A stretch of 37,014 nt of DNA from Gammaproteobacteria bacterium (GTDB lineage: Bacteria; Pseudomonadota; Gammaproteobacteria; DSM-19610). Position 1 is the first letter of the stretch; the number at the start of each line of letters is the position of its first letter. The DNA lies in the NCBI GenBank assembly GCA_011374975.1, contig DRNU01000230.1, forward strand, positions 1-37,014, in the 5' to 3' direction. A model generated the notes under the pieces. It did not search any database. It saw only the letters and a program-made list of their open reading frames with translations, and was not told the DNA's origin. Both the position numbers and the translations under genes were made by a program. This document shows, in pieces, positions 1-37,014 of this stretch.

Positions 1-323
1 GGCTCCTCGATAAACTCACCGAGCTGGATGTCGGGGTTTATCTTGCGCGCATCCTCGAGCAGGATCTGCCGGGACGGATGGCGGTAGCCGGTCTCTTCGT
101 CATCGTCTGCCGACTCCGGGGCCTCTTCGACCACTTCCCAGCGACGGAAAGTCTCGTGCTCGCCGGTCTCGCGGTCGATGTGCACGCGTGCCTCGATGTC
201 TTCTTCATGACGTTTCTTGGTCGCGGATGCGAGCGCCGCTTCGATCGCGCCGAAAATCACATCCCTGCTGACACCCTTTTCATTGGATACAGCGTCCACA
301 ACCATCAAAATTTCTTTACTCAT
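1..323 (-). CDS. nusA: Transcription termination/antitermination factor NusA, N-terminal part (cut by window edge)
   Basis: NusA binds RNA polymerase and modulates pausing, termination and antitermination. Only the first 107 codons are present; the rest lies beyond position 1. The reverse-strand translation starts MSKEILMVVDAVSNEKGVSR and continues with an AIEAALASATKKR helix, typical of the NusA N-terminal RNA-polymerase-binding domain. The ATG at 323-321 shares its last base with the rimP stop codon (TAATG), so translation of the two genes is probably coupled. The conserved bacterial order rimP-nusA supports the call. Confidence 0.93.
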   Translation of the reverse strand, partial: MSKEILMVVDAVSNEKGVSRDVIFGAIEAALASATKKRHEEDIEARVHIDRETGEHETFRRWEVVEEAPESADDDEETGYRHPSRQILLEDARKINPDIQLGEFIEE

Positions 324-799
324 TACGCACCCTCCGTCCGATGCGAATTATAGTCCGGTACCAGTCGTGCCTGGTCTATCTCGTCCAGCGTCACGGCCAG
401 TTCTTTATCATCCATCTGCACCACGACCTGGTCATCTTTCATACCGGCCAGAATGCCTTTGAACTTGCGCTGCCCCTCAACCGGTGCAAACAGGCGCAAG
501 CTGATTTCATGTCCCGCGAAGCGCTCGAAATCCTGCGCCTGGTACAGCGGCCGGTCCAGGCCCGGCGACGAGACTTCCAGCGTGTACTCACCGCGAATCG
601 GGTCTTCCACATCCAGCAGGCCGCTCACCTGGTGGCTCACCGCCTTGCAGTCGTTGACGCCGATACCGTCCGCATGATCTATATAGATCCGCAGCACACT
701 GCCCCTGGCGCGAATCAGTTCCACGCCAACCAGTTCAAAGCCCAGTGCTGTCACCGCCGGCTCGATGAGCTTGCGGAGTTCGGCCGATTCTCGCGGCAT
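323..799 (-). CDS. rimP: Ribosome maturation factor RimP
   Basis: RimP assists 30S subunit assembly in the cytoplasm. The 158-residue product has the N-terminal pattern LRKLIEPAVTALGFELVGVE and the central EYTLEVSSPGLDRPL motif characteristic of the family, with the C-terminal SH3-like domain after about residue 85. I chose the ATG at 799 because the family homology begins there; the upstream in-frame extension is low complexity and would run through a terminator hairpin. It overlaps nusA by one base. The leader upstream contains two hairpins and an extended -10 promoter, suggesting attenuation control of the operon. Confidence 0.95.
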   Translation of the reverse strand: MPRESAELRKLIEPAVTALGFELVGVELIRARGSVLRIYIDHADGIGVNDCKAVSHQVSGLLDVEDPIRGEYTLEVSSPGLDRPLYQAQDFERFAGHEISLRLFAPVEGQRKFKGILAGMKDDQVVVQMDDKELAVTLDEIDQARLVPDYNSHRTEGA

Positions 800-810
800 T
801 CGCCCACACC

Positions 811-837
811 AAAAACAAAAAATGGGCCGTAGGCCCA
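811..837 (-). terminator. Intrinsic terminator / attenuator just upstream of rimP
   Basis: Read on the minus strand, TGGGCC-TAC-GGCCCA forms a perfect 6-bp stem followed by TTTTTTGTTTTT. It ends 12 bases before the rimP ATG, so it lies inside the rimP leader rather than after an upstream gene. That placement fits an attenuator for the rimP-nusA operon. In E. coli the metY-rimP-nusA leader also carries terminators that modulate readthrough. Confidence 0.75.
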
Positions 838-846
838 CTTCAAAAT

Positions 847-879
847 GCGGAATCCGCGTAGCAAAACGAACGGATCCGC
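847..879 (-). promoter_or_regulatory. Second leader hairpin upstream of the rimP attenuator
   Basis: On the minus strand GCGGATCCG and CGGATTCCGC can pair as a 9-bp stem with a one-base bulge and a 14-base loop. It lies between the putative promoter and the terminator hairpin, as an antiterminator or pause hairpin would. Function is inferred. Confidence 0.4.
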
Positions 880-893
880 CTGAAATTCAGACT

Positions 894-902
894 ATTGTAG
901 CA
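894..902 (-). promoter_or_regulatory. Extended -10 promoter for rimP-nusA
   Basis: The minus strand reads TGCTACAAT, an extended -10 element (TGn plus a hexamer matching TATAAT at 5 of 6 positions). No good -35 box is visible at 16-18 bp, as is common for extended -10 promoters. Transcription would begin near 887, giving a leader of about 90 nt that contains both hairpins. Confidence 0.5.
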
Positions 903-973
903 GAACAATACAAGTAAAAGTAGCCTGTTATCGGGTTCCGGTCAGGTCCCGGCGGGATCTGCATGCCTTGCGG

Positions 974-2542
974 CTACGGCGGCACACCGGTAATGTCGGC
1001 GAGCGCCTGCAAGATATTGTCAATATTCACATTTCCAGCCTCCACAGTCACCGCATAGCGGCCCTCCCCCGCGTTCAGCGGCTGCTGCGTCTCGCGTTGT
1101 GCCGCAAGCACGGCCAGGGTCGCCTCCGAAGCATCGCCACCCTGCTCTGCACGGTGCCGGATACGGCGCTCGAGTTCGGCACCCGGTGCCTGGCAATCGA
1201 TAATGGCAAACGGCACCCGCCGGCGCTGCGCCAGGGCCAGAAAGCTGTCGCGCCGCTCGCGTTGCAGGAAGGTGGCATCGACGATGACCGGGTAACCGGC
1301 CTCGAGCACAGTGTCGGCCAGTTCCGCCAGGCGCGCATAGGTCTTTTCCGTCTGCTGCGCAGCGTACAGGCCCGCACCGGTTGCCGAGCCGCTGTCCGCT
1401 GTCGCCGCCAGCCCCGCCAGCCGTTTACGTTCGACGTCGGAGCGCAGCTGCAGCATACCGGACGCCTCGCACAGGCCGCGCGCAACGGTTGACTTGCCGG
1501 AACCGGACAGGCCGCGGGTAATCAGCAGCATGGGTTGCCCGGCTGACAGCGTGTCTTCGGCCAGTTGCAGGTACTGGTCGTATTCCGCCCGGGCAGCCTG
1601 CGCGGTTTCGCTGCCCGACGGCGCCTGCCGGCAGCGCAGCAGGGCCACCTTGGCGCGTACCAGCGCCCGGTATACCCGGTAATAGCGCAGCACAGCCAGC
1701 CCGGCATAGTCGCCGCCATGTTGCAGGTAACCATTCAGAAAGCGCCAGGCATGGTTGGCGTAACCACGGTCCTGCAAATCCATCAACAGAAACGCCACTT
1801 CGCTGATGACATCGATCCAGCGCAGTTCGGGATTGAACTCGATGCAGTCGAACAGGGTGACCCGGCCGTCGATCAGGGTGATATTGCCCAGGTGCAGGTC
1901 ACCGTGGCATTCGCGGATACTGCCATCGCGGTGCCGGTGCCGCAGCTGCGGTTCGAGCCGTTCACGTTCGCCTTGCGTCCACTGCCGGACGGCTTCCAGC
2001 CGTTCGATGTCCGCGGGGTCGTTCAGCGCAGGCCGGATATGCCGGAAGTTTTCGCTGACCCAGTGATGGACCTGGTCCGGGTCACCGTACGGCATGTCAG
2101 CCGTGGCGCGCGCCGTATGCTGGTGGAACAGCGCCACCTGCTCGATCAATTGATCGACAAGTCCGCTGTCCAGGCGCTTTTGCTGCGCCAGCTGACTGAG
2201 CAAGCCTGCGGCGGGAAACTGCCGCATGCGCACGGCGTATTCCAGCACCGGACCGTCACCCCCGATCACGGGCTGCTGCAACGACCCGGTAATAGCAACC
2301 ACATCGAGGTAAATGTCCGGGGCAAAACGGCGGTTGAGGCGCACTTCTTCCTGGCAGTAAAAGTGCCGTTTCTCCAGCGTGGAATAATCCAGGAAACCGA
2401 AATCGACCGGCTTCTTGATCTTGTAGGCGTGGCTGCCCGTCAGCAATACCCAGGCGCAATGTGTTTCCACCCGCTCCACGGTCACAGCCGGCCCGAAGCT
2501 GTGCCGGCTGACCAGGGCATCGATCAGGCTGCTGTCTGTCAT
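974..2542 (-). CDS. Two-domain protein: aminoglycoside-phosphotransferase-like kinase fused to an AAA_33 P-loop kinase
   Basis: This is a 522-residue cytoplasmic protein with two nucleotide-binding modules. The N-terminal half is a phosphotransferase-fold (APH/choline kinase) domain with the catalytic loop HGDLHLGN at about residues 213-220 and the following metal-binding Asp in LFDCIEFN near 232. The C-terminal part is a P-loop kinase of the AAA_33/zeta-toxin-like type with Walker A GLSGSGKST at about 344-352. This architecture is widespread in proteobacteria, but its substrate is unknown to me. I chose the ATG at 2542, seven bases after the hypE stop codon, so it is probably the last gene of the hyp transcript. 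Whether it acts in hydrogenase biology is unproven. Confidence 0.85.
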   Translation of the reverse strand: MTDSSLIDALVSRHSFGPAVTVERVETHCAWVLLTGSHAYKIKKPVDFGFLDYSTLEKRHFYCQEEVRLNRRFAPDIYLDVVAITGSLQQPVIGGDGPVLEYAVRMRQFPAAGLLSQLAQQKRLDSGLVDQLIEQVALFHQHTARATADMPYGDPDQVHHWVSENFRHIRPALNDPADIERLEAVRQWTQGERERLEPQLRHRHRDGSIRECHGDLHLGNITLIDGRVTLFDCIEFNPELRWIDVISEVAFLLMDLQDRGYANHAWRFLNGYLQHGGDYAGLAVLRYYRVYRALVRAKVALLRCRQAPSGSETAQAARAEYDQYLQLAEDTLSAGQPMLLITRGLSGSGKSTVARGLCEASGMLQLRSDVERKRLAGLAATADSGSATGAGLYAAQQTEKTYARLAELADTVLEAGYPVIVDATFLQRERRDSFLALAQRRRVPFAIIDCQAPGAELERRIRHRAEQGGDASEATLAVLAAQRETQQPLNAGEGRYAVTVEAGNVNIDNILQALADITGVPP

Positions 2543-2549
2543 CGTTGCC

Positions 2550-3554
2550 TCAACAGATCCTGGGCAAGGGATCGTCTTCCAGTTCGTCGAGCATGCGCTC
2601 GCCACCCAGTTCGGTCGTCAACAGCAAGCGCGAACACTGCGCATCGACCTGGCCGATCAGGGCCGCCTCTCTGCCTTCCGGCAGCGCGCGCCAGTCAGCC
2701 AGCAGGGCCTCGGCCTGCGCCTCGGCAACGACCGCCACCACGCGGCCCTCGCAAGCCAGGTACAGGGGGTCGTAACCCAGCATTTCACACACCGAGGCCA
2801 CCGCATCACGTACCGGGATCGCCGTCTGTTGCAGGCGTATACCCAGGCCGGTCGCACGCAGGATCTCGTAACACACGGTAGCCAGGCCACCGCGGGTCGG
2901 GTCGCGCATGAAGCGCAACCCTGCACACTCCAGTGCTGCGCGCGTTAACGGCAGCACACTGGCTGCATCCGATTGCAACTCGCCGCGCAGGCCGAACTGC
3001 TCACGCGCCAGCAACACGGCGATACCGTGATCGCCGACCGGCCCGCTGACCAGTATGCGGTCACCTGTCTGGATCAGGTCCATGGCCGGCCGTTGTTTTG
3101 CGCTGCGGATACCGACACCGGTAGTGGCCAGGTACAGCCCCCCGCCTTCCCCGCGCCGCAACACCTTGGTGTCACCGGCCACCACCCGCACGCCCACGGC
3201 TTTTGCAGTTTCGGCCAGCGTCATCACGATACGCTCCAGCTGTGCGATCTCCATGCCTTCTTCGATAAAAGCGTTAAGGCTCAAATAGAGCGGCTCCGCA
3301 CCCGCCACCGCCAGGTCATTGGTGGTCCCGTGTACGGCCAGTGAACCGATATTGCCACCCGGGAATTCCAGTGGCTGGACGATAAAACCATCGGTGGTGT
3401 ACAGCACCTCACCGGCGGGCAGTGCAATCGGTACCGCATCCGCCCCGGTATCCAGCGCGGGGTTATCGAGATGGCGTGCGAACACCTGCTCGATCAGTTC
3501 ACGCATGTAACGACCGCCGTTGCCGTGGGCCAGGGAAATATGCGTATCTTCCAT
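2550..3554 (-). CDS. hypE: Hydrogenase maturation factor HypE (carbamoyl dehydratase)
   Basis: HypE receives a carbamoyl group from HypF on its C-terminal cysteine and dehydrates it with ATP to a thiocyanate, the source of the CN ligands of the NiFe active site. The 334-residue product begins with ISLAHGNGGRYMRELI, has the VVAGDTKVLRRGEGGG segment and RFMRDPTRGGLATV of the PurM-like ATP-binding fold, and ends PRIC, with the essential terminal Cys present. The ATG at 3554 lies four bases after the hypF stop and matches the family start. It is co-transcribed with hypD and hypF. Confidence 0.97.
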   Translation of the reverse strand: MEDTHISLAHGNGGRYMRELIEQVFARHLDNPALDTGADAVPIALPAGEVLYTTDGFIVQPLEFPGGNIGSLAVHGTTNDLAVAGAEPLYLSLNAFIEEGMEIAQLERIVMTLAETAKAVGVRVVAGDTKVLRRGEGGGLYLATTGVGIRSAKQRPAMDLIQTGDRILVSGPVGDHGIAVLLAREQFGLRGELQSDAASVLPLTRAALECAGLRFMRDPTRGGLATVCYEILRATGLGIRLQQTAIPVRDAVASVCEMLGYDPLYLACEGRVVAVVAEAQAEALLADWRALPEGREAALIGQVDAQCSRLLLTTELGGERMLDELEDDPLPRIC

Positions 3555-3558
3555 CGTC

Positions 3559-5889
3559 CTACTCCCGCCAGCCGGTATCGACAATCTGGCCGAAAGCCAG
3601 CCCCGCATCATTAACCGGCAGGCGTTCGGCAAGCAGCAACTCAAAGCCCTCCTGTTGCAGGCGCCGGGCACAGATCTCGCTCAACCTGCGGTTCTGGAAC
3701 ACGCCACCGCACAGGCCAACGGCCTGCACCGGCCGGCCGGCGCGTATCCGCAGTGCCTGCTGCACCAGCGCTTCGGCCATCGAGTCGTGGAACAGTGCAG
3801 CACGTTCCTCCAGCGGGCGCTGCACATCGGCCATGCAATGCACCAGCGGCCGCCAGTCGGTACGCAGCAGGCCATCGCTCTGCTCGACCAGCGGCAAGCT
3901 CACGGGCGGCACCTCTGCATCGGCGGCAGCTTCCAGCAACATGGGGCCCTGGCCCTCGAAACTTGCCTTCAGGCACAGTCCGGTCAGCGCGGCGGCAGCG
4001 TCGAACAGGCGGCCGACCGCGCTCGTTGCCGGTGTATTGAGATGCTTCTGCCAGGCCTGGTACAGCAGTGAATAGCGGTCGATGTCATCCCCCGGACTAT
4101 TGAGTGTGTCTGCCAGGCGCACAGCGGCAACATTGTCGCCCGCTTCCCACGCCAGCGACAGCGCGCTGCGCCAGGGTTCACGCCCGGCCCGGTCGGCGCC
4201 AGGCAAACGGAACGGCCGCATGCTGGCCAGCCGCTGCCAGCGCCCGGGTGAACCGTACAGGGCTTCACCACCCCACAGGGTCCCATCGGTGCCGTAACCG
4301 ACGCCGTCCCAGGTGAACACCAGCAAATGTTCAGAACGTGCAGCACATTCCCCGGCCAGCGCCGAGGCGTGCGCCGCATGATGCTGGACGGCTGTCACCG
4401 GCAAGCCCTGCTGTCGCGCCCAGCGCGATGTTACATAGCCCGGGTGCAGGTCACAGACAATGGCCTCTGCCCTGACGGCATATAAAGCCTGTAAATCCGC
4501 GACGACCTGTTCGAACACATCCAGACTGCGCGCTGTATCCATATCACCGATATGCGGCGATACCACCGCCCGGTTGTCCCACGCCAGGCAGACAGTCGTC
4601 TTCATGTGCCCGCCGACCGCCAGCAGCGGTTGCTGCAGGGTGAACGGCAGGCTGAATTCAGCGGGCGCATTGCCGCGCCCGGAACGTATCGGCCGAGGGC
4701 TGCCATGCAGTGACCGGTACACGGGGTCATCGGCCGGCCGCACGATGGGGCGGTTGTGATGCAGGAAGGCGTCGGCAACGTGTTGCAGGCGCTGTTCGAC
4801 AACCTCATTGTCGGCCAGCACCGGTTCGCCGCTGAGATTCGCAGAAGTCGCCACCAGCGGGCCGCCAAAGTCATTCAACAACAGGTGGTGTAACGGGCTG
4901 TAGGGCAGCATCACGCCGAGTTCATTCAGGCCGGGCGATACTTGTCGCGAAACAGCGCTGTCAGCATTCTGCTGTGCCAGCACAATCGGGCGCCCCGTAT
5001 CGCGCAACAGGGACTCTTCCCGGGCTGTAAGTGTGACCGCCTGTTTCAGTTGAACAAGATCATGATCGGCCGGGAACATCACAGCCAGCGGTTTGTGCGG
5101 CCGTTGTTTCCGGTCACGCAGCTTCTGTACCGCGCTGTCACTGGCCGCATCACACAGCAGGTGATAACCCCCGACACCCTTTACCGCGACAATACCACCC
5201 TGCTGCAGCACTTCGATACAGGCCGTCAGTGCCGGTTCAGTCTGCGTAACTTCCCTGCCGTCGTGCCTGAAACAGAGTTGCGGCCCACATACCGGACAGG
5301 CCACCGGTTCGGCATGAAAACGCCGGTTCGACACATCGGTATATTCCCGCCGGCACGCCGGGCAGAGTTCAAACTGTGCCATCGAGGTATTCGGCCGGTC
5401 ATAGGGCAAGGCCCGGATCAGGGTGTAACGCGGACCGCACTGGGTACAGTTGATAAACGGGTAACGGTAACGGCGGTCAGCGGGATCGTTCAGTTCGGCG
5501 AGGCAATCCGCACAGACAAAATAATCCGGCGGTACGTGGATATCATGGCTGCCGCTCTCCTCGCTGTCGAGGATGCGAAAATCTTCCAGCGTCACACCGT
5601 CCAGCGGCTCACTGTGGATTATGCGCGGACGCGCGATCTCCGGCGCCCGCTCGATCAGCCCACGCACAAAAGCCTGTAACTGCTGTGCCGCCCCTGCAGC
5701 GACGATCTCGACCTGCCCGGCCCCGTTCCTGACCCAGCCTTGCAACCGGTGCTCGCGCGCCAGGCGGTAGACAAAAGGTCGAAACCCGACCCCCTGCACG
5801 ACGCCCGACACAATCCAGCGCATGGCCGGTGACGTTACCGCCTGCGTGTTACTGCCAGGCGACGGGGCGGAGGCGTCCTGGGAGGTCAT
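3559..5889 (-). CDS. hypF: Carbamoyltransferase HypF
   Basis: HypF converts carbamoyl phosphate to carbamoyl-adenylate and transfers the carbamoyl group to HypE. At 776 residues it is full length. Domains in order are: an acylphosphatase-like domain with VQGVGFR at 31-37; two zinc fingers with Cys pairs at about 126/129, 148/151, 176/179 and 198/201; a YrdC-like domain (about 210-390); and a Kae1-like carbamoyltransferase domain with the VQHHAAHASA metal-binding motif and CGGVFQNR near the C terminus. Its ATG overlaps the hypD stop (ATGA). The first 22 residues are not conserved-looking, so the Met at codon 23 is an alternative start. Confidence 0.97.
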   Translation of the reverse strand: MTSQDASAPSPGSNTQAVTSPAMRWIVSGVVQGVGFRPFVYRLAREHRLQGWVRNGAGQVEIVAAGAAQQLQAFVRGLIERAPEIARPRIIHSEPLDGVTLEDFRILDSEESGSHDIHVPPDYFVCADCLAELNDPADRRYRYPFINCTQCGPRYTLIRALPYDRPNTSMAQFELCPACRREYTDVSNRRFHAEPVACPVCGPQLCFRHDGREVTQTEPALTACIEVLQQGGIVAVKGVGGYHLLCDAASDSAVQKLRDRKQRPHKPLAVMFPADHDLVQLKQAVTLTAREESLLRDTGRPIVLAQQNADSAVSRQVSPGLNELGVMLPYSPLHHLLLNDFGGPLVATSANLSGEPVLADNEVVEQRLQHVADAFLHHNRPIVRPADDPVYRSLHGSPRPIRSGRGNAPAEFSLPFTLQQPLLAVGGHMKTTVCLAWDNRAVVSPHIGDMDTARSLDVFEQVVADLQALYAVRAEAIVCDLHPGYVTSRWARQQGLPVTAVQHHAAHASALAGECAARSEHLLVFTWDGVGYGTDGTLWGGEALYGSPGRWQRLASMRPFRLPGADRAGREPWRSALSLAWEAGDNVAAVRLADTLNSPGDDIDRYSLLYQAWQKHLNTPATSAVGRLFDAAAALTGLCLKASFEGQGPMLLEAAADAEVPPVSLPLVEQSDGLLRTDWRPLVHCMADVQRPLEERAALFHDSMAEALVQQALRIRAGRPVQAVGLCGGVFQNRRLSEICARRLQQEGFELLLAERLPVNDAGLAFGQIVDTGWRE

Positions 5890-7016
5890 GACGGCGACGC
5901 AGTGGCCTGTGCCGCCTTGCCCTGCGTATTATCACGCACGCCACCCGACCACCAGATCCGACAGGCGCCTTCATCCGACACCATGCAGGGCCCGATCGGG
6001 TGGCGCGGGTTGCAACCGCTGGCATAGAGCCGGCATTCATTGGGGTAGATTTTACCGAGCACCACTTTCGCGCAATCGCACCCCGGCGGCATCTGCCCGG
6101 CGCGTTTGCGCAAATCATCCGCACAGGACGGAAAAATCCTGCGGGTGTCATGGGCGGCACAGGCATCACGCAGACTGAAACCGGAAGCCGGGATCGAACC
6201 GATACCGCGCCAGTTCGCATCCGTCACCTGCATGGCCTGGCGCAGATGAGCCTGCGCGGTGGGATTGCCTTTGGGCCTGACCAGCTCCGGGTAACAATTG
6301 TCGAGAAACACCCGGCCCTCGCGCAACTGGCGCAGCGTGGAATACATCGCCGCCAGCAGACTTTCCGGCGTAAACCCGGCCACGGCACAGGGCAACCCGT
6401 GTTTATCGGGGATAAACCGCCATTCCTCCAGCCCCATGACCGTCGCCACATGACCGGGCGCGATCAGGGCATCAAAACCGGACGTATCCGCGTCGAGCAA
6501 CATGGCAACAGCCGGCCAGGTAAGACGCCCGGAAAGCAATACCGAAAGATTCTCCGGCGCACCCTCCACCAGCATCGCGGCCACCGGCGCAGTCGTGGTT
6601 TCAAAACCGGCGGCAAAAAACACCACCGGCCGCTCCGGCTGCTGCCGGGCAATCAGCACGGCTTCCAGCGGTGACGCTATGGGTCTGATGTCCGCACCGG
6701 CCGCCTTCGCCTCCTGCAACGAACGAATATCATTTTTAGGCACATTCACCGGCACCCGCAACATGTCACCGAAAGCCACCAGCGTAATGTCTTCCTTCAG
6801 GGCCAGCTGAATGGCTTCATAGATATCTTCTTCGGGACAGATACACACCGGACAGCCCGGCCCCGGAATCAACTCGATATTCGCCGGCAACGCCGTACGC
6901 AAACCGGCCATCGTAATAGAGCGTTCATGCCCGCCACAGACATTCATGATCTTTACCCGGTCAGGCAGATCCAGGGCATGAATCTCATCGAGCCATTGTT
7001 TTGCACTACGCGACAT
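5886..7016 (-). CDS. hypD: Hydrogenase maturation scaffold HypD
   Basis: HypD with HypC forms the iron-sulfur scaffold on which Fe(CN)2CO is assembled. The 376-residue protein carries NVCGGHE (Cys27) and GPGCPVCICP (Cys55, Cys58), the conserved thiol pair region, and a cysteine-rich C-terminal third (PPGCDC, NECRLYASGC, GPCMVS) for the [4Fe-4S] cluster. Length is typical for the family. It is separated from hypB by a 166-base gap holding a long perfect inverted repeat, while it overlaps hypF by four bases. No strong ribosome binding site is seen before its ATG. Confidence 0.97.
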   Translation of the reverse strand: MSRSAKQWLDEIHALDLPDRVKIMNVCGGHERSITMAGLRTALPANIELIPGPGCPVCICPEEDIYEAIQLALKEDITLVAFGDMLRVPVNVPKNDIRSLQEAKAAGADIRPIASPLEAVLIARQQPERPVVFFAAGFETTTAPVAAMLVEGAPENLSVLLSGRLTWPAVAMLLDADTSGFDALIAPGHVATVMGLEEWRFIPDKHGLPCAVAGFTPESLLAAMYSTLRQLREGRVFLDNCYPELVRPKGNPTAQAHLRQAMQVTDANWRGIGSIPASGFSLRDACAAHDTRRIFPSCADDLRKRAGQMPPGCDCAKVVLGKIYPNECRLYASGCNPRHPIGPCMVSDEGACRIWWSGGVRDNTQGKAAQATASPS

Positions 7017-7062
7017 AATTCAGTTCACTCGCAAAAAGCACAACCGCCCCTCGGCCTCCAGT

Positions 7063-7146
7063 TTTTTGCGCCGTGCCCGGGATGCCTTTCCAGCGCCTTG
7101 CGCCCGCGCCTGAAGCAGGAAAGGCATCCCGGGCACGGCGCAAAAA
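7063..7146. repeat. 29-bp perfect inverted repeat between hypB and hypD
   Basis: The arms 7063-7091 and 7118-7146 are exact reverse complements (left arm begins TTTTTGCGCCGTGCCCGGGA), with a 26-base loop. T runs sit on the 5' side and A runs on the 3' side on both strands. There is therefore no U-tract after the stem, and it is not a classical intrinsic terminator. It begins 36 bases after the hypB stop and ends about 46 bases before the hypD start. It could be an RNA processing or stabilising hairpin that sets hypCAB versus hypDFE expression, or a small palindromic mobile repeat. No second copy was seen in this window. Confidence 0.95.
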
Positions 7147-7182
7147 GGCCAGACAGAAAACCGCTGTCAGGCACCCGTGTTG

Positions 7183-8001
7183 TCAGGTCAGACCGTGCAA
7201 ATGCACACCATCCGGCTGAATACGCGGCCGCAACGTCGCACCGTTTTCACACTGCGCACGATGATGTTCCACTTCATCATCCAGCCACTGCAACCAGGCC
7301 TGCAACGACCCGGGCTGCTTCGCACTCATCTCCAGCACCGGCGCCGCATTCGCCAGCGCCCGCACATTGCCGGTCGCCCGTTCAGTATCGAAATCATCCA
7401 GCACCGGCAACAAATCCACCTTCGTCAGCGCAACAAGATCAGCGGCACGAAACATCACCGGGTACTTGGACGGTTTGTCATCCCCCTCCGGCACCGACAG
7501 CAAAGTCACATTCCGGTGCTGACCAAGATCAAAACTCGCCGGACACACCAGGTTACCGACATTTTCAATAAACAGAATATCGATAGCATCCAGATTCAGC
7601 TCGTGCAACGCTGTGTGCAGCATATGCGCATCCAGGTGACAGGCCGTGCCGGTCGTGATCTGTACCGCCTGCACACCGCACTTGCGGATACGCTCGGCAT
7701 CGTTCTCAGTTTCAAGATCACCTTCGATGACTGCAACCCGGTAGCGGCCGTCCAGCGCCTCGATAGTGGCTTCAAGCAAAGAGGTCTTGCCGGAACCGGG
7801 CGATGACATCAGGTTCAGCGCCAGTACCCCGTGGCGGTCAAAATGCTCCCGGTTGTGCGCCGCGGCATGATCGTTTTCTGAAAGCAGGTTCTTCAGCACA
7901 CTGACCGCTTCATTACCCTGCCCGGTTTTCTGCAGCTTGCCGCCCGGTGCAATCAGATGCTGATTACCGTGCGTCACGTTACAACCACAGGTATCACACA
8001 T
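7183..8001 (-). CDS. hypB: Hydrogenase nickel incorporation GTPase HypB
   Basis: HypB is the GTPase that works with HypA to deliver nickel to the hydrogenase large-subunit precursor. The 272-residue protein has the N-terminal nickel-binding motif MCDTCGC (Cys2, Cys5, Cys7), a P-loop SSPGSGKT at 66-73, EGDLETENDAERI and TKVDLLP. It lacks the long His-rich stretch found in nickel-storing HypB proteins. Its start overlaps the end of hypA by eight bases, implying translational coupling. Confidence 0.97.
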   Translation of the reverse strand: MCDTCGCNVTHGNQHLIAPGGKLQKTGQGNEAVSVLKNLLSENDHAAAHNREHFDRHGVLALNLMSSPGSGKTSLLEATIEALDGRYRVAVIEGDLETENDAERIRKCGVQAVQITTGTACHLDAHMLHTALHELNLDAIDILFIENVGNLVCPASFDLGQHRNVTLLSVPEGDDKPSKYPVMFRAADLVALTKVDLLPVLDDFDTERATGNVRALANAAPVLEMSAKQPGSLQAWLQWLDDEVEHHRAQCENGATLRPRIQPDGVHLHGLT

Positions 8002-8353
8002 AGTCTTCCTCCCGGGTAAATTCGACCTGTACCAGGATCAGTTCATCACCACTGATCAGGGTGGTGCGCCAGTCTCCGCAATGCGCGCAGAGCAGACGGT
8101 TGGCGCTCGCATCCGAGTTTTTGCCACACATCTGGCAATTCACCCGCACCGGCCTGTCCTCGATATCGAGCACGGAACCTTCCGCCAGTGTGCCGGCCGC
8201 GGCAAGCGGGTAAGCGCGCTGCAGCAGTTGCGGCTCGACACCGGACAACGGTCCGATACCGACCCGCACACATTCCACCTGTTGCGCCTTTTCCCGCTGC
8301 GCCAGTTCCTCGACCTGAGCAATGAGCGCCTGGCAGACAGAAAGTTCATGCAT
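7994..8353 (-). CDS. hypA: Hydrogenase nickel metallochaperone HypA
   Basis: HypA (119 residues) binds nickel through the N-terminal MHE segment (His2) and a structural zinc through two CxxC pairs, visible here as CQMC (73/76) and CAHC (89/92). It hands nickel to the large subunit together with HypB. The gene lies three bases after hypC and overlaps hypB. Confidence 0.97.
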   Translation of the reverse strand: MHELSVCQALIAQVEELAQREKAQQVECVRVGIGPLSGVEPQLLQRAYPLAAAGTLAEGSVLDIEDRPVRVNCQMCGKNSDASANRLLCAHCGDWRTTLISGDELILVQVEFTREEDYV

Positions 8354-8356
8354 GGT

Positions 8357-8584
8357 CTAGTCCCCGGCGGCCAGCATCTGGTCGTACAGTTCCCAGGCGG
8401 TACGTGCTTCCTGCGGGGAAATTTTCTGGATGGCATAACCGATATGCACCACGATGTGATCGCCCGCGGCAAGCGGTTCATCCTGCATCATGAACAGGCT
8501 GACATCGCGGGTTACGCCCCGGGCTTCACAATGGGCAATAAAACCGTCGATCGCCTGAATCTGCATCGGAATACCTAGACACAT
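8357..8584 (-). CDS. hypC: Hydrogenase maturation chaperone HypC
   Basis: HypC (75 residues) binds HypD and the large-subunit precursor through its conserved N-terminal cysteine. The product starts MCLGIPMQI, the family signature, and has the AGDHIVVHIGYAI beta-barrel segment. A strong ribosome binding site (GGAGGAAGAC) precedes the ATG at 8584, ruling out the longer in-frame extension. It is the first gene of the minus-strand hyp operon, divergent from the structural operon. Confidence 0.96.
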   Translation of the reverse strand: MCLGIPMQIQAIDGFIAHCEARGVTRDVSLFMMQDEPLAAGDHIVVHIGYAIQKISPQEARTAWELYDQMLAAGD

Positions 8585-8665
8585 GTCTTCCTCCAAACTG
8601 GTTTTTGCCAGCCTTTTATGGCAGCTTACGCCAATCACTACAGGCCGTACAGCCATCGGAACACC
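8585..8665. promoter_or_regulatory. Divergent control region between hypC and the hydrogenase structural operon
   Basis: This 81-base gap must supply the start signals for both the hyp and structural transcripts. I looked for a sigma-54 element (TGGCAC-N5-TTGC) on both strands and found none with correct spacing; no convincing sigma-70 boxes stand out either. Its role is inferred from gene orientation only. Confidence 0.5.
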
Positions 8666-9142
8666 ATGCAACGCACACTGGTATTAGGCATTGGCAATAC
8701 CCTGCTTTCCGACGAAGGACTGGGCATACACCTGCTTGAATACCTGCGCGCAAGGCACCCCGAACTGCCGGGTGTCACCTGGCTCGACGGCGGCACCCTG
8801 AGTTTTACCCTGGCACCTGTCATTGAAGATCACGCTAACCTTATCGTCCTTGACGCAGCTCAATTAGATAAACCGCCCGGTACCATAGACTTGTTGACAG
8901 GAGCCGAGATGGACAGGTTCGTGGGTTACGGCAAACGCAGCGTGCACGAAGTCGGGCTGATCGACCTGTTGACCATCGCACAGTTGCAGGAACGGCTCCC
9001 GGAGAAACGCGCACTGCTGGGCATCCAGCCCGCCGAGTTCGGCTGGGGTGACAAACCCGGCACAGCGGTAACCCGGGCAATACCCGGGGCTGCAGTCCAG
9101 GTACTGGAACTGATTCAAAACTGGACAGAACGACAGGATTGA
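8666..9142 (+). CDS. Hydrogenase maturation endopeptidase (HybD/HupD family)
   Basis: This nickel-sensing protease removes the C-terminal peptide of the large-subunit precursor once nickel is inserted. The 158-residue protein starts MQRTLVLGIGNTLLSDEG, the family signature. It has the three probable Ni ligands Glu17, Asp63 (VLDAAQ) and His94 (SVHEVGL), one position offset from E. coli HybD Glu16/Asp62/His93. The ATG at 8666 is chosen because the homology begins there. Its presumed substrate is the large subunit at 13205-14926, whose C-terminal tail is still encoded. It opens the plus-strand operon. Confidence 0.95.
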   Translation: MQRTLVLGIGNTLLSDEGLGIHLLEYLRARHPELPGVTWLDGGTLSFTLAPVIEDHANLIVLDAAQLDKPPGTIDLLTGAEMDRFVGYGKRSVHEVGLIDLLTIAQLQERLPEKRALLGIQPAEFGWGDKPGTAVTRAIPGAAVQVLELIQNWTERQD

Positions 9143-9200
9143 CCATACTCAGGACTGTCGCCGCCCGGTAGCAGGCACTCAGACGCAAGGAGACTACACA

Positions 9201-9257
9201 ATGGTCGGCCGGATTCTGATTTCACCTCCTGACTTCCACCAGGCGCAATTGTCATGA
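9201..9257 (+). CDS. Possible 18-residue leader peptide coupled to the HupH-like gene
   Basis: An ATG preceded by AAGGAG at good spacing opens an 18-codon frame (MVGRILISPPDFHQAQLS). Its TGA overlaps the next gene's ATG (ATGA). The next gene has no ribosome binding site of its own, so it could depend on termination-reinitiation here. An internal CTCCT (9226-9230) can pair with the AGGAG of this leader, which might mask it. I recognise no homologue; it may be only a translation device. Confidence 0.4.
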   Translation: MVGRILISPPDFHQAQLS

Positions 9258-9685
9258 CCGTGCATGGAACACCCGGCACCAGCCCGGGATGCGGTTCAGG
9301 CTCCCCCTGTGAAATCCCCACCGGCAACCTGATCCCGCTGCTGCATGAAATCCGCCACGCGCTGGAGCGCTGGCTGGACAGCGGTGAGGAACACGCCATC
9401 GACCTGCGCGGCATCCCCATGGCGCCCGGCGAGGAAGACCAGCTACTGGCCACACTCGGCGAAGGCGAACTGCATGCCGACCTGTCTCTCACCGGCAAAA
9501 GCGTGGTCATCGAAACCCGTTTTCCGGCCGTGTGGCTGGTCACCCACTACAACACCGATGAGCGGATCGTCGGGCGCTATATCGAAGTCTGCGAAATGCC
9601 CGCGATCCTGAAATCACAGACGGAGGACGCCAGGGCCGGTCTCGAATACCTCGGAAAACTGCTCAACGAAAACAACCTGCAATAG
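9254..9685 (+). CDS. HupH/HyaF C-terminal-domain protein (hydrogenase expression/formation)
   Basis: The 143-residue protein resembles the C-terminal conserved domain of HupH/HyaF proteins: LLHEIRHALERWLDSGE, AIDLRGIPMAPGEEDQLL, LGEGEL, ETRFPAVWLVTHYN and a closing IEVCEMPAIL segment. Full HupH/HyaF proteins are about twice this length, so this is a single-domain form. Such proteins assist maturation of the small subunit or its FeS clusters, consistent with the position immediately before the small-subunit gene. Start is by ATGA overlap with the 18-codon leader. The family call is from memory of the motif pattern. Confidence 0.8.
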   Translation: MTVHGTPGTSPGCGSGSPCEIPTGNLIPLLHEIRHALERWLDSGEEHAIDLRGIPMAPGEEDQLLATLGEGELHADLSLTGKSVVIETRFPAVWLVTHYNTDERIVGRYIEVCEMPAILKSQTEDARAGLEYLGKLLNENNLQ

Positions 9686-9704
9686 CGCGCGCGGAGGCAA
9701 CAGC

Positions 9705-10796
9705 ATGAAAAAAGACCAGACCATAGGCGAGGTACTCCGGGAGCGCGGGATTTCCCGGCGCAGTTTTCTGAAATTCTGCGCCAGTACCGCGTCGTTGATG
9801 GCGTTACCCCCCTCCATGATACCGGTCATCGCCGCGACCCTGGAAAAGGCGCGCCGGCCTTCGGTGATCTGGCTGTCCTTCCAGGAATGCACCGGCTGTA
9901 CCGAATCGATCACCCGCAGCGATTCATCGACGCTCGAAGACCTGATCTTCAATGTCATCTCTCTGGACTACCACCACACGCTGCAGGCCTGTGCCGGGCA
10001 TTTCGCCGAGCACATCCGTGAACAGGTCATCAAGGACAACGCGGGCAAGTACATCCTGATCGTGGACGGTTCCATACCGGTCAAGGATGGCGGCGTGTAT
10101 TCCACCATCGCCGGCATGAGCAATGAACAGATCCTGAAAGAAACCGCCGCGCACGCCGCAGCCATTGTCGCCGTCGGCACCTGCTCGGCCTATGGCGGTA
10201 TCCCGAAGGCAGACCCCAATCCCACCGGCGCGGTGTCGGTGTCCGACCTGATCAAGGACAAGCCCATCGTCAACGTGCCGGGCTGCCCGCCGATCCCCAA
10301 CGTGATTACCGGGGTCCTGGTGCAGTTCCTGACTTTCGGCCTGCCGGAACTCGATGCCCTCGGCCGTCCCAAAGCCTTTTACGGCCAGAGTATCCACGAC
10401 CGCTGCTACCGCCGGCCGTTTTATGACAAGGGCCTGTTTGCCGACTCCTTCGACGACGAAGGCGCCAGGAAAGGCTGGTGCCTGTACAAGCTCGGCTGCA
10501 AGGGCCCGACCACCTACAACGCCTGTGCCACCGAGAAATGGAACTTCGGCACCAGTTTCCCGATCCAGGCCGGCCATCCCTGCCTGGGCTGTTCCGAGCC
10601 TGACTTCTGGGACGCCGGCAGCTTCTACAGCGCCCTGTCGACACCCACCGAGAACATCGGCAAGACCGCGATCTACGCCACGGCCGGCGGGCTGCTGGCC
10701 GGTGCCGCCATCGGCGGTGTACTGCGCGCCCGCAAGCAGGCCGCCGTCAAGGCCCATCAACGCGTCACCATCGACGACCTGGATAAGGAGTCCTGA
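9705..10796 (+). CDS. hynS: [NiFe] hydrogenase small subunit, Isp-type group 1
   Basis: This is the electron-transfer subunit of a periplasm-facing uptake hydrogenase (363 residues). It has a twin-arginine signal (SRRSFLKF at 17-24) and proximal [4Fe-4S] ligands Cys62, Cys65, Cys160 and Cys194. Distal cluster ligands are His231, Cys234, Cys259 and Cys265, and medial [3Fe-4S] ligands are Cys274, Cys293 and Cys296. A C-terminal membrane anchor lies at about 322-341. The proximal site is CTGC with four cysteines, not the six-cysteine site of oxygen-tolerant enzymes, so a standard oxygen-sensitive type is expected. A GGAGG ribosome binding site precedes the ATG. The name follows Thiocapsa HynS. 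Confidence 0.95.
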   Translation: MKKDQTIGEVLRERGISRRSFLKFCASTASLMALPPSMIPVIAATLEKARRPSVIWLSFQECTGCTESITRSDSSTLEDLIFNVISLDYHHTLQACAGHFAEHIREQVIKDNAGKYILIVDGSIPVKDGGVYSTIAGMSNEQILKETAAHAAAIVAVGTCSAYGGIPKADPNPTGAVSVSDLIKDKPIVNVPGCPPIPNVITGVLVQFLTFGLPELDALGRPKAFYGQSIHDRCYRRPFYDKGLFADSFDDEGARKGWCLYKLGCKGPTTYNACATEKWNFGTSFPIQAGHPCLGCSEPDFWDAGSFYSALSTPTENIGKTAIYATAGGLLAGAAIGGVLRARKQAAVKAHQRVTIDDLDKES

Positions 10797-10798
10797 CC

Positions 10799-11458
10799 AT
10801 GACCGACGCCGAATTTCTGCTCTGGGTACGCGGGCCGGCTTTCAACATCGCACTGTTTATCATGCTGGCCGGCATCGTGGTGCGCTTCATGGAAATCCTG
10901 CTCATGGGCAGGAAAACCAACCTGGCCGAGGCGCGCGGTTCTGAAATGGCCGGCGGCCTGAATACCATCTGGCGCCGTACCCTGCCGGACGCGGACACTT
11001 TCCGCCGTTCCGGCTTTACCATCATCGCGGGCAACGTGTTCCACATCGGTCTGTTCGTGGTGATCTTCCTGTTCGTGCCGCATATCCTGGTGTTTGAACG
11101 TTTGTTTGGCGTCAGCTGGGCCGGCCTGCCTTCGAACATTGTGGACGCCACCACGGTAGTCACCATCGTTGCGCTGCTTGCGGTTCTGGTACACCGCGTC
11201 AAGGACCCGGTGCTGCGCATGTTGTCGAATTTTTCCGATTATCTGGCCTGGCTGGTGACGATTCTGCCGCTGATCACCGGCTGGCTGGCCTTCAACCGCG
11301 TCGGCCTGTCGGGCTCCACGCTGATCGGACTGCACATCCTCAGCGTTGAACTGCTGATGGTGCTGTTCCCGTTCACCAAGCTCAGCCATGCCTTCACCCT
11401 GGTACTGGCGCGCTGGTACAACGGCGCCATTGCCGGCTACAAGGGGGTGCAATCATGA
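10799..11458 (+). CDS. isp1: Isp1, b-type cytochrome membrane subunit of the hydrogenase
   Basis: This 219-residue integral membrane protein has about five hydrophobic helices and resembles the NarI/DsrM type of quinone-linked cytochrome b. Histidines in or near helices (His82 in FHIG, His132, His179, His197) are candidate heme ligands. In Isp-type hydrogenases Isp1 and Isp2 sit between the subunit genes and pass electrons between the small subunit and the quinone pool or a cytoplasmic acceptor. An AAGGAG ribosome binding site lies at the end of hynS, and the isp2 start overlaps its stop by four bases. Confidence 0.9.
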   Translation: MTDAEFLLWVRGPAFNIALFIMLAGIVVRFMEILLMGRKTNLAEARGSEMAGGLNTIWRRTLPDADTFRRSGFTIIAGNVFHIGLFVVIFLFVPHILVFERLFGVSWAGLPSNIVDATTVVTIVALLAVLVHRVKDPVLRMLSNFSDYLAWLVTILPLITGWLAFNRVGLSGSTLIGLHILSVELLMVLFPFTKLSHAFTLVLARWYNGAIAGYKGVQS

Positions 11459-12717
11459 GCGGCGCAGCCTTCGCACGCGGCTACAATGCCCTGAAAGAAC
11501 AGATCGACGCGCCGATAGCCGCCTTCCTCAGCAGCTGTGTGCATTGCGGCATGTGCGCCGAGGCCTGCCTGTTTTTCACCGAGACCGGCGACCCGCAATA
11601 CACGCCGATCCGCAAAGTAGAGCCTCTGCGCAGGGTGTGGGAACAGGAATACACCTTCTGGGGCAAACTCAGCAAGGCACTGGGCCTGTCAAAACCGCTG
11701 ACAGACCAGGACCTGACCGACTGGGAAACGCTGGTCTACGACAGTTGCACCCTGTGCGGGCGCTGCTCCATGGTCTGCCCGGTCGGCAACGATATCGCGT
11801 ATATGATCCGCAAGACCCGCGAAGGCATGGCCGCGGCGGGACACGCACCCGAGGGGCTGATCGGCGCCACGCAGCGCGCCATCACGATTGGCAGCCCGAT
11901 GGGTGTAAAACTGCCGGCCCTGCAGGCACAGATTCGTCACACGGAAAAGGAATTCGACCTCAAGATCCCGGTGGATGTCGAGGGCACCGACTACCTGTGC
12001 ATGTTGTCCTCCATGGAGATCATGAATTTCCCCGAATACATCGGCTCCATCGCCAGGATTTTCAAACAGGCCGATGTGTCCTGGACATTGTCTTCCGAGG
12101 CTTTCGAGGCCACCAACAGCGGCATCCAGATCGGTGTATCCGATATCGCCGCGCAACTGGTGCAGCGCATTGTCGATGCGGCGGAGAAACTGAAGGTCAA
12201 GGCGGTCATCAGCCCGGAGTGCGGCCATGCCTACATGGCGATACGCTGGGAAGGCCCGAACCTGGTCGGCAAGCGCTTCGGCTTCAAGGTGGTCCACATC
12301 CTGGAAGTACTGGACGAACTGCGTGCCCAGGGCCGGCTCAAGGTCGCGGACCGGGAAACCCGCAAACTGACCTACCACGACCCCTGCCAGATCGGCCGCC
12401 GCGGCGGTGTCCTCGAACAGCCGCGCAACCTGATCAACATGGTCGCGGAAAACTTCGTGGAGATGCCCGAGGCCGGCAAGATGAACTGGTGCTGCGGCGC
12501 CGGCGGCGGGGTCAGCACCAATGAACGCGCCGACGCTCTGCGCCTGAAAACCTTCGCGCGCAAAAAGTCCCAGCTGGATGCCGTCAACCCGGACGCCCTG
12601 GTCTCGGCGTGTTCGAACTGCCGCATCCACCTGGAAGAGGGGCTGGAGGAATACCATATGGATATTCCGTTGCTCAGCCTGACCGAAACCATCGCTGACC
12701 ACCTGAGCGACACATAA
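11455..12717 (+). CDS. isp2: Isp2, HdrD/DsrK-like iron-sulfur subunit
   Basis: This 420-residue protein is expected on the cytoplasmic face. It has two [4Fe-4S] ferredoxin motifs (Cys28/31/34/38 in CVHCGMCAEAC and Cys98/101/104/108 in CTLCGRCSMVC). One complete CCG domain follows, with DPC at its start, the pair in NWCCGAGGG and a closing CSNC. The first CCG repeat is degenerate: it has SPECGHAY but no CC pair. A single intact CCG unit is as in DsrK and known Isp2 proteins. It probably acts with Isp1 to connect the hydrogenase to quinone or a heterodisulfide/sulfur-type acceptor. Confidence 0.9.
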   Translation: MSGAAFARGYNALKEQIDAPIAAFLSSCVHCGMCAEACLFFTETGDPQYTPIRKVEPLRRVWEQEYTFWGKLSKALGLSKPLTDQDLTDWETLVYDSCTLCGRCSMVCPVGNDIAYMIRKTREGMAAAGHAPEGLIGATQRAITIGSPMGVKLPALQAQIRHTEKEFDLKIPVDVEGTDYLCMLSSMEIMNFPEYIGSIARIFKQADVSWTLSSEAFEATNSGIQIGVSDIAAQLVQRIVDAAEKLKVKAVISPECGHAYMAIRWEGPNLVGKRFGFKVVHILEVLDELRAQGRLKVADRETRKLTYHDPCQIGRRGGVLEQPRNLINMVAENFVEMPEAGKMNWCCGAGGGVSTNERADALRLKTFARKKSQLDAVNPDALVSACSNCRIHLEEGLEEYHMDIPLLSLTETIADHLSDT

Positions 12718-12733
12718 GCGGAAGCCGATTGCC

Positions 12734-13189
12734 ATGACAGCCATTACCAGCGAAACTGAATTCAGGCAGGCGATAAAAGGCCTGGAGCACGACCGGCAGC
12801 GTGTGCTGGCGGCGAAATTTATCACGCATGTACTCGACCTCTGCAGCGATAAACGCATTGCCGACGTGGTCAGGATCGCGGCTGACAGCAATGCCTCGGA
12901 TACCGAACTGGCCTCGGCGCTGCATACCGCACGCGAAGCCGCGGTCGACTGCCATACCCGTTGCGGGTCGGAAGCCGACTGGCAGGAGCACGCCGGCTAC
13001 TTCGTGGCACGCGCCGCCATCGCGGCGGTCACACCCGAATCACAACTGGCCGGGGCATCGGCAGCCCTGCAGGCAGCGATGAGCTGCCGCATGGCACAAA
13101 CCTGCCAGTCGATTGCAGCCGAGGAGGACCGGGCTGTGCAGGAGGCGCAGGATCAATACCGTATCCTGTCCGAATATCTCGCAAGCTAA
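12734..13189 (+). CDS. Unrecognised 151-residue protein inside the hydrogenase operon
   Basis: I do not recognise this protein. It is Ala-rich and apparently all-helical, with no signal peptide or membrane segment, and is therefore likely cytoplasmic. It has a few paired cysteines (CHTRC and CRMAQTC, roughly residues 76-80 and 117-123) that could bind a metal or form disulfides. It lies 16 bases after isp2 and 15 bases before the large-subunit gene, on the same strand and with the same base composition, so it is surely co-expressed with the hydrogenase. The classic Thiocapsa order runs isp2 directly into hynL; this is an extra gene. A chaperone, an assembly factor or a small partner of Isp2 are all possible. 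Confidence 0.8.
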   Translation: MTAITSETEFRQAIKGLEHDRQRVLAAKFITHVLDLCSDKRIADVVRIAADSNASDTELASALHTAREAAVDCHTRCGSEADWQEHAGYFVARAAIAAVTPESQLAGASAALQAAMSCRMAQTCQSIAAEEDRAVQEAQDQYRILSEYLAS

Positions 13190-13204
13190 CAGAGAGAGCG
13201 TCCC

Positions 13205-14926
13205 ATGAACGAGCGCGTTGTAGTCGACCCGATCACCCGCATTGAAGGCCACCTGCGTATCGAAGCACAGATGGATGGCAACCGGATTGCGCAGGCGTAT
13301 TCCTCCGGCACCATGGTGCGCGGCATCGAGATTATCCTGCGCGACCGCGACCCGCGCGACGCCTGGGCCTTCGCCCAGCGCATCTGCGGCGTGTGCACCC
13401 TGGTGCACGGCATCGCCTCGGTACGCGCGGTGGAAGACGCGCTGGACTACCCGATACCGCCCAATGCCCAGCTGATCCGCAACCTGATGATCGGTGCACA
13501 GTACGTACACGATCACGTCATGCACTTCTACCACCTGCATGCGCTGGACTGGGTCGATGTGGTATCCGCACTGGGCGCGGACCCGAAAGCCACCTCGGAC
13601 CTGGCACAGAGCCTGAGCAACTACCCCAAGTCATCGCCCGGCTATTTCTCGGACATGCAGAAAAAGCTGAAGACTTTTGTCGAATCAGGCCAGCTGGGTA
13701 TTTTCGCCAACGGCTACTGGGGCCACCCCGCCTACAAACTGCCGCCGGAAGCCAACCTGATGGCGGTCGCCCACTACCTGGAAGCCCTGGCCTGGCAACG
13801 CGACGTGGCGCGCCTGCACACCATCTTCGGCGGCAAGAACCCGCACCCCAACTTCGTGGTGGGCGGCGTGCCCTGCCCCATCGACCTGAATTCCGATTCG
13901 GCCCTGAACTCGGCTCAATTTGCCGAGGTACAGAACATCATCAAGAAAATGCAGTCCTTCGTCGACCAGGTCTACGTACCGGATACCCTGGCCATCGCCG
14001 GGTTCTACAAGGACTGGGCAGCACGCGGCGAAGGCATCGGCAATTTCCTGACCTACGGCGACTTCCCCGAAAAGGGCATGAACGACCCCTCCAGCCTGCT
14101 GATCCCGCCCGGTGTCATCCTCAACCGGGACCTTTCCACCATCCATGAAATCGACATGAACTCGCCGGAACACATCAAGGAGTTCATCTCGCATTCCTGG
14201 TATGACTACAGCGGCGGCAAGGACCAGGGCCTGCACCCCTACGAGGGTGAAACCGAGCTGAACTACACCGGGCCGCAACCGCCCTACCGGCACCTCGACG
14301 TGGATCAATCCTACTCCTGGCTGAAATCACCGCGCTGGAAAGGCAAGGCCATGGAAGTCGGCCCGCTGGCGCGCGTGCTGATGCTGTATGCCAGCGGTCA
14401 TGAACAGACCAGAGAACTGGTCAACATGACCCTGAGCAAACTCGATGTACCGGTTACGGCACTGTTCTCCACCCTCGGGCGCACCGCCGCGCGCACCCTG
14501 GAGACCAAGATTATCGCCGACAACATGCAGGTCTGGTACGACAATCTGATTGCCAATATCAAGGGCGGCGATACCCGCACCTTCAACGAAACACTCTGGG
14601 AGCCATCGTCCTGGCCCAGGCAGGCCAAGGGCGTCGGCTTCATGGAAGCCCCGCGCGGCGGGCTCGCGCACTGGATCGTGATCGAGAACGAAAAGATCGC
14701 CAATTACCAGGCCGTGGTACCCAGCACCTGGAATGCCGGCCCGCGGGACAGTGAGGGACAGCCCGGCCCCTATGAAGCGGCACTGGAGGACAACCACGAA
14801 ATGTATGACCCGAAGCAGCCCATCGAGATACTGCGCACCATCCACAGTTTCGACCCCTGCATCGCCTGCGCGGTGCACGTGACAGACCCGGATGGCGAAG
14901 AACTGGTCAAGGTCAAGGTCTGTTGA
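13205..14926 (+). CDS. hynL: [NiFe] hydrogenase large (catalytic) subunit
   Basis: This is the catalytic subunit (573 residues as precursor) for H2 oxidation. The four nickel-ligating cysteines are visible in RICGVC (Cys61, Cys64) and DPCIACAVH (Cys552, Cys555). The protein continues 15 residues beyond His558 (VTDPDGEELVKVKVC), the tail expected to be removed by the protease at 8666-9142. The N terminus VVDPITRIEGHLRIE is the family signature. It has no signal of its own and should be co-exported with the Tat-signalled small subunit. An AGAGAGAG ribosome binding site precedes the ATG. Separation from hynS by isp1 and isp2 defines the Isp-type arrangement. Confidence 0.96.
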   Translation: MNERVVVDPITRIEGHLRIEAQMDGNRIAQAYSSGTMVRGIEIILRDRDPRDAWAFAQRICGVCTLVHGIASVRAVEDALDYPIPPNAQLIRNLMIGAQYVHDHVMHFYHLHALDWVDVVSALGADPKATSDLAQSLSNYPKSSPGYFSDMQKKLKTFVESGQLGIFANGYWGHPAYKLPPEANLMAVAHYLEALAWQRDVARLHTIFGGKNPHPNFVVGGVPCPIDLNSDSALNSAQFAEVQNIIKKMQSFVDQVYVPDTLAIAGFYKDWAARGEGIGNFLTYGDFPEKGMNDPSSLLIPPGVILNRDLSTIHEIDMNSPEHIKEFISHSWYDYSGGKDQGLHPYEGETELNYTGPQPPYRHLDVDQSYSWLKSPRWKGKAMEVGPLARVLMLYASGHEQTRELVNMTLSKLDVPVTALFSTLGRTAARTLETKIIADNMQVWYDNLIANIKGGDTRTFNETLWEPSSWPRQAKGVGFMEAPRGGLAHWIVIENEKIANYQAVVPSTWNAGPRDSEGQPGPYEAALEDNHEMYDPKQPIEILRTIHSFDPCIACAVHVTDPDGEELVKVKVC

Positions 14927-14957
14927 CCCGGATACACAGGGAGATAGGGAGCCCGTT

Positions 14958-15164
14958 ATGACAGCAAGCAAACTGACCGTCCTGATTTCCGCACTGGCGT
15001 TTATCCCGGCGGCTTACGCCCACCCCGGCCACACGCACAGCCACAACGTCCTGGAGCGGGTGTTACACGCGGTACAGACCGAATGGCTCGCCCCGGTGCT
15101 GGTGGTGATCCTGATTGGCGTTGCCGGTTACCTGTACCTGAAATACTCCAGCAACGACCGGTAG
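14958..15164 (+). CDS. Small His-rich membrane protein at the end of the hydrogenase operon
   Basis: This 68-residue protein has a probable signal peptide (ending near AAYA), then HPGHTHSHN, then a second hydrophobic segment (LAPVLVVILIGVAGYLYL) and a short basic end. After signal cleavage it would be a single-pass protein with a periplasmic His cluster, which suggests metal (nickel?) binding. It starts 31 bases after the hynL stop and is the last gene before a palindromic hairpin. I chose the ATG at 14958 for its GGAG-type ribosome binding site and the signal peptide. I know no specific family, so function is unassigned. Confidence 0.75.
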   Translation: MTASKLTVLISALAFIPAAYAHPGHTHSHNVLERVLHAVQTEWLAPVLVVILIGVAGYLYLKYSSNDR

Positions 15165-15175
15165 CAACAGCATCC

Positions 15176-15201
15176 GTCATGCCGGCCTGCGCCGGCATGA
15201 C
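15176..15201. repeat. REP-like palindromic hairpin between convergent genes
   Basis: GTCATGCCGGC-CTGC-GCCGGCATGAC is a perfect 11-bp stem with a 4-base loop. It belongs to the common proteobacterial type of extragenic palindrome (ATGCCGGC..GCCGGCAT). It sits between the convergent ends of the hydrogenase operon and the cytochrome b gene and may protect or terminate both transcripts, though no U-tract follows. Confidence 0.9.
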
Positions 15202-15207
15202 AGGAAA

Positions 15208-15870
15208 TTACAGGGTCTTGCGCGGCTTTTTCAGCTGGTCCAGCGAGACAGTGTGCTCACCCGGCGCCTGCAACGGGTCGGTCTCTTCAACAACAAAGAT
15301 ACGGTGCCCGTTAAGCATGGCCGAGACATCCGATGCGGTTCCTTTTGCATCGTGCAGCGCCACGGTGAAAATATGCAGGACGGCAAAAACCAGGATAAAC
15401 GGTGCCCAGAAATCATGCACCGAGGGCAGGTAAAACGTCCCCATCACCGGGTAGGCTTCCATTAGCAACCCGGTGAGTGTCTGCACCACGAGTACGAGCA
15501 GAACGAAAAGATAGACCGGCGCCCACAACGGGTTGTGCGCATACCATTTCGGTTGTGGCGACTTGCCCATTGTGGCGTAGAAGACCAGGGTCTGGCCCAT
15601 CTTCTGCAAGTCATCGCGCTGTGGTACCAGCGCCTTCCAGTGGGCCGGCCCCTTTCCGGTCAACAACAACCACACCCGGAGCAGCAACCCGAGTATCAGC
15701 CCGATACCCGCCAGACGGTGATAGTCACTGGCCGCGTTGGCAACACCGGGGGCCAGTTTCACCAGCCAGCCGGTTGCGATCAATACGCCGACAGACAACG
15801 CGAGCAGCCAGTGCGCAAGCCGCATCCGGCCACTCCATACCAATGTGCGTTTAATATGGCTACCGCCCAT
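15208..15870 (-). CDS. HupC-like / cytochrome b561-type membrane cytochrome b
   Basis: This is a 220-residue diheme-type cytochrome b of the Ni-hydrogenase/b561 fold with about four transmembrane helices. Candidate heme histidines occur in LAHWLLAL, DYHRLAG, SVHDFW and VLHIFTVALH. The family moves electrons between periplasmic redox partners and the quinone pool. It is the last gene of a minus-strand set that includes a c-heme protein and lies convergent to the hydrogenase, so its partner may be either the hydrogenase or that c-heme protein. I chose the ATG at 15870, which overlaps the upstream DUF3149 gene by 11 bases; upstream in-frame codons belong to that gene's other frame. Confidence 0.88.
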   Translation of the reverse strand: MGGSHIKRTLVWSGRMRLAHWLLALSVGVLIATGWLVKLAPGVANAASDYHRLAGIGLILGLLLRVWLLLTGKGPAHWKALVPQRDDLQKMGQTLVFYATMGKSPQPKWYAHNPLWAPVYLFVLLVLVVQTLTGLLMEAYPVMGTFYLPSVHDFWAPFILVFAVLHIFTVALHDAKGTASDVSAMLNGHRIFVVEETDPLQAPGEHTVSLDQLKKPRKTL

Positions 15871-16018
15871 GCGCGCCCTGTTCAGTTTTAAAGTGCCTGT
15901 TGCAGGCCCTGCGGTACATGGTAACAAAAAACACCCCCATGCCGACCATGAACAGGATGACGAACAGGGACAGGATGCCTGTCCAGCTACCGAGCAGCAG
16001 CTCAAGGGCCTGGTTCAT
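15860..16018 (-). CDS. DUF3149-type micro membrane protein
   Basis: This 52-residue product starts MNQALELLLGSWTGILSLFV, continues through one hydrophobic helix (VILFMVGMGVFFVTMY) and ends in a basic, polar tail. The pattern (short amphipathic start, LLSLFVI, GM.VFFV, charged tail) matches the small DUF3149 family as I remember it. A clear ribosome binding site (AGAGAGGTG) precedes the ATG. Its stop overlaps the cytochrome b start by 11 bases, implying translational coupling. Function is unknown; it may be an assembly or stability subunit for the cytochrome. Confidence 0.75.
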   Translation of the reverse strand: MNQALELLLGSWTGILSLFVILFMVGMGVFFVTMYRRACNRHFKTEQGAHGR

Positions 16019-16090
16019 TGCAATCACCTCTCTTTGTCGATCAAACTGCAGGCCGGAGCCACACCCGGCCCCGACCTGCCCGGAACACGC

Positions 16091-16327
16091 TTACCAGCCG
16101 AGTTCACCGACATCTTCATCATCGTCGGCGACTTCAACCGCTGACACCGCCGACACGGTCACGACAGACGGCTCGGCAGCCTGCTGGTCACTGGTTTCGA
16201 TCACTTCGCAGTTGCTGTTGAAGTCGTCGAAAGTCCAGGGGATGTAGCCCGATTCAGCAGCTATGTCCGCCGCATTCACCGTGGACATGCTCACCAGCGT
16301 AATCACTATTGCCATTGCTTTCTTCAT
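16091..16327 (-). CDS. Small secreted acidic protein, function unknown
   Basis: This 78-residue product has a signal peptide (MKKAMAIVITLVSMSTVNAA), then SGYIPWTFDDFNSNCEV with one cysteine, and an acidic tail (DDDEDVGELGW). I recognise no family. It lies between the DUF3365 and DUF3149 genes on the same strand with short gaps, so it is probably part of the same transcript. I chose the ATG rather than the preceding GTG because GAGGTGAG sits at proper spacing. The single mature cysteine and acidic tail could serve metal or cytochrome docking, but this is speculative. Confidence 0.65.
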   Translation of the reverse strand: MKKAMAIVITLVSMSTVNAADIAAESGYIPWTFDDFNSNCEVIETSDQQAAEPSVVTVSAVSAVEVADDDEDVGELGW

Positions 16328-16379
16328 CACTCACCTCACTAGTCAGAAACCGGTATCAAGCCGGCCAGTCATGGAAAAT

Positions 16380-16985
16380 TCAGTTATCGAGCGGCTGCTT
16401 GATGCTGACCGCGCCGCGCAGGTCGCCGGGCTTGTAACCAACGGCCCGGTCGTGCGGGTACAGGGCATTCAGCTCATTGCGCACCGGCCCGGCGATCTGT
16501 TCCGCGCTGCCGTGGCAGGCCAGGCACTGCGGCGCCACACCGATTGCCTTCATGTAGCGCAATGAGCGGCCTGCGGGTTCTTCAACGACTTCGAAATAGC
16601 TCATTGTTTTATACGCCTCACCCTGCGCCGCGCGCTTTTCAAATTCGCGCAACACATCCTGTTCCCAGGCATCGGGCATACCCAGCATCGGGTTACGTAC
16701 CCGCGTGCCGACCCGGGTTACCTTCCAGCCTTTTTCCAGCGAAATCCGGTTGGCGATCTCCGGCGCCTTGTCGCGGCAGACCTTCATCGCCGCGGTCGGC
16801 CCGCCGGCCTTCATTTCCTGCTTCATGGTGCCGCCGAGCTGCTTGATGAAATCACCCGTCACCGCTTTGGCCGCAGCGACACGCGCCTGTATATCCGCAT
16901 CATCGCCGGCGGCCCGCGCCGCCGGTGCTGCAACGGCCGCGCTCAATGCTGCCACTACCAGTATTTTTGAAATATTCATTTTCAT
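16380..16985 (-). CDS. Periplasmic DUF3365 (Tll0287-like) c-type heme protein
   Basis: This 201-residue protein has a signal peptide (to about residue 26) and one c-heme attachment motif CLACH (Cys154, Cys157, His158) near the C terminus. The fold pattern is of the DUF3365/Tll0287 family: AMKVCRDKAPEIAN, RVRNPMLGMPDAWE, then APQCLACHG and GDLRGAVSI. The cyanobacterial member Tll0287 was reported, as I recall, to have an unusual Cys axial ligand; Cys70 here (in MKVC) is the likely equivalent. This is consistent with redox sensing or sulfur chemistry. It is the second gene after a sigma-54 promoter. Confidence 0.85.
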   Translation of the reverse strand: MKMNISKILVVAALSAAVAAPAARAAGDDADIQARVAAAKAVTGDFIKQLGGTMKQEMKAGGPTAAMKVCRDKAPEIANRISLEKGWKVTRVGTRVRNPMLGMPDAWEQDVLREFEKRAAQGEAYKTMSYFEVVEEPAGRSLRYMKAIGVAPQCLACHGSAEQIAGPVRNELNALYPHDRAVGYKPGDLRGAVSIKQPLDN

Positions 16986-17024
16986 ATCCAGACTCCTGTT
17001 CCTTTCGTATGTATGACTTCAGTT

Positions 17025-17705
17025 TTAAATCCCGCAGTGCCGGTTGGCCGCCAGGCTGTCATTCTTCCAGGTCCTGCCATACATGGCTTCCAGCTGCTTG
17101 CGTTCTATAAATTGCCCGCGTGTAGTTCCGGGTTGCAGGTCCGCATTCATCGCGCGCTCCTGGCCGATGCTGCTGATGCGCCACCCGTTCCTGATCCGCC
17201 CCGGGTAAACCAGCGTTTCGTCCGGCAGTGCAAACAGGCGCTGCTCAACACTGTCGAACAACTGACCCGCATTCGCATCGTCACGCAGGCAGGGGCCTGT
17301 TGCCCCGGCCAGCAGCGTATGGCCGGTAAAGACACGGTCACGCCAGCGGATACTCAACGAACACATGCTGTGCCCCGGCGTCGCCAGCACGCTGATACAT
17401 TCCTCACCAACAAAGATGCTGTCGCCGGCGTCGACATGCATGTCCACGCAGCTGATATCGGCCTCACTGTGGGTCACCAGCCGCGCCCCGGTATCTGTGC
17501 GCAGTACCGACGCTGCGCTCAGGTGCGACTCGTGGGCGTGCGTCTCGATGACATACACCAGCCGCAGGTCGAGGCGGTTCATGACCTCGATATAGTCAGG
17601 CTCGGCCAGCAGGTTCGGATCCAGCAGCGCGGCATAACGCGTCACCGGGTCCGCCAGCAAATAGCTGATCTCGTCATCGCTGGTACAGAACTGGCGGAAA
17701 ATCAT
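17025..17705 (-). CDS. Persulfide-dioxygenase-like MBL-fold protein with altered metal ligands
   Basis: The 226-residue protein aligns by eye with ETHE1/persulfide dioxygenases over its whole length (LLDPNLLAEPDYIEVMNRLDLRLVY, ending NRHCGI). The expected HxHxDH is HAHESH here (His56, His58, Ser60, His61). The first two iron ligands of ETHE1 (His79 and His135) are kept as His56 and His112. The third ligand, Asp154 in ETHE1 (FTGD), is His129 here (FTGH), confirmed as codon CAT. The late His of YPAHDY is Arg170, and the CGRTDF segment is lost. It could be an inactive homologue, a sensor, or an enzyme with a three-His iron site like thiol dioxygenases. A sigma-54 promoter lies 43-68 bases upstream. 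Confidence 0.85.
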   Translation of the reverse strand: MIFRQFCTSDDEISYLLADPVTRYAALLDPNLLAEPDYIEVMNRLDLRLVYVIETHAHESHLSAASVLRTDTGARLVTHSEADISCVDMHVDAGDSIFVGEECISVLATPGHSMCSLSIRWRDRVFTGHTLLAGATGPCLRDDANAGQLFDSVEQRLFALPDETLVYPGRIRNGWRISSIGQERAMNADLQPGTTRGQFIERKQLEAMYGRTWKNDSLAANRHCGI

Positions 17706-17757
17706 GGCACCCTGCCTCGCAACCGGCCGACCCTGTCGGCACTACATGACAGTACTA

Positions 17758-17775
17758 TGGCAAGCTCTGTGCCAG
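17758..17775 (-). promoter_or_regulatory. Sigma-54 (-24/-12) promoter of the persulfide-dioxygenase-like operon
   Basis: The minus strand reads CTGGCACAGAGCTTGCCA, matching YTGGCAC-N5-TTGC with the invariant GG (17773-17772) and GC (17761-17760) at exact 12-base spacing. Transcription should start near 17748, giving a 43-base leader before the ATG at 17705. The adjacent divergent gene encodes a sigma-54 activator, which strengthens the call. Confidence 0.85.
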
Positions 17776-17838
17776 GCGCTGTGAGCCTTGTGTTATCTGC
17801 ATATTACCAACTGTTTTATAAAGTATTTTATTCATTAA

Positions 17839-17888
17839 CCAGGACTGTGAGGCAGACCGGAACAGACACCTGGCGCAGGCCAGGACTG
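17839..17888. promoter_or_regulatory. Candidate upstream activator site: CCAGGACTG direct repeats
   Basis: CCAGGACTG occurs at 17839-17847 and again at 17880-17888, 41 bases apart (about four helical turns). Between and overlapping them is CCTGG-N6-CCAGG (17869-17884). The sites are 90-140 bases upstream of the predicted sigma-54 start, where activator sites normally sit. Binding by the neighbouring regulator is inferred. Confidence 0.35.
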
Positions 17889-17919
17889 CCATTTCAGTCA
17901 CTCCCGTGCTAACCTGTAG

Positions 17920-17933
17920 TGCCATTATTGGCA
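17920..17933. promoter_or_regulatory. Inverted repeat TGCCA-TTAT-TGGCA before the activator gene
   Basis: A 5-bp perfect inverted repeat with a 4-base spacer ends 15 bases before the regulator's ATG. It could be an operator or just overlap the translation start region. The rest of 17706-17948 holds an AT-rich patch near 17815-17835 that may be a sigma-70 promoter for the regulator, without clear boxes. Confidence 0.25.
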
Positions 17934-17948
17934 TTCACGGGAACCCCC

Positions 17949-19277
17949 ATGAGCAAACCGCTGCGTTTCAGCGAACACAGCCAGACCGAAGTCACCGGCG
18001 TACTCGATGCGCTCGGCGCCCCGGCGGTGGCCCTCACACCGGATTACCGCATCCTGGCCGCCAACCAGGCCTACCGGGATACCTACGGCGACGGCAAACC
18101 GCTGCACGACCGGCACTGCTACGAGGTGTCGCACCACTACGTCGTGCCCTGTGACCAGGCCGGCGAAAGCTGCCCGCTGGCCGACTGCCTGGCCTCCGGC
18201 CGCAAGCAGCGTGTGCTGCACCTGCACCACACGCCGCGCGGCGAGGAACACGTCGATGTCGAAACACACCCGGTCAGGAACGATGACGGGGAAATCAGTT
18301 ATGTCATCGAGATCATGCGCGAGACGCGCACCGCCAGCAGCCGGGCGGAAGCACACGGCATGGTCGGCCGGTCACGCGCCTTCAACCGTATGCTGGAACT
18401 CGTCAACCGCGTCGCCCCGGCTGAAACAGCCGCGCTGTTACAGGGTGAGTCCGGCACCGGCAAGGAACTGGTGGCGCGGGCCATACACGACAACAGCCCG
18501 CGCAGCGACAGGCCGTTCGTCGTCGTCGAGTGTTCGGGGCTGACGGAGTCGCTGTTCGAAAGCGAGTTATTCGGACATGAGCGTGGCGCGTTCACCGGCG
18601 CCCACGCTAAAAAGATCGGCCTGGTGGAAGCGGCCGAAGGCGGCACGCTGTTCCTCGACGAGGTCGGTGATGTGCCCCTGAGCCTGCAGGTCAAGCTGCT
18701 GCGCCTGCTGGAGTCCGGCACCTACCGGCGCGTCGGCAGCGTGGTGCCGCGCAAGGCGGATTTCCGGCTGGTAACCGCCACCCACCGCGACCTGCAGGCG
18801 ATGGTCGATGCAGGCAGTTTCCGCCGCGACCTGTTCTACCGCATCAGTACCTTCCCCATCGCACTGCCCGCGCTCAAGGACCGTGCGGAGGATCTCCCGC
18901 TGCTGATCGAATCCCTGCTGTCACGCCTGTCGCCGGGACAGGTTTACACGGTATCCCCGGCGGCACTCGCCTGCCTGCAACGTTACCGCTTCCCCGGCAA
19001 TATCCGCGAGCTGCGCAATATACTCGAGCGTGCCATGCTGCTGACCGATGACGAAGAGATCCTGCCCGCGCACCTGCCTGCCGAAGCCTGTGATGCGGAC
19101 GACCGCCACCGGCAACTGCCGGCCGGGGATGAAATCCTGCCACTCAAAGAACTGGAACGGCGTTACCTGATACAGGTCCTCGCACGCTTCCCGGGCGACC
19201 GCGACAGCCTGGCGGAGAAGCTGGGCATCAGCAAGCGCACCCTGTTCAGGAAATTGCAGGAACTGAAAGCCGGTTAA
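17949..19277 (+). CDS. FisR-like sigma-54-dependent transcriptional activator (sulfane-sulfur sensor)
   Basis: This 442-residue enhancer-binding protein has an N-terminal PAS-like sensor domain, an AAA+ domain and a Fis-type helix-turn-helix. The AAA+ domain shows Walker A GESGTGKE at 166-173, GAFTGA at 213-218 for sigma-54 contact, and Walker [10 protein letters not shown] at 231-239; the helix-turn-helix is [16 protein letters not shown]. The sensor domain has Cys57, Cys68 and Cys75, plus Cys80. The first three have the same 11- and 7-residue spacing as Cys53, Cys64 and Cys71 of Cupriavidus FisR. FisR is reported to sense sulfane sulfur and to activate sqr and pdo. The divergent sigma-54 promoter before a PDO-like gene fits this role. 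Start at ATG 17949; upstream codons are not conserved. Confidence 0.9.
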
Positions 19278-19282
19278 CACAG

Positions 19283-19301
19283 CCCGGGAGCTGATCCCGG
19301 G
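19283..19301. terminator. Hairpin between convergent regulator and RND genes
   Basis: CCCGGGA-GCTGA-TCCCGGG forms a perfect 7-bp stem between the regulator stop and the RND pump stop. It lacks a U-tract on either side, so it may block convergent transcription or protect 3' ends rather than terminate alone. Confidence 0.5.
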
Positions 19302-19310
19302 TCGGTACGA

Positions 19311-22300
19311 TCAATCCGTGCTCAGCAGTTTATCCATCCGGCTACGCATCAGCGCGTAATACAGCACCGGGATCACCACCAGCGTCAGTACTGTCGATAC
19401 CAGCAGACCGAAGATCAACGCGATGGCCAGGCCACGGAAGATCGGGTCGTCGAGGATAAACAGCGCACCGAGGATGGCCGCCAGGCCGGTGAGGATAATC
19501 GGCTTGGCACGAATCGCACCGGCACGTATCACCGCCTCTTCGAAAGCAACACCGCTCCTGACTTCCTCGTTGATGAAGTCCACCAGCAGGATGGAGTTGC
19601 GCACGATAATACCGGCCAGGGCGATCATGCCGATCATCGAGGTGGCCGTAAACTGGGCGCCCAGCAGCGCATGCCCCGGCATGACGCCGATAATGGTCAG
19701 CGGGATCGGCGCCATGATGACCAGCGGTACCAGGTAGGAACGGAACTGCGCCACCACCAGCAGGTAGATCAGGATGAGTCCCACCGAGTAGGCAATTCCC
19801 ATGTCGCGGAAAGTCTCGTAGGTAATCTGCCATTCACCGTCCCACTTGAGGCTGTAGCGGTAGGGATTGGCAGGTTGTTCTATCAGGTGCTGATCGACAG
19901 CCTCCCCGTTGACAGCAATATCGTCCTCGATGGCCGCATACAGGTCGGCCATGCCGTACAACGGGCTGTCCAGCTCACCGGCCATATCGCCGGTCACGAA
20001 CACCAGCGGCAGATGATCCTTGCGGTAGATGGCATTCTCGATCGTGGACAGTTCCAGCGTCACCAGTTCCGACAGTGCAACCAGGGCACCGTCATTGCCG
20101 CGCACGCGCAGTGTCAGTACACGTTCCAGGTCGGCCTTCTCCGCCACCGGCAGTTCCATGCGCACGGCTATGGGGTAGCGTGCGCGGGCATTGCGCAGGT
20201 AGCTGACATCCTCGCCGTCCAGCGCCGTGGCCAGCGCGTTCACCACGGTAGCCTGGTCCACGCCAAGTTGTGCCGCCAGACTGCGGTCGATACTCACGAT
20301 CCAGCGCTCCGCCGGGGCTTCCACACTGTCGTCGATATCGACAATATCGGCGGTCTGGTGGAACACCTGCTTCACCCGGCGCGCGAGCTCGATCTGGCCT
20401 TCATAGTCCGGGCCGTAGATCTCCGCCACCAGCGGCGACAGCACCGGCGGCCCGGGCGGCACCTCGACCACTTTCACCACCGCATTGAAACGTTTGCCGA
20501 TGGCCACCAGCGGTTCACGCACGCTGCGCGCAATGTCGTGACTCTTGCGCTCGCGTTGCGACTTGTCGACCAGGTTGACCTGGATATCACCGACATTGGG
20601 ACCACTGCGCAGGTAGTACTGGCGCACCAGCCCGTTGAAGTTGATCGGTGCGGCGGTACCGGCATAGATCTGGTAATTGGCCACCTCCGGCACCGCGGCG
20701 AGGTAGTCCGCCAGTTCGGTCAGCATGCGGTTGGTCTGTTCCAGCGCAATGCCTTCCGGCATGTCGACCACCACCTGGAACTCCGACTTGTTGTCGAACG
20801 GCAGCATCTTCAGCACCACCAGTTTCACCCCGGCCAGGCCGGTGGAGAGCAGGATCAGCACCAGTACCGAGGCCAGCATCAGGTAACGTCTGCGCTGTCC
20901 TTTCACATCACCCAGGAAAGGCGCCAGCACACGCCGGAACAGCGCCAGCAGGCGCGAGTCGTCCGCGCTTTCCGCATGTCCGGCATGCGCCTCGGCACGC
21001 AACAGCTTGAGCGACATCCACGGCGTGATCACCAGCGCCACGGCGAGAGAAATCAGCATGCCCAGGCTGGCATTGATCGGGATAGGACTCATGTACGGGC
21101 CCATCAGGCCGGTCACGAACGCCATCGGCAACAGGGCCGCGATGACGGTAAAGGTGGCCAGGATGGTCGGCCCGCCCACCTCGTCGACCGCGACCGGTAT
21201 CGCCTGCACCAGGTTCAGTTTGCCCATCTGCATATGGCGGTGAATGTTCTCGACCACTACTACTGCATCATCGACCAGGATGCCGATCGAGAATATCAGC
21301 GCAAACAGCGAGACGCGGTTGAGCGTGAAACCCCAGGCCCAGGAGGCAAACAGGGTGATGGCCAGAGTAATCACCACCGCGGCACCGACAATGATCGCTT
21401 CACGCCAGCCGAGGCTGAAGATCACCAGTATCACCACGGAAGCGGTGGCGAAAATCAGTTTCTTGATCAGCGTCTGCGCTTTCTGGTCGGCCGTCACGCC
21501 GTAGTTGCGCGTGACCGTGACGTTCACCCCCTCGGGAATGAAGATGCCCTGCAGCGCGTCGAGCCGGTCGACGATCTGGTCGGCGATACCGACGGCATTG
21601 GTGCCGGGCTGCTTGGCGATGGCCAGCGTCACCGCCGGGTGCTCGCCTTTCGTGGTATCCGCCTGCCCGGCCACGCCCGAACCGAACCAGACATACTGTT
21701 CAGGCTGCTCCGGCCCACGGTGAATATCGGCCACGTCGCGCAGGTAGACAGGCTTGCCTTCGTTCAGCCCGACCACCAGGCCGGCGAGATCATCGGCGTG
21801 CTGGAACAGCTCCCCCGCCTTGACCAGGACGGCGCGGTTGTCGGCCACCAGTTCACCCACATCGCTGGACTGGTTGGCCTGCCGCAAGGCCGTGCGCAGG
21901 TCTTCCAGCGCCAGGCCGTAACCGGCCAGCCGTTGTGCATCGAGCAGCACATGCACCACTGGTGCCGGGCCGCCCACGGTATAGATATCGCGGGTACCGG
22001 GCACCCGTTTGAGTTCTGTCTCCAGGGTATGGGCAACGTGCTTGAGCTGCGCGGCGCCACGCTCCATGTCCTCGGTCCACAGTGTCAGGGTGACAATGGG
22101 CACGTCGTCGATGCCCATCGGCTTGACCAGCGGCCGGCCCACGCCGAGGTTGGTCGGCAACCAGTCCTCGTTGGAATACAGCGCGTTGTACAGGCGCACA
22201 ATGGCCTCGGTGCGCTCCTCGCCGACATTGAACTCCACGGTCAGGATCGACTGGCCGGGGCGCGACATGGAATAGATATGTTTGACGCCCTCGATCTCGG

Positions 22301-22535
22301 ACAGCACCTGCTCGGCCGAACTGGTCACCAGGTTTTCGACCTCGCGCGCCGATGCCCCCGGGAAGGGAATGAACACGTTGGCGAACGTGACGTCGATCTG
22401 CGGTTCTTCCTCACGCGGCGTCACCGCAATGGCGAACATGCCCAGCAACAGGCCCAGCAGGGCCAGCAGTGGCGTGATCTCGGTCTGCAGGAAGCGCCTG
22501 GCGACCGAACCTGAAAACCCCAGCTGAACACTCAT
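19311..22535 (-). CDS. RND-family efflux transporter permease (AcrB-like)
   Basis: This 1074-residue inner-membrane proton-driven pump has the usual RND layout: TM1 near residues 20-40, a large periplasmic loop, a block of six helices around 340-510 including the proton-relay motif GILVDDAVVVVENIHRH, a second periplasmic loop, and a final helix block ending near 1060. The sequence near GPPVLSPLVAEIYGP and TPREEEPQIDVTFANVF is like the AcrB/AcrD/AcrF branch without obvious heavy-metal signatures. Substrate is unknown. It overlaps the adaptor gene by four bases. No outer-membrane TolC partner is in the window. Confidence 0.92.
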   Translation of the reverse strand: MSVQLGFSGSVARRFLQTEITPLLALLGLLLGMFAIAVTPREEEPQIDVTFANVFIPFPGASAREVENLVTSSAEQVLSEIEGVKHIYSMSRPGQSILTVEFNVGEERTEAIVRLYNALYSNEDWLPTNLGVGRPLVKPMGIDDVPIVTLTLWTEDMERGAAQLKHVAHTLETELKRVPGTRDIYTVGGPAPVVHVLLDAQRLAGYGLALEDLRTALRQANQSSDVGELVADNRAVLVKAGELFQHADDLAGLVVGLNEGKPVYLRDVADIHRGPEQPEQYVWFGSGVAGQADTTKGEHPAVTLAIAKQPGTNAVGIADQIVDRLDALQGIFIPEGVNVTVTRNYGVTADQKAQTLIKKLIFATASVVILVIFSLGWREAIIVGAAVVITLAITLFASWAWGFTLNRVSLFALIFSIGILVDDAVVVVENIHRHMQMGKLNLVQAIPVAVDEVGGPTILATFTVIAALLPMAFVTGLMGPYMSPIPINASLGMLISLAVALVITPWMSLKLLRAEAHAGHAESADDSRLLALFRRVLAPFLGDVKGQRRRYLMLASVLVLILLSTGLAGVKLVVLKMLPFDNKSEFQVVVDMPEGIALEQTNRMLTELADYLAAVPEVANYQIYAGTAAPINFNGLVRQYYLRSGPNVGDIQVNLVDKSQRERKSHDIARSVREPLVAIGKRFNAVVKVVEVPPGPPVLSPLVAEIYGPDYEGQIELARRVKQVFHQTADIVDIDDSVEAPAERWIVSIDRSLAAQLGVDQATVVNALATALDGEDVSYLRNARARYPIAVRMELPVAEKADLERVLTLRVRGNDGALVALSELVTLELSTIENAIYRKDHLPLVFVTGDMAGELDSPLYGMADLYAAIEDDIAVNGEAVDQHLIEQPANPYRYSLKWDGEWQITYETFRDMGIAYSVGLILIYLLVVAQFRSYLVPLVIMAPIPLTIIGVMPGHALLGAQFTATSMIGMIALAGIIVRNSILLVDFINEEVRSGVAFEEAVIRAGAIRAKPIILTGLAAILGALFILDDPIFRGLAIALIFGLLVSTVLTLVVIPVLYYALMRSRMDKLLSTD

Positions 22536-23626
22536 GACGGCGGTTGTGTATCCTGGCGCTTGAGCGCGATACCGGCGGCAACCGGGTCCAGCGCCACCTG
22601 TTCACCCTCTTCGAGACCGGCCAGCACCACGCGAAAACCACCCGGCGCTTCACGGCCGATGCGTAACTGACGGAAGTGCACCCGGCCATCTTCGGCAACC
22701 ACGTAGACACCGGTCACTTCGCTGCGGTGCACCACGGCAGACGCGGGAATCAGCAGTGTGCGTTCCCGGCCCACCACGAACGCGGTCTTGACCAGCATGC
22801 CGGGGTACATACCGTGCTGGCCGTCAGGCAACTGCACGCGCACGGTAAAGGTGTGGCTGGCCGGATCTGCGTAGGGGAAGATGGTAATGTCCGTGCTTTC
22901 CAGCCACTGGTCGCTGTCCGGCACCCGCACCCGGGCCTGGGCGCTGGCACGGATACGTTGCACATAGTGCGCCGGCACCGGCACCTGCACGCGCAGTTTT
23001 TCCAGTGACAGGCCGGTGCCGAGCGGCGTGCCGACCTGGGCACGTTCACCGATCTCGACCGAGCGCTCGATAAGCACACCCGCATAGGGCGCCCGCACCA
23101 CGGTGTATTCCCACTGCTCGCGCGCCTCCTTGAGCTCGGCCTGCGCCAGCTCCAGTTGCGCGCGCGCCGACTTCAGGTTCGCCTCGGATTTCTCCAGCTG
23201 CGATTTACTGACCGCATTGTCCTTTATCAGGCGCCGGTTGCGCTGGTAGGCGGACTCCGCTTCCACCAGCTGGGCTCGCGCCTGTGCCTCGCTGGCAATG
23301 GCCTTGTCCAGCCCCGCTTTCTGGCGGGTATCGTCGAAACGCACAATAATGGCGCCTTTCGGCACGTAATCGTTGACGTCATAGGGCAGCTCGATGATTT
23401 CACCGGAAGTCTGGGCGGTAATGGTGGAGCGGAACACCGCCTCGACCACGCCGTCGAAACGCTGCTCATCTGCCAGCATCTGGAAGTGGGTGGCGCTGGT
23501 CTCCAGCGTTGCCGCGGCAAGCAACAGGGGCGACAGCAGCAACCAGCCGGCAAAACCTGCGGCTACCTTTTGTACGGGAGTTCTGAAACACCGGAAGACA
23601 CGCGACACCTGACACCTCGCTTGCAC
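22532..23626 (-). CDS. RND efflux periplasmic adaptor (membrane fusion protein)
   Basis: This protein of up to 364 residues bridges the pump and an outer-membrane channel. It has an N-terminal signal/anchor (about 23-40), a lipoyl-like half (SGEIIELPYDVNDYVPKGA), a helical hairpin with Ala/Glu/Lys-rich coiled coil (about 115-165), the second lipoyl half (YTVVRAPYAGVLIERSVEIGE) and beta-barrel domains. The start is uncertain: a GTG at 23626, or a GTG at 23608 that has a better-placed GAGG. Its stop overlaps the pump start (ATGA), so the two are co-translated. Confidence 0.9.
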   Translation of the reverse strand: MQARCQVSRVFRCFRTPVQKVAAGFAGWLLLSPLLLAAATLETSATHFQMLADEQRFDGVVEAVFRSTITAQTSGEIIELPYDVNDYVPKGAIIVRFDDTRQKAGLDKAIASEAQARAQLVEAESAYQRNRRLIKDNAVSKSQLEKSEANLKSARAQLELAQAELKEAREQWEYTVVRAPYAGVLIERSVEIGERAQVGTPLGTGLSLEKLRVQVPVPAHYVQRIRASAQARVRVPDSDQWLESTDITIFPYADPASHTFTVRVQLPDGQHGMYPGMLVKTAFVVGRERTLLIPASAVVHRSEVTGVYVVAEDGRVHFRQLRIGREAPGGFRVVLAGLEEGEQVALDPVAAGIALKRQDTQPPS

Positions 23627-23681
23627 GAATCAAGCCGTCATTATCAGGCTTCACAGAAAAATCTCAATGTAAACCGGTATA

Positions 23682-24665
23682 ATGAAGGGTATGGCCGCAG
23701 TACCCTTAACCACCGGGCGGGATTATGCAGCGCTTGAGCAACAGCTGGAACAGCGGCTTGGCCGCCTGTATGCCCGGCAACGGCTCGGCATCGAAGATGA
23801 TTTCGAGACCCGCATCTTTCGCCACGGCACCAATTTATTCCACATCGAGAACTGGTTCTCGCTGCATTCCGTCATCCGCACCGCGCTCAAACTGAGCGGC
23901 CTCTACTGGCGGGGCCAGCGCAACACGGCACGCATCAAGGTACGGCATAACCATGTCGGGTTACGGGGATTGCCGTCCGCCTTCGATGGCTTCACCCTGC
24001 TGCACCTCAGCGACCTGCACGTGGACATGAACCCCGCCGCCATGCACCGGCTGGTCGAACTGCTGCACGAGATCGACTACGACATTTGCGTGCTGACCGG
24101 CGACTACCGCGGCAAAACCCACGGCCCGATCGAGGAAACACTGGACGGCATGGCGCAGATACGAACCCACCTCAAGGACGAGGTCTACGCGGTGCTCGGC
24201 AACCACGACACCATCCGCATGGTGCCGGGGCTGGAGGACATGGGCATACGCCTGCTGCTCAACGAGTCCGCCAGCATCGAGCGCGGAGGCGCCGGCATCC
24301 ACCTGGTAGGCATCGACGATGCCCACTATTTCCGGGTCGACAATATCGAGAAAGCCGCCAGCGACATCCACCACGAGGACATTTCCATCCTGCTGTCACA
24401 CACCCCGGAGATCTTCCGCCAGGCCGCCTACGCTGATTTTGACCTGCTGCTGGCCGGGCACACCCACGGCGGCCAGATCTGCCTGCCGGGCGGCATCCCC
24501 GTCACACTCGATTCGATACTGCCACGCCACATGGGCTCAGGCACCTGGCGTTATCACCGCATGGCCGGCTACACCTCGACCGGGGTCGGGTCTTCAGTGG
24601 TGCCGGTACGCTTCAACTGCCCGCCGGAAATCACCCTGCACCACCTGCACCCGGCTGCCGGCTAA
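23682..24665 (+). CDS. Calcineurin-like metallophosphoesterase
   Basis: The product is 324-327 residues. The metal-site motifs appear in order: LSDLHVD (Asp111, His113), LTGDYRG (Asp141), LGNHDT (Asn174, His175), SHTPEIF and LLAGHTHGGQ. The layout is that of the YkuE-type phosphoesterases, but this one has no obvious signal peptide and has a 100-residue N-terminal extension with a possible amphipathic helix. Substrate unknown. The start is ambiguous between ATG 23682 and ATG 23691; a TATAAT hexamer overlaps the first. It is convergent with and overlaps the next gene by four bases. Confidence 0.88.
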   Translation: MKGMAAVPLTTGRDYAALEQQLEQRLGRLYARQRLGIEDDFETRIFRHGTNLFHIENWFSLHSVIRTALKLSGLYWRGQRNTARIKVRHNHVGLRGLPSAFDGFTLLHLSDLHVDMNPAAMHRLVELLHEIDYDICVLTGDYRGKTHGPIEETLDGMAQIRTHLKDEVYAVLGNHDTIRMVPGLEDMGIRLLLNESASIERGGAGIHLVGIDDAHYFRVDNIEKAASDIHHEDISILLSHTPEIFRQAAYADFDLLLAGHTHGGQICLPGGIPVTLDSILPRHMGSGTWRYHRMAGYTSTGVGSSVVPVRFNCPPEITLHHLHPAAG

Positions 24666-25141
24666 TAGGGGCGGTCGCGGATTTTCAGGCGGAAGAACAG
24701 CGGCGACAGGAATACGTCACTGGCGAAGAAAAGCACCACCACGGCAACGATCTGCAGCACCGTCAGTTCCAGCAACGGCTGGCAGACCAGCAGCGGCAGC
24801 AGGACTTCCGGTATCTGGTCCAGCCCTGTCGCCCGGCTGCTCGGCGCCAGCTTCATGCGCCGCTTGCTGAAACTGGACAACAGGTCACCGGTCAGGCTTG
24901 CGGCCCCGAACAGGGCGCCGATCTCCCAGCCCAGTTCCATCAGCCAGGCACCTGCGCTGGTCACAGGCACCGCGACCACGATTCCGCGCAGGGTTTTCGA
25001 GCGGCCGAACAGCGGCTGACCGTCAATAAAACGTAAGCCACCGTCGACCGGCCGGCTAAAACGCTGCCCCAGCAGGCGCTTTACGAGTACCGGCGTACCG
25101 TTGGCCAGCAATGCAAGCATCAGCAGCTTGAGCGTCAGCAT
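24662..25141 (-). CDS. CarS-like (CDP-archaeol synthase family) membrane CTP transferase
   Basis: This 159-residue integral membrane protein has several hydrophobic helices. Its cytoplasmic motif DGGLRFIDGQPLFGRSKTLRG (positions about 33-53) matches the DUF46/CarS family, which transfers CMP from CTP to a lipid alcohol phosphate. Archaeal CarS makes CDP-archaeol; bacterial members have uncertain substrates, perhaps an unusual polar lipid or CDP-alcohol. It is convergent with the metallophosphoesterase, a pairing that may reflect lipid phosphate metabolism but could be chance. Confidence 0.75.
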   Translation of the reverse strand: MLTLKLLMLALLANGTPVLVKRLLGQRFSRPVDGGLRFIDGQPLFGRSKTLRGIVVAVPVTSAGAWLMELGWEIGALFGAASLTGDLLSSFSKRRMKLAPSSRATGLDQIPEVLLPLLVCQPLLELTVLQIVAVVVLFFASDVFLSPLFFRLKIRDRPY

Positions 25142-25259
25142 CTGTCATCCCCTGCAAGGGATCTGCCCCGAAGATCCATTACCAAACAATACGGATGTTC
25201 GTGCTAGAATCCTATCCCCGTTTTCGGATCATGTATTATTTGGAGGTCCCGCACCTGCT

Positions 25260-25958
25260 GTGTTACGCATTACGGTCATGAATACCAAGGGCGGCTGTGG
25301 CAAGACCACGGTAGCCACCAACCTCGCCAGCTACTGCGCAGCGCAGGGCTACGGCACTGCCCTGCTGGATTACGACCGCCAGGCCTCGTGCAGCCGCTGG
25401 CTGAAAGAGCGCAAAAACGGACGCCCCTTTATCCACGGCATCGCCGCCTACGCCCCACCGCGCGAGGGAACGACACGCGCCTGGCAGATGCAGTTGCCGG
25501 CCGATACGCAGTATGTCATCACCGACACACCCGCCGGCTACGAGACCTACAATATCGAGGATCGTGTGGCAGGGACAGATGTTATCCTGATCCCGGTGCT
25601 GCCCTCCTCCATCGACATTCACTCCACCGCCGACTTCATCCGCGACCTGTTATTGATCGGCAAGGCACGCGCCCTCAACAAGCGGCTGGCAATCATCACC
25701 AACCGCACGCGCATCCGTACCAAAGCCGTGGAAAAACTGGAGCGTTTCCTGCAAAGCCTCGACATCCCGGTCATTGCCCGCATCCGGGACACCCAGCACT
25801 ACGTCAGTGCCGCCGAAAGAGGCCTTGGGATACATGAACTGTCGGAGCGCGACGCGCAGAAAGACATCGCAACCTGGAAAGAACTGCTTGACTGGCTCAA
25901 CAACGCGCAGGCACAGCCCGGCAGTAGCCAGCAGGAACTTCGCAACTGCTCAGGCTAG
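25260..25958 (+). CDS. Orphan ParA/MinD-family ATPase
   Basis: This 232-residue P-loop ATPase has the deviant Walker A KGGCGKTT near the N terminus, the switch segment LLDYDRQASCSRWL and Walker B-like VITDTPAGY. Such proteins position chromosomes, plasmids or protein assemblies on the nucleoid or membrane. No parB-like or cargo gene lies next to it, so it is an orphan. I chose the GTG at 25260 because a GGAGG precedes it (13-base spacing, a little long) and no in-frame ATG exists before the Walker motif. Confidence 0.85.
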   Translation: MLRITVMNTKGGCGKTTVATNLASYCAAQGYGTALLDYDRQASCSRWLKERKNGRPFIHGIAAYAPPREGTTRAWQMQLPADTQYVITDTPAGYETYNIEDRVAGTDVILIPVLPSSIDIHSTADFIRDLLLIGKARALNKRLAIITNRTRIRTKAVEKLERFLQSLDIPVIARIRDTQHYVSAAERGLGIHELSERDAQKDIATWKELLDWLNNAQAQPGSSQQELRNCSG

Positions 25959-25988
25959 AGACTGGTTCACCCGGCGTCAAAGACCAGA

Positions 25989-26609
25989 CTATGCGCCACA
26001 CCCGGGCTTGGTCGTTGCGACCCGCTCAGCAATCGCCTGGCTGAGCTTTGCAACTGCGTGGCTCATGGCGCTGACGAATTCCGGGTAACCCGGACCCGCA
26101 GGCTTTTCATCGAAACGAAAACGCTCTACGGCAAGCTCACAGCCTTGAGTACCATCTATCAGCCGCCAGACCCCCTCGAACCTGGCTACATTGCCCACTT
26201 CGCCGTCAAAGCGGAAAACCTGTACGGTAACCTGGAAATCCGGTTTATCCCGGCTCGACCAGGGATGCAGCAGAACACTGTCGGTGTTCAAACGGCTCAT
26301 CAGGTTCTGCACCAGCACCCGGCTCAGGCCACGGTTCAGGTCGCCACCCCAGCGATCGAATTCCGACATTTCCAGCCGGTTGGATTGCGGACGCGTGACA
26401 ATCTGCGGCCGGTCAAAAATGTCGGGCATGGAAACCGGGCCCAGTCCCACGCTGAGAGGCCCGGCTGACGGGGTACGCCCGCTGACCGGAGTTCCGGGCT
26501 CTGCATTCAGGACGTAGAACTCGGCGGGCCGCGAAGCACCACCAATACTGCAACCGGCCTGTAACAGTACCAGCATGACTATCAACAGGTAATTTTTTCG
26601 CATCATCAT
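25989..26609 (-). CDS. pqiC: PqiC-like outer-membrane lipoprotein (ABC-type transport auxiliary)
   Basis: This 206-residue lipoprotein has lipobox LQAGC (Cys20). The mature part has PAEFYVLNAEPG at the start and the PDIFDRPQIVTR, RWGGDLNRGLSRVLVQNL and PDFQVTVQVFRFDG segments of the PqiC/YmbA family. It anchors the PqiB tunnel at the outer membrane for lipid transfer. The gene follows pqiB by seven bases. An AGGA ribosome binding site favours the first of three consecutive ATGs. Confidence 0.9.
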   Translation of the reverse strand: MMMRKNYLLIVMLVLLQAGCSIGGASRPAEFYVLNAEPGTPVSGRTPSAGPLSVGLGPVSMPDIFDRPQIVTRPQSNRLEMSEFDRWGGDLNRGLSRVLVQNLMSRLNTDSVLLHPWSSRDKPDFQVTVQVFRFDGEVGNVARFEGVWRLIDGTQGCELAVERFRFDEKPAGPGYPEFVSAMSHAVAKLSQAIAERVATTKPGCGA

Positions 26610-26616
26610 TCAGTCC

Positions 26617-28257
26617 TCAGGGCGTGTTCTTGCCTTTTATCAATGCTTCCGGGTGTCGCTCCAGGTACTCCGCCATCACCCGCAGCGAACGCGCCGCTGC
26701 GCTGATCTCTTTCAGTGCGCTCTGCAACTCGCTTCCGATTTCACCGTCAGCCGAGGTACTCGCTTCCAGGGTCGCCATCGCGCTGTGTGCCGACTTCAGC
26801 GTTACCAGCAATTCCGCGCTCAACTCCGGCATGTCCTTCTCCAGCGTGTCAGCCAGACGGGTCGTGGAGACCATCAGCGCATTGAGATTTTCCAGGGTGC
26901 CGTGAAGGTCAGCCTTCTCCACCCGGTCCAGGATGTTGTTAACACTGGCGATAATGCCTTCCAGCGAATTAGGCAGCGTAGGTATCTCGGGATACTGGCC
27001 GCTCCTGACCAGGGCCGCAGGCTCTGCATCGGGGAAATAATCCATCTCGACAAACAACTGCCCGGTAATCAGACTCCCGGTCTGCAAACGCGCCCGTAAC
27101 CCGCGCTTCACCAGTACCGCGATCCGCGAGAGGGGATCCTTTTCAAATTCGCCGGTCGCATCTTCCTGCGGCTCCAACTGGTCAACATCCCGGTAAGCCT
27201 GGGCACGTTGGGGCTCTATATCGATCAGGACAACCGGTATATCGATACCCGGGTTATGCGGATCGGCCCCCAGTTCGATGGACTTCACCGTACCGATACG
27301 GAGGCCGCGATACTCCACCGGTGCCCCGATATTCAGACCGCGAACCGTGCCATCGAATTTCAGCGCGAAGGTCACTATTTCGGTAATGGGCCGTTCCAGT
27401 GCCTTGGCGCGGTTATCAAACAGTTCAAATACCGTATTTTCCGTTGCCAGGGGCGTGTCAAGAAATTCAGGGAGCGTCTCAAAGGCGACGCCGCCACTCA
27501 ATAACGCAACCAGGGATTCCATTTCAAGTTTGGCACCCGAGGCACCCATGGACATGGTTATGCCGCCCACGTTCCAGAAATAGGTCCCCGTATGCACGTA
27601 TTTGTCATAGGGAGCCTGTACAAATACGCCGATATCGACATAGCTGTAATCATCCGCCAGTTTGAAATCGGTAATCTCCCCGATGTCGAACTGACGGAAA
27701 TACACCGGTGCACCAATCGAAATGGAGCCCAGCGTATCAGCGCGCAGGCGGAACTTCGTGCCTTCCTTGTCGATGGTGACAATGGGCGGCCTCTCCAGCC
27801 CGATATAGGACTTCGCGGCTTTCCCCTCGGTACTGGGTTCAAACTCGATATAGGCACCACTGAACAGGGTACCAAGGCCGCTGATCCCACCGGCCCCGAT
27901 ACGGGGTTTTACAACCCAGAAGCGGCTTTTTTCCGTCAGGTATCCCTCGGTTCCGGCCAGCATCGTAACTGTCAGCTGTACGGCTTTCAGGTCCTCGGTA
28001 AAATCCACCTTGTTCACGGTGCCAACGGTCACGTCCCGGAATTTTACCTGGGTCTTGCCCTGCTCGATCCCTTCGGCAGTACGGAACCGTATCGTTATCT
28101 CCGGCCCCTTTTCCGATTCGGTTTTGTAAAACAGCCAGCCACCGACCAGCAATGCAACCAGTGGCAGCAGCCAGACGACAGGAAACCCCTTGTTTTTCTC
28201 GTCGACGATCGCATCAGGCACGCTGTCAAGATCGCCCGGCGGGTTCGGTTCAGCCAT
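26617..28257 (-). CDS. pqiB: PqiB, MCE-domain envelope lipid-transport protein
   Basis: This 546-residue protein has one N-terminal transmembrane anchor (FPVVWLLPLVALLVGGWLF) and three MCE (MlaD-like) domains at about 50-145, 165-270 and 285-405. Each carries the GIEQGKTQVKFRDVTVGTV-like beta pattern. A C-terminal helical region follows (about 420-530) that in E. coli PqiB forms a long tunnel. It carries lipids between the membranes. The start overlaps the end of the second pqiA gene by eight bases. Confidence 0.93.
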   Translation of the reverse strand: MAEPNPPGDLDSVPDAIVDEKNKGFPVVWLLPLVALLVGGWLFYKTESEKGPEITIRFRTAEGIEQGKTQVKFRDVTVGTVNKVDFTEDLKAVQLTVTMLAGTEGYLTEKSRFWVVKPRIGAGGISGLGTLFSGAYIEFEPSTEGKAAKSYIGLERPPIVTIDKEGTKFRLRADTLGSISIGAPVYFRQFDIGEITDFKLADDYSYVDIGVFVQAPYDKYVHTGTYFWNVGGITMSMGASGAKLEMESLVALLSGGVAFETLPEFLDTPLATENTVFELFDNRAKALERPITEIVTFALKFDGTVRGLNIGAPVEYRGLRIGTVKSIELGADPHNPGIDIPVVLIDIEPQRAQAYRDVDQLEPQEDATGEFEKDPLSRIAVLVKRGLRARLQTGSLITGQLFVEMDYFPDAEPAALVRSGQYPEIPTLPNSLEGIIASVNNILDRVEKADLHGTLENLNALMVSTTRLADTLEKDMPELSAELLVTLKSAHSAMATLEASTSADGEIGSELQSALKEISAAARSLRVMAEYLERHPEALIKGKNTP

Positions 28258-28864
28258 TGTCTTCTCCTTGATAATCCCAGATCAGCCGCGGATCGAAATT
28301 CATGGCTGCGAACATGGTCAATATCACAACTGCGGAAAACGCTATGGCGCCCGCGCCCGGCTCTATCGTCGCGACGGCACCTACGTTCACCAGGGCCGCC
28401 AGCAGTGCGACCACAAAAATATCGACCATTGACCAGCGTCCGACCAGCTCGACCACCCGGTACAGGCGGGTACGTTGCAGCCTGCGCCGGTGTGATTTTT
28501 TCTGCACGGTGATCAGCAGATACAACAGCGCCAGCATTTTAAGCAGGGGCACAAGTACACTGGCGATAAACACGATCAGCCCCAGCGGCCAGTCGCCGTG
28601 CGCGAACAGGTAAATAACGCCGCTCATGATGGTGTCGGACTGGGACTTGCCGAAAGAGATAACCGTCATCACCGGGTACAGGTTGGCCGGCAGGTAGGCA
28701 ATAATAGCCGCGATTAAAAGTGCCCAGGTATTATTTAGACTGTTGGGTTTGCGCATGTGCATGGGCGTGCCGCAACGCGGGCAATGCGTGTGACCCGAAG
28801 CCGGCAGGTGCAACAGCAGCCCGCAGGTGTGGCAACTGGCAAGGCCGACGTCCCTGGCCCTCAT
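28250..28864 (-). CDS. pqiA: PqiA-like membrane protein, second half-size copy
   Basis: This 204-residue protein has an N-terminal zinc ribbon (CHTC and CPRC) and four transmembrane helices, including NNTWALLIAAIIAYLPANLYP and GRWSMVDIFVVALLAALV, the PqiA family signatures. E. coli PqiA is about 417 residues with two such units fused. Here they are separate genes, and this is the second. The ATG at 28864 overlaps the stop of the first unit (ATGA), which decides the start over an upstream Met. Confidence 0.9.
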   Translation of the reverse strand: MRARDVGLASCHTCGLLLHLPASGHTHCPRCGTPMHMRKPNSLNNTWALLIAAIIAYLPANLYPVMTVISFGKSQSDTIMSGVIYLFAHGDWPLGLIVFIASVLVPLLKMLALLYLLITVQKKSHRRRLQRTRLYRVVELVGRWSMVDIFVVALLAALVNVGAVATIEPGAGAIAFSAVVILTMFAAMNFDPRLIWDYQGEDNG

Positions 28865-29502
28865 GTCTTTCTCCCCGGAATGCCCAGCTTGTGCCACAAC
28901 AGGTGTGTATCAAACGACGAACTCGCTGCCGCAAACACCACGATCAGGCCCATGAAGGCATACAGGGAGTTCCCGGTATACATGGTCGCCATGTTCCCCA
29001 GTTTCACAAAGGCCACCAGCACACCCAGCATGAACACATCCAGCATCACCCAGGGTTCGAGATGGCCGATCCAGGACAGCAATACCCGCACACCAGGCAA
29101 TGATTTCCGGAAGCGTACGGCCAGCAGAACATATAGACTGCTGGTCATCATCAGTGCCGGTGCCAGAATACTGGTCAGGAAAACCACCACGGCCAGTTCA
29201 CCCATGCCGGCGTTATACATGGCCTGCGAGGCACCGAAAAGCGTAGTGATTTCCTGCCGGCCACCGATTTCCAGCGTCAGGAACGGGAATATATTGGCCA
29301 GCAGCAGCAGTATCAGCGCGGTACTGTACAGGGCAATCGGGCGATCCAGACCCCCTTTGGGATTACGCACCAGCAGCGCACCGCACACATGACAACGCGC
29401 TGCTGCACCAGGGGCCAGTTCAGGAACACGGTGCAGCGCATCGCATTCATGGCAGGCGGTGATTTCAGAGCCGGCAACAATCGGGATTTCGGGTATGCTC
29501 AC
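28861..29502 (-). CDS. pqiA: PqiA-like membrane protein, first half-size copy
   Basis: This 213-residue protein is built like the next gene: zinc ribbon CHEC/CHVC, then four helices with LLLLANIFPFLTLEIGG and WVMLDVFMLGVLVAFVKLG. It heads the pqiA-pqiA-pqiB-pqiC operon. The start is a GTG at 29502, the only in-frame start before the zinc ribbon, and has a poor ribosome binding site. An out-of-frame ATG seven bases upstream opens a 14-codon frame, of doubtful meaning. Confidence 0.88.
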   Translation of the reverse strand: MSIPEIPIVAGSEITACHECDALHRVPELAPGAAARCHVCGALLVRNPKGGLDRPIALYSTALILLLLANIFPFLTLEIGGRQEITTLFGASQAMYNAGMGELAVVVFLTSILAPALMMTSSLYVLLAVRFRKSLPGVRVLLSWIGHLEPWVMLDVFMLGVLVAFVKLGNMATMYTGNSLYAFMGLIVVFAAASSSFDTHLLWHKLGIPGRKT

Positions 29503-29636
29503 AGTGCATAATTATCTACTATTCTCCACACCTGCGCCATACAGGACGCATTTTCACCCTCCCGGCGGGGCTATGGGTATTTCCGATCCGGACAGGTATA
29601 GTTAACTGGCATGCGCACCCTGTTCGTGGAGAAACA

Positions 29637-30401
29637 ATGAAACACATTACCGGCCTGATCATCGCCCTGCTCCTGGCCCTTGCCGCCACCAACCTTGTCC
29701 GCGCCGAAGGCCTCGATATCGTCTACAGCGGAAGGTGGCCGCCTTACGCCGATTCCAGCCTGCCCGGACAGGGCCTGGCAGTAGAACTGGTCACCACTGG
29801 CCTGCAGCGCGCCGGCTATGATACCTTCCTGCACATCGATTCGCTGGACCGTATCCTGGAAGGCGGCAAACTTGGCGTCTACGACGTGTTCGCGACTCCC
29901 TGGTACAGCGATGAGCGTAACCAGTATCTCGACTACAGCAAACCCTACTTGCAGTCCTACATCCGCTTCATCAAGAAAAAGGACACCGAGTTCGAGTTCA
30001 ATGACTTCTCAGACCTGAACGGCATGATGATCGGGGTAGTGGAAAACTACGCCTACGACGAGGAATTCAACCGCTCCCGCAACCTGATCAAGATCGGCGA
30101 ACGCAACCTCATCCAGAACCTGCTGAAACTCACCCAGGGCCGCCTCGACCTGACGCTGGATGATGAACTGGTGCTGGAATACGAAATCAACAAGTACATG
30201 CCGAACAGCATGAAAGACCTGGAGTTCCTGCCCAAACCGCTGGCGGTGCGCGGCATCCATATCGGCGTCAGCCGCGAGAACCCCCACCATGCGAAAATCG
30301 TCGCCGACTTCGACAAAGCCATAGCCGCAATGAAAAAAGACGGCACTTACGACAAGATCATCCAGAAGCACTACGCCTACATCAAGAAACCGGCGCACTA
30401 G
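29637..30401 (+). CDS. Periplasmic solute-binding protein family 3 (amino-acid-binding-like)
   Basis: This 254-residue protein has a signal peptide (to about VRA, residue 22). A type-II periplasmic binding fold follows: LDIVYSGRWPPYADSS, GLAVELVTTGLQRAGY, FATPWYSDERNQYLDYSKPYLQS, and a C-terminal KDGTYDKIIQKHY helix typical of family 3. No permease or ATPase gene is adjacent, so it may feed a distant transporter or act as a sensor-type binding protein. GTGGAG provides the ribosome binding site. Confidence 0.88.
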   Translation: MKHITGLIIALLLALAATNLVRAEGLDIVYSGRWPPYADSSLPGQGLAVELVTTGLQRAGYDTFLHIDSLDRILEGGKLGVYDVFATPWYSDERNQYLDYSKPYLQSYIRFIKKKDTEFEFNDFSDLNGMMIGVVENYAYDEEFNRSRNLIKIGERNLIQNLLKLTQGRLDLTLDDELVLEYEINKYMPNSMKDLEFLPKPLAVRGIHIGVSRENPHHAKIVADFDKAIAAMKKDGTYDKIIQKHYAYIKKPAH

Positions 30402-30424
30402 CCTTTTTACCCGGAGTATTCAAC

Positions 30425-31168
30425 GTGTATAAACGACTGATTGTCTTATTGCCCTGCCTTGTCAGCCCGGGCCTGTATGCTGCCCCCGGGGGCAGCAGCC
30501 CGACCGAAAACACAGCGCCCGCTGCCAGCCACAGGCCTTCGCATTTCTCGCCGGAAAGCATGCAGGGCAGGATCTTCGGTACCGTACTGGAAACGATGGA
30601 TGCCGGTGGCTACACCTATGTCCTGCTCGACACCGGGACGCAGAAGGTCTGGGCCGCGGCCCCGAAGACACCCGTGCGGCGCGGCAGCATGGTGGCGGTC
30701 AGCACGCAGATGCCGATGCGAAACTTCAACAGCAAGGCGCTGAACCGGGAATTCGAGCTGGTCTATTTCACGGACCGTATTATCAAGGATAATCTGGACA
30801 GAAACGCCGCCGCCGGGCCACAGGTCAAGGCCGCGGAACAACCGCCTGCCGACGCCCCCATAGAAGGGATCAGGAAAGCAGACGGCGGCAAGACCATTGC
30901 CGAAATACTGGAACAGAAAAAGGCGCTGGACGGAAAGTCCGTGCGCGTACGTGGCAAGGTCGTCAAATACAGCCGCCAGGTCATGGGCAGGAACTGGATA
31001 CATATCCGCGACAGCAGTACTGCCGACGACCTCACCATCACCACCAATGACTCGGTGAAGGTCGGGGACGTTATCCTTGCCGAGGGGAAAGTCGTCCTGG
31101 ACAGTGATTTCGGCTACGGCTATGTCTACGCCGTGCTGCTGGAAGACAGTAAGGTTACTGTCGAGTAA
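30425..31168 (+). CDS. Exported protein with tandem OB-fold-like domains (NrfJ-like)
   Basis: This 247-residue protein has a signal peptide (to about YAA). Two small beta domains follow: one around GTVLETMDAGGYTYVLLDTG and KVWAAAPKTPVRRGSMV, and a second from GKSVRVRGKVVKYSRQVMGRNW to the end with IHIRDSS and VGDVILAEGKV. The first pattern is that of NrfJ-like/OB-fold periplasmic proteins found near multiheme or copper proteins; the function is not known. The GTG start at 30425 has a GGAG at eight bases. It follows the binding-protein gene by 23 bases and is likely co-transcribed. Confidence 0.75.
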   Translation: MYKRLIVLLPCLVSPGLYAAPGGSSPTENTAPAASHRPSHFSPESMQGRIFGTVLETMDAGGYTYVLLDTGTQKVWAAAPKTPVRRGSMVAVSTQMPMRNFNSKALNREFELVYFTDRIIKDNLDRNAAAGPQVKAAEQPPADAPIEGIRKADGGKTIAEILEQKKALDGKSVRVRGKVVKYSRQVMGRNWIHIRDSSTADDLTITTNDSVKVGDVILAEGKVVLDSDFGYGYVYAVLLEDSKVTVE

Positions 31169-31179
31169 GCACGGCCGGG

Positions 31180-31434
31180 CTATTTGGCCAGCTGGTCGAT
31201 CCGGGCGTCGTTCGCCTCCACCATCGCCCTGGCCTCTTCTGCTGCGGCCCTGGCCTTGCCGGCAAGTTGCGAGGCTGCCAGGGCTTCCTCGCGCGCCCGC
31301 CTGGCCTCTATATTGGCCAGGTGAACCTCTTTGCGTAATGCTTCGATTTCCGAGGTGGTGGCACACCCGCCAAGCCCCGCGACCGCTCCCAGTGAAACCA
31401 GGACTGCGGCTATGCCAATGGTCTTGCGCTTCAT
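31180..31434 (-). CDS. Lpp/OprI-like small alanine-zipper lipoprotein
   Basis: This 84-residue lipoprotein has a lipobox ending LGGC (Cys24). The mature part is a continuous Ala/Glu/Arg-rich heptad helix (about residues 27-84) as in Braun-type lipoproteins that trimerise through an alanine zipper. The C terminus is AK, which could permit peptidoglycan linkage through the terminal Lys. It is convergent with the preceding gene and 11 bases away. Confidence 0.85.
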   Translation of the reverse strand: MKRKTIGIAAVLVSLGAVAGLGGCATTSEIEALRKEVHLANIEARRAREEALAASQLAGKARAAAEEARAMVEANDARIDQLAK

Positions 31435-31490
31435 ACATTACTCCCCTGACTGATACAGCGAGATTACCATTTTATTACACATCCTGCTGC

Positions 31491-32333
31491 TCAGGCAGAT
31501 GACTGCAACGCTTCGGCATGCCAGGCCAGATGTTCACCGATAAAGCTGGCGATAAAGTGATAGCTGTGGTCATAGCCGTCCTGCATACGCAGGGTCAACG
31601 GCAGACCGGCGGTTTCACAGGCCGCCTGCAGGTTGTGCGGAAACAGGTGTTCGGCCAGGAATTCATCGGCCGTACCCTGGTCGATGAGGATGGCCGGCAC
31701 GGTGGCACCGGCCTGAACCAGGCAGGTCGCGTCATACGCCTCCCAGTCTTCCCGATTATCGCCCAGGTAGGCGCTGAAACAGCCTTCGCCCCAGGGACTC
31801 TGCAGCGGGTTACAGATCGGAGCAAACGCCGATACTGAACGGAATTCACCCGGGTTCTTCAGCGCACACACCAGCGCGCCATGGCCGCCCATGGAATGCC
31901 CGCAGACAGACTTCAGCCCCGGCACCACCGGGAAACCGGCCTCGATCAATGCCGGCAACTCTTTCACCACGTAGTCATACATATGGTAATGCTTCGACCA
32001 GGGCTGGCGTGTCGCGTTAACATAGAAACCCGCACCATGACCAAGATCATAGCGATCGGCAGCATCGGGCACCTTGTCGCCGCGCGGGCTGGTATCCGGG
32101 ATGATCAGCGCCAGCCCGAGTTCAGCGGCATAACGTTGCGCGCCGGCCTTGGTGCGGAAATTGTCATCTGTGCAGGTCAGGCCCGACAACCAGTACACAG
32201 CCGGCACCTTGCCGCTTTCAGCCTGCGGCGGCAGGTAAACGGAGAACGTCATGCTGCAATGGCAGCTGTCCGAGTCATGCCGGTAGCGGTTCAGATAGCC
32301 GCCGAATTCCCTGATACTCTCGATCTGTTGCAT
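31491..32333 (-). CDS. fghA: S-formylglutathione hydrolase
   Basis: FghA hydrolyses S-formylglutathione to formate and glutathione, the second step of glutathione-dependent formaldehyde oxidation. The 280-residue alpha/beta hydrolase shows the nucleophile in GHSMGGHG (Ser147), the Asp region DQGTADEF and the catalytic His in DGYDHSYHF. The YWLSGLTCTDDNF segment is typical for the esterase D family. It starts nine bases after adhC, forming a two-gene operon. Confidence 0.95.
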   Translation of the reverse strand: MQQIESIREFGGYLNRYRHDSDSCHCSMTFSVYLPPQAESGKVPAVYWLSGLTCTDDNFRTKAGAQRYAAELGLALIIPDTSPRGDKVPDAADRYDLGHGAGFYVNATRQPWSKHYHMYDYVVKELPALIEAGFPVVPGLKSVCGHSMGGHGALVCALKNPGEFRSVSAFAPICNPLQSPWGEGCFSAYLGDNREDWEAYDATCLVQAGATVPAILIDQGTADEFLAEHLFPHNLQAACETAGLPLTLRMQDGYDHSYHFIASFIGEHLAWHAEALQSSA

Positions 32334-32342
32334 GCGCCCGCC

Positions 32343-33452
32343 CTAGAAAATGATGACCGAACGCACGCTCTTGCCCTCGTGCATCAGGTCGAAAGCCCGG
32401 TTGATGTCGTCCAGCGGCATGGTGTAGGTCACCATGCTGTCCAGTTCGATCTTGCCGTTCATGTAGTTCTCGACGTAACCGGGTAGCTCACTGCGTCCCT
32501 TTACACCGCCGAACGCCGTACCCTTCCAGGTGCGGCCGGTCACCAGCTGGAACGGCCGCGTGCAGATTTCCTGGCCGGCACCGGCGACACCGATAATGGT
32601 GGAGACACCCCAACCGGTACGGGTACACTCCAGCGCATCGCGCATCACAGCTGTGTTGCCGATACATTCAAAGGAGTAATCAACGCCGCCGTTGGTCAGT
32701 TCAACGATGGCCTCGGTCACACCGACGCTCAGGTCCTGCGGGTTAATACAGTCCGTGGCACCCAGCGCTTTCGCCATCTCGAACTTGTCGGGATTGATAT
32801 CGACCGCGATGATGCGCCCGGCCTGCGCCATGACGGCACCCTGTATCACCGACAACCCGATGCCACCCAGGCCGAATACCGCTACCGTGGCACCGGCCTC
32901 CACCTTGGCAGTGTTCAACACCGCGCCGATGCCCGTGGTGACACCGCAGCCCAGCAGGCAGACCTTGTCCAGCGGCGCGGCCGGGTTGATCTTCGCCAGA
33001 GCGATCTCAGGTACCACCGTGTACTCGGCAAAAGTCGAGCACCCCATGTAGTGATAGATCGCCTTGCCGTTCTGCGAGAAACGGCGCGTGCCGTCTGGCA
33101 TGTAGCCGGTCCAGACCGTGGAGGCAATCGACTGGCAGAGGTTGGATTTGGTCGAGTTGCAGTACTCGCAGTCACCGCATTCCGGGATATAGAGCGGGAT
33201 GACGTGGTCGCCGGGTTTCAGGGTCTTGACGCCGGGGCCGCACTCGACCACCTCGCAACCGCCCTCGTGACCGAGTACGCAGGGAAACGCCCCCTCGGGG
33301 TCCTCGCCCGAGAGGGTGAAAGCATCGGTATGGCAAACGCCGCTGGCGACCACCTTGAGCAACACCTCGCCCTCGCGCGGGCCCTCGACGTCGATTTCCT
33401 CGATGGACAGGGGCTGTTTGGGCGCCCAGGCAACGGCAGCTCTTGCTTTCAT
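32343..33452 (-). CDS. adhC: S-(hydroxymethyl)glutathione dehydrogenase (class III alcohol dehydrogenase)
   Basis: This enzyme oxidises the formaldehyde-glutathione adduct with NAD+ and may also reduce S-nitrosoglutathione. The 369-residue protein has the catalytic zinc region [12 protein letters not shown] (Cys40) with GHEGG (His62), the structural zinc cysteines in [15 protein letters not shown] (Cys92, 95, 98, 106) and the Rossmann GLGGIGLSV motif. It is full length and leads the operon with fghA. Confidence 0.97.
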
Positions 33453-33511
33453 GCGACTTCCTCATACTCGATGGTTGATTTTGAGGGCGCCTACACTAGC
33501 GGATTTACCGG

Positions 33512-34162
33512 TCAGCCGTCCAGCAGCTTGCCGAGACGATCCAGGTCATTGACGACCTTCCACTGGCCGCCGCCCTCGTAGACCCGCTTTTCCCACTCAT
33601 CCAGGCGTTTCAGATAGTCCCTGGGGTCGATATTGTCGCTCCTGAGCTTGGTGACATTCAGCGCCACGACCCGGATCTGGACCAGCGGCATGGTGAAATC
33701 ACGGATATGCCCCCGCACCAGGTCTTCCTCAAGGTCAGAGAAGATCAATATATACTTCTGCTGCGCCTGTGTTTCATTCAGGAACTCCGCGGCCTGCAAC
33801 ATCCCGCCACTGATATCCGTATGCGCGCTGGGCTTCGCAGCGGCCACGAACTCGTCCAGCTGCCGCTTGAACTGGTGCTTCTGGGTGGTCGCCATACTCG
33901 GCCGCATGTCGAACGTCACCTTCGAAATGATGTCCTTTTCACTGAAGCTGCCGCTGTCGATCCGGGCCATGGCCAGCGAGTCACCGCTGTTCAGCGTGCC
34001 CAGCAGGTAGTTGCCGATTTTCTGCGCCTTGTCCAGTTCCCTTGTGTAGGTGCCCGATGTATCGATGAGCATGTACACGGCTTTGGTGTTCGGCGCCCTG
34101 TCTGCACAGGCCAGCAGGCCCGTGCACAGGATCAGTGTGCTTACAATGTGATAGATCTTCAT
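33512..34162 (-). CDS. vWA-domain lipoprotein
   Basis: This 216-residue lipoprotein has lipobox LLAC (Cys19). Its mature part is a von Willebrand A-like domain with a MIDAS motif DTSGT (Asp34, Ser36, Thr38), a later HTDISGGMLQAA threonine/serine loop and KYILIFSDLEED. It is probably anchored at the periplasmic face of a membrane and binds Mg2+ and partner proteins. It overlaps the upstream membrane-protein gene by four bases, so the two are co-translated and probably interact. I know no named family for this pair. Confidence 0.8.
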   Translation of the reverse strand: MKIYHIVSTLILCTGLLACADRAPNTKAVYMLIDTSGTYTRELDKAQKIGNYLLGTLNSGDSLAMARIDSGSFSEKDIISKVTFDMRPSMATTQKHQFKRQLDEFVAAAKPSAHTDISGGMLQAAEFLNETQAQQKYILIFSDLEEDLVRGHIRDFTMPLVQIRVVALNVTKLRSDNIDPRDYLKRLDEWEKRVYEGGGQWKVVNDLDRLGKLLDG

Positions 34163-35619
34163 GGCTTGATACCTCCTACCGTGTCTTCACTGGAAATGAT
34201 GGCGTCTTCACTGTCATCCACGTCGCCTGCCGCCTTCTGCCGGTGCAGGTACTGCTCGACAGACAACGGCAGGAAAATCACCATGTCATAGAGATGGATC
34301 ATGATCCGCCCTGCCTGGTACAGCAGCTGACCCGCTATCCTGGCCACATAGGCCAGCATGCGCACGACACTGGTACTGACCAGGCCGATGGTGGTACGGC
34401 TGGCATGAATGAAGGACTCCAGCGGAATCGCGACAAAGGCCAGTGCAAACGGCAACACGAACCCCATGATCATCTGGCCGATGGAAGGTATCCAGCGGAA
34501 CTCCACGTTCGTGGCTGTCACACCGGACAGGGACTGGGCCAGCGCCTCGCGGTCCAGTGCCAGCAGGTCACGCATATAGGCAAGCGATGCTTCTATACCG
34601 GCCAGAATCGTCAGTATCGTCAGCGTCACCACCACCATGCGGCCGCGCATCCTGTCATCCATGCTGCTGACGATCGGGAACAGGTGGGTGATACGCAGTG
34701 ATTCCAGCAGGAACAGGCCCATCGCCACCTCGACCAGGATGATTACCATGGCGGCAATATCGGCGGTACGCCAGCCACCAATCTCACTGACACCGCCAAC
34801 CATTTCCGACATCGGCAAGGCGATCAACTGGTAGTTGATAACGCCACCGAGCATGGCAATAACCAGCACCAGCCCTGCGATAAAGAACTGGGTCAACGAC
34901 GACGACGCCAGCATGCGTGCCACCTGGTCGTCCTTGCGGCGAATGCGCTCGTACTTGTCCATCAGTTTATCGATCAGCTGCGAACGCTCGCCCAGGTCAG
35001 TGACCGCCGTACTCACCGAGGTTACGGTTTTCGACAGTCCGCGCCAGGACGGCAGCATCTTCTTCAACACCTGCAGGCGCTCCAGGCTGCTCTTGCGATA
35101 GGCCTTGATGGTCTCCTCGTGCGAGGTCTCGATGGTTTCCTGGATGGATTGCAACACCTGGCCCACCGTCGAATCGTTGCCCTTGTCGATACGCGAAATG
35201 GTATCCACGGCTGCCAGCCATTCAGGCGGCGAAGGCGGCGTCTCGTTCGAGGCCTGGTAGTCGCTCTCTATCCGTTCGATCAGGTCGGTCATGGTGCGCT
35301 GTGCGGCCGGGTAGCCGCTCAGGTCACGTTCCACGATCACGTTGACGCGCTGGAACTCGCGTTCAATGGCCAGTTCGGTACTCTCCTGGCCGGCCTGCAG
35401 GATGACCTGCTTGTTACGTTTGGTCATGCGCTGCTCCAGCGCCAGCAATGACGTCGCAGTCATACGCATGACCGCACGCAGGGAGCGCATCGCGGCGGCA
35501 ATAGACTGGTGGGCCGAAGTACGCGCCAGGTACATGGCAGTCACCAGCAGCACAGTCCAGATCAGCAGGGACAGCCCCCGGTTCTCCGACCACAGTGTAA
35601 TGATTTCTGAAATATTCAT
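34159..35619 (-). CDS. Polytopic membrane protein with long cytoplasmic or periplasmic coiled-coil region, function unknown
   Basis: I do not recognise this 486-residue protein. It has a first helix at about 15-32, a long charged helical region (about 60-235) with heptad-like stretches such as ERIESDYQ, ETIETSHEETIKAYR and IDKLMDKYERIRR, then four hydrophobic helices at about 244-264, 286-305, 328-347 and 380-402. Amphipathic helices follow to about 455, and the tail is acidic (DVDDSEDAIISSED). This overall shape is compatible with a scaffold or signal-transducing membrane protein. It is coupled to the vWA lipoprotein by an ATGA overlap and lies downstream of a GHKL ATPase gene. Confidence 0.75.
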   Translation of the reverse strand: MNISEIITLWSENRGLSLLIWTVLLVTAMYLARTSAHQSIAAAMRSLRAVMRMTATSLLALEQRMTKRNKQVILQAGQESTELAIEREFQRVNVIVERDLSGYPAAQRTMTDLIERIESDYQASNETPPSPPEWLAAVDTISRIDKGNDSTVGQVLQSIQETIETSHEETIKAYRKSSLERLQVLKKMLPSWRGLSKTVTSVSTAVTDLGERSQLIDKLMDKYERIRRKDDQVARMLASSSLTQFFIAGLVLVIAMLGGVINYQLIALPMSEMVGGVSEIGGWRTADIAAMVIILVEVAMGLFLLESLRITHLFPIVSSMDDRMRGRMVVVTLTILTILAGIEASLAYMRDLLALDREALAQSLSGVTATNVEFRWIPSIGQMIMGFVLPFALAFVAIPLESFIHASRTTIGLVSTSVVRMLAYVARIAGQLLYQAGRIMIHLYDMVIFLPLSVEQYLHRQKAAGDVDDSEDAIISSEDTVGGIKP

Positions 35620-35852
35620 GACATCACCTCATTCGTTGCCAGTTACTCGAATTGCAATGGCCGGGCAACAGCATTCCCGACCGGCTTGAGGTAGTTGTAC
35701 CAGCCGGTAGTAAAATTCCTGTGAAAAAAAGCTGGCGTTAAAGCCGAAATTCAGGGAGTAGTTATCAGGTGATTGTTTTTGCGTGGAAACCGCGGAAATG
35801 ACAATTGCCGGTTATTGTGAACACTGTCACACGAACTTGCGTCAGGGCGACA
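35620..35852. promoter_or_regulatory. Intergenic region between the GHKL ATPase and the coiled-coil membrane protein genes
   Basis: This 233-base gap has no convincing ORF. It is more AT-rich than its flanks and has a run of seven T on the minus strand near 35725-35735 after a weak GGC/GCC hairpin. It probably carries the 3' end of the ATPase transcript and a promoter for the downstream pair; no clear -35/-10 pair was found. The ribosome binding site GAGGTGATGTC just precedes the downstream ATG. Confidence 0.4.
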
Positions 35853-37014
35853 TCAATCCTCAATCAGTTTACTGACCGGTTCGGGGTTCTCATCAGGCGC
35901 ATCGGGTTCCGGCAACAGTTGCTGCACAGAATCGTGGTATTGCGGATCAAGGCGCGATTCCGCGGTGGGGATACGAATGGTGAATTCCACACCCATGGTA
36001 TCAAGCGGCCTGAAGATAATCTCCGTAGCTGATACTTTTCCTGTCACATCCATGCGCCAGGCCGGGTGATCAGGGTGTTCCGGGTCCAGAACAGAGGTTT
36101 TTCCGGTGCGCCCGAACTCCGTGAAAACATGCGTCTTTTTATCGGCATGGCGAGACACTTCCAGTGAGCGGATACGTTCTGACACGCTGAACCGCAGCTC
36201 CTTTTCCTGCGCGCCGTTTTCGTCCTTGCAAACGGGCTTCCCCCGGTCGTTTACCGCGGTCTCGATAATCCGGTTTACAACCGTTCCGGATTCACACTCG
36301 ATGCGAACTACGTAAGTATGCTCCCTGTTACAGATATTGCTGAAATCGATACTGCCTTCGTAACCATTAACCAGTTGCTTGACGAAATACAGGCCCAGGC
36401 CCTTGCCATGATGCCCCCGGCTGCGTTTGGTCGAATAACCCAGCTGGTAGATCTTGTCCCGGAAATCATCGCCGATACCGGGCCCGGGGTTGTAAATCCT
36501 GAATACGGCATTACCCCTGTCTTTCCCTACATGCAGCGACAGCTTCGCAAAACGATTGCGGTATTGCTTCTGGCCGGCATAGTACAAACCGTTATTGATC
36601 ATGTTCTCGACGATCAGGAAAACGTAATTCTCGTTGCCGAGCAGGTCTCCTGCATCTTCGAGCCGCACCTGGAACCTGTCATCCTCGTAACAGTACACTT
36701 CGCCTTCAACGAGTTGTTCGTTGCCGGCCTCACCGGCTTCCCCGATAAAACCCCGAACCGCTCTGAAGGCCGCCCGCCGCGCCGGGAAAAGCGGCGAAAA
36801 GAGTGCTTCACTCTCCTCCCCGTCCAGGACCTTGCGGTAATGAAGCTCCTCGCATTCATATAACTTGTTGGCGACATACATGGCAATATTGTCGGTGGTG
36901 GAGAGATCCAGCAAGTCCCACAGGTACAGCACGCTGTTCAGTGCATCCTGGTAGCGCTGCCGGTCTTCCATTTCAGGATCCTGCTCCAGCGCCTGTTCCA
37001 GCACCGACACCACA
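35853..37014 (-). CDS. GHKL (histidine-kinase-type) ATPase, C-terminal part (cut by window edge)
   Basis: At least 386 residues are visible; the open frame runs off the window, so the true start is not here. A HATPase_c domain is clear: N-box VENMINNGLYYA (about 135-146), G1 box YNPGPGI (174-180, with Asn in place of the more usual Asp) and G2 box GKGLGLYFVKQLV (203-215). A C-terminal extension of about 160 residues follows, including GVEFTIRIPTAE and an acidic end. The region before the ATPase domain has a YLWDLLDL-type helical segment, perhaps a dimerisation helix; no phospho-accepting His box is recognisable. It could be a sensor kinase or a non-kinase GHKL protein. Confidence 0.8.
   Translation of the reverse strand, partial: VVSVLEQALEQDPEMEDRQRYQDALNSVLYLWDLLDLSTTDNIAMYVANKLYECEELHYRKVLDGEESEALFSPLFPARRAAFRAVRGFIGEAGEAGNEQLVEGEVYCYEDDRFQVRLEDAGDLLGNENYVFLIVENMINNGLYYAGQKQYRNRFAKLSLHVGKDRGNAVFRIYNPGPGIGDDFRDKIYQLGYSTKRSRGHHGKGLGLYFVKQLVNGYEGSIDFSNICNREHTYVVRIECESGTVVNRIIETAVNDRGKPVCKDENGAQEKELRFSVSERIRSLEVSRHADKKTHVFTEFGRTGKTSVLDPEHPDHPAWRMDVTGKVSATEIIFRPLDTMGVEFTIRIPTAESRLDPQYHDSVQQLLPEPDAPDENPEPVSKLIED

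Follow-up and report, generated by a model that had tools for sequence, protein, structure and literature searches.

Among the closest described systems is that of FisR in Cupriavidus (Li et al. 2017), in which a sigma-54 activator carries three sensing cysteines (PMC9774590). A. baumannii also has a FisR-controlled, sulfide-induced pdo/sqr operon, but its FisR reportedly has no regulatory cysteines, and a sulfide-induced cydAB lies at another locus (PMC7315123).

PDO homologues in sulfur oxidizers get counted as sulfur dioxygenases (SDOs). The type I PDO/ETHE1 proteins (MxPDO, PDB:4ysb; AcPDO; hETHE1) have an iron site of two histidines and one carboxylate (His57, His113, and Asp130 in AcPDO). 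Activity was not detectable for AcPDO variants at Asp61 and His171, and was 0.4% for Arg139 and 1.5% for Asp141 (PMC6060420). In A. caldus, the homologue A5904_1112 keeps one histidine per metal site and had no SDO activity (PMC5584763).

DUF3365 heme domains that are fused to signalling modules bind nitric oxide (NO). Stand-alone DUF3365 proteins with an axial-type cysteine are described as binding NO weakly and serving in redox reactions (PMC12889525). Our literature search found no link between DUF3365 and FisR or sulfide.

A FisR orthologue opposite a candidate sigma-54 promoter

We analyzed a 37,014-nt stretch of DNA, which we call the window, from Gammaproteobacteria bacterium (DSM-19610; GCA_011374975.1, contig DRNU01000230.1, forward strand). 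Its features of interest are:

15208-15870, minus strand: cytochrome b561 (Ni_hydr_CYTB; Pfam E 3.4e-22)
15860-16027, minus strand: DUF3149 protein (Pfam E 8.7e-12)
16091-16330, minus strand: 79-aa acidic protein with a signal-peptide-like start (by eye) and a conserved PWTFDDFNSNCEVIET core
16380-16985, minus strand: stand-alone DUF3365/Tll0287 c-heme (sCache_heme) protein (Pfam E 2.5e-23)
17025-17705, minus strand: PDO/ETHE1-fold protein with an altered metal and glutathione site (alignments, structure model, dN/dS)
17759-17774, minus strand: putative -24/-12 sigma-54 element TGGCACAGAGCTTGCC, about 54 bp before the ATG of the PDO-like gene, with one mismatch to TGGCACNNNNNTTGCW
17949-19277, plus strand: FisR-type sigma-54-dependent activator with a PAS_4 sensor, AAA+ domain, and Fis HTH (Pfam, orthology, tree)

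An original prediction, made from the DNA alone, described a FisR-like sensor facing a sigma-54 promoter for a PDO homologue and heme proteins. Orthology, promoter conservation, and Pfam matches bear this out overall. Pfam finds PAS_4, Sigma54_activat, and a Fis-type HTH in the activator. By sequence comparison it is a FisR orthologue: it is the reciprocal best hit of a FisR from C. metallidurans CH34 (52-53% identity over 97%), which faces a pdo gene; the next paralogue scores 100 bits lower; and a tree also supports the assignment. (NCBIfam gave no match above its cut-off for this protein or for the PDO-like protein.) The sensor has Cys57, Cys68, and Cys75 with spacings of 11 and 7, as predicted, along with a fourth cysteine, Cys80. 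The triad aligns in all 63 FisR-like rows, including C. metallidurans. (These rows come from 64 loci; one was dropped because no frame was recovered.) We take the sensing cysteines of Cupriavidus FisR to be 53, 64, and 71 (C. pinatubonensis numbering). Although every FisR-like row has this spacing, three paralogues in the same genome (G000) share it, so it is not proof of FisR, and we rejected identification by spacing alone.

The predicted near-perfect -24/-12 element opposite the activator is also found, with 0 mismatches, in both congeners (G006 and G001). Such a match is not rare in the window (3 found versus 2.14 expected; 31 of 100 shuffles had as many), so the case for a promoter rests on position and conservation. 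Elements with at most one mismatch occur in 16 of 30 divergent regions of FisR loci, in 0 regions on the FisR strand, and in 18 of 900 random windows of 600 bp. Conservation supports this as the promoter of the window operon, and FisR would be its regulator. Inspection by eye of the seven intergenic regions listed revealed no common inverted repeat that might be a FisR site.

Pfam also matches the DUF3365, DUF3149, and cytochrome b proteins that were predicted. The DUF3365 protein has a CLACH heme motif (CxxCH), an axial-type cysteine, no signalling domain, and, judged by eye, a signal-peptide-like start. It thus resembles the stand-alone redox class (Tll0287; PDB:5b82; PMC12889525), but unlike those proteins it is linked to FisR. 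The acidic protein has no match in Pfam or NCBIfam, and its secretion was judged from the protein start only. Its core, DUF3149, and cytochrome b561 (at 71%) are also in G006. Both congeners have a rhodanese gene. A hydrogenase cluster converges on the window operon, but G006 has different neighbours, so we consider this incidental.

The prediction that no sqr is visible is correct for the operon and the window, but another contig of the same genome encodes an SQR homologue (72% to a FisR-linked SQR). Within 500 bp upstream of that gene there is no close match to the -24/-12 element (the best has 5 mismatches). Opposite a typical FisR lie sqr and a pdo with its site intact. The window differs in this, which concerns the output and not the identity of the regulator.

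A PDO-fold protein with an altered active site

The PDO-like protein is predicted to have a metallo-beta-lactamase fold of the PDO type, and its structure model (pLDDT 93) resembles 4ysb (TM 0.95, rmsd 1.3 Å). The original prediction noted altered ligands, and the alignment confirms them: D60S, D129H, H170R, and R138P are replaced, while His56, His58, His61, His112, Cys86, and Cys224 are kept. (Cys86 and Cys224 correspond to Cys87 and Cys224 of AcPDO.) In AcPDO terms, the iron ligand Asp130 has become His129. The second-shell network of Asp61, His62, and His171 reads Ser60, His61, and Arg170, and the glutathione-site residues Arg139, Asp141, and Tyr173 read Pro138, Leu140, and Arg172. There is also an added cysteine, Cys115, by the vacated iron site.

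The change of the iron-ligand aspartate to histidine, the two second-shell replacements, and the loss of the glutathione-site arginine are found in all three Thiogranum-like genomes with the gene. By comparison, the metal site is intact in 108 of 108 other relatives in our first sample. To judge by these residues, the normal metal and glutathione chemistry of PDO is lost in the window protein. In the trio, however, His56, His112, and His129 could still hold a metal, so some catalysis may persist.

Variable cargo and a recurring PDO-fold family at FisR loci

The divergent side carries SQR, cydAB, DUF3365, globin, or a PDO-fold gene at 25 of 30 close FisR loci, and none of these markers at the other five. 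SQR is the commonest neighbour (12 loci). DUF3365 lies beside FisR at 8 loci, versus 0.07 expected, often with sqr. The window operon had been taken for a different output. That is true in part: DUF3365 is a recurrent neighbour of FisR, often beside sqr, which makes the operon one version of a broader FisR regulon. The marker genes hardly occur at 27 FisR-like loci of another class, taken from a phylum draw, so these proteins have other outputs. (Three loci of that class were seen opposite an oxidoreductase operon, which is presumably a molybdopterin oxidoreductase.)

We call a PDO-fold protein eroded if one or more of its three iron ligands have been replaced; the family is further defined by a place divergently beside FisR and behind a -24/-12 element. 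The window protein has all of these features. We found 23 eroded proteins. All except one adjoin FisR divergently, and 21 of those 22 genes have the element with 0-1 mismatches. (The exception, in G776, adjoins a CysB-like regulator.) Seventeen are from an order that we take to be Acidithiobacillales, which are bioleaching bacteria; here the branch is conserved even though an ordinary iron site is impossible. In this order the eroded gene mostly precedes cydAB, which places FisR directly opposite cydAB, and twice it is alone: in G786 and G784, a convergent gene is directly behind, leaving the PDO-fold gene as the sole gene of the unit facing FisR. Outside this order, DUF3365-SQR follows the eroded gene, or, in the window, DUF3365 and cytochrome b561. 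FisR is constant and the genes behind vary. Not every FisR-linked PDO is eroded, however: the PDOs of G274 and those beside FisR in C. metallidurans, G273, and G368 keep the site, and all three ligands are kept in G163, where cydAB separates the PDO-fold gene from FisR by about 3.5 kb.

Different lineages have lost different iron ligands. Cys115 is present in 21 of the 23 eroded proteins (not in G107 or G045) and in a relative from G010. It is absent from all 141 canonical rows in three alignments (of 107, 31, and 3 rows, with some loci in more than one). In a tree built without the active-site columns, the eroded proteins and two others form one side of a branch with support of 97/91. The 23 did not group as a single strict clade: two changes are needed, and one origin was recovered in 8% of the bootstrap trees. 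(In an earlier tree, built from fewer rows, long branches came together.)

A5904_1112 of A. caldus is likewise a PDO homologue without most metal residues (PMC5584763). Of the 17 eroded proteins from Acidithiobacillales, 9 share its pattern of 243 amino acids with two histidines kept. It is probably one of the eroded loci found here, which would explain its inactivity. In contrast to these loci, its gene is reported to lie apart from sulfur genes, and the part of that paper used here describes no link to FisR or cydAB (PMC5584763).

Possible roles of the PDO-fold protein

We think that this circuit responds to sulfane sulfur and that the first protein it makes is a PDO put to a new use, probably as a buffer or binding partner for persulfide; we put the probability of this at about 50%. 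By analogy to Cupriavidus FisR, rising polysulfide or persulfide would cross-link cysteines 57, 68, and 75. FisR would then turn on the operon by activating sigma-54 polymerase at the -24/-12 element. The PDO-fold product most likely serves to bind or buffer persulfide instead of oxidizing it, with Cys115, where the iron site used to be, as a possible point of attachment, and it may give FisR feedback or share in its sensing. We favor such a role because its place beside FisR is constant while the genes behind it are variable or absent. The DUF3365 His/Cys c-heme protein and cytochrome b561 may carry electrons between the periplasm and the quinone pool under sulfide load; sqr or cydAB would fill this place in related loci. 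This would give stand-alone DUF3365 proteins a biological context, sulfide respiration.

The pairing of FisR with an iron-less PDO recurs in several sulfur-oxidizing lineages, which suggests an unrecognized sensor partner. The family is a candidate pseudoenzyme in persulfide signalling. Tentatively, it might be a dedicated, non-catalytic partner that takes up persulfide (perhaps on Cys115) and tunes FisR, with cydAB, sqr, DUF3365 and cytochrome b, or nothing behind it according to the respiratory chain being protected. The Thiogranum-like site would be at an intermediate stage and might form a metal centre of three histidines.

Three-histidine metal sites occur in thiol dioxygenases of the cupin fold. 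The window protein could be a working enzyme with such a site (His56, His112, His129) and a substrate other than GSSH. Five histidines (56, 58, 61, 112, and 129), Cys115, Cys139, and Arg170 are identical in the three Thiogranum-like proteins, the fold is predicted to be intact, and G791 has a form with Asp129 changed to Glu and the histidine ligands kept. We still consider this unlikely: Asp60, His170, and the arginine of GRTDF are gone, and the matching AcPDO variants have little or no activity (PMC6060420). Also, a role common to the family cannot need iron, because other FisR-adjoining members lack two or three ligands. It is doubtful, too, that this is an ordinary detoxification operon with a slow PDO and accessory genes. 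FisR, the rhodanese genes of the congeners, and the SQR homologue elsewhere in the genome would fit, as would A. caldus SDO1, which is active despite missing the glutathione-site tyrosine; but SDO1 keeps both metal sites, which the window protein does not, and A5904_1112, with most metal residues lost, is inactive (PMC5584763).

If the eroded genes were decaying relics of a lost pdo, retained as first in the operon, then ligand losses that differ by lineage would be expected, and several of these genomes do keep other PDO-fold genes. But dN/dS is 0.08-0.18 among the Thiogranum-like trio, which indicates purifying selection on these sequences. For the Acidithiobacillales pairs that were scored it is 0.08-0.23, or 0.32-0.43 when G789 is one of the two. 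None of the 23 genes has a stop codon inside the match, and two are retained with no gene behind them. Decay is very unlikely. As for the signal, NO stress would be in keeping with cydAB and globin too, and the regulator might sense something other than sulfane sulfur, with the redox genes belonging to another response. Signalling-fused DUF3365 domains do bind NO, but the window's stand-alone protein belongs to the class of weak binders (PMC12889525). With SQR the commonest gene at FisR, we find a response such as this highly improbable.

A FisR orthologue and its sigma-54 promoter

The locus is on contig 230 of a genome that is 88.8% complete.

17949-19277: FisR-type activator (PAS_4, AAA+ sigma-54 and Fis HTH domains; Cys57, Cys68, Cys75, Cys80)
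About 54 bp ahead of the divergent operon's first ATG: -24/-12 element, TGGCACAGAGCTTGCC
Divergent operon, in order: PDO-fold (persulfide dioxygenase-like) protein (17025-17705, minus strand), DUF3365, 79-aa acidic protein, DUF3149, cytochrome b561
Hydrogenase set: small subunit, 9705; membrane subunit, 10799; DsrK/HdrD-like Fe-S protein, 11455; large subunit, 13205

The regulator is a FisR orthologue. Its best match is a protein from C. metallidurans CH34 (52% over 97%; tblastn, plasmid records), and the reverse search returned the window gene on top (447 bits; runner-up, 347). In a quick tree, 42 FisR rows split from five other sigma-54 activators of the window genome (91 SH-aLRT). Both results bear out the original identification as FisR-like. 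In CH34, the divergent neighbour of fisR encodes a PDO whose HxHxDH site is intact.

The original prediction also pointed to the spacing of three sensor cysteines. When the sensor domain was aligned to FisR proteins, all three were present in 63/63 FisR-like rows (from 64 loci, one of which yielded no frame). The spacing is real, but three paralogues in the same genome carry it too, so little can be read into the conserved triad. (One FisR paralogue with this spacing, in locus L152 (G000:C64, 1800-5097), adjoins a cytochrome c and a flavoprotein resembling flavocytochrome c sulfide dehydrogenase; these names are by eye and from a weak NCBIfam match.) The original prediction places the sensing cysteines of Cupriavidus FisR at residues 53, 64, and 71. 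According to a review, this protein senses by joining three conserved cysteines through disulfide and tetrasulfide links (PMC9774590). The A. baumannii FisR is said to lack these regulatory cysteines (PMC7315123).

The predicted sigma-54 promoter opposite the regulator was upheld by its conserved position in two congeners (G006 and G001) and by enrichment across 30 FisR loci. In the congeners, the element has 0 mismatches and its distance to fisR is nearly unchanged. Across the 30 loci, it occurs with at most one mismatch in 16 divergent regions and 0 FisR-strand regions, versus 18 of 900 random 600-bp windows. (Across the window, matches at one mismatch are not rare: 3 observed vs. 2.14 expected.) The conservation of the promoter and the anatomy of the operon are established by computation.

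Adjoining the 3' end of fisR, on the opposite strand, are genes for an RND-type efflux pump and a membrane fusion protein (19311-23626; by eye). On the other side, hyp genes and the [NiFe]-hydrogenase set (3559-15164) converge on the FisR operon; they are absent beside fisR in G006. We presume that the hydrogenase is Isp-type. Two ORFs in this region (12734-13189 and 14892-15164) have no Pfam match.

Genes that face FisR in relatives

The 30 FisR loci come from 28 genomes, including the window's, among 369 of the class (E up to 1e-115), plus the two congeners. The divergent side contains SQR in 12 loci, a PDO-fold gene in 10, DUF3365 in 8, and cydAB in 7; 25/30 loci carry one or more of these genes or a globin there. 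There was no marker gene on the divergent side in G086, G102, G323, G152, or G197, where the contig piece is short in some. The search for conserved linkage showed that DUF3365 recurs beside FisR: from 40 DUF3365 matches in the 30 genomes, 0.07 genomes would be expected to have one within 3 kb of FisR, versus 8 loci, or about 6 independent cases as the window genome and its congeners (the trio) count together. Because FisR orthologues of the class recurrently face marker genes, including DUF3365, the window operon is a variant of this class's FisR regulon, to which DUF3365 recurrently belongs.

In a second sample of 33 FisR-like loci, drawn from the phylum (29/398 genomes), marker genes were present in 3/6 same-class loci and in nearly none of 27 loci from another class. 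In that other class, the operon facing some FisR-like genes (L278, L284, L292) encodes, as judged by eye, a molybdopterin oxidoreductase, a ferredoxin, and an NrfD-like protein. In three FisR-linked cydAB operons (L188, L191, L145), a short ORF of about 63-72 aa, presumably CydP-like, precedes cydA.

All 11 aligned FisR- or PDO-linked DUF3365 proteins have the axial Cys, and 10/11 have CxxCH. (A FisR-linked DUF3365 in G223, L192, 2472-3032, has CLVYY instead; the heme attachment motif is gone and an axial-type Cys is retained.) Where DUF3365 stands alone and has an axial Cys, a redox role has been reported instead of NO sensing (PMC12889525). DUF3365 and cytochrome b561 may carry electrons, and sulfane sulfur would induce the operon via FisR.

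The PDO-fold protein of the window

The predicted structure (mean pLDDT 93) has a TM score of 0.95 to MxPDO (4ysb), from an alignment of mostly true PDOs that biases it toward this fold. The ligands are altered, as originally proposed. At the iron site, H56 and H112 are retained and Asp129 is replaced by His; in the second shell, Asp60 is Ser and His170 is Arg. These changes are identical in the trio. In the glutathione site of the three proteins, Arg138 became Pro, Pro, and Ser, and Asp140 became Leu, Gln, and Arg. In a first set of 112 loci (32 from a genome search and the best 80 among the matches listed), none of the seven metal and second-shell residues is replaced in 108 non-trio loci; among these, the one from G010 lost the glutathione-site Arg and Asp. 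In AcPDO (numbered one higher), activity was undetectable for D61A, H62A, and H171A, and was 0.4% for R139A and 1.5% for D141A (PMC6060420). The equivalents of AcPDO C87 and C224 are retained in the trio. The gene's dN/dS in the trio is 0.08-0.18, within the range of DUF3365 and FisR. Because site residues are replaced, the AcPDO mutants are (near-)inactive, and dN/dS is low, the protein is constrained and probably not an ordinary PDO. The genome encodes an SQR homologue and a PDO-like protein with intact HxHxDH (L209) elsewhere, so detoxification need not depend on the FisR operon.

Eroded PDO-fold proteins beside FisR

We call a PDO-fold protein eroded if at least one of its three iron ligands is replaced, and canonical if the metal site is intact. 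G107, G297, and G045 have FisR-adjacent PDO-fold genes that lost different ligands (G045 retains none). A profile (A1) from six eroded proteins matched 117 of 339 class genomes; four genomes with such genes ranked first, but three of the six are from the trio, which favours the profile's own rows. Among 35 of the matched loci, the 31 outside the top four genomes are all canonical. In the order of G297, taken as Acidithiobacillales, 27/31 genomes have matches (E up to 1e-50, including canonical copies), and 20 of the matches listed comprise 17 eroded and 3 canonical genes.

Of these 17, 16 face FisR. (The other, in G776, L377, 7016-8850, adjoins a CysB-like LysR regulator, named from the start of its sequence.) Behind the eroded gene is cydAB in 14/16 loci; this linkage calls for caution because one Acidithiobacillus genome reportedly has seven cydAB copies (PMC4109375). 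In A. baumannii, the sulfide-induced cydAB is listed at a locus separate from the FisR operon (PMC7315123). In G786 (L364, 8053-8811) and G784 (L365, 414-1172), the PDO-fold gene alone faces FisR, without cydAB, and is directly followed by a convergent gene that is thiC-like by its letters. In total, 22/23 eroded genes are beside FisR, with a -24/-12 element at 0-1 mismatches in 21/22 and at 2 in the remaining one. G163 is a half-case: its PDO-fold gene is near FisR behind cydAB and keeps the iron ligands, and its aligned sequence has a gap at D60-H61.

Orthology, site loss, selection, and positional constancy are established by computation. The genes that follow the eroded protein vary by lineage or are absent, whereas FisR stays constant, so the eroded protein may be FisR's partner. 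It might also bind persulfide. A candidate for accepting sulfur in the vacated iron site is Cys115, three residues past His112: it is present in 21/23 eroded proteins (absent in G107 and G045) and in the G010 relative, and in 0/141 canonical rows over three alignments (107, 31, and 3, with some loci repeated). C86 and C224 are retained in the trio and G107 and not in the 17 eroded proteins of G297's order.

In a tree with active-site columns removed, the 23 eroded proteins, G163, and G010 are separated by a 97/91 branch from 28 canonical rows, and the trio and G107 group at 96/89. The 23 alone require two changes, with a single origin in 8% of bootstrap trees; some branches are long. Purifying selection also acts on the eroded genes of G297's order (dN/dS 0.08-0.23 among scorable pairs; 0.32-0.43 for pairs with G789).

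The literature searched, which covers subscription journals thinly, contained no description of the FisR/eroded-PDO pairing. A. caldus A5904_1112 (243 aa) is described as having a single histidine left per metal site, no SDO activity across pH 3 to 10, and no co-localization with sulfur genes (PMC5584763). By that description, its residue pattern is the same as in 9/17 eroded proteins of G297's order, where only H56 and H61 are kept. In G010, from the window's genus, the PDO-fold gene (L155, 7148-8475) directly precedes DUF3365; metal residues are intact, the GRTDF motif is lost, and Cys115 is present. A Crp-like regulator is nearby (by eye), with no FisR within the piece.
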